Shown: piece after piece, positions 1 to 54,724 of the stretch
Layout: each line of letters begins with the position of its first letter
Position numbering within the stretch: the stretch's first letter is position 1
Assembly (NCBI GenBank): GCA_030725745.1
Contig: JANRFH010000022.1
Span: 33,341-88,064 of the forward strand
Length of the DNA stretch: 54,724 nucleotides
Direction: 5' to 3'
Origin: Akkermansiaceae bacterium
GTDB lineage: Bacteria; Verrucomicrobiota; Verrucomicrobiia; Verrucomicrobiales; Akkermansiaceae
Program-made: the position numbers and the translations under genes
Notes under the pieces: generated by a model
What the model was told of the DNA's origin: nothing
The model's input: the letters and a program-made list of their open reading frames with translations, nothing else
The model's database searches: none

Positions 1-109
1 GGTTATCGCCCAGGTAGGTGCCGATGAGTGGTGTGATATCACTCGCATTGTGGTCTGCGCAGGATGAGAAAATGGCGCAGCAGGCGAGCAGCAGGGCGGG
101 GGATTTCAT
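1..109 (-). CDS. N-terminal part of a putative lipoprotein (runs off the window)
   Basis: An ATG at the complement of 107-109 opens a frame that stays open to the window edge; 36 residues are visible. They begin MKSPALLLACCAIFSSCAD, a short basic start, a hydrophobic stretch and a lipobox-like S-S-C at residues 15-17, so the product is probably a lipid-anchored envelope protein. It starts 6 nt after the stop of the dipeptidase gene on the same strand, which suggests cotranscription. Nothing after the signal peptide identifies a family. Confidence 0.55.
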   Translation of the reverse strand, partial: MKSPALLLACCAIFSSCADHNASDITPLIGTYLGDN

Positions 110-115
110 GGCAGA

Positions 116-808
116 CTAGAACGCGGACTCGATGGCGGAGAGGGGGATGGTATCCGGGTAGTTCGCTGAATTGCTGTCAGAAAAGTGCCACCATTCATTG
201 GGCAGGCTTTTGAATCCGGCATCCTTCATGGCTTTATAGAGGGCGCCTCTGTGTTTCATGACCAGTGGGTCGGGATGATTGAATCCGGCTGCGGCCTCTG
301 GGGTGAAACTGTCGAATCCGGTGGGCATTTCCACAGGCTTTCCCTCGCGTGTGATCAGGGTGACATCGACGGCGGTGCCGCAGGAATGTTGGGAGGGCTT
401 GCTGAAGGGGTTGGCGACGAAGCGGTCGTCGTGGCCGGAGGCGTCCCAGAGGGCGATCTGGGCTTCCGGCGGGCGGTAGGCATCCCAGACAAGGATGCGG
501 TAGCCCTGTTGCTTGACGAGTTCATTGGCTCGCTTGAGGCGGACGGCAGTCTCTGGGCGGAGCAGGGCCGGCATGTTTTTAGGATAGAGAGCGCGGTTGG
601 CAATGGTGGAGCCCTCGATGTAGCGGAGATCAATGGCGATGGTGGGGTCGACCTCGGAAATACGAATCAGCCCCGCCTTTGCATAGGCGGGTTTCCGGGA
701 AATCGGTAGAGAGGAAACGACAGGATTCCCCCCTTCCCAAGGGGTATTCACCGTGCAGGCGATGAGGATGACAAGCGCAAGGAGGCAGACAGGAAAGAGA
801 AGGCTCAC
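116..808 (-). CDS. ddpX: D-alanyl-D-alanine dipeptidase (M15D, VanX/DdpX-like), lipoprotein form
   Basis: Zinc dipeptidase that hydrolyses D-Ala-D-Ala. The 230-residue protein carries the family zinc motif SQHSCGTAVD (His141, Asp148), the second motif EWWHF (Glu205, His208) and the DAYRP segment with the conserved Arg112. The N-terminus is a hydrophobic segment ending in LIAC (Cys18), a good lipobox, so the enzyme is probably anchored in the envelope and faces the periplasm, where it would act on murein-derived dipeptides. Cytoplasmic VanX resistance enzymes lack such a signal, and no vanH/vanA genes are adjacent, so a peptidoglycan-recycling role is more likely than glycopeptide resistance. 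A second putative lipoprotein gene follows directly. Confidence 0.9.
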   Translation of the reverse strand: MSLLFPVCLLALVILIACTVNTPWEGGNPVVSSLPISRKPAYAKAGLIRISEVDPTIAIDLRYIEGSTIANRALYPKNMPALLRPETAVRLKRANELVKQQGYRILVWDAYRPPEAQIALWDASGHDDRFVANPFSKPSQHSCGTAVDVTLITREGKPVEMPTGFDSFTPEAAAGFNHPDPLVMKHRGALYKAMKDAGFKSLPNEWWHFSDSNSANYPDTIPLSAIESAF

Positions 809-944
809 GCAGAAAAGTTAGGTAATTATGTAGTAAGTAGAAGCGCGTAATTCTTGAGGTCTTGAATGACTAAAAACGTTTATTTGAGGGGTAAGGTGTT
901 GAAGTTGGTTGATTCAAATTTCAAACACTGAATCCTGAGGGCGA

Positions 945-1412
945 ATGAAGAAGGGCAAGGTAGCGGAGCCGGAGAAGGAGCTGAGGTTTACGAGAGCGGG
1001 GCAGGCGGTGCAGTTTTGCATCGCGGGCGCGGTGCTGGTGGGTGTGGGGGTGACGCTGGTGGCGACGAGCTTTTATCGGGATGTGAATCCGGCGGTGCCT
1101 AGTGGGTGGTGGTCGGTGCCGTGCTTTGTGGCGGCGGCGGGTGCTTTCCGCTTGGCGCTGCGGCTGGCGAAGCATGCGTATCTGATTTTGACGCCGATGG
1201 GGGTGGAGGTTTTTCCGTTTTTTAAAGCGGCAGAGAAGATGCAGGTGGTGATGTGGAGCGAGATCAAGGGGGCGGATGTGACGGGGAAATGGCTGACGCT
1301 GCATTTCAATGAGGAAAAGACGGCGGGGATGCATCTGACCCTTGCGCCGGTAAGGGCGAGTTTGAGGGGGTTGTTGGTGAGGGGGGTGTTGGGGAGGCTG
1401 GAGAAACTTTAA
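945..1412 (+). CDS. Small membrane protein of unknown function (bPH-like layout)
   Basis: This 155-residue protein is not assigned to a family. It has a charged N-terminus (MKKGKVAEPEKE), two hydrophobic segments at about residues 22-42 and 52-72, and then a soluble C-terminal half of about 80 residues with alternating beta-type segments (YLILTPMGVEVFP, MQVVMWSEI). Two membrane segments followed by a small beta-rich domain resemble bacterial PH-domain proteins, but this is only a resemblance. The stop codon lies inside a 7-nt periodic repeat array at 1404-1438. Confidence 0.65.
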   Translation: MKKGKVAEPEKELRFTRAGQAVQFCIAGAVLVGVGVTLVATSFYRDVNPAVPSGWWSVPCFVAAAGAFRLALRLAKHAYLILTPMGVEVFPFFKAAEKMQVVMWSEIKGADVTGKWLTLHFNEEKTAGMHLTLAPVRASLRGLLVRGVLGRLEKL

Positions 1413-1438
1413 ATTTCAAATCTCAAACTTCAACTTTC
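1404..1438 (+). repeat. Heptad intergenic repeat, copy 1 (five units)
   Basis: Five consecutive 7-nt units: AAACTTT, AAATTTC, AAATCTC, AAACTTC and AACTTTC, followed by AAGGAAGAGCTGGGG. The stop codon TAA (1410-1412) of the preceding gene spans the junction of units 1 and 2. The array reads outward from the gene end. Confidence 0.75.
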
Positions 1439-1564
1439 AAGGAAGAGCTGGGGTTCCTCCTTCGCTTAAGCTTCGGCGGACAAGTGATGTGGCGAGCTGA
1501 AGTCTCGCGGTCCGTTCCTCTCTTTTTGCTTTCCTAGGAGGGCTGGGGGGGTGATGACGGGGGC

Positions 1565-2080
1565 ATGAAGAGACCGCATTCGAGACAGATACTTTCGGTG
1601 GAAGAAGTTTTTGGGAAAAATGGGTGGCATGGGGAGTTGGTGGAGGGGCGTGATGTGTTGCGGGCGGGATTCGAGGCGCATCACACACGGGTGGATCTGG
1701 TGGTGCAGGCGTTTCCGGAATTGAATGCGCTCAGCATTGTTGGTGAGAGCATGATGTTCATCGCGGAGCCTCAGATGCCGGCGGTGCTGGAGCTGCTGAT
1801 GCGCGGGAATAAGCAGCTTACGCTCGGTTCCTTTGAGTATGACATGGATCGCGAGATGCTCGTGTTCCGCGTGACGAACCTTTTCGAGAGGGAGAGGTAT
1901 GATGCGGACATCGTGGTATCGATGGTGCACTGCGCGATCGCGGAGCTGGATCGGATTGTGCCTTACGTCTCGGTTGTGCGAGGCACTGCGGTGGATCTCC
2001 TGCCGGATCTGGATCTGGAGAGGCTGCTAGAGCGGGATGACATGCTGCCGCCGGTGCCGGGGGAAGAGGAGGAATACTAA
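1565..2080 (+). CDS. YbjN-like small acidic protein (type III chaperone-like fold)
   Basis: This 171-residue soluble protein has an order of segments like YbjN/sensory-regulator proteins: an N-terminal beta-rich part, a central FEAHHTRVDLVVQAFPELNA region, and a long helix with MVHCAIAELDRIVPYV near residues 119-134. The C-terminus is very acidic (PGEEEEY). Such proteins often have a chaperone-like fold and broad effects on motility or stress, but no specific function is claimed. The family assignment is by overall pattern, not by a signature motif. The stop codon is embedded in the second heptad repeat. Confidence 0.6.
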   Translation: MKRPHSRQILSVEEVFGKNGWHGELVEGRDVLRAGFEAHHTRVDLVVQAFPELNALSIVGESMMFIAEPQMPAVLELLMRGNKQLTLGSFEYDMDREMLVFRVTNLFERERYDADIVVSMVHCAIAELDRIVPYVSVVRGTAVDLLPDLDLERLLERDDMLPPVPGEEEEY

Positions 2081-2099
2081 CTTTCAACCTTCAACTCTC
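2079..2099 (+). repeat. Heptad intergenic repeat, copy 2 (three units)
   Basis: Units AACTTTC, AACCTTC and AACTCTC, followed by AAGGAAGAGG. The first unit starts inside the TAA stop of the preceding gene. It has the same outward orientation and the same AAGGAAGAG ending as copy 1. Confidence 0.7.
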
Positions 2100-2116
2100 A
2101 AGGAAGAGGAAGAAGG

Positions 2117-2911
2117 TTACTTTACTGCCAGCTGGGGGCCGACGCGTGCGTGGCGGGTGAGGAACTCGTCGGCGAGATTGCCGTAGGATTGGGCGCCGAT
2201 GCCGGTGGGGTTGTGCTCAAAGATGGATTTTCCGTGGGAAGGTGCCTCGCCGATGCGGATGGTGCGTGGGATGAGGGTTTGGTAGATTTCCTCGGGGAAA
2301 TAGTTCGAGACTTCCTCTACGACTTGGCGTGAGAGGAGGGTGCGGCCATCGTACATGGTCATGACGATGCCTTCGAGGGTGAGGCCGGGGTTGGCGCCGG
2401 AGGAGCGGATTTCCTCGAGGATGCCGACGATTTTCGCGAGTCCTTCGAGGCCGAACCACTCGCACTGGAGGGGTATGAGGATTTCATCGGCGGCAGCGAG
2501 GGCCGCGGTCATAAGCACGCCGAGGGAAGGTGGGGTGTCGAGGATGCAGTATTCGAAAAGGTCGTTCGGCTTGAGCCCTTGGAGGATGCCGCGCAGGCGG
2601 GTGAGGTGGTCTTCGGAGCGTGCAAGCTCGATTTCGATGCCGGCGAGATCCATTTCCGATGGGAGGAAGGTGAGGTTCTCACGGCCGGAGGGCATGAACT
2701 TGTCGCGGATATCGGCCTCGCCGAGAAGGACGGGATAGATGGAGGAATTTGGCTCCGCCTCGATGCCAAGGCCTGAGGTGCAGTTTGCCTGCGAGTCTAG
2801 ATCCATGAGGAGGACGCGCTGACCACGGAGGGCGAGGGCGTGGGAGAGGTTCATAGCGGTGGTGGTTTTCCCTACCCCTCCCTTCTGGTTTGCGATGGCG
2901 ATGACTTTCAC
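2117..2911 (-). CDS. parA: ParA/Soj-family partition ATPase, orphan
   Basis: ParA-type ATPase of 264 residues with the deviant Walker A box KGGVGKTT at residues 10-17, the Walker A' segment LLMDLDSQ and the Walker B-like CILDTPPSLG near residues 121-130. These proteins form ATP-dependent dimers on DNA and move partition complexes or polar cargo. The start is GTG, directly before the KVIAIANQKGG core. No ParB gene is adjacent and no parS-like 16-mer was seen nearby, so it is an orphan in this window. It could be the chromosomal Soj with a distant ParB, or a ParA paralogue serving another cargo. Confidence 0.92.
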   Translation of the reverse strand: MKVIAIANQKGGVGKTTTAMNLSHALALRGQRVLLMDLDSQANCTSGLGIEAEPNSSIYPVLLGEADIRDKFMPSGRENLTFLPSEMDLAGIEIELARSEDHLTRLRGILQGLKPNDLFEYCILDTPPSLGVLMTAALAAADEILIPLQCEWFGLEGLAKIVGILEEIRSSGANPGLTLEGIVMTMYDGRTLLSRQVVEEVSNYFPEEIYQTLIPRTIRIGEAPSHGKSIFEHNPTGIGAQSYGNLADEFLTRHARVGPQLAVK

Positions 2912-2949
2912 GAGCCGAAAGGATGGCGGGAAAATCAGATTTTCAAACG

Positions 2950-4065
2950 TTAAACTTCGGGAAGCGCAATTGAGGGATCCCTATAAGGAAGATCGTGGGT
3001 GCTCGCGACGGGGGCGCAGGTGATGTGACCGGCGAGGGTATTGATGCCGCCGAGGAGTTCGGGGCGGGTGGTGCAGGCGGCGGGGACTCCCTTGTCGGCG
3101 ATGAGGAGGATCCATTGCTGGGTGGCGTTGTTGAGCGCCTGGGTGGCGGTGCGGGCGTAGGCGGCGGGCATGTTTGCGACGCAGTAATGGATGACGCCTT
3201 CCTCCTCGTAGGTGGGATCCTGGTGGGTGGTGGCGCGGGTGGTTTCTGCGCAGCCGCCCTGATCAACGGCGATGTCCACGAAGACGCTGCCGGGCTGCAT
3301 GATGCGCAGCATTTCCCGGGTGACGAGCTTAGGTGCTTTTGAGCCGGGAACGAGGACGGCACCGATGAGGAGATCGACGCGGGGGAGGAGCTCGGAGAGG
3401 TTGGCTTCGTTCGAGTAAACCGTGCGGGTGTTTTCCGTGGTGATGTCGAGGAAACGCATGCGTTCGATATCGACCTCGAGGATGGTGACGTCTGCGCCGA
3501 TGCCGCGTGCGACGCGGGCGGCGTTCACTCCTGCAGTGCCGCCGCCGATGATGACGACACGGCCGGGGGCAACCCCGGGGACGCCGCCTAGCAGGCAGCC
3601 GCGCCCGCCGCGATGCTTGGCGAGGTGGTAGGCACCGACGATGGCGGACATGCGCCCGGCGATTTCCGACATGGGCTCAAGAAGGGGGAGGTGGTGGTTC
3701 ACCTCGATCGTTTCATAAGCGATGGCGGTGCAGCCGGTGGCGGCGAGGGTCTCGGTGAGTTCCTTGTTTGCGGCGAGGTGGAGGTAGGTGAAAAGGATGT
3801 GTTCCGGGCGGAGCATCGCCACCTCGGAGGGCTGGGGTTCCTTGACTTTGACGATGAGCGTGGCGTCGCGGAAAACGGTGGCGGCGTCCGGCGCGATCTC
3901 GGCTCCGGCGGCGAGGTAGAGGGCATCGGGGTAGCTGGCACCATCGCCCGCGCCGGTCTGGACGATGACGCGATGGCCGCGCTTTACGAGCTCGGCTACG
4001 GAGCCTGGGATGATGCTGACGCGGTTTTCTTGGGCTTTTATTTCCTTGGGGACGCCGATGTGCAT
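2950..4065 (-). CDS. ald: Alanine dehydrogenase
   Basis: Catalyses the reversible NAD-dependent deamination of L-alanine to pyruvate and ammonia in the cytoplasm. The 371-residue length matches the family. Visible are the N-terminal [16 protein letters not shown] signature, the substrate-binding lysine in LIVKVKEPQ, the catalytic histidine in [10 protein letters not shown], and the nucleotide-binding [17 protein letters not shown] followed by ILEVD. It may link amino acid catabolism to the central pathways. A heptad repeat sits 4 nt upstream of the ATG and would form the mRNA leader. The gene ends 38 nt before the start of the ParA gene on the same strand. Confidence 0.96.
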
Positions 4066-4069
4066 TTGG

Positions 4070-4097
4070 AAACTCTAAACGATAAACTTTAAACTCC
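4070..4097 (+). repeat. Heptad intergenic repeat, copy 3 (four units)
   Basis: Units AAACTCT, AAACGAT, AAACTTT and AAACTCC, followed by AATGAGGGAAAG. It lies 4 nt upstream of the alanine dehydrogenase ATG and reads away from that gene, so in the mRNA the leader would carry the complementary AAAGTTT-type heptads. Confidence 0.75.
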
Positions 4098-4173
4098 AAT
4101 GAGGGAAAGCGGTTGTTTTGCCACTGGCAGTGAGTTTGCATTTCAATTCGGATCGTCAATTGGAGAGGTGTTT

Positions 4174-4450
4174 AACCGCCAAGTAAGAAAAGTTCGCTAA
4201 GGAAGAGGTTTTTGAATGAGGAAGGTAGGGCAGATGGGCTTTTTCCTGACTTCCTGCTTTCCTCATTGATGAAAATAACTGGTGGGGAGATGCCTATCTA
4301 CAATTCTGAAGATTCAACCGCGAATGCACCCAAGGGCATACAAACGCGAATTTCAGAGAATCCATCATGTAAAACCCGATCATCTTCCCGTTTTCTCCAA
4401 ATTCTCCGCCTTCAAACTCTCACTTGGCGAACTTTTCTTACTTGGCGGTT
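4174..4450. repeat. 28-bp inverted repeat pair with a nested second repeat family
   Basis: The left arm 4174-4201 begins AACCGCCAAGTAAG; the right arm 4423-4450 is its reverse complement with one mismatch in 28. Between them lies a different repeat beginning AACCGCGAAT (4316-4325), whose inverted partner (4486-4495) lies outside the right arm, so the two families interleave. The stretch between alanine dehydrogenase and the hydroxylase gene (4066-4379) holds only these repeats and heptad copy 3; no gene is apparent. The right arm is inside the 3' end of the hydroxylase gene. Confidence 0.8.
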
Positions 4451-5261
4451 CAAATTTCTTTCCTCCATTAGCGACCATTAGCGAATTTCGCGGTTTCCTT
4501 TTTGGGAGGAGGGGGTGGAGGAGTTGGCCGGCGTAGGAGCGGGGGAAAGGCTCGGCGAGGCCGAGTTCGACGGGTTCGTGGCCGGGGTGGCGGTAGGTGC
4601 CGAAGAGGATGTCCATGAGGGGGGAGAGGTTTGCGTAGTTTCCGGCGAAGCGTTCCTTCGCGTGGTGCCAGTGGTGGAGTTCCGGCGCGCCGATAAGCAT
4701 GCGCAGGGGGCCGAGAGGGAGGCGGACGTTGGAATGGATGTAGATGGCCCAGATGCCACGGAAGGCGGTGAAGGCGGCGAGGGTGGAGAGATCGAAGCCG
4801 AGGAGGAAGGCGGGGAGGTTGATGAGGCCGACGGTGTAAATGGTATCGAGCGGGTGCTCGCGGTGGGCGGCGAGCCAATCGAGGTGCTCGGCGCTGTGAT
4901 GAACGGCGTGGAAGCGCCAGAGGAAGGGGACGCGGTGCTGGATACGATGTCCCCAGTAGATGAAGAAATCACTGAGCAGGATGATCCCGACCGCCTGGAG
5001 CCACCATGGCTGGGTGTGGATGAGGGCGCGGAAATCGGCGGGGAGGATGCCGGTGATCCATGGGGCGAGCATGGCCAGTGCGCCGAAGACGAGTCCGCCC
5101 CAGAGGAGGTATTGGCCGAGGAAGAAGCAGAGATCGGTAAACCACGCGGGGCGGAAGAATTTCTGAGCTTTGGCGGGAAAGAATTTTTCCAGCGGCGAGA
5201 AGATGGCGAGGAGGATGAGAAAGCTCAGAATGGGAGCTGCGAAGAAGTAGAGGGCATCCAT
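4380..5261 (-). CDS. Sterol desaturase / fatty acid hydroxylase family membrane protein
   Basis: Integral membrane di-iron oxygenase of the ERG3/FA2H superfamily. The ATG at 5261 (MDALYFFAAPILSF) is chosen because it begins a membrane segment; an upstream in-frame ATG would add 46 charged residues and overlap the preceding gene. The 293-residue product shows the histidine boxes GHRIQHR, HAVHHS and ELHHWHHAKE and several hydrophobic helices. The substrate is unknown (fatty acid, sterol, hopanoid or carotenoid). The last 30-40 residues (after LLPKRKPRN) are low complexity and are encoded by the inverted repeats at 4423-4495, so the native C-terminus appears to have been replaced or extended by repeat DNA. 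Confidence 0.88.
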   Translation of the reverse strand: MDALYFFAAPILSFLILLAIFSPLEKFFPAKAQKFFRPAWFTDLCFFLGQYLLWGGLVFGALAMLAPWITGILPADFRALIHTQPWWLQAVGIILLSDFFIYWGHRIQHRVPFLWRFHAVHHSAEHLDWLAAHREHPLDTIYTVGLINLPAFLLGFDLSTLAAFTAFRGIWAIYIHSNVRLPLGPLRMLIGAPELHHWHHAKERFAGNYANLSPLMDILFGTYRHPGHEPVELGLAEPFPRSYAGQLLHPLLPKRKPRNSLMVANGGKKFEPPSKKSSPSESLKAENLEKTGR

Positions 5262-5266
5262 GCTCG

Positions 5267-5704
5267 TTATTCTTCCGGTTGCTTGGCTGGCAGCTGGCCG
5301 AAGGGGTCTTTCTCTTCGGCTTCTTTTTCCATGATTTTCCCTATGTCCTCTTCGCTGATGACCAAACCGGATTTTGAAGAGCTCATCAGAATGTCCCATC
5401 TTTCTTGGACTTCTTCATCGGTGATGATGTTCTCTTTCGGTAAAAGTGGGGAAGGTGCTGGAACGAGTTCGATGAAATCTTTGGCGTTTTCGGGATTGAA
5501 GATGGGTGCAGATTTTGAGGAGGGAAGGATGATGGTTTCGATTTCTTCGTCAGCTATGGAGGGTTCGCTATCATTCAACTCTACTGTTTTCTCCTGAGGG
5601 GATGCGGGGGAAGGCTTGTTGTGCTGAGAGGAGAACCACACGTAGGCTCCGGCTCCTGTGATGGAGAGGAGCAATACGATGACCCTGAGGAGGCGGTTGT
5701 TCAT
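5267..5704 (-). CDS. Membrane-anchored acidic protein of unknown function
   Basis: This 145-residue protein has one N-terminal membrane anchor (LLRVIVLLLSITGAGAYVWF, about residues 5-24) and an acidic, proline- and serine-rich body with a short helical EEVQERWDILMSS segment. No family is recognised. It ends 5 nt before the hydroxylase start on the same strand, so the two are probably one transcript. The layout (anchor plus disordered linker) suggests a periplasmic accessory protein. Existence as a gene is supported by the tight spacing and the clear signal-anchor. Confidence 0.6.
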   Translation of the reverse strand: MNNRLLRVIVLLLSITGAGAYVWFSSQHNKPSPASPQEKTVELNDSEPSIADEEIETIILPSSKSAPIFNPENAKDFIELVPAPSPLLPKENIITDEEVQERWDILMSSSKSGLVISEEDIGKIMEKEAEEKDPFGQLPAKQPEE

Positions 5705-5762
5705 TTCTCCCTTTTAGAGAAATGAAAGTGTGGCTTCAAGGTTTTAGGAATGATTGGTCATT

Positions 5763-7124
5763 CTATCTATTAGGTCTCTCGCTGGCGCGAGGTGCGCTTG
5801 AGAGCTCTTCGGAAGATAGTGTGCCGTCTTTGTTGGTATCCATGCTTTGGAAGCGTGTTTTGAAGCGTTCTTCGTTGAAGTCTTCGCCGCGACGTTCTTT
5901 GGCGGAGCCTTTCATTTCCTCGTAGCTGACTGATCCGTCTTCGTTGGTATCCATGCCTTGGAGGCGTGAAGAGACGTCGCCGGTTGGCTGAGTGTTTTGG
6001 CGTTTTTGGCCGTTGCTGCGGGTGCCTCGGTTCATTCCGTAGGTTCTGGCGCCCCGGTTTTCATCTTGGAGGAGGATGGTGTATTCGTGGCTTAAAGCCA
6101 TGCAGACGTCTGCGGTGCAGCCGAAGTAATCGAGGTTTAGGGTGAGTTCTTTGGCGGGTGTGTCTGATGTGATATCGATCCAGAACTGCCGGGGTTTGGT
6201 ATCGCTGTCGCCCTCTCCCTTCTCCGCGGTGGCTTTTGATGGGGTCGCGGTTACGCCCTCGGGGAGGGTGAGTTTAAAATGCATGGGCTCGGTGAGGTTA
6301 TTCCAATGCGCGTCGTGTATGGGGTCTGGGTAGAAGCCGAGAAATAGACGGCCGGTGCCCGTTTTAAGAAGGTTGTCATCGGCCTCGGCGCGTAGTTTTA
6401 CGAGGTAGGTTTCGTCGGGTTTTGATGGGGTGACGGCTAGGATAGTTAAGCCTTCGGGGCGTTCTACGGTGAGTTTAGTAGCTTTGTTTACCAATGGGGC
6501 GGGGCGTTCGATGGTGGGGAGGTTGAGATCGCTGATTTTGGTTTCGGTGGGTGGGTTGCCGACGGCTTTGGTGAGTGCTGCGCGAAGTTCGTCGCGTTTG
6601 ATGTTTCCGGAGGCGTAGAGGATTTCTCCTTCGGGCGAGATGAGGTAGACGGATTGTGAGTTTGCGCCGAGGGCGATGCGCATGGAGTCTTCGATGGTAT
6701 CCGCGATCCATGGAACTTTTGTGCCGAGGAGTTTGCGGGCTTCGGCGAGCTGGAGGAGTCTTTCGGAAATGTTTTGTGCGTCGATGTAGCCGTTTAGCTC
6801 GGGATGGCGGAGGCTTTTGTAAAAGTAGAAGAATTGGACGCCGAGTTCGCTGAAATCGGCGTTTGCGGCTTCGATTTCCGTGTAGGTTTCGTGAAATTGT
6901 GGGCAGGTGAGACAGCCTGATGAGAGGACGGTGTATTTGCCCTGGCAGAGTTCTCTTAGTTTTAAGGGTTTTCCCTCTGCTGAATAGGCGTCGAGCTCTG
7001 GGAGCTGGCCATCTCTGAGGAGGGTGGTGTGAGCTGTGCCTTTAGGGGCGGCTTCCGATTGGGCGGATGCAGGCACTGCGAGTGCTAGCGAGGTGATGCT
7101 TAAAATTATTTTTAGGGTGTGCAT
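5763..7124 (-). CDS. Secreted redoxin / DsbD-alpha-like protein with C-terminal EF-hands
   Basis: The ATG at 7124 gives a clean signal peptide (MHTLKIILSITSLALAVPASA). Then comes a thioredoxin-fold domain with the dithiol motif SSGCLTCPQF, in a context resembling bacterial iodothyronine-deiodinase-like redoxins (FYFYKSLRHPE). The middle part (about residues 220-370) ends in a region with paired cysteines, GCTADVCMALSHEY, recalling the DsbD N-terminal alpha domain. The C-terminus has two EF-hand loops, DTNEDGSVSYEE and DTNKDGTLSSEE. The 453-residue product is probably a periplasmic thiol-redox protein tuned by or anchored through calcium. Domain names beyond the EF-hands and CxxC are inferred by eye. 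Confidence 0.72.
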   Translation of the reverse strand: MHTLKIILSITSLALAVPASAQSEAAPKGTAHTTLLRDGQLPELDAYSAEGKPLKLRELCQGKYTVLSSGCLTCPQFHETYTEIEAANADFSELGVQFFYFYKSLRHPELNGYIDAQNISERLLQLAEARKLLGTKVPWIADTIEDSMRIALGANSQSVYLISPEGEILYASGNIKRDELRAALTKAVGNPPTETKISDLNLPTIERPAPLVNKATKLTVERPEGLTILAVTPSKPDETYLVKLRAEADDNLLKTGTGRLFLGFYPDPIHDAHWNNLTEPMHFKLTLPEGVTATPSKATAEKGEGDSDTKPRQFWIDITSDTPAKELTLNLDYFGCTADVCMALSHEYTILLQDENRGARTYGMNRGTRSNGQKRQNTQPTGDVSSRLQGMDTNEDGSVSYEEMKGSAKERRGEDFNEERFKTRFQSMDTNKDGTLSSEELSSAPRASERPNR

Positions 7125-7206
7125 GACGATGGGTTCTGAAACACCTAGGGATATAAATAGTTGTGGGGATAATCGGTGGGCGACCGAAGATCGACTCCGG
7201 GTTGCT

Positions 7207-7224
7207 ACGCTCTTGCATGAGCGT
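7207..7224. promoter_or_regulatory. Small hairpin in the divergent promoter region
   Basis: ACGCTC (7207-7212), a 6-nt loop and GAGCGT (7219-7224) form a perfect stem between the divergent redoxin gene (start 7124) and helicase gene (start 7251). This 126-bp interval must hold both promoters. The hairpin might be an operator or a leader structure; there is no further support. Confidence 0.25.
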
Positions 7225-7250
7225 GGCGGGATGATGATGATCCGGGGCAA

Positions 7251-9251
7251 GTGATATCGGTTTCAGAAAGTGGTGGTGGGGCGGGGCTTGCGGAGCGGGT
7301 GGCGGAGATTTTCTCGGCGACAGGGCCGCTCTCTGGGTCGAAGGATTTCGAGTATCGCCCGCAGCAGGAGGAGATGGCGCGCGCGGTGGCGGAGAGCTTG
7401 GTGGGTGGGAAGCCTTTGGTGGTGGAGGCGGGGACGGGTGTTGGGAAGTCGCTGGCGTATCTGGTGCCTGCGGCGAAATTCGCGCTGGAGTCGGGGCGGA
7501 AGGCGGTGATTTCCACGCATACGATCAATCTTCAGGAGCAACTGGTGAGGAAGGATATCCCGATTGTGAGGAATATTTTGGGTGAGGATTTACCGGCGGT
7601 GTTGCTCAAAGGGCGGCAGAACTATGTGTGCCCGGCGAGGCTGCGGAGGGCGTGGGAGCAGACGGCGGATCTTTTTACGACGACTGAGGGTGAGGAGCTG
7701 GCGCGCATTCGTGAATGGGCGGATGGGACGCGGGATGGGACGTTAAGCGGGATGCCGTTTCAGCCATCGATGAAGGTGTGGTTGCAGGTGTGCAGCGAGG
7801 CGCATTCTTGCACGCAGCGGTATTGCGGGCCGAAGGGGAACTGTTGGTTCCAGGAGGCGCGGAAGGCAGCGGCGGATGCGAACTTGGTGGTGGTGAATCA
7901 CACACTTTTCTTCGCGCTGATGAATACGGCGGAGCTGGAGGATGCGGAGGGCGAGCCGATGCAGGGTTTCCTTTTTCCAAACGATTTTGCGATTCTGGAT
8001 GAGGCGCATACGATCGAGCAGGTGGCGGCGGTGCAGCTGGGGCTGAGGATTTCGCAGGCGGGGCTGAGGTTTGATTTGCAGAGGTTGTATAATCCGAAGT
8101 CGCGCAAGGGGCTGCTGAAAGGGTATCGGAAGGCGGCTCCGATGCTGGCGGTGGAGCGTGGGCTGGTGGCGGTGGAGAAATTTTTCGGCGAGGTGGGGAA
8201 TGCGGCGAAGTTCGGTGAGTGGAGTAAAGAGTTTCGTGTGAGAAGGCCGGAGCTGGTGGGAAATTCGCTTGCCGCGCCTTTGCGGGATGTGTGGGAGGAG
8301 CTGGCGGAGTTGGCTGATGATACGGAGAATGAGTCGTCGAAAAACGAGCTGATGGATGCGGTGCGCAAGCTGCGCGAGACGCATGGGGCGGTGGGTGAGT
8401 TTCTCGATCAGAAGGATGAGGGATCGGTTTATTGGGTGGAGAAAAGCGGTCGTGAGGAGACGCAATTCAGTTGCCACGCTGCGCCGGTGAATGTGGCAGA
8501 CAGGCTGCGGCCGCTGTTGTTTTCCGGGAAGAAATCAGTGGTGATGGCGAGTGCGACTCTGGGCGTCGGCGATCCGGAGCTGGGGTATTTCCGCAAACGT
8601 GTGGGGGCGGAAGCGGCGCGGGCGCTGAGTATTGGAAGTCCGTTCGATTATCGGAAGCAGATGCGGGTGAGGATCTACAAGTCGATGCCGGATCCGAATA
8701 CGCCGAGGTATGATGAAGAGATGGCGAAGGGGATCATGGCTGCGGTGACAGAGAGCGATGGTCGGGCGTTCGTGCTCTTCACGAGCTATCGGACGATGCG
8801 TGATGCGGCTCAGAAATGTGAGGGATATTTCAAGCGCAAGGGCTGGCGGCTGCTGATGCAGGGGGAGGGGATGCCGAGGCACACGATGCTGGAGGAATTC
8901 CGCGCGGATACTTCGAGCGTGTTGTTCGGGACGGATAGTTTCTGGACGGGGGTGGATGTGCCGGGCGAGGCGCTTTCGAATGTGGTGGTGACGCGGTTGC
9001 CCTTCGCGGTGCCGGATCATCCGCTGACGGCTTCGCGGCTAGAGGCGATCGAGGCGGCGGGGGGGAATTCTTTCATGGAATACTCCGTGCCCGAGGCGAT
9101 TTTGAAAATGAGGCAGGGGGTGGGGAGGCTGATCCGGACGAAGAAGGATGTGGGGTGGGTTTGTATTTTGGACAACAGGATCGTGAAGAAGCGGTATGGG
9201 AGTGCGTTTATGAAGGCACTGCCGGATGCGCCGGTGGAGATTGTGGAGTGA
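7251..9251 (+). CDS. dinG: DinG-family ATP-dependent DNA helicase (iron-sulfur type)
   Basis: Superfamily 2 helicase of the DinG/XPD/Rad3 group, 5'-3' polarity by family, acting in DNA repair and R-loop or replication-conflict removal. The 666-residue protein has Walker A EAGTGVGKS (about residues 59-67), the DEAH box in AILDEAHTIEQ (about 249-252) and the C-terminal motif VGRLIRTKKDVG. Cysteines at NYVC and in the run CSEAHSC, RYC and GNCW (about residues 128-205) fit the four-cysteine FeS cluster. There is no exonuclease domain, so it is the short form. The start is GTG, immediately followed by ISVSESG; no strong Shine-Dalgarno is visible. The stop abuts a heptad repeat. Confidence 0.93.
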   Translation: MISVSESGGGAGLAERVAEIFSATGPLSGSKDFEYRPQQEEMARAVAESLVGGKPLVVEAGTGVGKSLAYLVPAAKFALESGRKAVISTHTINLQEQLVRKDIPIVRNILGEDLPAVLLKGRQNYVCPARLRRAWEQTADLFTTTEGEELARIREWADGTRDGTLSGMPFQPSMKVWLQVCSEAHSCTQRYCGPKGNCWFQEARKAAADANLVVVNHTLFFALMNTAELEDAEGEPMQGFLFPNDFAILDEAHTIEQVAAVQLGLRISQAGLRFDLQRLYNPKSRKGLLKGYRKAAPMLAVERGLVAVEKFFGEVGNAAKFGEWSKEFRVRRPELVGNSLAAPLRDVWEELAELADDTENESSKNELMDAVRKLRETHGAVGEFLDQKDEGSVYWVEKSGREETQFSCHAAPVNVADRLRPLLFSGKKSVVMASATLGVGDPELGYFRKRVGAEAARALSIGSPFDYRKQMRVRIYKSMPDPNTPRYDEEMAKGIMAAVTESDGRAFVLFTSYRTMRDAAQKCEGYFKRKGWRLLMQGEGMPRHTMLEEFRADTSSVLFGTDSFWTGVDVPGEALSNVVVTRLPFAVPDHPLTASRLEAIEAAGGNSFMEYSVPEAILKMRQGVGRLIRTKKDVGWVCILDNRIVKKRYGSAFMKALPDAPVEIVE

Positions 9252-9278
9252 AACTATAAACCTTAAACTTTAAACTCG
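9251..9278 (+). repeat. Heptad intergenic repeat, copy 4 (four units)
   Basis: Units AAACTAT, AAACCTT, AAACTTT and AAACTCG, followed by AAGGAAGACTTGGG. The first base is the last base of the helicase TGA stop. The ending closely matches that of copies 1 and 6. About 25 nt further (from 9303) an ACCGCAGAGGCACAGAG stretch resembles the ACCGC-type repeats seen at 4.2-4.5 kb. Confidence 0.75.
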
Positions 9279-9374
9279 AAGGAAGACTTGGGTTGTGCTT
9301 TTTACCGCAGAGGCACAGAGATCGCGGCGGGGCGCGGAGCTGGGGTTGATGCTTTTAAATCTAATGATGAAGAG

Positions 9375-10022
9375 ATGAGGTTGCTGTATTTGATGGTGGG
9401 GTTAGGGGTGTTTTTTTTGGTGGGGTGGATTGTGTTTGGAGAGGGGATTGAGGCGGCTTGGGATGTGGGGAGGGTGGCGGAGGCGATGGAAGGGGCGCGG
9501 GGCTGGGCTTGGGCGGTGGGGATTTTGTTGCTGGTGGCGGATTTGCTTTTGCCAGTGCCGGGGACGGTGGTGATGTCGGCGCTGGGGGCGGTTTACGGGG
9601 TGTGGTTGGGTGGTTTTTTGGCGGCGGCGGGTTCGTTTTTGGCGGGCTTGTGTGGGTATGGGGTGGGGAAATTTTTTGAGGAGAAGACGGCGAGGAAGTG
9701 GCTGGGCGAGAAGGATTTTGAGAGGGGTGGGCGGTTGTTTGATAAAGGCGGTGGCTGGGTGGTGGCTGTGAGCCGGGCGCTGCCGATTTTGCCAGAGGTG
9801 ATTTCCTGTATGGCGGGGCTGGTGAGGATGCCTTTTGGAAAATTCTGCGTGGCACTGGCGTGCGGGAGCGTGCCGATGGGCTTTCTTTTTGCCTGGATCG
9901 GGCAGGCGGGCGTGGAGGAGCCGGGCTGGGGGATAGGGCTGTCGATGGGAGTGCCGGCGGTGCTGTGGGGGGCAGCCGCGATGCTGCGCGCGGGTAAAAC
10001 TCCGGTTGATGGGGCGAGCTGA
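9375..10022 (+). CDS. TVP38/TMEM64 (DedA-superfamily) membrane protein
   Basis: Polytopic inner-membrane protein of the SNARE-associated/VTT domain family. The ATG at 9375 (MRLLYLMVGLGVFF) begins a membrane helix; an upstream ATG at 9288 would add 29 residues read from repeat DNA, so it is rejected. The 215-residue product has hydrophobic segments, the LLLPVPGTVVMSALGAVYG re-entrant motif, the G-rich FLAGLCGYGVGK segment and the SRALPILPEVIS motif typical of TVP38. Members are linked to lipid scrambling and membrane homeostasis; no substrate is known here. Confidence 0.85.
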   Translation: MRLLYLMVGLGVFFLVGWIVFGEGIEAAWDVGRVAEAMEGARGWAWAVGILLLVADLLLPVPGTVVMSALGAVYGVWLGGFLAAAGSFLAGLCGYGVGKFFEEKTARKWLGEKDFERGGRLFDKGGGWVVAVSRALPILPEVISCMAGLVRMPFGKFCVALACGSVPMGFLFAWIGQAGVEEPGWGIGLSMGVPAVLWGAAAMLRAGKTPVDGAS

Positions 10023-10041
10023 AGACTCGCGGTCCGTATTG

Positions 10042-11214
10042 CTATGCGGGGCGGGTGAATGTTTTCGCGGCGATCCTGGCCTGGTGGTCAGCAGCTAGAA
10101 TTTGATCCAAGGTCGGAGACTGGACGGTGGCGTGCGCGGCCATGGTGGCGGCGACGGTTTCCCAGATCTGGGGAAATTTAATTTTCCCGGCACGGAAGGC
10201 TTCGACGGCGACTTCGTTGGCGGCGTTGTAGACGGCGGGGAGGGTGCCACCAGTGAGGCCTGCGGTGCGGGCGAGGGTGAGGGCTGGGAAATCTGCGGTG
10301 CGGGGGGCGGAGAATTCCAGCTTGGAGAGCTCGGCGAAATCGATGGGCTTGAGGTTTCCTTTTTTCCGAGCCGGGTAGGTGAGGGCGTATTGGATGGGGA
10401 AACACATGTCCGTGTTAGACAGCTGGGCGAGGACGGAGCCATCGGTGAACTCGACCATGGAGTGGACGATGGACTGGGGGTGGATGACCGCCTCGATGCG
10501 ATCCATGCCGATGCCGAAGAGCCAGCGGGCTTCGATCATTTCGAGGCCTTTGTTGAAAAGGGTGGCGGAGTCGATGGTGATCTTCGGCCCCATGTCCCAA
10601 GTGGGGTGGTTCATGGCCATTTCCGGGGTGACGTCGATGAGTTCGGCGGCGGGGGTAAGGCGGAAGGGGCCTCCGGAGGCGGTGAGGATGAGGCGGGAGA
10701 TCTCCGTATCGGATCCGCGGTGGCCTTCGAGGCACTGGAAGATGGCGTTGTGTTCGGAATCGATCGGGAGGATGCGCACGCCTTTTTCTGCGGCGCGAGC
10801 GGTGATGATTTCACCGGCCATGACGAGGATTTCCTTGGAGGCGACGGCGAGGTCTTTGCCTGCCTCGATGGCGGCGAGGGCGGGCTGAAGTCCTGAGGTG
10901 CCGACGATGGCGATGAGCACGATGTCTGCCTCGTGGAGGGTGGAGATTTCCAAAAGGCCTTCGGTGCCGAGGTGGATTTTTACGCCGGGGGGGAGGAGGG
11001 CGCGGAGTTCGGCCTCGCGTGAGGCATCGTGGAGGGCGACGTGTTTGACGCCGGTGGCGAGGGCTTGGGCGGCGAGTTCCGGGACGCTGGAGTTTGCGGC
11101 GAGGGCGATGATTTCGATGTCATCGGGGAGGTTTTCGGCGACTTTGAGGGTGGAAAGGCCGATGGAGCCGGTGGAGCCTAGGAGGACGACACGGCGTTTT
11201 TTTCCGGAGCTCAT
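10042..11214 (-). CDS. dxr: 1-deoxy-D-xylulose 5-phosphate reductoisomerase
   Basis: Second step of the MEP isoprenoid pathway: NADPH-dependent conversion of DXP to 2-C-methyl-D-erythritol 4-phosphate. The 390-residue length is normal. Visible are the NADPH-binding GSTGSIGLSTL (residues 11-21), the metal and substrate motif PIDSEHNAIFQ, and NHPTWDMGPKITIDSATLFN with the conserved GPKITIDSAT and NKGLE segments. Its ATG overlaps the cdsA stop by 4 nt (ATGA), so it is translationally coupled to cdsA, a common bacterial arrangement for these two genes. Confidence 0.97.
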   Translation of the reverse strand: MSSGKKRRVVLLGSTGSIGLSTLKVAENLPDDIEIIALAANSSVPELAAQALATGVKHVALHDASREAELRALLPPGVKIHLGTEGLLEISTLHEADIVLIAIVGTSGLQPALAAIEAGKDLAVASKEILVMAGEIITARAAEKGVRILPIDSEHNAIFQCLEGHRGSDTEISRLILTASGGPFRLTPAAELIDVTPEMAMNHPTWDMGPKITIDSATLFNKGLEMIEARWLFGIGMDRIEAVIHPQSIVHSMVEFTDGSVLAQLSNTDMCFPIQYALTYPARKKGNLKPIDFAELSKLEFSAPRTADFPALTLARTAGLTGGTLPAVYNAANEVAVEAFRAGKIKFPQIWETVAATMAAHATVQSPTLDQILAADHQARIAAKTFTRPA

Positions 11215-12107
11215 GCGAGGAAGAAGACGTAGTAGAACCAGAGGGCGGGAGCGGTGAAGCAGATGCTATCGATGAGATCGAGGCCGCCGCCGATACCGGG
11301 GAGCATTTTGCCGGAATCCTTGGCGTGGAGGGATCGCTTGACTACGCTTTCTGCGAGATCTCCGATGACGGCGAGGACGGCGAGGATGAAACCGAGGGCG
11401 ATGACATGCGGCCATGAGTGCAGGGCGGCGAGTTGGGTGGGGAGCAGCGCATAAAGGCCGCATCCCGCGAGTTGGGCGAACAAGAGTGCGCCGAAGAATC
11501 CCTCCCAAGTTTTCCCTGGGGAGATGTGGGGGATCATCTTGTGTTTTCCGATGAGAGAGCCGGTGATGTAGGCACCCGTGTCTGTAAATTTCGTGACAGC
11601 GAGTAGCCAGAGGAGGACGAAAGCCCCGGGCACTGCGCCTTCACCGGGGAGGCCGAAGGTGACGCGTGCGGCGAAATTGAAGAGGTAAGCGATGTATAGA
11701 AAGCCGAGGGTATTCGCTGCTACGGCGAGAAGCGCCTCAATGCCCTTAATGGAATAGCGAAGCTGGAGGGTGAAGGCTCCGGTAACTGTTAGGACGATGG
11801 CGAGGGCGTCGATTGCCGGGGGGATGTCTTTGGCTCCTTGGAGGAAATAGGTGTAGGCAACGCCACAGTAACCGACCGCGATGACCACGCCGAAGCGGGG
11901 GAAGCATTTGACATCGTCTGCACGCAGCATGCGGAAATATTCCACGGTGGAGATGATGGCGAGGACACCGATGAGACCCAAGTAAGCTGCGGGAAACATG
12001 CTGGCGAAGATTGCGGTAACTATCCCCCAGAGGAGGAGTGTGCTGAAGCCTCTGCGCAGGAAGACTGCGGTTTTGCTTGGGGCTGGTTTTTGAGTTTCGG
12101 TATCCAC
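11211..12107 (-). CDS. cdsA: Phosphatidate cytidylyltransferase
   Basis: Makes CDP-diacylglycerol from phosphatidic acid and CTP at the inner membrane. The C-terminal signature region SVVKRSLHAKDSGKMLPG followed by GGGLDLID fits the CDP-DAG synthase pattern, but the usual His after PG is Ile and the usual Arg in LDR is Leu; such variants occur in relatives. About seven hydrophobic helices are present. A GTG at 12107 (then DTETQKPAPSKT) gives 298 residues, the usual family length; an ATG 60 codons upstream would give an uncharacteristic tail. It heads the cdsA-dxr operon. uppS, often upstream, is absent. Confidence 0.9.
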   Translation of the reverse strand: MDTETQKPAPSKTAVFLRRGFSTLLLWGIVTAIFASMFPAAYLGLIGVLAIISTVEYFRMLRADDVKCFPRFGVVIAVGYCGVAYTYFLQGAKDIPPAIDALAIVLTVTGAFTLQLRYSIKGIEALLAVAANTLGFLYIAYLFNFAARVTFGLPGEGAVPGAFVLLWLLAVTKFTDTGAYITGSLIGKHKMIPHISPGKTWEGFFGALLFAQLAGCGLYALLPTQLAALHSWPHVIALGFILAVLAVIGDLAESVVKRSLHAKDSGKMLPGIGGGLDLIDSICFTAPALWFYYVFFLA

Positions 12108-12296
12108 AATGTAGGGAGGATGCAAGACGGTGGGTGAGGGGGTGGCAAACCTTTCCCGAAAATTTCCGCAAGATTTGTGTAATTTATGTCGATTTACGCG
12201 TAAGAAAGCTGAACTTGGATCTCGGGCAGACGTTTGAGAAGTGCTGGGCGTTCCAGCGCAGAATTTCTTCCCGATCCAAGAACCCAATCCAAACCA

Positions 12297-12569
12297 ATGA
12301 AAATTAAATCAATCGTTGTTCTCGCCCTTGCCCTCGGTGCAGTCGGTGGAGCTCAGGCAAAAGTAATCAAATCCGATAAGGACAGCGCCCCAAAGGTGGT
12401 TGCCGAGGAAGAGGGCGATACCAAGGCTGACAAGAAAAAGAAAATGATCGAGAAGTATGACGAAAATGGCGACGGCAAGCTCGACGATGCTGAGAAGGCC
12501 AAGATGAAAGAGGGCAAAGAGAAGAAGGGCAAGAAGCCGAAGAAGGGGAAAAAGGAAGACGGCGAGTAA
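12297..12569 (+). CDS. Small secreted EF-hand protein, Lys-rich
   Basis: A 90-residue protein with a signal peptide (MKIKSIVVLALALGAVGGAQA) and one EF-hand loop, DENGDGKLDDAE. The C-terminus is a run of lysines, glycines and glutamates (KGKKPKKGKKEDGE). It probably binds calcium outside the cytoplasm; no enzymatic role is visible. The ATG at 12297 is chosen because it starts the signal peptide. A strong hairpin terminator follows 28 nt after the stop. A second EF-hand protein with the same plan follows at 12727, which suggests an old tandem duplication with different repeat numbers. Confidence 0.85.
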   Translation: MKIKSIVVLALALGAVGGAQAKVIKSDKDSAPKVVAEEEGDTKADKKKKMIEKYDENGDGKLDDAEKAKMKEGKEKKGKKPKKGKKEDGE

Positions 12570-12596
12570 TCCTGACCGATCAATCATCAATCAACT

Positions 12597-12629
12597 ACGG
12601 CCATCCAGAAACGGATGGCCGTTTTTTTT
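12597..12629 (+). terminator. Rho-independent terminator after the first EF-hand gene
   Basis: ACGGCCATCC (12597-12606) pairs perfectly with GGATGGCCGT (12613-12622) across the loop AGAAAC, followed by a run of T. It is the cleanest terminator in the window and isolates the monocistronic EF-hand gene. Confidence 0.9.
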
Positions 12630-12726
12630 GCGACGTTTGTAAATTTTCGAAACTTTTTCTGAAGTCGGGTGTTTCATGATTCGTAAAAGCGACAATCGCT
12701 TGAATCATCAAACCAAGAACAAAACC

Positions 12727-13185
12727 ATGAAAACTACATCACTGATCATCATCGCCGCCTCATTCGGCCTCCTCTGCGCAGCAAGCGCAAAACCCGAAGG
12801 TCGCCCCGAAGGTGGACCAGAAGGACGCAAGCTTCCAGAAGCGATCATCGCCAAGTTCGACAAGGACGGCGACGGCAAGCTGAACGAGGAAGAACGCGCC
12901 GCAGCTAAGGAGGCACGCGAAGCCGCAAAGGCAAAAGTCCTCGCTCAATTCGACACGGACAAGGACGGCAAACTGAGCGAAGTCGAAAGAGAAGCAATGA
13001 AGGCGGCTGTTCTCGCCAAATTCGACACTGACGGCGACGGCAAGCTCTCCGAAGAAGAGCGCAAAGCAGCCCAAGAGGAATTCCCAATGGGGCCACGTCC
13101 TGGCGGTGATCGTCCAGGCGGCGAGCGTCCCGGCGGCAACAAGCGCGGTGGTGGCGAAAAAGAAGCGCCTAGCGCTGGGGAATAA
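12727..13185 (+). CDS. Secreted protein with three EF-hands
   Basis: A 152-residue protein with a signal peptide (MKTTSLIIIAASFGLLCAASA) and three EF-hand loops at about 35-residue spacing: DKDGDGKLNEEE, DTDKDGKLSEVE and DTDGDGKLSEEE. An Arg/Gly/Pro-rich PEGRPEGGPEGR segment precedes them and a PGGDRPGGERPGG tail follows. It is probably an extracellular or periplasmic calcium-binding protein. Codons end mostly in C or in AAG, which suggests strong expression compared with its neighbours. It has its own terminator. The ATG at 12727 is chosen for the signal peptide. Confidence 0.87.
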   Translation: MKTTSLIIIAASFGLLCAASAKPEGRPEGGPEGRKLPEAIIAKFDKDGDGKLNEEERAAAKEAREAAKAKVLAQFDTDKDGKLSEVEREAMKAAVLAKFDTDGDGKLSEEERKAAQEEFPMGPRPGGDRPGGERPGGNKRGGGEKEAPSAGE

Positions 13186-13215
13186 TCAGTCCAAAGACGA
13201 CTGACTAATATCTGA

Positions 13216-13242
13216 GGTCACCCGGAAACGGGTGGCCTTTTT
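13216..13242 (+). terminator. Rho-independent terminator after the second EF-hand gene
   Basis: GGTCACCCG (13216-13224) and CGGGTGGCC (13229-13237) form a 9-bp stem with one G-T pair and a GAAA loop, then TTTTT. The design matches the terminator of the first EF-hand gene. Confidence 0.85.
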
Positions 13243-13265
13243 CATGCTCGCGATTAGCCTTCGGC

Positions 13266-14234
13266 CTATTCTGATTTCAAAGCGGGAGCGATTTTATCGA
13301 TCGCCTTGAGGGTGGCACTGTTCAGTTTCGGCGCTTCCAGAGCATCGAGCGAATCGTCCAATTGGGCGACGGTTCTGGCACCAATGATAGATGAGGTCAC
13401 TGCCTTGTGGGCTAGTGTGAAATTGATGGCCATGTGGTTGATCGACATCTCCGCTTTCGCCGCGAGCTTGGAAAGTTTGCGAAGTTTCTTCTGCTGAGCG
13501 GCTACCTGTTCCTCCTGAAGGAAGCCTTCCGGGCGGGCGGCGCGTGAGCCTTCGGGGATGCCTTCGAGGTATTTAGGTGTGAGCATTCCCTGGGCGAGAG
13601 GTGAGAAAACGACGGAGCCGATCTTTTCATCGTGTAGGTAGTCGAGTATGCCCTCGGCTTCTGGCCAGCGGTTCAGGATGGAATAAGGCGGCTGATAGAC
13701 GACACAGCGGACGCCCATTCCTGCGAGGATTTTAACTGCTTTTTTAAGCTGCTTGAGTGGGTATTTCGAGAGGCCTACGTAGAGGGCTTTCCCTGAATGC
13801 ACGGCGGTGGCGAGTGCGGACATGGTTTCCTCAAGCCGTGTATCGGGATCAGGGCGGTGGGAGTAGAAGATGTCCACGTAGGGGAGGCGGAGGCGTTTGA
13901 GCGATTGGTCGAGCGATGCGAGCAGGTGCTTGCGCGAGCCCCATTCGCCATAGGGGCCGACCCACATGTCATGGCCAGCTTTTGTGGTGATGATGAGTTC
14001 GTCCCGGTGGCAGGCGAAATCTTCAGCGAGAATACGGCCGACATTTTCCTCAGCTGAGCCGGCAGGTGGGCCGTAGTTGTTCGCGAGGTCGAAATGGGTG
14101 ACGCCGCGATCAAAGGCGCGGCGCATGATCTGGCGAGCCTCGGGGAGATCATCGTGGTGGCCGAAGTTGTGCCAGAAGCCAAGGGAGATTTCAGGGAGGA
14201 GGAGGCCAGAGTCTCCGCAGCGTCGATAGTTCAT
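13266..14234 (-). CDS. Aldo/keto reductase, YghZ / K-channel beta-subunit type
   Basis: NADPH-dependent oxidoreductase with a TIM-barrel fold, 322 residues. The tetrad residues are visible: Asp in FDLANNYGPP, Tyr in the same segment, Lys in IITTKAG, and His in FYSHRPDPDTRLEET. The segment SKYPLKQLKKA and the YQPPYSILNRW motif match the YghZ (glyceraldehyde 3-phosphate/methylglyoxal reductase) branch and the Kv-beta subunits. The C-terminal SSIIGARTVAQLDD is the cofactor phosphate-binding loop. The likely role is reduction of reactive aldehydes. A heptad repeat lies 4 nt upstream of the ATG. Confidence 0.93.
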   Translation of the reverse strand: MNYRRCGDSGLLLPEISLGFWHNFGHHDDLPEARQIMRRAFDRGVTHFDLANNYGPPAGSAEENVGRILAEDFACHRDELIITTKAGHDMWVGPYGEWGSRKHLLASLDQSLKRLRLPYVDIFYSHRPDPDTRLEETMSALATAVHSGKALYVGLSKYPLKQLKKAVKILAGMGVRCVVYQPPYSILNRWPEAEGILDYLHDEKIGSVVFSPLAQGMLTPKYLEGIPEGSRAARPEGFLQEEQVAAQQKKLRKLSKLAAKAEMSINHMAINFTLAHKAVTSSIIGARTVAQLDDSLDALEAPKLNSATLKAIDKIAPALKSE

Positions 14235-14238
14235 GACT

Positions 14239-14266
14239 AACTCTCAAATTTCAACTTCGAAACTTC
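14239..14266 (+). repeat. Heptad intergenic repeat, copy 5 (four units)
   Basis: Units AACTCTC, AAATTTC, AACTTCG and AAACTTC, followed by AAGGGAGAAGGGG. It sits 4 nt upstream of the aldo/keto reductase start and reads away from it. Confidence 0.7.
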
Positions 14267-14298
14267 AAGGGAGAAGGGGAAATATAAAACTGGTGATA

Positions 14299-15336
14299 TC
14301 AGTGCCCTCCGAGAGTTCGTTTTGCGCCAAACGGTTCTATTTTTGGCGACCGACCTTCAAAGCAGTCCATTGCTTTCTGTGGATCATCAACGATCAATCC
14401 ACTAACGCCATTTGCTGAAAAATACTGGTGATCTAGTATATTGTCACTGCCGTAAACCCAGACAGCAAATCCCTCCGATCTTGCAGTATTAATAAGTGAC
14501 TGATTCGCGAATATGGTGGGCAAGACAAGAACATGGCATCCGAGAGTCTCGCAACGGTTGATGATTTTCGAGGGTGTGAAGAGCACGTGCATGCGGTTTG
14601 TAAGACCCTCCTCATTTCCCCATGTCACTGTGTATCCCAGATTGTAGCCGCTTTCCTTGTATTCGAGCAGGACATTGTAGCTCCCAAAAAGTATGAACTG
14701 ATCATCAGAGAGTTCTCCCGAGGAAACTTTGTGTTCAATCCAACTTAGAATCTCTTCTTGGATACCTGTCGTCTTAATGTCGAATATCCACTTTCGCTGA
14801 TCTGAGTGAAATTCGCTGAATACGTCTTCCAATGTCAGGATATTCTCGGGTGGCTTTACGAGTAATTGGATATTCTGTAGGGCTTGTTTATTGAGGTCTT
14901 CGACCTTTATCGCTTCATCCTTGTTGCTGGCGTTTGTCTTTAGATTTAGAGTTTCGTCGTGGTAGACGATCAATTCGTTGTCGCTAGATGCGCGGATATC
15001 AATTTCGATCCAATCCACATTCGCTTCGATTGCCTTGCGAATTGCTGAGGCTGTATTTCCGATGAGAAGCGGACTGCCATTTTCTTCCAGCGCTTCTCCA
15101 TCCTTATATGCAGGTAATCCTGAACCTCTGTGCCCAATGATTTGGGGGCGATCGCTTGATAGGTCTAAAATTGCTTCGTCATTTCCTTGCAAAAATGTCA
15201 AAGAGGGGAAGTTTTGATTTGAGAAATAGAATCTGCAAGATACCAAGACAAAAGAGGCTCCGGCTAGTAGACCACAGAGCAGAGGAGTCCAAAGGAGCTT
15301 TCGTTTCCACCTGCTTCTTTTCATGTGGGGTTTCAA
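14299..15336 (-). CDS. Glycerophosphodiester phosphodiesterase (GDPD), membrane-anchored
   Basis: Hydrolyses glycerophosphodiesters to sn-glycerol 3-phosphate and an alcohol. The 345-residue protein has an N-terminal anchor or lipobox-like segment (LLCGLLAGASFVLVSC, Cys at about 34) and the GDPD residues: HRG in IIGHRGSG, the acidic pair in WIEIDIRAS and His in LIVYHDETL. It ends with the usual VWVYGSDN and GLIVDDPQKA segments. The gene is visibly richer in A/T than its neighbours and uses A/T-ending codons, which hints at horizontal acquisition. The ATG at 15324 (MKRSRW) is an alternative start. Confidence 0.9.
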   Translation of the reverse strand: MKPHMKRSRWKRKLLWTPLLCGLLAGASFVLVSCRFYFSNQNFPSLTFLQGNDEAILDLSSDRPQIIGHRGSGLPAYKDGEALEENGSPLLIGNTASAIRKAIEANVDWIEIDIRASSDNELIVYHDETLNLKTNASNKDEAIKVEDLNKQALQNIQLLVKPPENILTLEDVFSEFHSDQRKWIFDIKTTGIQEEILSWIEHKVSSGELSDDQFILFGSYNVLLEYKESGYNLGYTVTWGNEEGLTNRMHVLFTPSKIINRCETLGCHVLVLPTIFANQSLINTARSEGFAVWVYGSDNILDHQYFSANGVSGLIVDDPQKAMDCFEGRSPKIEPFGAKRTLGGH

Positions 15337-15350
15337 ATTTCGTATTTCCC

Positions 15351-15540
15351 TTAAAGAGAATTGTTGAGGGCTTTGAGCCGCTGAAGGAGTGGCGGGTGGG
15401 AGTAGTCCAGGACGATGCGAAGGGAATGGGGGGCGGGGTGGGAGAGGTGGTCGCTGCTGAGTTTCTTGAGGGCGGTGGCTAGGGCTTCGGGGGTGCCGGT
15501 GGATTGGGAGGCGTAGGCGCTGGCTTCGAATTCGTGTTTG
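15351..15540 (-). pseudogene. Duplicated 3' fragment of the M48 peptidase gene
   Basis: The 174 nt at 15367-15540 align without gaps to 16582-16755, the 3' end of the complete M48 peptidase gene, with about 17 differences by eye (roughly 90 percent identity). The fragment keeps frame and ends in its own stop, reading KHEFEASAYASQSTG through LLQRLKALNNSL. The complete gene has EADAYA where the fragment has EASAYA. There is no start codon or HExxH motif, so it cannot be functional. The similarity stops at 15540, about 13 nt before the stop codon of the nucleotidyltransferase gene. Confidence 0.85.
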
Positions 15541-15553
15541 CTGGAAGGGTTAA

Positions 15554-16288
15554 TTAGGGTAGTTCTTTCAGTGCCGTGTTGGCGAAGTGTTCGACGGTGG
15601 TAAGGCCGCAGGATCGCAGTTGGCTGGTGGGGAAGAGCGATGCGGGATTTGCTCCGATGTCTTGCAGTGCCTGACGCACTTTTTGGAGCTTGAGGATTCT
15701 TTTCAGGAGCTTGAGTTCGTTGATGAGTGCGCGTTGGGTGATGTGTCCTTTGATCGCCTCGCCGAGCAAGCCTTCGAAATGAGCGGGTACTACGTGGCAA
15801 AGCATCCGAGTGTGTTTTTCGTCCTGTCGCCCAATCTGATCGAGGCCGAGCAGGCAGTGGCATTTGCTTTGGAAGAGGAAAATCGGGTCGATCACGCGGA
15901 TATCGTCAATCATGAGCGCACGCTCCATGAGCCGTGGAAGTTCGTTCTGCGGAACTCCGTAAACAGTGGTCATGAGATCCACTGAATACACCGGCGTGGT
16001 ATTCAGGGAGAGGATGGCGAGTTGACCATCAGCCGGGGAGGTTCCTTCGAAGAGCTTGCCTATCCCGGTTTTGGCTCGGATGTATTTGAATGCAGCATAG
16101 CTCACCCAGATATCACAATCCTTGGAGGTGAAAGGGAGGAAAGGTGAAAGGTCGGCTGCGGTATCCCTTGCGCTGTAGAACTCCGCCCAAAAGTTTACTG
16201 CCTGTCCTCCGCCAAGAAAATAATCAGTGCTGCTGGTGCCGAGATCCCGGAGAAAGGCTGCGTAGTCGCTTATGCGTGTCTCGGGCAT
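15554..16288 (-). CDS. Nucleotidyltransferase-fold protein, possible toxin (AbiEii/MNT-like)
   Basis: A 244-residue soluble protein with the minimal nucleotidyltransferase pattern: glycine-rich FLGGGQAVNFW (about residues 24-34), an Asp-x-Asp in TSKDCDIWVS (about 54-63), and a third acidic strand, YSVDLMTTVYG. A helical C-terminal half follows (INELKLLKRILKLQKVRQAL). This fits AbiEii/DUF6036-type proteins used in toxin-antitoxin or defence pairs, but the exact family is inferred. It starts 2 nt after the stop of a 62-residue gene on the same strand. The pair is bracketed by the M48 peptidase gene and a copy of its 3' end. Confidence 0.65.
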   Translation of the reverse strand: MPETRISDYAAFLRDLGTSSTDYFLGGGQAVNFWAEFYSARDTAADLSPFLPFTSKDCDIWVSYAAFKYIRAKTGIGKLFEGTSPADGQLAILSLNTTPVYSVDLMTTVYGVPQNELPRLMERALMIDDIRVIDPIFLFQSKCHCLLGLDQIGRQDEKHTRMLCHVVPAHFEGLLGEAIKGHITQRALINELKLLKRILKLQKVRQALQDIGANPASLFPTSQLRSCGLTTVEHFANTALKELP

Positions 16289-16290
16289 GA

Positions 16291-16479
16291 TCAGCGCCCG
16301 ATAGCTCGCTTCAGATTGGAGATGCGTGCGTTTTTGAAAAAGCTTTTGGGGAAGATGGAGTTTTCGCGTTGGAGTACTTCGGGATCTTCGCCGGCTTTCA
16401 GGCGTTTTTCATCGGCGAGGCGGGAGGCGCGCTTTTCTGCGTCGCGGGATTCGCGGTTGAATTTTTCCGATGGTTTCAT
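16291..16479 (-). CDS. 62-residue charged partner protein, possible antitoxin
   Basis: A small, highly charged protein with a helical N-terminal half (SEKFNRESRDAEKRASRLAD) and a more hydrophobic C-terminal NSIFPKSFFKNARISNLK. It has no recognised domain. The stop is 2 nt before the nucleotidyltransferase start, so the two genes are translationally linked and this is the first cistron. A short charged protein before a putative nucleotidyltransferase toxin is the usual antitoxin position, but it lacks the winged-helix domain of AbiEi antitoxins. The role is inferred from position alone. Confidence 0.6.
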   Translation of the reverse strand: MKPSEKFNRESRDAEKRASRLADEKRLKAGEDPEVLQRENSIFPKSFFKNARISNLKRAIGR

Positions 16480-16517
16480 TGTTGGCAGGATGCGGTTTCG
16501 TTGTTCTGTCGAATTGG

Positions 16518-16546
16518 ATACTACGCTTTTTAGACGGGACTGTCCA
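16518..16546 (-). promoter_or_regulatory. Candidate sigma-70 promoter for the two-gene cassette
   Basis: On the minus strand TGGACA (complement of 16541-16546) is separated by 17 nt from TAGTAT (complement of 16518-16523). The -10 lies about 39 nt upstream of the 62-residue gene. The match is good but it is an eye call; the cassette would then have its own promoter, separate from the M48 gene. Confidence 0.4.
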
Positions 16547-16571
16547 CCCAGCCATTTTCGCCCCTCTTAGC

Positions 16572-17813
16572 TCAGGGAAGCAGTGCTTTTAGCCGCTGGA
16601 GTAGCGGCGGGTGGGAGTAGTCTAGGGCGATTCTCAGGGAATGAGGTGCCGGGTGGGAGAGGTGGTCGCTGCTGAGCTTTTTGAGGGCGGTGGCTAGGGC
16701 TTCGGGGGTGCCGGTGGATTGGGAGGCGTAGGCGTCGGCTTCGAATTCGTGTTTGCGAGACCAGGCGTTGGCGAGGACGGAGAGGAGTTTTGAGGCTGGC
16801 TCTAGGAGGATGGTGAAGAGGACGAGGCCGACGTGGGGGGAGATCTCTGTGACGAAGAAGGCTTCGTGGAGCATTTTGGCGAAGGCTCCGTTGGGATCAG
16901 TGGCGAGGCCGATGAGGAAGAAGATGAGAGCCATCTGGAGGATGCCGACGAAGAGGCGTTGCTTGATGTGGCCGAGGCGGAAGTGGCCGATCTCGTGGGC
17001 GAGGATGGCTAGGATTTCCGGGTTGGAGGATTTCTCGATGAGGGTGTCGAAGAGGGCGATCTTCTTGTGTTTCCCGAAGCCAGTGAAATAGGCGTTGGCT
17101 TTGGTGGAGCGCTTGGAGCCATCGATGGTGAAGACGCCGTGGAGGGGGAAGCCGCATTTATCGCCGAGGGCTTCGATATCGGTTTTGAGTTCACCGTCCT
17201 CCATGGGGGTGAATTTGTTGAAGAGGGGGAGGATGAGTGAGGGGGCGAGGTAGGTAAGGATGAGTTGGAAGGCGGTGACAAAGGCCCATGCCCAGAGCCA
17301 TGCGTTTGGCACTTCGTGGAAGATCCAGAGGATGCCGGCGAGGAGGGGAAGGCCGAGGACGGCGGCGAGGAGGAGGCCTTTGATGCGGTCGGTGAAGAAA
17401 AGGGCGGGGGTGGATTTGTTGAAGCCGAATTTCTGCTCGATGACGAAGGTCTCGTAGTAGTCGAAGGGGAGGGAGATGAGGTTCTGCGCGAGGAAAAGTG
17501 CGGAGAGGAAGATGAGGCCGGCGAGGATTTCGTTATCTGCAAGGGAACGGGCGAGGGTATCGGTGTAGGCGAAGCCGCCGATAAACCAGAAGCCTAACAG
17601 GACGGCGAGGGAGAAGCTGGCGCGTATGAGATCGAAGCGGGAGTTCGTGGCAAGGTAGGAGCGTGCTTGGTCTAACTTTTCCTGATCCATGAGGCCTTCG
17701 AGCTCCGGGGGTGGGGTGGAGGGGAAGGTTTTAATGTTGAGGAGAGTGGCGATGAATTCGAGGTTCCAGAGGAGGAAAAGGGAGATGACGATGAGGATGG
17801 CGATAGCGTTCAT
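16572..17813 (-). CDS. M48 family metallopeptidase (Ste24/CAAX-protease-like)
   Basis: Membrane zinc endopeptidase, 413 residues. The zinc motif is HEIGH in ILAHEIGHFRLGHIKQ (about residues 278-282), with the third ligand Glu in RKHEFEADAYA (about 357). Several membrane helices and the N-terminal CAAX-protease-type domain (ARSYLATNSRFDLIR) resemble eukaryotic Ste24 more than short HtpX. Such enzymes act in membrane protein quality control. A 174-nt copy of its 3' end lies 1.2 kb downstream beyond the nucleotidyltransferase cassette. The ATG is preceded directly by a heptad repeat. Confidence 0.92.
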   Translation of the reverse strand: MNAIAILIVISLFLLWNLEFIATLLNIKTFPSTPPPELEGLMDQEKLDQARSYLATNSRFDLIRASFSLAVLLGFWFIGGFAYTDTLARSLADNEILAGLIFLSALFLAQNLISLPFDYYETFVIEQKFGFNKSTPALFFTDRIKGLLLAAVLGLPLLAGILWIFHEVPNAWLWAWAFVTAFQLILTYLAPSLILPLFNKFTPMEDGELKTDIEALGDKCGFPLHGVFTIDGSKRSTKANAYFTGFGKHKKIALFDTLIEKSSNPEILAILAHEIGHFRLGHIKQRLFVGILQMALIFFLIGLATDPNGAFAKMLHEAFFVTEISPHVGLVLFTILLEPASKLLSVLANAWSRKHEFEADAYASQSTGTPEALATALKKLSSDHLSHPAPHSLRIALDYSHPPLLQRLKALLP

Positions 17814-17841
17814 AAACTTTAAATTTTAAACTCTAAACTTC
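17814..17841 (+). repeat. Heptad intergenic repeat, copy 6 (four units)
   Basis: Units AAACTTT, AAATTTT, AAACTCT and AAACTTC, followed by AATGAAGAGCTTGGG. It directly abuts the M48 ATG with no spacer and reads away from the gene. Together with copy 7, which is inverted, it forms imperfect arms of about 28 nt around a 49-nt centre. Confidence 0.78.
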
Positions 17842-17890
17842 AATGAAGAGCTTGGGATGAGGGAAGATGGTTTCTAGGTGGGCGGAAATT

Positions 17891-17918
17891 GAGATTTAAA
17901 GTTTAGAGTTTAAAGTTT
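17891..17918 (-). repeat. Heptad intergenic repeat, copy 7 (four units, inverted)
   Basis: On the minus strand the units are AAACTTT, AAACTCT, AAACTTT and AAATCTC, followed by AATTTCCGCCC. The first unit overlaps the TGA stop of the membrane protein gene at 17918. It is the only copy lying on the minus strand, and the gene end it adjoins is also on the right, so the outward rule holds. Confidence 0.75.
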
Positions 17919-18484
17919 CAGCGCTGGATGAGGTTGAAGATGGGGGGGGCGGCTTGTTTCCAGGCTAGGGCGGTGGTTGCTTGGACGACGGCGTCTTCGT
18001 CTTCGCGGCGTGGGTAGATGCGTGAGTCACGAAGGCGGCGTGAGGTGAGGGCAATGGCGCGTAGCTCCGGGGCGAGGCCGAGGTAGGCGAAGGTGGCGGC
18101 AAGGGCGATAGCAAGGAGGAAAAAAGCAATGGCGAGCAGCGGAGAGATCTTCATGATAATGATGGGTAGTATCATGACCATGGCGGTGAGCGGGGGGACA
18201 GCCATGCCGAAGCGACGGACTGCTTCGCGTGTGGCGGCGGCTTTTGGCTCGCGGGTTTTCCAATCGGAGAGGGCTGCCTTGTGGAGGAACTCGGCATGCA
18301 CGCGTGCATCGGCAGAGGCGGATGGTGGCGTACTGTCCTTTCCAAAGGTTTCCTCCCACTTGGTGAGATTGCAGGAGCACTGGCGTTTTCCGGTGGTTGA
18401 AAGGATACGGATGCCTAACCACCAGCGCAGGAGGAATGCGGTGATGATGGGGAGGGCTGAGAGGATGACGAGGAAACGAAACAC
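17918..18484 (-). CDS. Membrane protein of unknown function
   Basis: A 188-residue protein with an N-terminal membrane helix (FLVILSALPIITAFLLRWWLG), a cytoplasmic or periplasmic loop with the motif CSCNLTKWEETFG, and a hydrophobic hairpin around residues 95-140 (LTAMVMILPIIIMK and AIAFFLLAIALAATFAY). The C-terminal part has LRDSRIYPRREDEDAVVQA. It is not recognised as a member of a known family. It is oriented like the M48 gene downstream, but the two genes are separated by the inverted heptad pair. Confidence 0.6.
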   Translation of the reverse strand: MFRFLVILSALPIITAFLLRWWLGIRILSTTGKRQCSCNLTKWEETFGKDSTPPSASADARVHAEFLHKAALSDWKTREPKAAATREAVRRFGMAVPPLTAMVMILPIIIMKISPLLAIAFFLLAIALAATFAYLGLAPELRAIALTSRRLRDSRIYPRREDEDAVVQATTALAWKQAAPPIFNLIQR

Positions 18485-18611
18485 GGCTGCGGGATGGATT
18501 TACGCGGGATTTACTCGGAATGCACGCGAATGAGCGCTTTTTTCCATGTGAAGCATCTCCTGAGGGAAAGGTTTTCTTGACGAATGGGGGCGGTTGTTGA
18601 AACTGCGCGGG

Positions 18612-18779
18612 ATGAAAACCCTTTTGAAAGTTGGCGCGTTGGTGGTGATTGCAGGTATGCTTGGCTCTTGCGGAGTACCAATGGCAGCACTTCGCAGCAT
18701 AGGTAACCTACCAAATACGGCAGGTAATGCGCTGAACGAAGTGGATGGCATGGCAGGCGCGCTCTACGGAGGCCTTTGA
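18612..18779 (+). CDS. Small lipoprotein (entericidin-like size)
   Basis: A 55-residue product beginning MKTLLKVGALVVIAGMLGSCG: basic start, hydrophobic core and lipobox LGSC with Cys20. The mature part is only 36 residues, rich in Gly, Ala and Asn. Small entericidin-type lipoproteins look like this, but the sequence is too short to assign. The ATG at 18612 is preferred to one 18 nt upstream because it starts the signal peptide. The stop is 2 nt from the end of tsaE on the opposite strand (convergent). Confidence 0.6.
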   Translation: MKTLLKVGALVVIAGMLGSCGVPMAALRSIGNLPNTAGNALNEVDGMAGALYGGL

Positions 18780-18780
18780 T

Positions 18781-19221
18781 TTACTGAGGCTCGCCTTTTT
18801 CTGGGCGAGATATTTCACGGATCTGTCTTGATCCGTCTGCTTGGTGGGTGATTTCCAGCCAAGTGGCTTCCGATGGAATGATTTCCGGAAAAAGATCTGC
18901 CCATTCGCAGATCACTATGGCGTCTTCATCGAGGTATTCATCCCAGCCGAGTGCGATGAGTTCTTCGGCGGATTTGAGTCGGTAGAAATCGAAGTGGAAG
19001 ATGGGGATTCTTCCGCCACGATATTCGTTGACGATAGGGAAGGTGGGACTGGTGGCGACGGCTGCGGAATCGATGGCGGATACAAAGCCCTTCGACCAAT
19101 GAGTTTTTCCAGTGCCTAGTGTTCCGACGAGGGCGAAGACATTGCCGTGCTTCGCGAATGAGGCTGCGCTCGCTCCGAGGGCGAGCATTTCTTCGGGGGT
19201 ATCGGCCCGGTGCGTGGTCAT
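18781..19221 (-). CDS. tsaE: tRNA threonylcarbamoyladenosine biosynthesis ATPase TsaE
   Basis: ATPase partner of TsaD/TsaB in making t6A37 of ANN-decoding tRNAs. The 146-residue protein has Walker A GTLGTGKTHWSKG (about residues 34-46), the switch segment SPTFPIVNEYRGG, and the conserved HFDFYRL and WDEYLDEDAIVICEWAD motifs. Its ATG overlaps the stop of the upstream DUF3108 gene by 4 nt (ATGA), so translation is coupled. tsaB/tsaD are not in the window. Confidence 0.95.
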   Translation of the reverse strand: MTTHRADTPEEMLALGASAASFAKHGNVFALVGTLGTGKTHWSKGFVSAIDSAAVATSPTFPIVNEYRGGRIPIFHFDFYRLKSAEELIALGWDEYLDEDAIVICEWADLFPEIIPSEATWLEITHQADGSRQIREISRPEKGEPQ

Positions 19222-20018
19222 GGGTTTTTCTTGAAATTGGTGAGGACGGCGCGGACATCGCCAATGTAAACGGCGGCGCGGATCTCGAGCGGGACGCGGT
19301 CGGTATCATCGGAGAGCCAGAGGGTGACAGGTTTCTTGAGCTTTTTGTATACTTTCAATTCGCCGGTGTCTTTGTCGATTTTGGTTAAGGCGAAGCTGAG
19401 GCGCAGGGCGTCCTTGCCCATGTGTTGTTCTTTCGCCTCGCAGCGCACTTTGAGCAGGTAGGGGCTGGTGAATGGGAGGAGGAGAGTGGTGTGTTCTTCT
19501 CCGACATCGAGCTTCTGGCTGCGGATGAAAAGGATGGCGGAGAAAATGTCGCGCGAGGTGTGGGGGAAGGTGAATGCCTGTGTCTGGACTGCGCCGGTTT
19601 TCGAATCCGTGGCGAGTTCATGGACTGAGACGCTGCCGGGTGAGTAGCGGTTTGTGGTGACGCAGGTTTCCTTTCCGTCCTCATCGGAGGCTTTGAAGTA
19701 GCGTGTCTGGAGAGTGGAGTCGGTGACTTCCGACCAGAAGCTGTGCTTGTAGGGGAAAAGGGCGTTGGCAGCACCCTGGCTGGTGGCGGTGGATTTGATG
19801 ACCATGGCTCCGGGTTTGCTCACGCCGGGAGGGGCGAACTCTAAGCGGCAGGTGCCAGCCTGAACCATCCCCTTCCAGCTCATGGTGAAATCCAAGGTGC
19901 AGGAAGGCATTTCGGAATGGCTACCTGCCTTTCCGGAAGTGAGCTGCGTAGTCCATGCCGGGGCGGAAAGCGCGGCGGTGGCGCTCAGGGCAAAGATGGC
20001 TATGGTGGGAAATTTCAT
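19218..20018 (-). CDS. DUF3108-type secreted protein
   Basis: A 266-residue protein with a signal peptide (MKFPTIAIFALSATAALSAPA). The body has the DUF3108 pattern: a long beta-rich sheet with FTMSWKGMVQAGTCRLEF, the KYRTRY-like LQTRYFKASDEDGKE segment, an RDIFSAILFIRSQKL strand and a C-terminal KPVTLWLSDDTDRVPLEIRA ending. Members are periplasmic or outer-envelope proteins of unknown biochemical role. It is translationally coupled to tsaE downstream, an arrangement I read as operon economy rather than functional linkage. Confidence 0.82.
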   Translation of the reverse strand: MKFPTIAIFALSATAALSAPAWTTQLTSGKAGSHSEMPSCTLDFTMSWKGMVQAGTCRLEFAPPGVSKPGAMVIKSTATSQGAANALFPYKHSFWSEVTDSTLQTRYFKASDEDGKETCVTTNRYSPGSVSVHELATDSKTGAVQTQAFTFPHTSRDIFSAILFIRSQKLDVGEEHTTLLLPFTSPYLLKVRCEAKEQHMGKDALRLSFALTKIDKDTGELKVYKKLKKPVTLWLSDDTDRVPLEIRAAVYIGDVRAVLTNFKKNP

Positions 20019-20096
20019 GATGACGCTAGGACGCGAGCGGCAATGACACGATTCAATTGGATGATCGTGAGCACCCCGTAGGCTAGCGCGAAACGA

Positions 20097-20375
20097 TCAT
20101 TCCTCCAGCGGATAAACCGGGGTGGCGCGGTTGGCCAGATAAGGGATCAGTTTTGCATCGGTTATGGAGCTGACGAGTGCGGTCGGATTGTCAGAAAGAT
20201 AAAGGCGTTGAGCGGCATAGACGGAGCGCAGATCCTCGGAAGCTGCGCGACCCATCTGCCAGTTGCCGTATTGTTTCGATACGCCCAGCCCAACCGAAAT
20301 GAGGGTGAGCATCATTCCGATGACGATGGTCATCTCTAGCAAAGTGACGCCAGATTTGCATTTGTCGGAGTTCAT
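20097..20375 (-). CDS. Orphan type IV prepilin-like protein (pseudopilin)
   Basis: A 92-residue protein with a short basic leader and the prepilin peptidase site SG/VTLLEMTIVIG, with Glu at position 5 of the mature chain, followed by a hydrophobic helix. The rest is a short helical and loop domain (RSVYAAQRLYLSDNP). It is probably exported and assembled into a pseudopilus or remains membrane-bound. No secretion or pilus genes are adjacent. The upstream 67 bp to the enoyl reductase is AT-rich. Confidence 0.8.
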   Translation of the reverse strand: MNSDKCKSGVTLLEMTIVIGMMLTLISVGLGVSKQYGNWQMGRAASEDLRSVYAAQRLYLSDNPTALVSSITDAKLIPYLANRATPVYPLEE

Positions 20376-20442
20376 CGCCTTTTTATTTAAACCTTATTAA
20401 TGTTCTTGAAAAGCTAGAAATAAGGGAAATTTATAGTGTTTT

Positions 20443-21426
20443 TCAGGATTTTTTAGCAAAAAGCACCTTTCCATTGCGGTCAGAGGCAACAAGACGGCCT
20501 AGGGCTGTGGTGAAATTTTCCAAGGAATGGACAGAATCTACCTGCTGTCTTAGCGATCCGTCGAGAATCAGGCGAGCAAGGTGCCCGTAGGTTTCTTCGA
20601 TTTCAGGGCGTGTGGCGTGTTTGATCCACTCAGTGACCCAAAGGCCTCGGATGCGGAGATCTCCGAAAATGAGTGGGCCGTTGGGGACAGTAAGGGGCTT
20701 GCGACCCATCGCGCCATAGGTGATATGGGTGCCGCTGTGGGCGAGGAGTTTCATCAGCCGGAGGGCGCTATCTCCACCGACGGCGTTGAAGGCGAGCTTG
20801 GCTTTGGTTTTACCGATAGCTAGCTTGGCTGCTTCATAGCCCCCGGCGGTATCTGGGAGGACGAGTTCCGCGCCGAGGGCGGTGAGTTCTGGAGCGAGGG
20901 TTTCGTTTCTGAGGAAACAGGCGGTTTTTACGCCCATGGCGGCGGCGAGTTGGATGACACATTGGCCAACTCCGGAGTTTGAGGCGTTGAGCGTGACCCA
21001 ATCGCCTTTTTGGAGTTTTTCGAAATGGTTGAGCAGTAGCCAGGCGGTGGCAGGATTCACCTTCAGCATGGCCGCCTGGAGGTGATCGATTTCTGACGGG
21101 AGCTTGATGAGATTTTCCGCAGAAGTGACGGTATGTGTAGCCCATCCACCGATCTGTGAAATGGGGAAGACTAAATCGCCGGATGAAAGGGTGGCAGAGC
21201 TACTTTCAAGGACGGTGGCGGAGCATTCCATGCCGACGGTGGAGGGTAGCTCGGGCTTGATGCCGTAGGTGCCTTCGATGTAGTTCAGGTCGGCGGGATT
21301 GATAGGCGCGGCATGGATTTCGAGGAGCACTTCGCCGTCTTTCAGTGCGGCGGTTTGGAAATTGATGAGGGAGAGAGATTTGGAGGGTTCGCCGTGGTTT
21401 TCGAAGATTAGTCTGCGTGCGTTCAT
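20443..21426 (-). CDS. MECR/ETR-type 2-enoyl thioester reductase (MDR superfamily)
   Basis: NADPH-dependent medium-chain reductase, 327 residues. The N-terminal half has AAPINPADLNYIEGTYG, the MECR signature with the catalytic Tyr, followed by VGMECSATV. The Rossmann region is WVTLNASNSGVGQCVIQLA and the NADP-binding part follows; GLWVTEWIKHA near residue 260 also matches the family. There are no zinc-binding cysteines. It probably reduces trans-2-enoyl thioesters in fatty acid synthesis or catabolism. Other quinone-oxidoreductase-like MDRs are the alternative. Confidence 0.87.
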   Translation of the reverse strand: MNARRLIFENHGEPSKSLSLINFQTAALKDGEVLLEIHAAPINPADLNYIEGTYGIKPELPSTVGMECSATVLESSSATLSSGDLVFPISQIGGWATHTVTSAENLIKLPSEIDHLQAAMLKVNPATAWLLLNHFEKLQKGDWVTLNASNSGVGQCVIQLAAAMGVKTACFLRNETLAPELTALGAELVLPDTAGGYEAAKLAIGKTKAKLAFNAVGGDSALRLMKLLAHSGTHITYGAMGRKPLTVPNGPLIFGDLRIRGLWVTEWIKHATRPEIEETYGHLARLILDGSLRQQVDSVHSLENFTTALGRLVASDRNGKVLFAKKS

Positions 21427-21484
21427 GTTGTTGTGTGGTTTTTCCTTGGCTTTCCCGGTGGTGCGAGGCTATTTCCGTGGCGCA

Positions 21485-21586
21485 ATGACACGTTCTTCCA
21501 TAGAGCTTTCGATTAAAGTTTTCCTCTTCGCACTCATCGTGACCTTTATCATCACGGTAGTCAAAGTGATCGGGATGATTTCCTGA
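21485..21586 (+). CDS. Possible 33-residue membrane protein
   Basis: ATG at 21485 opens MTRSSIELSIKVFLFALIVT and continues to a stop at 21584-21586. A basic/polar start plus one hydrophobic helix is typical of small membrane proteins. It lies in the 195-bp gap between two divergent genes. Nothing else supports it, and it could be chance. Confidence 0.35.
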   Translation: MTRSSIELSIKVFLFALIVTFIITVVKVIGMIS

Positions 21587-21633
21587 TACCTGCGCATCTT
21601 TTTTGATGGGGGCGGCATGGCGTGTGCAGGAAG

Positions 21634-23664
21634 ATGAATCCTGCATCCATGAAAAATCCCGACATCCCGGCGTATCTGCCTTTTCTACCCGAGTCCCTGC
21701 TGGAGAAGCTATGGGAACAGGCTGAGGAAATCCCCGCAATCGATGGGCTAAAGGTGGCTAAAGGACTGCGCGAGTCATTTCCAGAGATCGAAACGGATGA
21801 GGCTCTGGCCTTCGTTTGCGAGCTGTATGGAGAAATGAAAGTGCGGCTCGCGAAGGTGCTGGATCAGCGGGTGGTGGATCGTGAATTCATGGATCGTGAG
21901 ACGCTGGCCTGTGTTTCACGGAACGAAGGTGTGGAGTTTACCTCGCGGGAATACGAGACGGTGATTGGGAAAAAGGATGCCGACGGGCGCATCGTGATCG
22001 GGCCATTGCCGCGATCCGGGGGCGTTCCGGAGCCTGTGGTGATCCCGGAATTTCTCGTGGGGGATCAAGTGACTTTGTTCGGCCCCCCGGACACTGAGAA
22101 GATGTCGATCAATGCAATGAACGCCATGAACCGGAAAGATCCCGCTGAGCCGGCGATTGTTACGGAACTTGCGGAGGCGGCGGGTCAGGTGCCGCGCTGG
22201 GGGGCGGACAATGAGGACTCGAAGACGCCGATCATGGTGAATTTTCTCAACGCCTGCAGGAATCTGGTCGGGTGCTTTGACGGGACAATACGCTTCGAGG
22301 ACAAGCGGAACGGGAAGGTCTATGAGCTGGATGAGAGCGGTCTTTCAAAGCCGATCAAGCGCATCCCTGGACTAGTTTTGCCGGATGGGAATCACTTGTT
22401 AGAAGGCAATCCGCTGCCGCTGCACCTCTTCGATTTCGCGATGCATTTATGGCACAACCGCAGCAAGCCGGAGGCACTAGTGTTCTATGTGCCAAAGCTG
22501 GAGAACGAGGAAGAGGCGGCTTATCTCAAAGAGTTGATCGATAGGGCGGAGGCCAAGATTTCCGAAATCGAGCCGGGCTATGCGGCGGGCACGATCAAGT
22601 TGTTCATTGTTTTTGAGAATCCCAGGGCGATTTTCCGAATTCGTGAAATCGCGGAAATCCTGCGTCCGCATTTCCTCGGCGGCAGCCTTGGCTGGCATGA
22701 TTTCCTGGCGTCTGCGGCGAGGCTTTTCAAACATGATCCGAACTACCGCATTCCGGTGAAGGCGGATCCGAATATCGTCATCAATCACATCCGCGAGTCG
22801 CATAAAATTCTCGTGGAGGCGCTGGCACCGATGGAAGCGATACGCATAGGCGGTATGTATGGAGTGCTTTATGAGGATGGGAATCCGCAATCCTACGAGG
22901 TCTGCATGGTCGGATATGTGCGTGATGTTACCACGCAGTTAAAACGTGGTTTGAACGGCTTTTGGGTGGCGCATCCGGCGTTTGTGAGGACGGGCTTGGC
23001 GATGGTTGAGGCGTGGCGGCGTGGGGAGGATGCGGTGACTGAGTTGGTGATAGCGCTGGTGCCTGATCCTGCGGAGCATGTCCCACTGTTAGGATTTGTG
23101 TTTGGGAAAGACGCGGAGGGCTTGGATAAGAGTGATCCGCGTTATCTTCGAAGCGTGCTCGCGGCGAGCGTAGGTGTCTCGGATGTAATCGCCAACGATG
23201 ATCCGAAGGAGGTCGCTTACAACGTGTTTCAGGCTCTGCAATACATCTGCGACTGGCTGTGCGGAAACGGCTGTGTCGCCTTGCCTGCCACGATGGAAAA
23301 CGAAAAAGGTGAGACTGTTTTTGTCCGCGTGATGGATGATCTGGCAACGACCGAGCGTTCGCGCTGGGAGCTGTGGGCGGAGGTGGCACACGGGCGAGTA
23401 TCTCATGAGCTTTTCGGGAAAATCGTTGAAGAGGAGATGGCTTTCATCCGTACTGGTGAGGACTCTGACAACAAGCGGGTGCAGGTTTCCTGGAAAGGCG
23501 AGGCGGAGAAATGGTATCCGGTCGCGGAAGTGATCCTACGGCGTCTGGTGACGGATGCGGTGCCGGTGGAATTTGCCACTGAGCTGATGATGCCGTTCAC
23601 ACTGGATGTGATACGTGAGGCGGAAGATCCGCTGGCGAGGGCGAAGGAGTTTGGGGCGTTTTGA
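21634..23664 (+). CDS. Divergent malate synthase family protein
   Basis: Malate synthase joins glyoxylate and acetyl-CoA in the glyoxylate cycle. By motif order this 676-residue protein belongs to that family: LFDFAMHLWHN, VFYVPKLENEEEA, IVFENPRAIFRIREI (metal-ligand Glu), LGWHDFLAS (Asp ligand), IGGMYG, GFWVAHPAF, WLCGNGCVAL and VMDDLATTERSRWELW, where malate synthase A has MEDAATAEISRAQLW with the catalytic Asp. It is about 140 residues longer than typical MSA, with an extra N-terminal region. No isocitrate lyase gene is in the window, so a cycle role is unproven. Start choice: ATG 21634 has AGGA just 2 nt upstream; ATG 21649 is an alternative. Confidence 0.75.
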   Translation: MNPASMKNPDIPAYLPFLPESLLEKLWEQAEEIPAIDGLKVAKGLRESFPEIETDEALAFVCELYGEMKVRLAKVLDQRVVDREFMDRETLACVSRNEGVEFTSREYETVIGKKDADGRIVIGPLPRSGGVPEPVVIPEFLVGDQVTLFGPPDTEKMSINAMNAMNRKDPAEPAIVTELAEAAGQVPRWGADNEDSKTPIMVNFLNACRNLVGCFDGTIRFEDKRNGKVYELDESGLSKPIKRIPGLVLPDGNHLLEGNPLPLHLFDFAMHLWHNRSKPEALVFYVPKLENEEEAAYLKELIDRAEAKISEIEPGYAAGTIKLFIVFENPRAIFRIREIAEILRPHFLGGSLGWHDFLASAARLFKHDPNYRIPVKADPNIVINHIRESHKILVEALAPMEAIRIGGMYGVLYEDGNPQSYEVCMVGYVRDVTTQLKRGLNGFWVAHPAFVRTGLAMVEAWRRGEDAVTELVIALVPDPAEHVPLLGFVFGKDAEGLDKSDPRYLRSVLAASVGVSDVIANDDPKEVAYNVFQALQYICDWLCGNGCVALPATMENEKGETVFVRVMDDLATTERSRWELWAEVAHGRVSHELFGKIVEEEMAFIRTGEDSDNKRVQVSWKGEAEKWYPVAEVILRRLVTDAVPVEFATELMMPFTLDVIREAEDPLARAKEFGAF

Positions 23665-23672
23665 TCCCTTTT

Positions 23673-23772
23673 GGAGCGCGGCTTTTTAAGCCGCTGTCTT
23701 GTGCTCCGTTTATCGTTCGGGGTTTGAAATCATTGGCGGAGCGCCAGATAGCGGCTTAAAAAGCCACGCTCC
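23673..23772. repeat. REP-like 27-bp inverted repeat
   Basis: GGAGCGCGGCTTTTTAAGCC and seven further bases (23673-23699) pair with 23746-23772 with two mismatches in 27; the centre is 46 nt. It lies between the malate synthase-like gene and the exonuclease gene (convergent), 9 nt from the former's stop. The type (GC-rich ends, AT centre) resembles REP/BIME elements and might act as a bidirectional terminator, although the T-run is only five. Confidence 0.8.
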
Positions 23773-23776
23773 ATAT

Positions 23777-24337
23777 TCACCAATCCACCGGCAGCTCGAT
23801 CATGTTGCCGGCGTCTTCGTATTTGATGAAGCCGTTTTTCATACCGAACTCGTGGACGAAGCGGGTGACTTTTACATCGTAGGCGCAGTATTCCGCAATC
23901 TTGCGGAGAGGTTCGAATTCTCCGGTTTTCTTGTGCTCCTGCCACCAGCGGATGGCGTCGAGGCCGTCGGCAGATTTTCCTGTGCCTAGGCAGGAGGACG
24001 CGACGTTATCGAGCTTCAGGAAGCGCCCCATGCGCTCTTTTACATCGAGCATCATATCGAGATTGATGGTCTGCTCCTCTAGCTGCGGCAGGACGTAGGG
24101 CTGGAGCACGGGGTAGTCGAATCCGATGTGATTCCAACCTACGACAAGATCGGCTTTCAGAAGTTGTTCGGTGAGGGCGTCGGAATCGTTTTCTCCAAAA
24201 ATGACATATTCGTCCGTGGCGGTGGAATAGGTGACGGCGATGGAGATGCAGAGCTTCGCTTTGTTCGAAAATCCACCGACGTCGCTAATGCTGCGTTGGG
24301 TTTCGAGGTCGAAATATACGATGTTTTTATCTGCCAC
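23777..24337 (-). CDS. DEDD 3'-5' exonuclease-like RNase H fold protein
   Basis: A 186-residue nuclease of the predicted exonuclease/YprB type. Visible motifs are VYFDLET (first Asp and Glu), VVGWNHIGFDYPVL (second Asp) and EYCAYDVKVTR, where Tyr and Asp sit four residues apart as in the DEDDy class. Members trim DNA or RNA 3' ends; the substrate is unknown. It is a stand-alone nuclease domain without helicase or polymerase partner. The segment SSCLGTGKSADGLDAI is the family's connecting region. Confidence 0.85.
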   Translation of the reverse strand: MADKNIVYFDLETQRSISDVGGFSNKAKLCISIAVTYSTATDEYVIFGENDSDALTEQLLKADLVVGWNHIGFDYPVLQPYVLPQLEEQTINLDMMLDVKERMGRFLKLDNVASSCLGTGKSADGLDAIRWWQEHKKTGEFEPLRKIAEYCAYDVKVTRFVHEFGMKNGFIKYEDAGNMIELPVDW

Positions 24338-24406
24338 GCGGGGATGATGGACAGGGGATGGCGATCGTCCAAGATGGAACGTCAGAAAATCACTATTTGA
24401 AGGTTT

Positions 24407-25525
24407 TCAGTTTTCGATGGGCGTTGATTCGGCGTCTTTGCTGCGTTTGCGGGCAGCGGCTTGGATCTCCTCCTGAGCCTTGCGGAGCCGCTGAGGCCAG
24501 ACAAAAGTCGGGGCTTTGGTCGGATCGTAGCCCTCTAGGTGTCCGGTGAGACGGGTGGCGGGCTTGGTATATTTCAGCTCAGTATCACCGAAGACTTCGT
24601 GGCACAGTGCGGCGAGACCGGGATCGTATTCAACGAGTTCCGCGCGGGTGTTCACATGATTGTGGTCGTGGTCGTTCTCGCGGTTGTCATCGAACCAGCT
24701 CTGAACTCCTTCCGCAAAATATTCGAAGTGGTTCGTGCCTGCATATTTCCCTTTCCATAATCCGGCAGCTACCGCGGCGTCGTAAACGGCTTTCACCCGT
24801 GTATCGAAAGTTGGATCCACGTTCGCCATGCCGCGAAGATGCATCGCATGGGCGAACTCGTGGATGGTGATGCTCTCTGTTGAATAAGGATCGCCAGGAT
24901 AGCCAAGTAGATTTTCTTCCGCGCATGTGCAATATGGATCCGTGGCGCTTCCGCCGGTGCCGCGTGCCCGGGCATCCCAGAAGTCTTTCGGCTTCATCTG
25001 TGTGAATTCCGGTAGATCCGTGGTGAACTGGTTCCAGCCGATGATGCACATGCGCGCGCCGCTATCGATCATCGCCTGGCGCACGTCGGGTCGTTTCGCC
25101 AGCATCATGTCGATGAGGTATACCGCTTCTTTCAGCGCATAGGGATTCACCCCGGCGGAAGCGACGACGGGAAACCCGTGCGCGGTGGTTCGCTGAGTGT
25201 AGAAGGCCGGGACTCCCTGAGGATCAGGCGGATCGAAACGAAAGCCCTGCACTGGAACCTTGCAGGTGATCGTTTTCTCCAGCGCGCCATCGGTGGACTT
25301 GCCGACCATCACAAATTTGTGACCAAGCGTGGTGGTGATGATGCTGTCTTCACCCGGCTCAACCTGCCCAATGCTCATGCGTTCACCGCTGTCCTTCAGC
25401 CAGAAAATTTCAGCAGTTGAAGAGGAGGCGTTGATGAATTGCAGGCGTGGTGTCAGATCGGCGGAGAGCGTCGTAATCGAAAAGAGCAACGCGCTGGAAA
25501 TAGCGGTTAGGATATAGTTTCTCAT
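24407..25525 (-). CDS. Secreted putative zinc metalloprotease (HExxH)
   Basis: A 372-residue protein with a signal peptide (MRNYILTAISSALLFSITTL). A classical zinc motif HEFAHAMH (around residues 222-229) is followed about 50 residues later by HFEYFAEGVQSWFD, where a Glu suits the third zinc ligand of gluzincins. The N-terminal part has a beta-sandwich-like pattern (IFWLKDSGERMSIG). The family is not recognised by name; it resembles secreted planctomycete/verrucomicrobial proteins of unknown substrate. It ends 70 nt before the start of the exonuclease gene downstream on the same strand. Confidence 0.72.
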   Translation of the reverse strand: MRNYILTAISSALLFSITTLSADLTPRLQFINASSSTAEIFWLKDSGERMSIGQVEPGEDSIITTTLGHKFVMVGKSTDGALEKTITCKVPVQGFRFDPPDPQGVPAFYTQRTTAHGFPVVASAGVNPYALKEAVYLIDMMLAKRPDVRQAMIDSGARMCIIGWNQFTTDLPEFTQMKPKDFWDARARGTGGSATDPYCTCAEENLLGYPGDPYSTESITIHEFAHAMHLRGMANVDPTFDTRVKAVYDAAVAAGLWKGKYAGTNHFEYFAEGVQSWFDDNRENDHDHNHVNTRAELVEYDPGLAALCHEVFGDTELKYTKPATRLTGHLEGYDPTKAPTFVWPQRLRKAQEEIQAAARKRSKDAESTPIEN

Positions 25526-25543
25526 AAGGGGTCGTAGTATCTT

Positions 25544-27553
25544 TCATTCCTCAAAGATCCGGCAGCTTTGTCCTTCGCATAGGAGGATGTCAGTGCCCGC
25601 ATGGGAATCGAAAATCGCGCGTGGGCGGTGGGTGCTGGTGAGGCGGGAAAGGGTGCCGGAGTAGTCGTTTTGTGGGATTTGGAAATGGATGACTCCACGG
25701 TTATTGAGGTCGTGTGCGGCGAGCAGGACGGGGGCGGCGAAGACCTGTTTCTCTAGGGTGTTGGCTCCGGCGCGGAGCAGGGCTTCAGCGCGCTTAGCGT
25801 AGTCTTCGGATTCAGCGAGGACGGCGAGCTTGAGGAGATTTAGCGCGGCAATGTGGTTGGGGGATGGTTCGGCTCCGTCGTAGTCCTCGCGGATGGTGAG
25901 GAGGGCTTTGCCGTTCATTTCCGTGGTGACGACGTAGCCGAGTTTTTCCTCACTCCAGTATTCTTTGTCGAGGGTGGTTTGGAGTTCGGTCGCCCACTCC
26001 AGCCAGCCACCTGAGGGATCGATGGCGTGGAGATCGATGAGGCCGAAGATGAGGAAGGAATAGTCGGCGGGGAAGCCGGGGGCGTCGCCGGGTTTGCCAC
26101 GGTAGCTGCGGAAAAGGAGGCCGTCTTTCCAGAGGTGATCCTTGATGAAATGCGCGGCGGTGGCTGCTGCCGAGGCGTATTTTTCCGAGGAGAAAACCGC
26201 AGCGGCCTTGGCGAGTGCGGCGATGGCTAGGCCGTTCCATGCGGTGATGATCTTGTCGTCCCGGTGGGGCTTCGGGCGAGTAGCGCGATGAGTGAGGAGG
26301 ATTTTGGATGATGACGCCAGGGAGGCGGCGATTTCCTTTTCCGAGAGGTCGAAGGCGGCGGCGAGGTTGTCGTTTTGAAGGGCGCGGAAGAGGGTGTTCT
26401 GGCCTTCGAGTTCGCCGTGCGGGTCGCTCTCGGGCCGGGAGTTTCCTTCCGCCTGGACTCCGAAGGCAATGGAGAAGATGGAGGCGGCTTTGGGGTCGAG
26501 CAGGCTGGAGATTTCCTCGGATGTCCATGTCCAATAGGCACCTTCGTGTTTCTCGGTATCACCTTCCTTGCGTAGTGAGTCGGCGTCCTCTGCGGAGTGG
26601 AAGGCTCCGTTGGTATCGAGCATTTCCGTGAGGAGGTAGGCGAGGATATCTTCGGTGGTTTGGCGGAAAAGGTCGTCCTCGGTGATCTGCCATGCCTCGG
26701 TGAAGGCGAGGGCGAGCTGGCCTTGGTCGTAGAGCATTTTCTCGTAATGCGGGACGTGCCAGTATCGATCGACCGAGTAGCGGTGGAAACCGCCGCCGAG
26801 GTGGTCGTGGATGCCGCCCTTGGCGATGGCGCGGAGGGTGTCGGTGGACATGTCGCTCGCCATTTCCGATTCGTCGCTGCCTTTGGGAAAACGCTCGTGG
26901 AGCTGCATGAGCGCGAGCATGAGGGTGGGGCGGGGGAATTTCGGGGCATCTCCGAAGCCTCCTTGCTCTGGATCGAACATGCTCTCGCAGCGGTCGAGGT
27001 AGTCGCCGAAAACTTTTTCCGATGGCAGGCCGCGCAGGGCTTGTGATTCGTTGGCCTGCTTGCGGAGGTGCTCCATCACGTTCTTGGCGCTTTCGAGAAC
27101 CTTCTCCTTGTCCTCACGGTAAGCTTTTCCGAGTTGCTCGCAGATATTGGGAAAGCCGGGACGGCCGTATTTGTCCTTCGGCGGGAAATAGGTGCCGCCG
27201 ACGACGGGCAGCGCGTCGGGTGTAAGCCAGACATTCAGCGGCCAACCGCCTTGTCCGGTGGTCGCTTGGACGAAGGCCATGTAGGTGGCGTCGATGTCTG
27301 GGCGCTCCTCACGATCCACCTTGATGTTGATGAAATGCTTGTTCATCACGGCGGCGATTTCCTCGTTCTCGAAGGATTCGTGCTCCATGACGTGGCACCA
27401 ATGGCAGGTGGAATAACCGATGGAGAGGAAGACGAGCTTGTCCTCTTTTTTCGCCTTCGCGAAGGCCTCCTCGCCCCACGGCATCCAATTGACGGGATTG
27501 TTGGCGTGCTGGAGTAGGTAGGGGGAGGTTTCCTTGGCGAGGGCGTTGGGCAT
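25544..27553 (-). CDS. Thioredoxin-domain protein of the YyaL/DUF255 (SSP411) family
   Basis: A 669-residue protein with the family signature at the N-terminus: [20 protein letters not shown], then the redox-type [17 protein letters not shown] (Cys50, Cys53) and [10 protein letters not shown]. The long C-terminal part has the alpha-barrel-like SSP411 pattern ([29 protein letters not shown]). Eukaryotic SPATA20 is a homologue. Function is unknown. It ends 18 nt upstream of the metalloprotease start on the same strand. A heptad repeat is 11 nt upstream of the ATG. Confidence 0.93.
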
Positions 27554-27564
27554 GGGGGGAGCCT

Positions 27565-27592
27565 AAACTTTAAATCTCAAACTTTAAACCTC
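27565..27592 (+). repeat. Heptad intergenic repeat, copy 8 (four units)
   Basis: Units AAACTTT, AAATCTC, AAACTTT and AAACCTC, followed by AATGGGCGGTTGG. It lies 11 nt upstream of the YyaL gene start and reads away from it. The 133-bp gap to lysA holds nothing else of note. Confidence 0.75.
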
Positions 27593-27686
27593 AATGGGCG
27601 GTTGGTTAGGCGGGCATGTCGCGGTGATGTCATCCTAAAGGCAGCGGGTTGAAATACCCAAGGGGCACACCGACCCGCACTCCATA

Positions 27687-28976
27687 TCAGAGCTCGCCTG
27701 CAATGAGATCCTCTAGCGTTTGGCGCTTGCGGATGACGGTGGCGTCTTCGCCCTCGACGAGAATCTCGGCGGGGAGGGGGCGGGAGTTGTAGTTCGACGC
27801 CATGGTGAAGCCATAGGCTCCGGCGGACATCAGGGCGATGTTTTCGCCGGGGCGGAAGTCTGGTAGCGGCCTGTCTTGGCAGAAGAAATCTCCGCTTTCG
27901 CAGATGGGGCCGACGACATCGACTTTCGTGAGTTCACCATCGGTCGGCTCCTTGAGGGGCACGATGTCGTGGTGGCCTTCGTAGAGGGCGGGGCGGATGA
28001 GGTCGTTCATCGCAGCATCGACGATACGGAAGGTCTTCGCGGAGCCTTTTTTCTCGTAGAGGCAGCGGGTGATGAGGGCACCGGCGTTGCCGACGATGTA
28101 GCGGCCGGGCTCAAGTAGGATTTTCAGGCCGAGATCCTTGATGCGCGGAACGAGTTCCTCTCCGTATTTCTCGATGGTGAGGGGGCGTTCGGAATCGGAT
28201 TTCGCAGACCACCAATCGGGTGATCCGGAAGCGAGAGAATCTTGGTAAACGATGCCGATGCCGCCACCGATCGACCAGAATTCGATGCTGTGCTTTGCCT
28301 TGAGGGCGGTGACGAGTGGGATGACCTTTTCGACGGCCTCGATGAAAGGATCGATGGAGGTGAGTTGCGAGCCGATGTGCATCTGCAGGCCGCGCATCTT
28401 GACGTTCGGCATTTCAGCCGCGGCGCTGTCGTAGAGATCCGCGATGCGTCCGAAATCGACGCCGAACTTGTTCTCGGATTTCCCGGTGGAGATGTATTTG
28501 TGCGTCTTCGCGTCGACGTTCGGGTTTACACGGACGGCTGCTGGCGCGATTTTGCCGAGTTCTCCGGCGACCTCGTTGAGGTAGCGGAGTTCTTCTTCGC
28601 TCTCGACGTTGAAGGAGTAGATGCCCTTTTCGAGGGCGTAGATGATTTCCTCACGGGTTTTCCCGACACCTGCGAAGGTGCAGTGTGCTGGGTCGCCGCC
28701 GGCCTTGATGACGCGGAAAAGCTCGCCACCGGAGACGATGTCGAAGCCCGCGCCTTTGCTGGCGAGGAGGCGGAGGACGGAGAGGTTCGAGTTCGCCTTT
28801 ACCGCGTAGGCGACTTCATGGCTTACGCCGGAGAGTGCCTTGTCGAGACGGGTGAAGTGATCTGTGATTGTCCCGCCGGAATAGACGTAAAGGGGAGTGC
28901 CATGTTCTTCTGCAAGAGATTGCAGGGAAACGTCTTCGCAAAAAAGCTCTCCGTTTTTGTAAGAAAAGCCGTGCAT
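27687..28976 (-). CDS. lysA: Diaminopimelate decarboxylase
   Basis: PLP-dependent last step of lysine biosynthesis (meso-DAP to L-lysine), 429 residues. Visible are the PLP lysine segment EVAYAVKANSN, the HIGSQ motif (MRGLQMHIGSQLTS), GGGIGIVY, the EPGRYIVGNAG glycine-rich motif and CESGDFFCQDRPLP with the active-site Cys of the partner subunit. It is the gene after rpmB on the same strand (26-nt gap); shared transcription is possible but no shared function is implied. Confidence 0.97.
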   Translation of the reverse strand: MHGFSYKNGELFCEDVSLQSLAEEHGTPLYVYSGGTITDHFTRLDKALSGVSHEVAYAVKANSNLSVLRLLASKGAGFDIVSGGELFRVIKAGGDPAHCTFAGVGKTREEIIYALEKGIYSFNVESEEELRYLNEVAGELGKIAPAAVRVNPNVDAKTHKYISTGKSENKFGVDFGRIADLYDSAAAEMPNVKMRGLQMHIGSQLTSIDPFIEAVEKVIPLVTALKAKHSIEFWSIGGGIGIVYQDSLASGSPDWWSAKSDSERPLTIEKYGEELVPRIKDLGLKILLEPGRYIVGNAGALITRCLYEKKGSAKTFRIVDAAMNDLIRPALYEGHHDIVPLKEPTDGELTKVDVVGPICESGDFFCQDRPLPDFRPGENIALMSAGAYGFTMASNYNSRPLPAEILVEGEDATVIRKRQTLEDLIAGEL

Positions 28977-29002
28977 GATTTAGGAGCCGAGCGAGCGGCT
29001 GC

Positions 29003-29269
29003 TTACTTTACAATGCCGGCCTTTTTCAAGGTCACGTAAGCACCATTCTTGTTGATGGTCTTCAGAGCGCGGCAGGAAATCTTGAGACGGACGAATTTGC
29101 CGAGCTCAGGAACCCAGATACGCTTGTTCTGAAGGTTTGGAGAAACTTTACGTTTAACTACCTTGGTGACGTGACGACCAATGCCGCCTTTTTTCTTGGC
29201 AAGACCGGAACGGTGGATTTTTCCGCCGGAGCGGACGCGGGTGCCTCTGATACTACAAATACGTGCCAT
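29003..29269 (-). CDS. rpmB: 50S ribosomal protein L28
   Basis: Large-subunit ribosomal protein, 88 residues. It has a basic N-terminal half and the L28 hallmarks GRHVTKVVKRKVSPNLQ and the KTINKNGAYVTL tail (about residues 68-79). N-terminal cysteines are few: it begins ARICSIRGTRV, a zinc-free type. L33 is not adjacent, unlike many genomes. The upstream 84 bp separates it from the lipoprotein hydrolase gene. Confidence 0.95.
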   Translation of the reverse strand: MARICSIRGTRVRSGGKIHRSGLAKKKGGIGRHVTKVVKRKVSPNLQNKRIWVPELGKFVRLKISCRALKTINKNGAYVTLKKAGIVK

Positions 29270-29353
29270 GATAAAAAATTGGTTTGCGGGGGGCGGAGAA
29301 TGCTCCGCTTTTCCACGCCGTCAAGACGAATCGTGCGGAGGATTTTGAAATTT

Positions 29354-30295
29354 TCAGTCCAAGCGGCGGATATTTAGCCACTTTTCGACATCGCGGAAGA
29401 TTTTGTCGCGCTTTTCATCATACATGAGGAGGTGAAAGGCGTCCGGGTAGTTGTGGTAGGTGGTGGGGGCGCTCTCCGGAATGCGGGCGATGAAGCCGCG
29501 GATGTCGGAGTCGTTATTGAAGTAGTCCTGACCGCCGTGGAGGACGAGGACGGGGACTTCGAGTTTTTCGGCACAGGTGTTCATGCCGTCGATGAGCTTT
29601 GCGAGCGTGCCGAGGAGGCGGAGGGTGTGTTTTTCGATGTTGTAGGAGTTCGTTTTTGCCTGATCGAGGTGGCTTTCAGACTCTTGTGTCATCTGGACAT
29701 CCTGCTCTCCGGCCAGTGCATCGAGCGGCACGCGGGCTAAGGGGAGAGTGGCGGCTGCGGTCTGGACGAGGGCGATTTTCCAAGGCTCGATATCGTCCTT
29801 GAAGCGGACGATGGGGGAGGAAAGGACTAGTGCATCGCAGGGAGGGTTTCCAGCGGGAGCGGAACAATAGGCGTGGGTTGCGATGAGGGCGCCCATGCTT
29901 TCGCCATACCAGATGATCTGAGCATCTGGGTGTTTCTTTTTTACGAGTCGTGTGAAGATATCGAGGTCGGCATACCAGTCGGCTGGGTTTCCGATGTCGC
30001 CCCGGCGCTCGTAAATGGGGTCACTGCCCTGGCCGCGCACTTCGTAAGCGTAGACGGCGGTATTCGGCTGGCGTTTCACGAGATGCTCGCCGAGGTTTTT
30101 ATAGTCGATGGAGGCTCCGCAAAAGCCGTGTATGCCGATGATAACGATGTCCGGCTCGATTTTTTTACGCTTCCAAGTGCGGTATCCGAAGGTTTGGGGT
30201 TCCAGCCCGCTCTTCGCATCGTGGAAAGTCATGTAGTCTGTGGGTGCGCAGCCGATAGCCAATGCACCGAAGATGCAGGCTAAGCAGAATGCCAT
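29354..30295 (-). CDS. Lipoprotein alpha/beta hydrolase (lysophospholipase/monoacylglycerol lipase-like)
   Basis: Serine hydrolase with an alpha/beta fold of the Hydrolase_4/PldB group, about 313 residues. The ATG at 30295 gives MAFCLACIFGALAIGCAP, a signal with lipobox AIGC; a start 24 codons upstream would add a non-signal extension. Catalytic elements: nucleophile elbow WYGESMGALIA, oxyanion loop IGIHGFCGAS, acid Asp in VLHGGQDYF and His in DAFHLLMY. The likely substrate is a lysophospholipid or monoacylglycerol in the envelope. It is divergent from the macroglobulin gene. Confidence 0.88.
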   Translation of the reverse strand: MAFCLACIFGALAIGCAPTDYMTFHDAKSGLEPQTFGYRTWKRKKIEPDIVIIGIHGFCGASIDYKNLGEHLVKRQPNTAVYAYEVRGQGSDPIYERRGDIGNPADWYADLDIFTRLVKKKHPDAQIIWYGESMGALIATHAYCSAPAGNPPCDALVLSSPIVRFKDDIEPWKIALVQTAAATLPLARVPLDALAGEQDVQMTQESESHLDQAKTNSYNIEKHTLRLLGTLAKLIDGMNTCAEKLEVPVLVLHGGQDYFNNDSDIRGFIARIPESAPTTYHNYPDAFHLLMYDEKRDKIFRDVEKWLNIRRLD

Positions 30296-30376
30296 AAAAC
30301 GGAATCTCACCACGCGAATCTGCACCAGAGCTTTAAGGAAGGCAACCGCGATGAAAGCAGTGTGCAATGCTTAGAG

Positions 30377-30409
30377 GTAAACAGTTTACATGCAATTTAC
30401 CCCCGGGGG
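30377..30409. promoter_or_regulatory. Palindromes in the divergent hydrolase/macroglobulin promoter region
   Basis: GTAAACAGTTTAC at 30377-30389 is a perfect 6-1-6 inverted repeat, and CCCCCGGGGG at 30400-30409 is a perfect 10-bp palindrome. They lie in the 180-bp gap between two divergent genes and are candidate operators. The 13-mer has the size of a dimeric regulator half-site pair; no regulator gene is near. Confidence 0.35.
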
Positions 30410-30475
30410 CGTGCTTTTGCATTTCAATGCAGGTGAATCCGCCTACGGTAGGCATTGTATAAACAGCATTTAGTC

Positions 30476-33400
30476 ATGAAAAATCTCCTCCTCCCTTGCC
30501 TGCTTACTCTGATCGCCGCCTTGCCGGCATTCTCCGCGCCCCGTCTGGTGGTCTCCACGCCATCACTTCTGCCGGAATCGAAGATCGATGTGATCTTCGA
30601 GCAGCCGATGGTCGAACAGGATGACCTTGGTAAAGAGGTGGTGAACGAGTTTTTTACCACGACTCCCAAGCTGACGGGGAAATTGTTCTGGAAAGCGCCG
30701 ACCATTGCGGAGTTCCGGCCGGATTCGATACCGGCGCTGGGCACGACCTACCGTTTCACCATGGGAAAAGGCCTGAAGCACCTAGATGGCACGGAGGTCG
30801 ATGCTGGGGAGTTCGCTACCGTTTCTAGTGAGTCGTTTCGCATCTTAACTTCGCAGGTTCCGAACCGCTGGGCGAGCGACTATTCGCGCTCCACTTCGAG
30901 CTTCATGATCGTTTTCAACGACGATGTGGATGCGGATGCCGTCGCGGGGTTCTTTACGTTTTCTGCTGACGGGAAAGGTCGAGTCGCCCCGAAGATCGTG
31001 CACGCCACAGCACAACAGGCGGGATACTACCGCACGAGCTACCTGCCATGGAAAAGCCGTTTGGATCCCGAAAAACATCGTGAAAATGTTGCGCCGGAAA
31101 CCTTGGTAAAAAACATCCTCATCGTCTCGCCGCTTTCCCCTTTGCCAGTGGCGAAGAACTGGGAACTACGGCTGCTCAAAGGCCTGCCGAACGCCGATAA
31201 GACCGCTGGGCTCGAAAACGACTGGCCTTACACGATCGGCGATGTCGATCCCTTCAGCTTCGGGGATGCCTACGCGCAGGTTTCTCCCAGCTCCCCGCGC
31301 AGCATCCTGCTGACCTTCAACGAGCTCCTTCCCGCTGAAATCGATGCGTCTGCGGTTTCCGTTTCACCAGAGCCGGAAGGGATATCCGTTTCCACCGATG
31401 GCAAAACACTACGTATTATAGGGGATTTCAATGAGTATAACAAATACACCGTCACACTGGCGAAAGGGGTGCTTTCGTCCAGCGGGCAAAGCCTGAGTAA
31501 TCCCGGCTCGCGTGAAATCGAGTTCGAAAGACTGGAGCCTGAGCTTGCTTTGCCCTCCGAAGACGAAGCCCAGCTGGCTTTCGGTAAGCGCGAGTATGAG
31601 ATTAGCACGGTCAATCTCTCTTCCATCACGATCCGTATTAAGAAGCTCGAAGGCAAGGGTGCTGTCCGCACATTTCAAGGCTATCGGAACTACACCGGAG
31701 TGGGGCCGAACTGGACACAGATCGAGCCCATGTCCATCTTGCCCTTCTCGCTGATTCCCGGGACGACGGTTCTTGAGAAAACCATCGAGCTCGGCACCGA
31801 TGTGGATACCGGGACAAACTTGACGCTTTCCTGGGACGACCTGCTACCCGAGGGCACGGATTTCGCCTCGCTGTTCATCGATGTGATCGGCACCCCGCAT
31901 CCCATGGCGGAGATCGAGGGCAGGTGCAACGCCCAGGCGATCGTCCAGCTCACGGACATCGGCTTGGCGTGGAAATTCACAGATACGTCATCCCTAGTAT
32001 ATGCGTTTTCCTGCAAGACAGGCAAGCCGCTGCCCGGCGTGAAAATCTCCACACGTGGTGAGGATGCGAAGCTGCTGGAGGAAGCGGTTACCGGCGATGA
32101 CGGCATGGCGACCGTAGCGCGGAATGACGATGTCCGTCACGTGCAGGCCACCCTAGGAGAAGACTCCTACACCGCCGCCTTCGATGAGACGCTCGACAGT
32201 GTCGGCCTATGGCATTTCCCCGTCCGCTACTCGTGGATGAAACAACAACCACAGCAGCGCCGCGCCTTCATGTTTACCGAGCGTTCGCTCTACCGCCCCG
32301 GCGAAAAGGTTCGCATCAAGGGCATCGTGCGGAACCAATTCGGCAACGCCATAGGCCTCGCCGAGCAGAAGCCCGCGCGCATCGTGATCGTTGATCCACA
32401 GGACAAGGAAATCTTCACACAAGATGTAGAATTGTCTGCGCTGGGGTCGTTTGACCTCAGCTACACACTCCCGGATGCGACTACAGGAGGCCATGTCATA
32501 CGACTTGAGTTTCCGGAAGATCTGGAAGCTGCGGAGAATTCGGAAGATTGGGAGGAGCAGGAAGCTCTCCAGCAAAGTGCGAGATTCGAGTTATCCCTGC
32601 GTGTGGAGGAATTCCGCCGCAACACCTTTGAGATACTTCAGCAAATCAACGATCCCGCTATCGGCGCAACAGAAGTCTCAGCGAACCTAACCGCCACCTA
32701 TTATCAAGGTCAGCCCGTCGCTGCCGGAAAGGCATCTACTTTCACCGAGATCACCGAGATCAATCCATACCCCGAGCGATACCGTGATTTCCTCTTCGGA
32801 AACCACCGCAAGGACGATTGGCGCTACTGGTATCATTACTTCGGCTACCGCGATAGCGATAGTGATAACGAAATTGTCGGCACAAGTTTGGATTCCGAGA
32901 GCGTGTTATCTGCGGAAGGCTTCGCCGAAATTCCCGTGCAAATTCCGCAGGGCGAATTTCCGACCACAAAGCAGGTCAGCATCGCCACGGAAGTTACCGA
33001 TGCGAACAACCAGACACTCACCGCCCGCTCTTCTGCTACTATTCATCCCGCGTCGCTTTACGCAGGTATTTCGCGAGTGGATAGGCTGATCCGTGTAGGT
33101 GAGCAGGCGCCGTTCCGCATCGTCGTTACAGATACAGAAGGCGAACCCGCCGAGCAGGATGTGAACCTTACCGTCACCCTCTCCCGCCAAGTTCATACCA
33201 ATACCAAGACCACAAATGCCAACGGCGATACGGTCACTGAGAGCGATCCACAGGAGGAGGTAATATCTACGGCGGAAATCGTAGTTACGGGGGAAGATTC
33301 TGCTAAAGAAGGGATGTCGTTTCCCATTGCTCCACAAAACACCGGCCTGCATTTCCTCACCGTGAAAGGCAAGGACGCTGAAGGCAGGGAGTTCGCCACC

Positions 33401-36208
33401 GTCACTCGAATCCATGTCTATGGATCGACAGAATACCCGTGGCAGTATGAGGACGGCTTGCGCATCAAGCTGGTTTCCGAAAAGAAATCCTACAAGCCCG
33501 GCGAGACCGCACGCATACTCGTCCTTTCACCCATCGAAGGCACCGCTCTCGTCACTGTGGAACGCGAAAAAATTCTCAGCTCGCAGCTTATTGAACTGAA
33601 AGCAGATAACCCGGTCATCGAGATTCCACTCACCGACGACCACGCGCCGAACGCCTACGTCTCCATCCTGATCGTCAAAGGCTCCGCCGAATCCGCGCGC
33701 GACATCAAGGAACCCCAGCTCCGCCTCGGTTACTGCGAGCTTCAAGTCGAGAACCTGCGCGACCGCCTCGATGTCGCCATTGACGATCCAACAGAAAGCA
33801 GCCGCCCCGGCACCGAGGTCACGCTCACGGGTACGGTGAAAACCGCCGACGGCACACCTGCCGCAGGTGCCGAAGTCACGCTATATGCCGTGGACGAAGG
33901 CACGCTGGCGGTGATGGGTTACGACACGCCCGACCCTATGGCCTATTTCTACGACAGGCGCTATCTGTCCGTAAATGCAGGCACATCCTTCCAGGACTTC
34001 ATCACGGAAAACCCCGAATACCGTTCGTTTCATAACAAAGGCTTCTTCATCGGCGGCGGTGGTGACCCGAGCAAGCTGGCCGAACTTTTCCGGAAAAACT
34101 TCGACCCCTGCGCCGAGTGGGCACCGACCCTCATCACGGATGCCGAAGGCCGTTTCTCCAGCAGCTTCACCCTGCCGGATACCCTGACGCGCTATCGTGT
34201 CATCGCCATCGCGCATCACACCGGATCGAGTTTCGGAAATGATGTGTCGGAGCTGTTGGTGAAAAAGCCGCTCATGCTTGAGCCGAAGCTGCCGCGGTTC
34301 GTGCATCAGGGAGATGAAATCACCGGAAACGTGATGGTGCAGAACGCCTCGGATTACACTGCGACATGGGAGATCGAATGCTCCACCGGTGGCATCGCGG
34401 AGGTAACCAACGCCACCCAATTGAACGGCCCATCGAGCCAAAGCATCACCCTTGCACCCGGCGAGTCCAAGGTGCTCGGTTTCCCCTTCATCGTCGTCGA
34501 TACCGGAGAGGTCACCGTTTTCTACCGCGCCACTCCGCTCTCGCTGCAGGACGGTGAGCTGACATCCGCGTTGGAAGCATCACTTTCCGATGCCGTGCAG
34601 GAAACCTTCACCTCCCACTACCCGATGCCGCTTCTCAGGCAGGTGACCGCTGTCCGCACCCAGCCCGGCACGACCACCGACTTGCACGACCTCCTCAGCA
34701 AGGAATTGCAAACGGCAAACGGCATCGTCGAGCTAGAATTCGCCACCTCGCCGCTGGTGGAAATCACCGCCTCCGCCGACTACCTGCTTCAGTATCCATA
34801 CGGCTGCGCGGAGCAAACCAGCTCCTCGCTCATGCCGTGGTTTGCTGTGAAAAACCTTCGTCCCTACGTCCCGGCCTTCGCGAAGAAGAGCGACAAGGAA
34901 GTGGAGAAAGCTATCAACGCCGGAGTCGGCCGCCTGCTCAGCATGCAACAACCGAACGGCTCCTTCGGCTACTGGCCGGGCGCGACCGAGACCAATGAAT
35001 GGGTCACCCCCTACGCGGGCATGGTTCTCACCCTCGCTTCGCAAAACGGCGGCAATGTCCCGCAATCCGCCCTCGACAGCCTCGCGCAGTATCTCATCGG
35101 CACGCTCAGGGGCGCAGGTGAGGAGAAAAATTCCACCGCTTTGGAAAACCACGCACGCACGCTCTACACGCTCGCCCTGCTTGGAAAAGCACAGGTGCCA
35201 TATCATTCCCTTATGGTGGAGAAACTCCCCTTCATGAGCGATACCGCACGCGCCCTCCTCGCCGCAGCCATGGCCGTCGGCTCCGAGGGGCGACCCCAGG
35301 TGCTCTCCGCAGCAAGCGGCATCCTTTCCTCGAAAACTGCCTTCAAGGAAAATACCGATGAGAACTACTGGATTCCCCGTGGATCCGCGCTGCCTGCGGT
35401 GCTTATCGCCCGCATCGCCATCGATCCCGATTCCAAGGAAGTTCACGCCACCCTCGACAGGCTCCTGAACGACCGCAATCCCTACGGCCACTGGCGCAGC
35501 ACCTGGATGAACGGCTGGAGCATGCTCGCCGTAGCCCAATACGCTGCGCACCAATCACCAGACCAAGCGAACGCCGAAATACTCGTGAACATCGATGGCG
35601 AAAGCCGGAAGATCAGCCTCAACCCCGAGAGCCCCACAGCTGCCCTGTCCTTCCCGCTCACCGCCGCCACGACCATGACGGTTTCCTGCGAAAGCACCAC
35701 CTACGTCCGCATGAAAGTCGCGGGCAAACCGGCGATCACTCCGTTGGCACCTGTCGCGAAAAACGGCCTGTCCATCGACCGTTTCTACGAAAAAGTCCTG
35801 CCCAGCGGCCAGACCGAAGTCCTCAAACAGCCCGCCCTCGGCGATCTCATCCGCGTGACCCTCCGCGTGACCCTGCCGGAGGACGACAGCCGCTACGTCG
35901 TCGTCGATGACCCGCTTCCCTCCATCTTCGAGACGGTGAACACCGACTTCGCCTCGCAGTCATCCGCCCAGAACGTCCGCACCAGCGAGAACGACTGGAC
36001 GGTATCGCATTCCGAGCTCCGCTCCGACCGCGCCGTGTTTTTCATGGATCGAGTCTGGAGAAAAGGCACCTACGAGCTCACCTACCTCGCCCGCTGCACC
36101 ATCCCCGGCGAGGTCAACGTCCCACCCGCCAAGGTCGAGTCCATGTATGACCCGGAAAATTACGCCCTCTCCGCCTCCTCGAAATTCACCTCAGCGCCCG
36201 CAGAATAA
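30476..36208 (+). CDS. Alpha-2-macroglobulin family protein (YfhM type)
   Basis: A 1910-residue secreted protein with signal peptide MKNLLLPCLLTLIAALPAFS (ATG 30476, preferred over an ATG 21 nt upstream). It has the bacterial A2M plan: many MG domains, the MG-domain signature YSWMKQQPQ/FTERSLYRPGEKVRIKGI, a bait-like region, and the thioester motif GCAEQ (Cys about 1444, Gln about 1447), the bacterial CxEQ form. The C-terminus ends with the complement-like LPDTLTRYRV upstream and the YEVKYLAR-like LTYLARCTIPGEV. It traps external proteases to protect the cell. No pbpC is adjacent, although such genes are often paired. Confidence 0.95.
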   Translation: MKNLLLPCLLTLIAALPAFSAPRLVVSTPSLLPESKIDVIFEQPMVEQDDLGKEVVNEFFTTTPKLTGKLFWKAPTIAEFRPDSIPALGTTYRFTMGKGLKHLDGTEVDAGEFATVSSESFRILTSQVPNRWASDYSRSTSSFMIVFNDDVDADAVAGFFTFSADGKGRVAPKIVHATAQQAGYYRTSYLPWKSRLDPEKHRENVAPETLVKNILIVSPLSPLPVAKNWELRLLKGLPNADKTAGLENDWPYTIGDVDPFSFGDAYAQVSPSSPRSILLTFNELLPAEIDASAVSVSPEPEGISVSTDGKTLRIIGDFNEYNKYTVTLAKGVLSSSGQSLSNPGSREIEFERLEPELALPSEDEAQLAFGKREYEISTVNLSSITIRIKKLEGKGAVRTFQGYRNYTGVGPNWTQIEPMSILPFSLIPGTTVLEKTIELGTDVDTGTNLTLSWDDLLPEGTDFASLFIDVIGTPHPMAEIEGRCNAQAIVQLTDIGLAWKFTDTSSLVYAFSCKTGKPLPGVKISTRGEDAKLLEEAVTGDDGMATVARNDDVRHVQATLGEDSYTAAFDETLDSVGLWHFPVRYSWMKQQPQQRRAFMFTERSLYRPGEKVRIKGIVRNQFGNAIGLAEQKPARIVIVDPQDKEIFTQDVELSALGSFDLSYTLPDATTGGHVIRLEFPEDLEAAENSEDWEEQEALQQSARFELSLRVEEFRRNTFEILQQINDPAIGATEVSANLTATYYQGQPVAAGKASTFTEITEINPYPERYRDFLFGNHRKDDWRYWYHYFGYRDSDSDNEIVGTSLDSESVLSAEGFAEIPVQIPQGEFPTTKQVSIATEVTDANNQTLTARSSATIHPASLYAGISRVDRLIRVGEQAPFRIVVTDTEGEPAEQDVNLTVTLSRQVHTNTKTTNANGDTVTESDPQEEVISTAEIVVTGEDSAKEGMSFPIAPQNTGLHFLTVKGKDAEGREFATVTRIHVYGSTEYPWQYEDGLRIKLVSEKKSYKPGETARILVLSPIEGTALVTVEREKILSSQLIELKADNPVIEIPLTDDHAPNAYVSILIVKGSAESARDIKEPQLRLGYCELQVENLRDRLDVAIDDPTESSRPGTEVTLTGTVKTADGTPAAGAEVTLYAVDEGTLAVMGYDTPDPMAYFYDRRYLSVNAGTSFQDFITENPEYRSFHNKGFFIGGGGDPSKLAELFRKNFDPCAEWAPTLITDAEGRFSSSFTLPDTLTRYRVIAIAHHTGSSFGNDVSELLVKKPLMLEPKLPRFVHQGDEITGNVMVQNASDYTATWEIECSTGGIAEVTNATQLNGPSSQSITLAPGESKVLGFPFIVVDTGEVTVFYRATPLSLQDGELTSALEASLSDAVQETFTSHYPMPLLRQVTAVRTQPGTTTDLHDLLSKELQTANGIVELEFATSPLVEITASADYLLQYPYGCAEQTSSSLMPWFAVKNLRPYVPAFAKKSDKEVEKAINAGVGRLLSMQQPNGSFGYWPGATETNEWVTPYAGMVLTLASQNGGNVPQSALDSLAQYLIGTLRGAGEEKNSTALENHARTLYTLALLGKAQVPYHSLMVEKLPFMSDTARALLAAAMAVGSEGRPQVLSAASGILSSKTAFKENTDENYWIPRGSALPAVLIARIAIDPDSKEVHATLDRLLNDRNPYGHWRSTWMNGWSMLAVAQYAAHQSPDQANAEILVNIDGESRKISLNPESPTAALSFPLTAATTMTVSCESTTYVRMKVAGKPAITPLAPVAKNGLSIDRFYEKVLPSGQTEVLKQPALGDLIRVTLRVTLPEDDSRYVVVDDPLPSIFETVNTDFASQSSAQNVRTSENDWTVSHSELRSDRAVFFMDRVWRKGTYELTYLARCTIPGEVNVPPAKVESMYDPENYALSASSKFTSAPAE

Positions 36209-36412
36209 TCCCAAAGCCTCCGGCTCCGGAGGCAGCCTGTTGTCGCTTTCACGAATCTCCCCCCGCTCCGCCCGTCGGTGCGAAGAGGAACTTTTTCGAA
36301 GAAAGCCTCAGCAGGTTGTCCCCGCAGCCGGAGCGCGAAGCCGGAAATCCCGGAAAAACGTGGCTTGCAGGAATTCGCGAGATTTGGTTCTTTTCGCGCC
36401 GCACCTTCAAGT

Positions 36413-36487
36413 GCCGCTGTAGCTCAGGGGTAGAGCAGCTCATTCGTAATGAGCAGGTCGTCGGTTCAAATCCGACCAGCGGCTCCA
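36413..36487 (+). tRNA. tRNA-Thr (anticodon CGT)
   Basis: Acceptor strands GCCGCTG and CAGCGGC pair perfectly. The anticodon stem is GCTCA/TGAGC with loop TTCGTAA, giving anticodon CGT (reads ACG, Thr). The T arm carries GGTTCAAATCC. The discriminator is T and CCA is encoded. It stands alone and ends the housekeeping-like region; the carbohydrate gene block begins about 160 nt further. The 436 bp from the macroglobulin stop to the next gene (36209-36643) holds only this tRNA. Confidence 0.96.
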
Positions 36488-36643
36488 TATTAAATGGAAA
36501 AAGCGAACGATCTAGTATTTGTAAGAGCTTTCGTCTCTATTCCGTATCTGGAGGTCTGTTGCGGGAATAGTTTGAATGCAGCAGATTCAAGTATCACTGT
36601 AGTCGTCAACGCATCGCCGAAATTTTAATCACATCAGACATTA

Positions 36644-37612
36644 ATGAAATCACTTGTATCACTAACTGCGCTTATTCTTTTTTCGACATTCGCTACAGCG
36701 GAAAAAAAAGAATTTGGAACCGTGAAAATAACATACACCGAGCTTCCTGCTATTGGACTGGAGGATGGTATCATGCGCCGTGATCCGAGTGACATTATCA
36801 AAGTAGGTGACCTCTTTTACGTTTGGTATTCCAAGGGAACTATCGCTCCCGGATACGATGCCACCATCTGGTATGCGACTTCACCCGACGGTCTTGACTG
36901 GACGGAAAAAGGAGAGTCTCTGGCGCAGGGCGAGCCGGGAACTTGGGAAGGTGCTAGCGTTTTCACTCCGAACATCCTCGTCGCCGAAGGGAAATACTGG
37001 CTTTTCTACACTGGGACATCCAATGAGATCAGCGAGAAGCCATTCAATCCGGATTCTAAAATCGGTATCGCTGTTTCTGATTCACCAGATGGACCATGGG
37101 AGCGTATCTCTGATGAGCCGGCTCTAAAAAACAGCGACATAGCCGAAGATTTCGATAGCCACCTGATCGATGATGCCTGTCTAGTGGTTCGCAATGGCAA
37201 ATACTGGTTTTATTATAAGGGACGCCAGCTCGGGAAAAGCCCTGCCCAAACTAAGATGGGAGTCGCAATCTCAGATAAACCGGGCGGCCCTTACGTGAAA
37301 TACGAAAAAAACCCGATCATCCCGGGCAACCACGAGGTATTCGTCTGGGCGCAGGGTGAGGGCGTCGCCGCGATGATCGGTACCACGGGGCCGAAGGATA
37401 TCACTAGGTCGATCCTCTACGCAGAAGACGGTCTGAATTTCACCAAAACCCACAATGTCATGAACGGCCCGGTGGGTGCCGGTGGCTACCGTCCTGGATC
37501 CTTCACCGACAAGGGTGAAGGCAAGGAAGTCGAGTGGGGCGTGGAATTGCAATATCCGAAAGGAAAAGGTCTGCCATACATCCAGCGTTGGGATGCGAAA
37601 TGGTCTGAGTGA
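36644..37612 (+). CDS. Secreted glycoside hydrolase, GH117/GH43-like five-bladed propeller
   Basis: A 322-residue protein with a signal peptide (MKSLVSLTALILFSTFATAE). The blades start with RRDPSDIIKVGDLFYVWYSKG, whose Asp matches the catalytic base position, and continue with ATIWYATSPDGLDWTEKGES, SVFTPNILVAEGKYWLFYTG, FDSHLIDDACLVVRNGKYW and a GVAISDKPGGPYVK strand. The pattern is closest to neoagarobiose-hydrolase-type GH117, with GH43 the alternative. The substrate is probably a galactan or other algal glycan, released outside the cell. It is the first gene after the tRNA and its codons are AT-richer than the upstream macroglobulin. Confidence 0.78.
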   Translation: MKSLVSLTALILFSTFATAEKKEFGTVKITYTELPAIGLEDGIMRRDPSDIIKVGDLFYVWYSKGTIAPGYDATIWYATSPDGLDWTEKGESLAQGEPGTWEGASVFTPNILVAEGKYWLFYTGTSNEISEKPFNPDSKIGIAVSDSPDGPWERISDEPALKNSDIAEDFDSHLIDDACLVVRNGKYWFYYKGRQLGKSPAQTKMGVAISDKPGGPYVKYEKNPIIPGNHEVFVWAQGEGVAAMIGTTGPKDITRSILYAEDGLNFTKTHNVMNGPVGAGGYRPGSFTDKGEGKEVEWGVELQYPKGKGLPYIQRWDAKWSE

Positions 37613-37739
37613 CCTACTAACTCGCTAAACCGGATTTAGAGCCTGCGCCCCTCATGGAGCGCAGGCTTATTTTTGTGGCTCAGCGCATATTCTGAAAAAT
37701 GGGTATGACGACTCCGTGTCTTATCCCCATAGTCGTCCC

Positions 37740-39914
37740 ATGACCCGCGTGATTCTAGCCTTCCTTTTCTCCGCCTCGCTCCTCAGTTCAGCCGAGCGCC
37801 CGAATATTGTTTTCATTTTCTCGGATGACCATGCGCTCAATTCCATCTCAGCTTATGGCGGGCCGTTGAAGGATGTGGCACCGACGCCGAACCTCGACCG
37901 CATCGCGGCGGAGGGCGCGATTTTCACAAATTCGTTTTGTTCGAACTCGATCTGCGGGCCTTCGCGCGCGGCGATCCTGACGGGAAAGCACAGCCATGTG
38001 AACGGCTATGTTGATAACAACAACTCACGCTTCGACGGCAGCCAGACGACCTTTCCGAAACTGCTGCAGAAAGCCGGCTACCAGACGGCAATCGTGGGGA
38101 AATGGCATCTCGTTTCCGATCCGCAGGGCTTCGATCATTGGGAGGTTTTACCGGGGCAGGGCAGTTACTATAATCCCGATTTTCTGCAGCAGGAGGGCGG
38201 GAGAAAACGTTACGATGGTTATGTCACCGATATCGTAACGGATCTGGCCATCGACTGGTTGGAGAAGGAAAGGGATCCTGATAAACCGTTCGTCCTCATG
38301 TGCCAGCATAAGGCGCCTCACCGCAATTGGTCACCAGCGCTCCGTCATGTGACCTTGTTCGATGGTATTGATATCCCCGAGCCCGCGAGCCTTTTCGACG
38401 ATTACTCCAAGCGCAGCAAGACGCTGGGGGAGCAGGCGATGTCGATCGCGAAGGACATGTCTTGGAATAACGATATGAAATTTCACGGAGAGAACCTTTT
38501 TCTGGAAAAATTCACGAGTGAGCCGGATAATGGAGAATACGCGCGCATGAGCGAGGAGCAGAAAAAGGCGTGGGACGCGGCCTATGAACCGTTGAACCAG
38601 GAATTCATCAAAGCGGTCGAGTCCGGCAAACTGAAGGGCGATGCCATCACTTCCTGGAAATATCAGCGATACATCAAGGACTACCTGCGCTGCATCAAGG
38701 CGGTGGATGAGAATGTCGGGCGGCTACTCGATTACCTCGATGAATCCGGACAAGCGGAAAACACCATCGTGATCTACTCCTCCGACCAGGGTTTCTACCT
38801 CGGCGAGCACGGCTGGTATGACAAGCGCTGGATGTTCGAGGAAAGCCTCGCCATGCCTTTCCTCGCGCGCTGGCCAGGTGTGATCAAGCCGGGTATGCGG
38901 AATGATGCCCTCATCCAGAACATCGATTACGCTCCGACTTTCCTGGAAGTGGCCGGGGTCGAGGTACCTGCAACGGTGCAGGGAAAAAGTTTAATTCCGC
39001 TTTTGAAAAATACGGTCAAGTCGGAAGAATGGCGCGAAGCTATCTACTATTTCTATAGTGGAGAGGAAACCCATCAGGTCGCCGCCCATGACGGTGTGCG
39101 GAACAAGCGTTACAAAGTGATGTATTTCCCTGATACCGAGGAGTGGAATCTCTTCGATCTACTGAAGGATCCCAGCGAGATGGCATCTGTCCATGATGAT
39201 CCAGAATACAAGGAGGTGCTGGAGGACATGAAGGTGCTGTATGCTTCTCTGCGCAAGGAATACCACATGTCCGAGGCGACCGTGCCGGCGGAGAGGTTGA
39301 AGCAGAAGTGGTGGGCGGAAAGGCACAAGGCGAAGGTGGCCGAGGCCGCGGAAGGTGGGCATGATATTGTCTTTATCGGCGACTCTATCACTCAAGGCTT
39401 CGAAGGAGCAGGTAAGGCCGCCTGGAAGGAACTCACCGATGGAAAGAATGCCCTGAATCTAGGCTTCTCCGGGGATCGCACGCAGGAAGTGCTTTGGAGG
39501 CTGATGAATGGTGAGCTTGAGGGTGTTGATCCGAAGCTGTTTGTCCTGATGATCGGCACGAACAACACCGGGCACAACCAAACCGCTCCGGGGGAGACGG
39601 CTGATGGGGTTCGACTGATCGTTGAGCTCCTTCGCGACCGCAGCCCGGATGCTGAAATCCTGTTGCTTTCGGTTTTCCCCCGTGGCGAAATGCCTGAAAA
39701 TCCGCTGCGGAAAATCAATGATGGCATCAACACGATCATCAAGGATCTAGCCGATGGAGAGCACGTCCACTGGCTGGATCTGAGCGGGGTTTTCCTCGAT
39801 GTAAAAGGTGTTTTGCCGAAGTCCGTCATGCCGGATTCCCTGCATCCGAAGGAAGAGGGCTACCGCATGTGGGCTGAGGCAATGGCTTCTGAAGTTGAGC
39901 GACTTATGAAATAG
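37740..39914 (+). CDS. Bifunctional sulfatase fused to an SGNH/GDSL esterase
   Basis: Secreted (signal MTRVILAFLFSASLLSS). N-terminal formylglycine sulfatase: NIVFIFSDDHA (metal Asp pair) and SICGPSRAAILTGK (the Cys of CxPSR becomes formylglycine), then GKWH, and SSDQGFYLGEHGWYDKR near residue 350. After about residue 535 a complete SGNH hydrolase domain begins: GDSITQGFEG (Ser), SGDRTQEVLWRL (Gly), MIGTNNTGH (Asn) and DSLHPKEEGY (Asp, His). The 724-residue fusion suggests coordinated removal of sulfate and acyl groups from one polysaccharide. Its ATG at 37740 is chosen to start the signal. No sulfatase-maturase gene is in the window. Confidence 0.92.
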   Translation: MTRVILAFLFSASLLSSAERPNIVFIFSDDHALNSISAYGGPLKDVAPTPNLDRIAAEGAIFTNSFCSNSICGPSRAAILTGKHSHVNGYVDNNNSRFDGSQTTFPKLLQKAGYQTAIVGKWHLVSDPQGFDHWEVLPGQGSYYNPDFLQQEGGRKRYDGYVTDIVTDLAIDWLEKERDPDKPFVLMCQHKAPHRNWSPALRHVTLFDGIDIPEPASLFDDYSKRSKTLGEQAMSIAKDMSWNNDMKFHGENLFLEKFTSEPDNGEYARMSEEQKKAWDAAYEPLNQEFIKAVESGKLKGDAITSWKYQRYIKDYLRCIKAVDENVGRLLDYLDESGQAENTIVIYSSDQGFYLGEHGWYDKRWMFEESLAMPFLARWPGVIKPGMRNDALIQNIDYAPTFLEVAGVEVPATVQGKSLIPLLKNTVKSEEWREAIYYFYSGEETHQVAAHDGVRNKRYKVMYFPDTEEWNLFDLLKDPSEMASVHDDPEYKEVLEDMKVLYASLRKEYHMSEATVPAERLKQKWWAERHKAKVAEAAEGGHDIVFIGDSITQGFEGAGKAAWKELTDGKNALNLGFSGDRTQEVLWRLMNGELEGVDPKLFVLMIGTNNTGHNQTAPGETADGVRLIVELLRDRSPDAEILLLSVFPRGEMPENPLRKINDGINTIIKDLADGEHVHWLDLSGVFLDVKGVLPKSVMPDSLHPKEEGYRMWAEAMASEVERLMK

Positions 39915-40157
39915 TTGGACTCTCCAGAATTACCACCAGCGAAGGGGACAACTCCACTCGGTTTGACGTAATGAACCGACGCCGGAAGCGGTGCTCATAC
40001 GAAAGATTCGAACGCTTGTCTCGGACCCTCTTTTGAAAGGTCACGAGGCGTAAGACTTCGTTTAATTACGTATGCGGAAAATGGCGAGAATGAACGCGAC
40101 GAGACAGCCCTTGTTCTTCATTTTTGTGGCTTTCAGAAGAGTCCATCGGAAATTTCC

Positions 40158-41495
40158 CTAAGAGAATCCCAACTCCTTGATCACACCCGTGCTGTTGGCG
40201 AACGTGTCCTGAGGCACACCCACGTGGCGGATCATCGATAGCCAGAGGTTGGCCAAAGGCGTTGATTTATTATCGCAAACCAGATTCTGCCCCTGTTTGA
40301 TTCCGCCACCGCCATGGCCTGCGAGAATCAGCGGTCCGCTGGACACGGCATGGCCCTGCCTTAAGCAGGATCCGTAGGCCACGAGCGAGTTGTCCAGAAG
40401 CGAGCTTCCATCGGCGTCCTTGGTTTCCTTCATCTTCCGGAGAAATCCTGACACGAAATTCGACAAAGCGATGTCCCTCGCTTGGTGCACCTTCGGACTT
40501 TTCGGATCATATGCTCCGGATCCTTGGTGACTCATCCGATGCGGGTTCATGCCGCGGCTGGGAATCACGGCTTGTGTGGGCATCATATAGGACATCACCC
40601 GCGTGGAATCTGTCTTCATCGCCGCGATCATCATATCGAAAACCAGCTCGATGTCATACTTGCTTTCCTCGATCTCAGAAAGGGCGAACGGGGCATCCGG
40701 GAATGGCGTGTCCTCCCAATCCTGGGCTTTGGCCAGGCGTCGCTCGATGTTCCGAAGGGAGGTGAAATACTCATCCACACGATCGCGGTCTTCGATGCTG
40801 ACCTGACGATTGAGCTTCTTGGCATCACTGAGGAGAGCATCCAGGCTGCTTTCATCGCGCGCCAATCGGGCACGGGCATTTGCCTCCTGTCCACCCGCGC
40901 TGAAGAGAGAGGTGTAGAGATCCGTCATGGTTCTGTGGACACCCACCGGTTTGCCATCGTGGTCATATGATGCCATACCACCATGGCCATCGACCCTTCC
41001 CGGGTTTCCGATCGACAGGTGATCAAAGCGTGTGCTTTTGCCCAAGACCTCGGCCGCCAGTTGGTCACAGGAGACGGTGTTCGTGTAGTCGTAATCCTTG
41101 CGGGATGCTCCACCCGCAAAGCAGGTCAGGAAATTTGCGGTTCCCGCATGGGGGTGGGGGATGCGTGCGCACTCCAAGTTCTGGACGAATGAGATGTCGC
41201 TCTTCAAATCCTGAAAGCCTTGCACCAATGGCGGCAGCTCGTAGTCCGTGCCCTGCTGTTTAGCGGAGGGAAACCAATTCTCCGCATTCACACCATAGCC
41301 CATCGGCAGGAAGATCAGGCGCTTGGGCATGCCTGCTGCGGTGGTCATCGCGCCAACACCAGAAGCGGAAGGAGTTGCGGCCATCAAGCCCGTTGAGCGC
41401 CCGGCGAAGGCCTCAAGAAACGGCAGGGCGATCAGCGCACTGGTGCTCCTCATGAAATGCCGTCTTGAGAATGGATTGGGTTCGTGGCTTCTCAT
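40158..41495 (-). CDS. DUF1552 protein, Tat-exported
   Basis: A 445-residue protein with the twin-arginine signal SRRHFMRSTSALIALPFLEA. The body shows DUF1552 hallmarks: KRLIFLPMGYGVNAENWFP, HPHAGTANFLTCFAGGASRKD, DQLAAEVLG, IDRDRVDEYFTSLRNIERRL and MMPTQAVIPSRGMNPH. Family members are found almost only in Planctomycetes, Verrucomicrobia and Acidobacteria next to DUF1592 cytochromes. It begins 47 nt after the stop of that cytochrome gene on the same strand, so the two are cotranscribed. Function unknown; likely periplasmic. Confidence 0.93.
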   Translation of the reverse strand: MRSHEPNPFSRRHFMRSTSALIALPFLEAFAGRSTGLMAATPSASGVGAMTTAAGMPKRLIFLPMGYGVNAENWFPSAKQQGTDYELPPLVQGFQDLKSDISFVQNLECARIPHPHAGTANFLTCFAGGASRKDYDYTNTVSCDQLAAEVLGKSTRFDHLSIGNPGRVDGHGGMASYDHDGKPVGVHRTMTDLYTSLFSAGGQEANARARLARDESSLDALLSDAKKLNRQVSIEDRDRVDEYFTSLRNIERRLAKAQDWEDTPFPDAPFALSEIEESKYDIELVFDMMIAAMKTDSTRVMSYMMPTQAVIPSRGMNPHRMSHQGSGAYDPKSPKVHQARDIALSNFVSGFLRKMKETKDADGSSLLDNSLVAYGSCLRQGHAVSSGPLILAGHGGGGIKQGQNLVCDNKSTPLANLWLSMIRHVGVPQDTFANSTGVIKELGFS

Positions 41496-41542
41496 AACTT
41501 TGGTTAGTCCTTATATAATTTCGTTGAAACGCGATAATTTAT

Positions 41543-44506
41543 TTAGTATCGTATCATTACTTCAGAACGCAAGACGTTCTCGATGATGGTGCGGACGGGG
41601 TAGTCCCCGGCTGCGGCTTGTTCGACAATGCTATCGACGATCGCTTCGTCGGTAAGATTCGACTCCCTGCCGTTGGTGAAGCTCAGCAAGGCTTTGACAA
41701 AGCCTCTCGCCAAATTGTCCTTCTTCGTCAGCAAGGTACGTTTCAGCTCGGATACTCCCACAAATGTCTGCCCGTCATACAAATATCCACTGCTATCCAG
41801 CGGAACAGAGATGACGAGGTTTGCGGGGTTGCGGCGCAGGCGCTTCGAAAGCGAATCGAAGCTGGGATTGAGCCGCGATTCCTCCGTGCGGAACAGTCCC
41901 ACTGCATCGAACTCCTCCAAGCCCATCCCCAGCGGATCGATCCCCGCATGACAGCCGGCGCATTGGGGTGCGGAGGCATGTAGCTTTACCAATTCGCCCC
42001 CCGTCATGTTTACCGTTTCCGGGCTATCTGTCGCCAGTTCCCCGACAAGGGGCGGCGGGGTGCCCGGTGGCTTGTCGATGATCTTGCGGGCGACAAACGC
42101 TCCGCGCTCCACGATGGATGAGCGTTCTCCCGTTCCTCCCTGCATCAGGATGCCTGCCTGGGTGAGGATACCGCCGCGTCTGCGGTTATCCGACCCTCCA
42201 GCGTTTGGGACGGCGCGGAATTCCGGACCCACTACATCGGGGATTCCGTAGTGTCTGGCCATAGCATTGTTGACGACCGCAAAATCGGAATCGATGAGGT
42301 TCGCCAATGCTAAGTCGTTGTGCACCAGATGTAACATGAACTCTATTGTCTCCTCCTTCATCGAGGGAGCGATCGATGGGTCGAAATCTGGGTAAATACG
42401 CGGATCCACCGCGATCTCATCCTGCCTTGGTAGCTCGAACCATTGGTTGGTGAAATCCCGCGTGAACCGCTCGAACTTTTCATCCTCCATCATCCGCTTG
42501 ATCTGCCGGGCTCTTCCTTCCTCATCAAGTAAGTCGCCGGATCTTGCGCTCCTGACAAGCTCAGCATCGGGAGCCGAGCGCCACACGGCATAGGATAAGC
42601 GGTTGGCCAGATCCACCCCGGCAACGATCCTGTTTTCCTTGGATGGATCGCGGTTCTCGAAATGCATGATGGCGTCGATCGAGCACATGGCGACCGATAG
42701 CGGCTCCACCATCGCCTCCCAGAAAGGCTGGTTCATATCCCGGCCACGCTTGAACACGGTGTGGAGCTTATCCACGAAATCCGGATCCACCGGTCGGCCT
42801 CGCTTCATCAATGCGGCGAACTTGTAAATGATCGTATGCGCCGCAGAGTCCGGCAGGTTATCCCCGTTTCTCAGGAACGGCTCGAAGAACTCGTAAGGCT
42901 GGGGGCTGATCACCTGCACGTTCCTGATACCTCCCAAAACGACCGGATGCACCATCATCCCTTTCTGCACTTCCACCAGCGTTTCCCCGTTCAGGGTCAC
43001 CTTCCCTAGTTTTTTGGACAGCGCGGCATTCTCCGCTTTGCTTAGCCCTTTCGTCAGGTTCACCGAAGGCACATTGGATCTTTTGATCTCCCATTCGGCG
43101 AAATTCATGTCATCAGCAAGCTGGTAAACCTCCAGATCAATCACCTGCGGAGATTCGGGAGTCCCGGTCACTTCATACTCGGCGGCGTCTGTGGAAGGGC
43201 TGATCACGAATTGATTACCCGCCTTCGGCTCCCTTTGCCACCATGCCGTGCGGATCATCAGGTAGCCAGCAGGTGGGATGTTGCTGATATCGGCCGCCAA
43301 ACGCGACTCCTTGAGCAGAGCGGAATACTCTACCGGGATTTCATGCATCCCGGGCTTCATGTTGCGGCTTGCGATGAAGCGTTTCACAATGTCGTTCGCC
43401 TTCTGCAGGTAGGACTGGATGTGCATATCCGTCAGGAAAAGCGTCTCCGCATTGGTCTCGAATTTGCCGACCATCAGATCATCCGGCAGCCCATCGATGT
43501 CGGTGCGCACGCCCATCTGATCCCACACCGTGTTGATGAATTCCGTCCGCGTCAGGCGGCGCACTGGCCTGCCTCCCCCGGAGCCATGCCGCTCCTTGGC
43601 CGCTTTCACTAGATCGGTGAACACATCTAACACCTCCACCAACTCCTGCGCGTCGGGGCGGGGCTCTTCCTCCGGAGGCATGTTCCCCGTCGTCAGCTCA
43701 TCAATGATGTTCTGGTAATGGCTCAGGCTATATGGGTCGTTCAGGTCAGCCGCGAGAAAGTCCACCCGCAGGCTTCCCTTCTCCTTATCGGGGCCATGGC
43801 AGCTGATACAGTTCTGGTCGAGAAACGGCTTCACCGTCTTGGTGAACACCCCGCCGCTGCTTTCATCGAGCGTGGAGACCTCCATATCAACTGGTGTTTC
43901 CTTGGGCTTGGACCCGGCAACTTCCGGCTCGGGAACCATCGGCTCGTTGAGCGCTTTTTCGATGGTCGCCTGATCGGCCACAGGCATCTCGGAAGGGTCT
44001 GGAGCAGGAGTCACGGGTTCAGCGATAAACTGGGTGACGGGCTTCTCCTCAATGTTGGCGACGGATTCGGAAACGCTCCGCTTCTTGCTGAAAACCCCGG
44101 AAGCGAACAACCCCACCCCCACCAAAACCACCGCCAACAACCCCAATGCAAGCGCCTTGTTACTACCCGACTTCGCCGGAGCTGCAGTGTTACGGGCAAG
44201 CCCTTGTTGCGGGGCTTTCAATGTCACCCTTGGCCTTGCGTAGCTCTCCACCTGCTTCCCGGGCAGCTCGAAACGCATCATCCCATGGCACCCCTGGCAC
44301 TCCAGTTCCGTGCCCAGCATCGATTCATCCAGTCGGTATTTTTGCGAACAATGCGGGCAGTGGAATTTCATGCTCTCACCGTCCCTGCCGCTGGCAGGCG
44401 CTGCGAAACTCATGGCACCTTCGCAGACCTCACACCGCATCTCCTTGCCAAACTGGGAATCCGCCAGCTCGTATTTCTGGGAACAATGTGGGCAATTTAC
44501 TTTCAT
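41543..44506 (-). CDS. DUF1592/DUF1588 planctomycete-type cytochrome c protein with N-terminal zinc ribbons
   Basis: A 987-residue protein. The ATG at 44506 gives MKVNCPHCSQKYELADSQFG; an ATG 14 codons upstream is less likely. Two CPHCSQKY zinc-ribbon repeats occupy residues 1-85, then a single transmembrane helix (LALGLLAVVLVGVGLFASGVF). The haem motif CISCHGPDKEKGSLR belongs to the PSCyt type; the DUF1592 and DUF1588 blocks follow (GNQFVISPST; GGILTQAGILMQGGTGERSS), and a second haem-like motif CAGCHAGIDPLGMG precedes the DUF1585 end. The zinc ribbons would face the cytoplasm and the haem parts the periplasm. Cotranscribed with the DUF1552 gene. Confidence 0.93.
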   Translation of the reverse strand: MKVNCPHCSQKYELADSQFGKEMRCEVCEGAMSFAAPASGRDGESMKFHCPHCSQKYRLDESMLGTELECQGCHGMMRFELPGKQVESYARPRVTLKAPQQGLARNTAAPAKSGSNKALALGLLAVVLVGVGLFASGVFSKKRSVSESVANIEEKPVTQFIAEPVTPAPDPSEMPVADQATIEKALNEPMVPEPEVAGSKPKETPVDMEVSTLDESSGGVFTKTVKPFLDQNCISCHGPDKEKGSLRVDFLAADLNDPYSLSHYQNIIDELTTGNMPPEEEPRPDAQELVEVLDVFTDLVKAAKERHGSGGGRPVRRLTRTEFINTVWDQMGVRTDIDGLPDDLMVGKFETNAETLFLTDMHIQSYLQKANDIVKRFIASRNMKPGMHEIPVEYSALLKESRLAADISNIPPAGYLMIRTAWWQREPKAGNQFVISPSTDAAEYEVTGTPESPQVIDLEVYQLADDMNFAEWEIKRSNVPSVNLTKGLSKAENAALSKKLGKVTLNGETLVEVQKGMMVHPVVLGGIRNVQVISPQPYEFFEPFLRNGDNLPDSAAHTIIYKFAALMKRGRPVDPDFVDKLHTVFKRGRDMNQPFWEAMVEPLSVAMCSIDAIMHFENRDPSKENRIVAGVDLANRLSYAVWRSAPDAELVRSARSGDLLDEEGRARQIKRMMEDEKFERFTRDFTNQWFELPRQDEIAVDPRIYPDFDPSIAPSMKEETIEFMLHLVHNDLALANLIDSDFAVVNNAMARHYGIPDVVGPEFRAVPNAGGSDNRRRGGILTQAGILMQGGTGERSSIVERGAFVARKIIDKPPGTPPPLVGELATDSPETVNMTGGELVKLHASAPQCAGCHAGIDPLGMGLEEFDAVGLFRTEESRLNPSFDSLSKRLRRNPANLVISVPLDSSGYLYDGQTFVGVSELKRTLLTKKDNLARGFVKALLSFTNGRESNLTDEAIVDSIVEQAAAGDYPVRTIIENVLRSEVMIRY

Positions 44507-44764
44507 TACTGCATCGGGAAACGCGGTTTCTACCGAAAAACTTAGCATTTAGTCAAGAATGCAGCCCAGTCGGCACAGGGGCGATTCGTATTGATACCTT
44601 ACCGCGAATGAAAAGAGTTTATTTCAAAAAATCGGACTTTGGCATTGCAGATCATCGAGCGAATCAAGTTGGCCGCCGCCGCAAATAACCCGGTATTGTC
44701 TACCCTTGATGTTGAATCCATTTCCAAGGAGGTGGTGCATGGCGCTCGCACTGCGATATCAGTG

Positions 44765-46258
44765 TTATTTCGACCAGTCTGGGGCTTCTGCGCGGATGTT
44801 TGACCAGAGGCTGAGCATCTTTTCCTTGGAGGATTCGAACTGCCCGGGGCGGAGGGTGGTGAGGTCGGTTTCTTGGAAACGATCGGTGCTAAGATCATAG
44901 AGGGCGAAGCGGTTGAGTTCCGCAGCTTTCACCCATTTGGAGTATCCGCGCCCGCTGAACTCGGAGGTGAACCAACCGACGATGACGTGGTCGCCGTCGC
45001 GCATGGCCATTCCAGGGAGTTTGCTGGAGTCCTCACTGATGGGGAAAATCCAGCAGGCGGGGATTTTGCGTTCGGAGGTTTTTCCTAGCAGGGCAGGGGT
45101 GGCGTCGATGCCATCGATGGTGCGGTCTGTTGGGACGGAGATGCCGGTGGCGGCGCAGACGGTAGGGAGCCAATCGGTTCCGTTGACGAAGCGGGTGGAG
45201 AGGGAGCGGGCGGGAACTTTTCCCGGCCAGCGGACGATGCCGGGCACGCGGTGGCCGCCCTCGAGGACGTAGCGTTTCATGCCTTTCCATGGGCCGGGGG
45301 TGCCGAAGCAGCGGTCGCGGATCGGGTCTTCCCAGTTGCCGCCGGATTCCTCGATGGTGACCGGAGTTTCGGGACCGTTGTCGCTGGTGAAAATGACGAG
45401 GCTGTCGTCGCGTTTGCCCTGGGTGTCGAGCGCGCCCATGAGCTTGCCGAAGGCGGCATCGAGCTGGGTGACTGTGCCGTAGTAGTATTTTTTATTTTCG
45501 GAAATGGAGCGATCGAGCGGGCGGTGAACTCCACCGTATGCGACCACGCTTTCCAGTTTCTCCACCATCTCATCCTCATACATCGCGGAGAATTTTTCCG
45601 GAGGATGGATGGGGGTGTGGGGTTCGTGGGAGGAGACGACAATGAGGAAGGGTTTCGCTGGATCCGGCCGGTTTTTCATCCAGGCGATTGCTTCATCGAC
45701 GATGGCATCGCAATACCACGCGCCGGTCTTGTCGACCTTCTCGCCGTTGCGGACGAATTTCCCGGGGTCTTCGGGGCCATCGAAGGCGTTAATCTCGGTG
45801 GCGAACCAATGGTCGAAGCCGTGGTCGCCGGGGGTGGGGTCGTTTTCAAAACTGCCGAGGTGCCATTTTCCGACGAAACAGGTGTCGTAGCCTTCGTCGC
45901 GGAGGAGGGTGGCGAGGGTGATCTCCTCTTTTTTCAGATGGCAGCCCTCGGGGCCGGCGAGGTAGTAGAAGCCGCTGCGGAATGGAGCGCGCCCGGTGAG
46001 GAGCGATGCGCGTGAGGGTGAGCAAACGGTGCCGCCCGAGTGGCAATCGGTGAGCCGCACACCTTCGCTGGCGAGGGCGTCGATGTTGGGCGTTTTGATG
46101 ATGGGGTTTCCGTAGCATCCGAGGTCGCCGAAGCCGAGGTCATCGGCGAGGAAGATGACGATGTTTGGTTGTTCGGCGGTGCTGAGGGTTGAGATGGAGA
46201 AGAATGCTACAGCGAGGTGCTTGAGCAGTTTGCACATGGGATATTTGGCTGTTTTCAT
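44765..46258 (-). CDS. Formylglycine-dependent sulfatase, secreted
   Basis: Arylsulfatase-A-type enzyme of 497 residues. Motifs: NIVIFLADDLGFGDLGCYGN (metal Asp pair), TVCSPSRASLLTGRAPFRSG (Cys for formylglycine), GKWHLGSF, TSDNGPETP and HEPHTPIHPP. The N-terminus is a signal (LLKHLAVAFFSISTLSTAE). The start at 46258 overlaps the GH95 stop by 4 nt (ATGA); an ATG 7 codons downstream also starts the signal. As the third gene of the oxidoreductase-GH95-sulfatase operon, it likely desulfates a fucan or similar glycan before fucose release. Confidence 0.94.
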   Translation of the reverse strand: MKTAKYPMCKLLKHLAVAFFSISTLSTAEQPNIVIFLADDLGFGDLGCYGNPIIKTPNIDALASEGVRLTDCHSGGTVCSPSRASLLTGRAPFRSGFYYLAGPEGCHLKKEEITLATLLRDEGYDTCFVGKWHLGSFENDPTPGDHGFDHWFATEINAFDGPEDPGKFVRNGEKVDKTGAWYCDAIVDEAIAWMKNRPDPAKPFLIVVSSHEPHTPIHPPEKFSAMYEDEMVEKLESVVAYGGVHRPLDRSISENKKYYYGTVTQLDAAFGKLMGALDTQGKRDDSLVIFTSDNGPETPVTIEESGGNWEDPIRDRCFGTPGPWKGMKRYVLEGGHRVPGIVRWPGKVPARSLSTRFVNGTDWLPTVCAATGISVPTDRTIDGIDATPALLGKTSERKIPACWIFPISEDSSKLPGMAMRDGDHVIVGWFTSEFSGRGYSKWVKAAELNRFALYDLSTDRFQETDLTTLRPGQFESSKEKMLSLWSNIRAEAPDWSK

Positions 46259-48729
46259 TCAGGTTTACTTGTGCCGGAATGAATTCGAATTTTCCGTTCT
46301 GGGTCTAAATTTTCGGGCTTCGCTGGACGGATGTAGAAAGTGGTTCCCGCCTGGGTAGGCAACTCAGCAAGACCTTCCGGTAAAATTGCGAGAAGTATGT
46401 CTGAGCCACTAAAAACATGGAGTGGCTGTGTAGTGCGAATCGTCAGAAGTTCACCACTGCGCGAAAGAATCTTCGCTTCTGTGAGTTTGGATTCGTCCCA
46501 TTTTAGATCGATGTCGAACCCACCGCGTGCACGTAGGCCTTTGATTTCGCCGGAAGGCCAGCGTTCAGGAAGAGCGGGGAGGAGGCGGATTTCGCCGCCG
46601 TGGGATTGCATGAGCATCTCGATGATAGTGGCGGTGAAGCCGAAACTGCCATCGACCTGGACACTGCCGGAGCAGATGGAGAAAAGGTTCGGGCAGGTAT
46701 ATTCTTCGAGGCATCGATCGAAATGTGCGATGGCTTTCTCCGGTTGGCGGAGGCGCGCCCAGCAGGCGGCTTTCCATGCGGATGCCCAACCGTTTCCGAA
46801 GAGACCGCGTTGTTCGAGCACGGCGGCGGCTCCTTTTGCGAGTTCGGGAGTGCCTTCGGGGGTGATCTGGTGGCCGGGGAAAAGGCCGTAGAGATGGGAG
46901 ATGTGGCGGTGGCTTTCTTCGGTCTGTGCCCAGTCTTCGAGCCATTCCTGGAGTTCGCCGTTGGCACCGACCTTGGTAGGAGCGAGGCGAGAGCGTGCAT
47001 CGAGTATTTTCTCTCTGAAATCCTCGTCGATACCGAGAACTTCGGATGCTTCGGCGACTTGGGTAAAGACGTCGCGGATGATTTGTTGGTCGATGGTGGC
47101 TCCGGCGCAGAGGGTGGTGCCGGTTGTTAGATAGGCGGCGTTGTCATCATAGAATCCCTGGTTATTTGGATGTCCGGGAATGTTTTCCGGTGAGGTGGAG
47201 GGGCAGGTGACGAGCAAGCCGGTCTCCGGGTGAGGGACTAGGTAGCTGAGGAAAAACTCCGCAGCGCCCTTCATGACGGGGTATTGGGATTTGAGGAATT
47301 CCGGATCGGGGTTGTAGAGGTAATGTTCCCAGATGTGGGTGCCAAGCCATGCTCCGCCGACGGTGAATGCGCCCCAGTTCGCGCCGTCCATGGGGGCGGC
47401 GGCGCGCCAGATATCGGTGTTCTGGTGCGCGACCCATCCCTCGCAGCCATAGAGTTCCTTGGCGAGGCGTTCGCCGTTTTCCGCAAGCTCACCGACCATG
47501 GTGAAGAGGGGTGCCGTGCATTCTGAAAGGTTGGCCGGCTCGGCTGGCCAATAGTTCATCTGGGTGTTGATGTTGATCGTGTATTTCGAGTCCCACTTGG
47601 GGTTCATCTCTTCGTTCCAGATTCCCTGGAGGTTCGGTGGTTGTGTACCGGGGCGCGAGGAGGTGATGAGCAGGTAACGACCAAACTGGAGGATGAGCGA
47701 GGCGAGGCCGGGATCATCTTTGCTGGGGTTGTTGGCGAGGCGTTGGTCGGTGGGAAGGGATGCTCCGGGGCCGTCCCAAAGATCCACCGAGAGCCTGTGG
47801 AAAAGGCGTTGGTGCTCAGTGATGTGCTCGGCGCGTATTTCATCAAATGAGCGTTCGGCGAGTTTTGTTAGGGTTGCCTCGACGAGTCCGCGTGGGTCGG
47901 CACCGAGTTCTTTGTAGCTTTTGAAGTTGGTGTTTGCGGCGAGGAACAGGGTGACGCTATCGGCTCCGCTGACGATCAGGTTGTCTTCCACGATTTCTGA
48001 AGTGCCGCCTTCGAGACGGGCTTCCATCTGAGCTTCGTAGCGCTGTGCGCCTTCGACTCCGAGGTAGTCGGCGGACTTGCCGTGGAGGCGCAGGCGTTTG
48101 TTAGGGAGGCCGTCCATTTGGAAGACATCATTGCCGTAGTTCGAGTGCTGGGTATTTCGTATGCCGCGCAGCTCGGCCTTGAAGGAAATGGATCCGGGTG
48201 TGTCCGAAGTGATGCGGACGACGATGACTTGATCGATGGGTGAGGAGAAAACCTCGCGGGTGAACGCCACGCCATCGCGGGAAAAGCTGGTGGTGGCGAT
48301 GGCGGTATCGAGATTGAGTTCCCTGCGATAGTTGTCGGTTTCCCCTTCGCCGAAATCGAGGATGACGTCACCGAAGGATTGGTATTTCTGCTGCTCGATG
48401 GGGCTACCCATCAGGTGGCGACCGAAGAGTTTGTGAGCCTTGCGGTATTCGTTGGAGAAAATGGCATCGCGTATCTCACCGAGATGTTCCGCCCCGCCCG
48501 CGACATCCGGCTGGTAGGGGCCACCTGACCAGCGGGTGTCTTCGTTGAACTGGATGCGTTCCTGATTTGGCTCGCCGAATACCATGGCTCCGAGACGACC
48601 GTTGCCGACGGGGAGCGCCTGGATCCAGACCTCGGCGGGTTGTTCATACCACAGCATGGTGGAGGGTGTGGCGGAAGCGATAGGGATCATGCAGGCGGCG
48701 GTGGTGAGGATGCTGATGAGTCGGGTCAT
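46255..48729 (-). CDS. GH95 alpha-L-fucosidase (or alpha-L-galactosidase), secreted
   Basis: An 824-residue glycosidase with a signal peptide. Family features are strong: ALPVGNGRLGAMVFGEPNQE, QFNEDTRWSGGPYQPD, WNEEMNPKWDSKYTINI (with the substrate-binding Asn), TCPSTSPEN with the catalytic-acid Glu, and the DGSFGFTATIIEM Asp. GH95 inverts alpha-L-fucosidic or L-galactosidic linkages. The start at 48729 overlaps the upstream oxidoreductase stop by 4 nt, and its stop overlaps the sulfatase start by 4 nt, so all three are translationally coupled. Confidence 0.95.
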   Translation of the reverse strand: MTRLISILTTAACMIPIASATPSTMLWYEQPAEVWIQALPVGNGRLGAMVFGEPNQERIQFNEDTRWSGGPYQPDVAGGAEHLGEIRDAIFSNEYRKAHKLFGRHLMGSPIEQQKYQSFGDVILDFGEGETDNYRRELNLDTAIATTSFSRDGVAFTREVFSSPIDQVIVVRITSDTPGSISFKAELRGIRNTQHSNYGNDVFQMDGLPNKRLRLHGKSADYLGVEGAQRYEAQMEARLEGGTSEIVEDNLIVSGADSVTLFLAANTNFKSYKELGADPRGLVEATLTKLAERSFDEIRAEHITEHQRLFHRLSVDLWDGPGASLPTDQRLANNPSKDDPGLASLILQFGRYLLITSSRPGTQPPNLQGIWNEEMNPKWDSKYTININTQMNYWPAEPANLSECTAPLFTMVGELAENGERLAKELYGCEGWVAHQNTDIWRAAAPMDGANWGAFTVGGAWLGTHIWEHYLYNPDPEFLKSQYPVMKGAAEFFLSYLVPHPETGLLVTCPSTSPENIPGHPNNQGFYDDNAAYLTTGTTLCAGATIDQQIIRDVFTQVAEASEVLGIDEDFREKILDARSRLAPTKVGANGELQEWLEDWAQTEESHRHISHLYGLFPGHQITPEGTPELAKGAAAVLEQRGLFGNGWASAWKAACWARLRQPEKAIAHFDRCLEEYTCPNLFSICSGSVQVDGSFGFTATIIEMLMQSHGGEIRLLPALPERWPSGEIKGLRARGGFDIDLKWDESKLTEAKILSRSGELLTIRTTQPLHVFSGSDILLAILPEGLAELPTQAGTTFYIRPAKPENLDPERKIRIHSGTSKPE

Positions 48730-49961
48730 GCTTTGATGTTGGTTTTATTGAGACGTGATTTTTCTGCTATGAATGCGAGTCGGTGCCCCGCAAGGCCATC
48801 GAGGCCGGGAGCCAATGCCTGCGGCCCCTCCAGCAGCCCGTCGAGTGCATTGATGAGTCCGAAGTCTCCGCCACCGTGGCCTGCGTAGCCGCTGGCATCT
48901 GGCTCTACGACTGGTATAGACTCAATCTCGCCGCTGCGGTGGTCGCGGAACCATAGTTCGGGAGTGCCTGCGTTTTGAAATTGCGAGCCTCCACGGAGTG
49001 AGCCGAGTGTGCCGTGGATTTCGATGGTTCGTCCACAGTCGAAGGCGGTCATCGTGAGGGTGGCGGTGATGCCGTTTTCCATTTCTACGGCCACTTCCTG
49101 GTGATCCACGGTGTCGTTATCGCAGTGATAGACGCAACGTCCCCAGGGAGAGGTTTTGATGAAATCCGTGACACGTGCGTCATCTGCTTCTTCCGCGCTG
49201 TCCATGACCATGCGCAGCCAAGGCCGCTTGTCGGTGAGGTAGCGGTGGGCATCGTAGAGGCAATCCGAGGCAGCCGGGCAGCCATCGCTGCAACGTGGGG
49301 GTGCGCCGGGTGGGGCGTTTTCCGAGCGGAACCAATCCCGCCTGCCGACACTGCTCACATTTTGCAAAACGGAATCCGAAAGCCAGCAGAGGAGATCCGT
49401 ATCATGCGAGCATTTCGCGACGATCATCGGGCTGGATTCCGTGGTCTTCGACCAATGCCCGCGCACGTAGGAATGCGCTTGGTGGAAAGGCTCCACGCCC
49501 TCGGTGGCGCGGAGGGTCATGATCCTGCCGAGCCTGCCGGAATCAACCACAGCTTTTACCGCAGAGTAGAAAGGAGTGTAGCGCAGGACGAAGCCGGGCA
49601 CGATGCGCCTGCCCAGCGAGCGGGCGGTGGCGTCGAGCTCCTCGCAGCGCTCCAGGGATTCGGCGGCGGGTTTTTCTAACAATAAGTCGTAGCCGAGGCT
49701 GAGCGCCGTCATGGCGTGGCCGAAGTGGTGCGCGTCTTGGGTACCAATGATAAGGACATCGGCGAGTTTCCCAGCTGCAAAAAGCTCTTCGGCCGAGCCG
49801 AAAATGGCGATTTTCTCCTCATCGGCGAGTCCTGCGACGATAGCGGTTCGTTCGGAAACGAGATCGGCGGCGGCGGTGATTTCGTAACGATCTGGCAACG
49901 AGCTAGCGATTTTGGCGTAGGTGCGTCCGCGGGAGCCGCAGCCTAGAATGGCAATTTTCAT
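48726..49961 (-). CDS. Gfo/Idh/MocA-family oxidoreductase
   Basis: NAD(P)-dependent sugar or inositol-type dehydrogenase of 411 residues. The Rossmann region MKIAILGCGSRGRTYAKIAS is N-terminal; the catalytic-region EKP motif is in LLLEKPAAESLERCEEL and the second domain has VPGFVLRYTPFYSAV. Cys-rich CSDGCPAASDCLYDAH is unusual for the family and may bind a metal. It is the first gene of the coupled operon with GH95 and a sulfatase; the presumed job is oxidation of a released sugar, possibly L-fucose. No signal peptide is seen, so it acts in the cytoplasm. Confidence 0.92.
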   Translation of the reverse strand: MKIAILGCGSRGRTYAKIASSLPDRYEITAAADLVSERTAIVAGLADEEKIAIFGSAEELFAAGKLADVLIIGTQDAHHFGHAMTALSLGYDLLLEKPAAESLERCEELDATARSLGRRIVPGFVLRYTPFYSAVKAVVDSGRLGRIMTLRATEGVEPFHQAHSYVRGHWSKTTESSPMIVAKCSHDTDLLCWLSDSVLQNVSSVGRRDWFRSENAPPGAPPRCSDGCPAASDCLYDAHRYLTDKRPWLRMVMDSAEEADDARVTDFIKTSPWGRCVYHCDNDTVDHQEVAVEMENGITATLTMTAFDCGRTIEIHGTLGSLRGGSQFQNAGTPELWFRDHRSGEIESIPVVEPDASGYAGHGGGDFGLINALDGLLEGPQALAPGLDGLAGHRLAFIAEKSRLNKTNIKA

Positions 49962-50368
49962 GGATTTGATGATGTAAAAGGGTCGATCAAAACCTCAGCG
50001 CTTGGCAACTACAACACGCCTACGATTTCTCAGGATTTGTAGAGGTCACATATGGGTTCACTTTAGAAACACCCAGAATCCCGTATTTGATACGCTGATA
50101 CGCGATCGCGTAACTTAATCCTTGATTATTTTTAAGAAATCTGTAGCTTCTACCCGAAATTAGGCGCTCCGAGTCTCGGTTTCACCTCGATTCAAGGTTT
50201 AGTTTTTAAGAATATCAGGAAAATTAGATTTTTTTGAAAGCTGTATCTAAATCTTACGATTGAAATATTATGCCACTCAGCACAAACATCAGATATCCTG
50301 TTGGAAAGCTGAGAGGCAGCATGAATTGACAGGTTCATGTTTTCTAGATCCCAAACAAAACGTCCCTT
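49962..50368. other. 407-bp AT-rich intergenic region with a perfect 14-bp palindrome
   Basis: Between the divergent oxidoreductase operon and the CAP gene no gene is apparent. TACGCGATCGCGTA at 50099-50112 is a perfect 14-bp palindrome, 138 nt upstream of the operon start, immediately preceded by TACGCTGA, a partial direct copy. This is a candidate operator for the fucoside operon. The remainder is A/T-rich, which suits promoters on both sides. Confidence 0.45.
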
Positions 50369-50935
50369 ATGAAAACCAGCCAAATCACCCTACTATGCGC
50401 CGCCGCTTTTGCGTGCGTGCTTCCTTCTTGTTCCTCTCCATCGGCACCCGTGACGCGAATGCCGGTATCCAGCACGCTTGGCAACGATAGCTCGCTCTCC
50501 GGCCAAGTGCTACGTGAAGTAAATTCCTACCGTGCCAGCAAGGGCAAGAGCGCGCTTACCCGCCATACAGGGCTCGACCGCCTCGCTCAACAGCATTGCG
50601 ATTATCTTGTAAAAACACGCGGCAGTTACGGCCTCCACGGCAGCAATGTCAGTCACATGGGCTTCGAAGGCCGCGCGACCCTCGCCCGCCACAAATATTC
50701 TATCAGCTCCATTGGAGAAAATGTTGCATCATCCACCACCAAGAGTGCGAACCACCTCGTCAATCTATGGATCGGCTCGAAAGGTCATGAGCACAACATG
50801 CGTGGTGACTGGACTTGCACCGGCATCGGCACCGCTGTGACACCAGAGGGCTCTGTGATCTCGACCCAGATTTTCGGAACCAATCCCGGCGGAGCCGACT
50901 TGGATCATCCGAGTTACTTCAACGGCTTCCGCTGA
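50369..50935 (+). CDS. CAP-domain (SCP/PR1) lipoprotein
   Basis: A 188-residue protein with the signal MKTSQITLLCAAAFACVLPS and a lipobox LPSC. The CAP domain follows: VLREVNSYRASKGKSAL, LDRLAQQHCDYLV, GENVASS, and the conserved LWIGSKGHEHNMRGDWTCTGIGTA with the His pair. Bacterial CAP proteins are secreted and may bind lipids or act as structural or protease-like proteins. The rnhB ATG lies 3 nt after its stop, so they are probably cotranscribed. Confidence 0.9.
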   Translation: MKTSQITLLCAAAFACVLPSCSSPSAPVTRMPVSSTLGNDSSLSGQVLREVNSYRASKGKSALTRHTGLDRLAQQHCDYLVKTRGSYGLHGSNVSHMGFEGRATLARHKYSISSIGENVASSTTKSANHLVNLWIGSKGHEHNMRGDWTCTGIGTAVTPEGSVISTQIFGTNPGGADLDHPSYFNGFR

Positions 50936-50938
50936 TTC

Positions 50939-51553
50939 ATGCCAGATTTCTCCCACGAAATCGCCCTCGCTTCCCGTGGCCACACGCGGGTAGCAGGGGT
51001 TGATGAAGCGGGAAGAGGGCCACTCGCAGGGCCAGTTTGCGCCGCTGCCGTAATCCTGCCTCCGTCGTTTTCCAGCCCACTGTTAGACGACTCCAAGAAG
51101 CTCACGAAAAAGCGTCGCGAGGTGCTCTACGATGAGATCACCGGGAACGCGGAGATCATCTGGGCGGTCGGGCTCGTGGAGGCTCCCGAGATCGATGAAA
51201 TCAACATCCTCCGCGCAACCCACCGGGCGATGGGGCTGGCACTGGATGCACTTTCGGAAAAGCCAGACATCGCCCTCATCGATGGCCTGCCAGTAAAGGG
51301 ACTTTCCCTGCCACATGAGGCTCTTGTGAAAGGCGATGGTCTCTCACTTTCCATCGCCGCCGCCAGTGTTATTGCGAAGGTGACAAGGGATCGCATCATG
51401 GCTAATATCGATCAGGAATTTCCCGAATACGGTTTCATCCGACACCAAGGCTACGGCACACGGGAGCATCTCGAATCACTCAGGAAACATGGGCCTTGTC
51501 GCCATCATCGTCGGTCGTTTCAGCCGGTATCTCAACTCACCCTTCCACTCTAG
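50939..51553 (+). CDS. rnhB: Ribonuclease HII
   Basis: Removes ribonucleotides from DNA, 204 residues. The active-site motif VAGVDEAGRGPLAGPV (Asp and Glu) is near residue 20, with the DSKKLTKKRRE segment, and the third Asp in ALIDGLPV and KVTRDRIM. Length and order match the type 2 RNase H family. The YraN-type gene that follows begins inside its 3' end, a common arrangement for rnhB-yraN. Confidence 0.97.
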   Translation: MPDFSHEIALASRGHTRVAGVDEAGRGPLAGPVCAAAVILPPSFSSPLLDDSKKLTKKRREVLYDEITGNAEIIWAVGLVEAPEIDEINILRATHRAMGLALDALSEKPDIALIDGLPVKGLSLPHEALVKGDGLSLSIAAASVIAKVTRDRIMANIDQEFPEYGFIRHQGYGTREHLESLRKHGPCRHHRRSFQPVSQLTLPL

Positions 51554-51950
51554 GACTGGCCCTAGCGGCGCGCGCAAGTGGATGGGGGATTACGGGGAAA
51601 AGGTCGCCCGCGATTGGCTCCGCGCCCGCAACTGTAAAGTGTTAGCTAGGAATTTTAAGGGCCGCAAAGGCGGGGAGGTGGACATCGTCGCCCGCGAGGG
51701 CAGGCAGTTGCTTTTCATCGAGGTGAAGACCCGCCGAAAGGATGCTGCGATTCGCGGCCTAGCCGCCGTGAACCGCAAGAAGCAATCACTGATCGAGCGC
51801 GGCGCAAATGAATGGCTCCGTCGTCTCGGCACACGGGATGTTCCGTGGCGCTTCGATGTCATTGAGGTCGAAGTTGCGGATGGCGAGAAGCCCGTCGTCG
51901 GACGGATCGAGAATGTGTTCGGAAATTCCCGGCAGCGTAGAAAATGGTGA
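51489..51950 (+). CDS. UPF0102/YraN-family nuclease-like protein
   Basis: Predicted restriction-endonuclease-like protein. The core has GDYGEKVARDWLRARNCKVL, the catalytic-type GGEVDIVAREGRQLLFIEVKTRRK (Asp, Glu, Lys) and the C-terminal WRFDVIEVEV. With the ATG at 51489 it is 153 residues and overlaps rnhB by 65 nt; an ATG at 51582 gives 122 residues, the typical family length. Which start is used is unclear. Function unknown, perhaps DNA processing. Confidence 0.9.
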   Translation: MGLVAIIVGRFSRYLNSPFHSRTGPSGARKWMGDYGEKVARDWLRARNCKVLARNFKGRKGGEVDIVAREGRQLLFIEVKTRRKDAAIRGLAAVNRKKQSLIERGANEWLRRLGTRDVPWRFDVIEVEVADGEKPVVGRIENVFGNSRQRRKW

Positions 51951-52008
51951 TTGCCAAGGAATCCCTCGCGTGGTTGTTTTCCCGCCCGACCGAAGGGTCA
52001 TTCCTGTA

Positions 52009-52095
52009 GCTCACGTGGCGGAATTGGTAGACGCGCTAGATTCAGGTTCTAGTGGGGGCAACCCCGTGGAGGTTCGAGTCCTCTCGTGAGCACCA
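52009..52095 (+). tRNA. tRNA-Leu (anticodon CAG)
   Basis: Acceptor strands GCTCACG and CGTGAGC pair fully. The anticodon stem CTAGA/TCTAG encloses loop TTCAGGT with anticodon CAG. A long variable arm (GGGGGCAACCCCG-type) identifies a class II leucine tRNA; the T arm carries GGTTCGAGTCC. Discriminator A and the CCA end are encoded. Reads CUG codons. Confidence 0.96.
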
Positions 52096-52300
52096 ATTTG
52101 ATTACCAAGGAGTTAGGCAGATTCGGAAGTAGTACTCTCTTTGAGAGTGAAATGCAGTTTGCATGATCAACAGTAGGCTTAGGTTCTGCTGCCGCCTAGA
52201 AGGACGGCTTTCCTATAGCTCATCCTTCGGCTGACCGTTTTTCATGGGATTTCCGGTGGTCGGGTCTTGATTCGGTGGAGGGCGGTGTTCAGCCTCGGGG

Positions 52301-52819
52301 ATGGTTGGCAAGCTGCGAGACGCAATCCGGGATGTGCCGGATTTTCCGAAGGAGGGTATTGTCTTCAAAGACATCACTCCAATCTTGAGCGATGGGGAGC
52401 TTTTCAAGGGGGCGATCGACTTGATTTGTGAGACGGCGGGTGGAGTGAAGATCGACAAGGTGGTGGGGATTGATGCGCGGGGCTTTATCTTCGGCGCGGC
52501 GGCGGCGGATCGGATGGGCGTGGGTTTTGTGCCGGTGAGAAAGAAGGGCAAGCTGCCATGGAGGTGCAGTGAGGCGGCTTATGCTTTGGAATACGGTGAG
52601 GCAGTGGTGGAGATTCACGAGGATGCGGTGAAGCCGGGTGAGAAGGTGCTGCTGGTGGACGATCTGCTGGCGACGGGTGGGACGGCTGAGGCTGCGCTGA
52701 AATTGCTCGGCGGGCTGGGTGCGGAGGTGGTTTGCGTTACTTTTTTGATTGAGCTGTCGTTCTTGGGCGGCAGGGAAAAGCTTGTGCCACATCCGGTGGC
52801 CGCGATCCTCGAATATTAA
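52301..52819 (+). CDS. apt: Adenine phosphoribosyltransferase
   Basis: Salvages adenine to AMP with PRPP. The 172-residue protein has the N-terminal GIVFKDITPILSD, the GIDARGFIFGAA segment, the KKGKLPW loop and the PRPP-binding VLLVDDLLATGGTAEAAL (Asp-Asp pair). Length is typical. The ATG is followed by VGKLRDAIRDVPDFPK. It is the upstream gene of apt-pgi, with a 22-nt gap. Confidence 0.96.
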   Translation: MVGKLRDAIRDVPDFPKEGIVFKDITPILSDGELFKGAIDLICETAGGVKIDKVVGIDARGFIFGAAAADRMGVGFVPVRKKGKLPWRCSEAAYALEYGEAVVEIHEDAVKPGEKVLLVDDLLATGGTAEAALKLLGGLGAEVVCVTFLIELSFLGGREKLVPHPVAAILEY

Positions 52820-52841
52820 AAATTTAAAAATACGAAAGACA

Positions 52842-54386
52842 ATGAGCTGGAAAGAATACAACGAAAGTTTGGTGCGCTATGATGATCTCGGGTTTTCCTT
52901 GGATCTCTCGCTGATGGATGTGGACAAGGCCTACAAAGATGGGCTTTCCGACAAGGTCACGAAGGCCTTCGCCGATATGGTGGCGCTGGAATCGGGTGCC
53001 ATCGCGAACCCGGATGAGGGGCGTATGGTCGGTCACTACTGGCTGAGAAATGCGGATCTCGCACCGACTGCGGAGATCAAGGCGCAGATCACGGAGCCGC
53101 TCAAAGCTCTCAAGCAATTCGCCGGGGATGTGCATACGGGCAAAGTCCGCACGGCGGGGGGTGATCCTTTCCGCAGGGTGCTTCTGATCGGCATCGGTGG
53201 CTCGGCTCTGGGGCCACAGCTGGTAGATGAGGCAATCGGACAGAAAGTTAAGCTGCCAATCTCGTTCTTCGATAACACTGATCCTCAGGGCATGGATGAC
53301 ACGCTCAGGGGCATCAATCTCGCAGAAACCCTGGTGCTTGTGATTTCAAAATCAGGCGGCACGGCGGAAACGCGCAACGGCATGCTTGAGGCGAAGGCGG
53401 CGTTTGATACGGCTGGGATCGACTTCGGAAAGCACGCTGTGGCGGTGACTGGTGAAGGCTCGAAGCTCTACAATTACGCGAAGGAGCAGGAGTTCATCGC
53501 CATTTTCCCGATGGAAGATTGGGTGGGCGGAAGGACTTCCGTGCTCTCCACCGTGGGGCTTGTCCCGGCGGCGATACAGGGCATCGATATCGACGCGATG
53601 CTCGAAGGAGCAGCGGCGATGGATGTGAAGACCCGCAAGACGGATGCGGCGAAGAACGCGGCGATGCAGCTGGCGATCGCCTGGCACAAGGGCACTAACG
53701 GTAAGGGCGAGAAAGATATGGTGGTGCTTCCTTATAAGGACTCACTGGTGCTTTTCTCAAAATACCTTCAGCAGCTCCTCATGGAATCGCTCGGCAAGGA
53801 GCACGATCTGGATGGCAACGTTGTGAACCAAGGCATCGCGGTCTACGGCAACAAGGGCTCCACCGATCAACACGCCTATGTCCAGCAACTCCGCGATGGG
53901 GTGAACAATTTCTTCGCAAGCTTCATCGAGGTGAGGCACGGGCGTAAGGGGAAATCCATCGAAGTGGATCCGGGAAATACGGCACAGGATTATCTTCAGG
54001 GCTTCCTGCGTGGCACTCGCTCCGCGCTGTATGAAAGTGGCAGAAACTCGCTGACGATCTCGATCTACGAGGTGACTCCTTTCACGCTAGGCATGCTGAT
54101 CGCGCTCTTCGAGAGGGCGGTTTCCTTCTATGCGTCGCTGGTGAATATCAATGCCTACCATCAACCAGGCGTCGAAGCCGGTAAAAAAGCGGCCACCGCT
54201 TTCCTCGAACTCCTCGGGCAGGTAAGGAGCCGTTTGGTTTCCGAGCAGAAGAACGCAGAGCAGGTCGCCTTCGAGGTCGATGGCGATCCGGAAGCGGTCT
54301 ATCACTGCCTCGTTCACCTCGCGAACAACGGGGAAGCGCAGATGTCCTTTGGCGACACGCCAGCGGATGATCTCTTCCAGCTTTGA
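52842..54386 (+). CDS. pgi: Glucose-6-phosphate isomerase
   Basis: Interconverts glucose 6-phosphate and fructose 6-phosphate in glycolysis. The start at 52842 (MSWKEYNESLVRYDD) is chosen because the longer frame runs into apt; the product is 514 residues. Motifs are VLLIGIGGSALGPQL (PGI signature 1), VISKSGGTAETRNGM with the phosphate-binding Ser-Lys-Ser, FPMEDWVGGRTSVLSTVG, YNKSTDQHAY-like GNKGSTDQHAYVQQLRDG (catalytic His) and NAYHQPGVEAGKKAA (second active-site Lys region). Confidence 0.97.
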   Translation: MSWKEYNESLVRYDDLGFSLDLSLMDVDKAYKDGLSDKVTKAFADMVALESGAIANPDEGRMVGHYWLRNADLAPTAEIKAQITEPLKALKQFAGDVHTGKVRTAGGDPFRRVLLIGIGGSALGPQLVDEAIGQKVKLPISFFDNTDPQGMDDTLRGINLAETLVLVISKSGGTAETRNGMLEAKAAFDTAGIDFGKHAVAVTGEGSKLYNYAKEQEFIAIFPMEDWVGGRTSVLSTVGLVPAAIQGIDIDAMLEGAAAMDVKTRKTDAAKNAAMQLAIAWHKGTNGKGEKDMVVLPYKDSLVLFSKYLQQLLMESLGKEHDLDGNVVNQGIAVYGNKGSTDQHAYVQQLRDGVNNFFASFIEVRHGRKGKSIEVDPGNTAQDYLQGFLRGTRSALYESGRNSLTISIYEVTPFTLGMLIALFERAVSFYASLVNINAYHQPGVEAGKKAATAFLELLGQVRSRLVSEQKNAEQVAFEVDGDPEAVYHCLVHLANNGEAQMSFGDTPADDLFQL

Positions 54387-54724
54387 GGAACTCTTGCGCG
54401 CCGCCAAGTTTCCTGCACTAGGGAGTGACTCGGGAAAATAAACGCTCTAACCACAGATTTCACGGATAAGACCAGATCAGATCCAGGTTTTCTTGTCCTG
54501 GAGGTGATTTACCACCTTCGCTTCAGGCACTTTCCAAGGAGTTCTTAAGTCTTCTTCCGTGATCATCTGTGAAATTTGACTCATTGTCAGGTGGTGGTGT
54601 TCGTCCATGTCCACTTCGCTCCCATTGTGGTTGAATTATCTTTCCTCCCCCAATGTAGGAAGTCTGTGCCCGCTGCCCGAACTTTTAGGTTTCATGTTCG
54701 GGATGAGCGGGTAATTTCCCGTCG
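54387..54724. other. Gene-poor end of the window with ACCACAGATTT-type repeats
   Basis: AACCACAGATTTCACGGATA (54449-54468) starts a periodic intergenic repeat; 54562-54578 holds a partial inverted partner containing ATCTGTGAAATTT. A 43-residue minus-strand frame (54477-54608, MDEHHHLTMSQISQ then EEDLRTPWK) lies between and may be a gene remnant or chance. No other gene is visible to the window edge. Confidence 0.45.

Follow-up and report, generated by a model that had tools for sequence, protein, structure and literature searches.

A sulfatase fused to an SGNH hydrolase, with two conserved catalytic sites, in an Akkermansiaceae bacterium and its relatives

The locus encodes a sulfatase and an SGNH hydrolase in one open reading frame

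We analysed a stretch of 54,724 nucleotides from an Akkermansiaceae bacterium (here called the window), in which positions 37740-39914 of the forward strand form a single open frame. Translation of the window from the ATG gives 724 amino acids without a frameshift; a GTG at 37716 is an alternative start, and the stop lies at 39914. In this protein, the Pfam models Sulfatase (PF00884; residues 21-407, E 5.7e-53), SGSH_C (PF16347; residues 355-505, E 7e-53) and Lipase_GDSL_2 (residues 545-709, E 1.1e-29) all match above their gathering scores, and both the sulfatase and the SGNH domain were present in 58/58 homologues scanned. A previous reading of the letters alone (the sequence-only reading) had described a complete formylglycine (FGly) sulfatase fused to a complete SGNH hydrolase, with a CGPSR motif and four SGNH blocks. 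Its coordinates and motifs are correct by translation and alignment, and the Pfam domains and motifs are indeed present in one frame. The CGPSR motif fits C/S-x-P-S/A-R, the signature of S1 FGly sulfatases. The features of the gene are listed in Table 1.

Judging from its N-terminal sequence, the fusion protein is probably exported, being either periplasmic or extracellular; a lipobox-like pattern was found in 5 of 81 fused N-termini. Among the 81 aligned fused proteins, the mean majority identity was 51% in the linker, compared to 74% in the sulfatase and 66% in the SGNH domain. The AlphaFold model of the whole chain reached a pLDDT of 90.0 and a pTM of 0.89, which suggests that the two halves are packed in a defined way.

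Table 1. Features of the fusion gene and its upstream region, with positions in the window
Feature	Position	Strand	Basis and conservation
Terminator-like hairpin and trailing TATTTTT, in the gap from the GH117-like gene to the fusion gene	37639..37668	+	-23.5 kcal/mol, z -3.29 vs shuffles
Fusion ORF: signal peptide, S1_11-like sulfatase, PAF-AH-like SGNH hydrolase	37740..39914	+	Sequence, Pfam; architecture shared by the best 80 of 344 GTDB relatives
Signal-peptide-like N-terminus without lipobox, residues 1-18	37740..37793	+	By eye
S1 sulfatase domain, residues 19-510	37794..39269	+	Pfam, sequence relatives, fold matches
CGPSR, FGly precursor Cys72 to Arg76	37953..37967	+	81/81 aligned; 97/97 fused rows
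Asp361-Lys362-Arg363, candidate Asp/Arg of the S1_11 triad (O4)	38820..38828	+	81/81; placed by alignment
His450, candidate His of the S1_11 triad (O3)	39087..39089	+	Invariant in the 58-row set A1 and in 97/97 fused rows; placed by alignment
Linker and first SGNH helix, residues 511-542	39270..39365	+	Helix 523-537 in structure model
SGNH hydrolase domain, residues 543-722	39366..39905	+	Pfam, sequence and fold matches
SGNH block I GDSITQG (residues 547-553), nucleophile Ser549; Ile550 at the PAF-AH Leu48 position	39378..39398	+	Ser 81/81, Ile 81/81
SGNH block II GFSGDRT (residues 575-581), Gly578	39462..39482	+	81/81
SGNH block III GTNN (IGTNN 605-609), Asn608; Thr607 at the PAF-AH Thr103 position	39555..39566	+	81/81
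SGNH block V DSLH (DSLHPKEEGY 699-708), Asp699 and His702; Leu701 at the PAF-AH Leu194 position	39834..39845	+	80/80 rows with letters; one row stops at a contig edge

The fusion gene behaves as a lone unit

Upstream of the fusion gene lies a GH117-like gene (36644-37612, +), whose best hits are the 3,6-anhydro-alpha-L-galactosidases 5ta7 and 4ak5 (E 1e-50 to 1e-51). Because a terminator-like hairpin lies upstream of it, the fusion gene is probably transcribed alone. This hairpin was not reported by a consensus terminator scan, whose counts were no higher than those of shuffles. Downstream and on the opposite strand, we found DUF1552, DUF1592, a second sulfatase (44765-46258), GH95 (46255-48729) and a GFO/IDH/MocA gene. 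The GH117-like gene on the plus strand and the minus-strand series of sulfatase, GH95 and GFO/IDH/MocA genes (44765-49961) possibly represent a set for an L-galactose or L-fucose glycan. In addition, a bacterial alpha-2-macroglobulin-like (A2M) protein of 1917 aa is encoded at 30455-36208 on the plus strand.

When the best 80 homologous loci were searched for these neighbours, GH117-like, A2M, DUF1552, DUF1592, GH95, GFO and S33 genes gave no hits beside them at E 1e-15. The second sulfatase is uninformative as a neighbour, since it cross-hits the focal sulfatase in all 80 loci. Furthermore, we clustered the neighbouring ORFs, and the commonest recurring non-sulfatase family was present in 10 of the 80 loci; the clustering recognised the focal gene in 76/80, while in L001, L012, L025 and L065 it was missed by the greedy gene caller. 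Ten neighbour examples were compared to Pfam, giving PLD, BipA, DUF1501, rhomboid, aldolase II, TPR, SDR and dioxygenase, with two lacking a match. As no tested neighbour from the window recurs and the others are mixed, the neighbourhood was dropped as a guide to the substrate. The fusion gene stands on its own, and its substrate cannot be read from its surroundings.

The fusion recurs in independently assembled genomes

A scan of GTDB contigs found 344 stretches encoding relatives, from which the best 80 were kept by match rank. All of these best 80 of 344 encode the fusion in one frame; 77 run to a stop codon and three (L010, L011 and L060) leave the contig end. This list favours fused proteins, because some of the search peptides lay in the SGNH half and the stretches were ranked by match. 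In a less biased sample of the family, counted by hand, 59 of 145 genomes had a match extending to at least query residue 717; among the rest, some had the sulfatase half only and 39 had no match at E 1e-100. In a phylum-wide sample the full-length match was sparse (8/288 genomes). This search for the domain architecture, which had been proposed in the sequence-only reading, shows that the fusion recurs.

The record titles of 20 of the best 80 loci bear planctomycete names (MAG names can err), indicating that the architecture covers two phyla. The same junction is present in Luteolibacter marinus (L002), Haloferula rosea (L012), Roseibacillus ishigakijimensis (L020), Rhodopirellula europaea (L071) and planctomycete K23_9 (CP036526.1, L058), so that named strains and one complete chromosome are among the independent assemblies that share it.

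An assembly chimera, or a chance joining of two genes, could in principle produce such a frame, and the host genome is a draft of 57 contigs; otherwise we found nothing in favour of this explanation. Against it stands the fused frame in both the best 80 of 344 loci and the family sample. The identical junction across independently assembled genomes excludes an assembly error, while chance is ruled out by the E-values and by the 80 other loci in which the sequence is conserved. We therefore consider the probability of a chimera negligible. The sequence-only reading had named a frameshift, a lost catalytic residue and an assembly error as grounds on which it would fail; these were looked for and none applies. 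The sulfatase-SGNH fusion is confirmed as real, and the fused protein is probably useful to its hosts.

Both catalytic sites are conserved, and both halves are under purifying selection

In all 97 fused rows, the sulfatase-site residues D29, D30, C72, R76, K121, H123, H194, D349 and Q350 are kept, and so are the triad candidates D361, R363 and H450. The 18 unfused relatives also retain the sulfatase-site residues, which are therefore no marker of the fused group. In the SGNH half, 96 fused rows have the catalytic Ser, Gly, Asn, Asp and His without exception, and one row ends before the Asp and His at a contig edge; 16/16 solo relatives keep these residues as well. As claimed in the sequence-only reading, both catalytic sites are intact, their residues being invariant wherever sequence is present.

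We also estimated dN/dS for 12 close pairs, some of which are saturated at synonymous sites. With 11 usable pairs the ratio was 0.016-0.072 in the sulfatase half, and with 10 usable pairs it was 0.043-0.131 in the SGNH half. Both halves are under purifying selection. The higher ratio of the SGNH half points to a slightly weaker constraint, yet this half is clearly selected.

These data bear on whether the SGNH half could be a binding or structural module that has lost its esterase activity. Its rate of evolution is somewhat higher than that of the sulfatase half, as seen from the majority identities given above, which would suit such a role. However, its five catalytic residues do not vary in either the fused rows or the solo relatives, and even a solo SGNH protein that lost its sulfatase (L169, see below) still has all five. 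Loss of the esterase activity is thus very improbable.

The sulfatase half resembles S1_11 enzymes

The nearest solved sequence relatives of the sulfatase half are 7ebp, 9s8y, 9s03, 5g2v (BT4656) and 7p24 (BT3177), with 506-535 bits, and the exo-L-galactose-6-sulfatase 7lha is more distant (363 bits, in separate stretches). In VIA-align, BT4656 (5g2v, Z 50.2) and BT3177 (7p24, Z 50.0) were tied, followed by 7ebq, titled as an Akkermansia muciniphila sulfatase (Z 47.9), and the L-Gal-6-sulfatase 7lj2 (Z 41.9). Foldseek placed the sulfatase structures in the same order. Based on the nearest solved sequences and folds, the sulfatase half is S1_11-like.

BT3177 and BT4656 are S1_11 mucin enzymes that act in exo mode on 6S-GlcNAc, in which the His of a triad reads O3 and the Asp and Arg read O4, and O3 sulfation is not tolerated by BT4656 (PMC10154612, in excerpt). 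About half of S1_11, aquatic members especially, is described there as lacking the N-acetyl region and as reading L-galactose by the same triad. For two A. muciniphila sulfatases of subfamily 11 the substrate is 6S-GlcNAc (PMC11790493, in excerpt). By sequence alignment, without superposition of structures, D361, R363 and H450 of the fusion occupy the places of this triad. As S1_11 enzymes are described as exo-acting, the fusion is more likely to act on chain ends or oligosaccharides than on an intact polymer.

The host genome harbours two unfused paralogues that are useful for comparison. One, C16:96127 (L135, G000:C16:90100-103700, 5989-7599 on the plus strand), belongs to the L-Gal kind (660.8 bits to 7lha), and the other, C5:30246, to the GlcNAc kind (538.7 bits to 7p24). 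The stretch from PEPA to YQRY (residues 213-308) has 95 residues in the fusion and 92-97 across 81 fused proteins, compared to 74 in C5:30246 and 61 in C16:96127. By score and by the length of this stretch, which is also long in relatives of the GlcNAc type, the fusion sulfatase sides with the GlcNAc-kind paralogue.

The protein might nevertheless be bifunctional in a different setting, as an exo-6-sulfo-L-galactose sulfatase that joins the products of the GH117-like and GH95 genes in a pathway for red-algal galactan (porphyran/agar). The GH117-like gene adjoins the fusion gene, GH95 lies on the other strand, and the same triad serves in the L-Gal-6-sulfatases of S1_11 (PMC10154612 and PMC9096561, in excerpts). 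However, sequence and fold place the fusion nearer to the GlcNAc6S enzymes, and a separate unfused gene of the same genome, C16:96127, is far closer to 7lha and has the shorter PEPA-YQRY stretch. Moreover, GH117 and GH95 were found beside 0 of 80 homologues, and the terminator-like hairpin splits the GH117-like gene from the fusion gene. We consider a galactan pathway unlikely; from sequences and structure models, a target sugar of the GlcNAc type is likely for the sulfatase half.

The SGNH half resembles PAF acetylhydrolase Ib

The closest sequences to the SGNH half are the catalytic subunits of PAF acetylhydrolase Ib (PAF-AH Ib; E 3e-36). The structure model of this half (pLDDT 96.4) matches their fold with Z 30.8 and an rmsd of 1.6 over 207 residues at 35-36% identity, and the second-ranked fold group consists of sialate O-acetylesterases of Bacteroides and Phocaeicola (Z 23-24). 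NCBIfam gave distant matches only, below cut-off (AxeA1, 19.9 bits). In PAF-AH Ib, the preference for acetyl has been credited to Leu48, Leu194 and Thr103 (PMC2615213, in excerpt). Their counterparts in the fused family, Ile550, Leu701 and Thr607, are invariant where present; position 48 is Ile and not Leu in the fusion, a conservative change. The match to the acetyl contacts of PAF-AH makes an acetyl-sized pocket likely. By sequence and model, the SGNH half is PAF-AH-Ib-like, and its fold and pocket narrow the acyl group to acetyl. A PAF-AH-like fold by itself is no proof that the substrate is a sugar ester.

Maturation of the sulfatase

The sequence-only reading had looked to an anSME for maturation of the sulfatase. 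The anSME model TIGR03942 gave no match in the host genome at E 0.001 (0/1 genomes; with the genome 95% complete, the gene may lie in a missing part), and FGE-type genes were found instead. PF03781 (FGE type) matched seven places in the host genome, two of which share one frame and one of which has an internal stop. One of the PF03781 places (L111) carries GGSFLCHISYCMRYR, the FGE cysteine motif, and another (L112) has a similar Cys pair without RYR. Judged by these genes, an oxygen-dependent FGE is the likely maturase for Cys72.

Origin of the fusion and loss of single halves

A FastTree tree covered the sulfatase domains of 97 fused and 18 unfused proteins. The fused and unfused labels require three changes on this tree, and all 97 fused sulfatases share one branch with four unfused ones (local support 98). 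When rooted on the outer paralogues, the tree fits one fusion followed by two losses of the SGNH half, with a root that is not firm because the two chosen outgroup rows do not fall together on one side of a branch. Among the nested unfused sulfatases, L123 (G013:C76) has an in-frame TGA and is possibly a decaying copy; L124 (G129) is found in a genome that also encodes a fused gene (L093). Resolution was poor in the SGNH tree, with 32 of 109 inner branches open and eight state changes; this tree was not used for counting splits.

A loss in the other direction was found in the solo SGNH gene L169 (G058, 5979-6797 on the minus strand). It retains a remnant of 16 residues from the sulfatase N-terminus, 12 of which are identical to those of L037, joined to a normal linker, and it has kept all SGNH residues. 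From its sequence, we read L169 as a fused gene that lost almost all of its sulfatase through an in-frame deletion. Together with the nested unfused sulfatases, it indicates that each half is selectable alone, and the four nested unfused sulfatases and the solo SGNH relatives show that the halves can do without each other.

We also looked for split pairs as support for a joint role, and dropped these: among the unfused sulfatase loci L118-L133 (n=16, 15 genomes), an SGNH-like ORF was found near one, a weak match of 31 bits about 5 kb away. The eight solo SGNH loci inspected by eye have housekeeping-like neighbours. Of the 11 unfused PF13472 places in the host genome, 3 have a sulfatase ORF no more than 1 kb away; this is weak evidence given 78 sulfatase-family places in 3.4 Mb, a few of which are two pieces of one gene. 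Some of these host-genome matches (C25:4662-5582, C30:161065-162192 and C13:4373-5464) lie in frames of 1108, 1118 and 966 aa and are probably further multi-domain sulfatases. At another locus (L136, G000:C8:1-20000; 9015-14235 on the minus strand), two tandem sulfatase genes have separate SGNH genes on each side, all on one strand.

A possible joint action of the two halves

We propose that the fusion is a single-chain, bifunctional exo-enzyme for glycan trimming, in which a 6-O-sulfatase and an O-acetylesterase act on one and the same GlcNAc-type sugar and the acetyl is cleared in cis. This is the reading that we favour and consider fairly probable; within it, we infer the activities, the sugar, the acetyl position, the order of the steps and export. 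Cys72 would be converted to formylglycine by the host FGE and not by an anSME. The esterase half (Ser549, Gly578, Asn608 and Asp699-His702) would clear an O-acetyl group at O3 or O4 in cis, and the sulfatase half would then cut the 6-O-sulfate from the non-reducing-end sugar, most likely of the GlcNAc type. O3 and O4 are the positions recognised by the triad, and an O3 sulfate is not tolerated by BT4656; an acetyl group on either oxygen should therefore prevent desulfation. Such a block, cleared in cis, would give a reason for the fusion. That both halves act on one polysaccharide, as the sequence-only reading had suggested, is plausible.

Alternatively, the two halves may attack separate positions or molecules within a mixed glycan, with the esterase acting for instance on O-acetyl sialic acid or an acetylated sugar of the backbone, and the sulfatase on a sulfated side sugar. 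They would then be joined for co-secretion only, without gating. The sialate O-acetylesterases as next-nearest SGNH folds and the existence of solo sulfatases and solo esterases are consistent with this. On the other hand, a single junction with conserved spacing has been maintained over two phyla, and the confident model of the whole chain goes beyond the needs of a tether. We judge such a mere co-secretion to be rather unlikely. The cis-acting enzyme might even be self-gated, so that desulfation is possible only after the fused esterase has freed O3 or O4 of the same residue; this stricter idea we put forward tentatively, as possible though doubtful. If it were true, a widespread and undescribed aquatic glycan should exist, with end sugars carrying a 6-O-sulfate and a 3- or 4-O-acetyl.

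If both halves work, a sulfatase with a built-in acetylesterase would be a ready-made tool for glycans bearing both modifications, and 6-O-sulfated, O-acetylated end sugars would be predicted to be removed by aquatic Verrucomicrobiota and Planctomycetota. The proposal also suggests a testable reason why many sulfatases show no apparent activity on native glycans: an adjacent acetyl may block the triad.

Comparison with known systems

In the literature searched, whose coverage excludes most subscription papers, no description of a sulfatase-SGNH/GDSL fusion was found, and it is unmentioned in the excerpts of an SGNH review (PMC9487903), the SulfAtlas paper (PMC5066984) and a review of algal sulfatases (PMC9096561). 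Both kinds of domain, and sulfatases joined to other catalytic modules, are already known; the pairing of a sulfatase with an SGNH hydrolase had no counterpart in the literature searched.

The S1_11 enzymes BT4656 (5g2v), BT3177 (7p24) and the A. muciniphila enzyme (7ebp/7ebq) are like the fusion in fold (Z 48-50, 45-48% identity), FGly motif and candidate triad. However, their chains of about 520-530 residues have no SGNH domain and match residues 19-513 of the fusion only. With the alpha subunits of PAF-AH Ib (1wab, 1es9 and 3dt6), the fusion shares the SGNH fold and the Ser/Asp/His residues, and the pocket is Leu/Leu/Thr in these subunits versus Ile/Leu/Thr in the fusion. In contrast to PAF-AH Ib, the fusion is probably exported and is linked to a sulfatase, and its expected substrate is a glycan and not the lipid PAF. 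The sialate O-acetylesterase of Phocaeicola vulgatus (7pzg and 6njc; Z 23-24) is a bacterial SGNH esterase acting on an acetylated sugar, but unlike the fusion it has a single domain, and the identity is 28%. A precedent for a sulfatase with a second glycan-active catalytic module is Formosa agariphila FA22250 (6hr5), according to its PDB title the S1_25 module of a rhamnosidase; here the sulfatase belongs to another subfamily, and its partner is a GH78 glycosidase and not an esterase.
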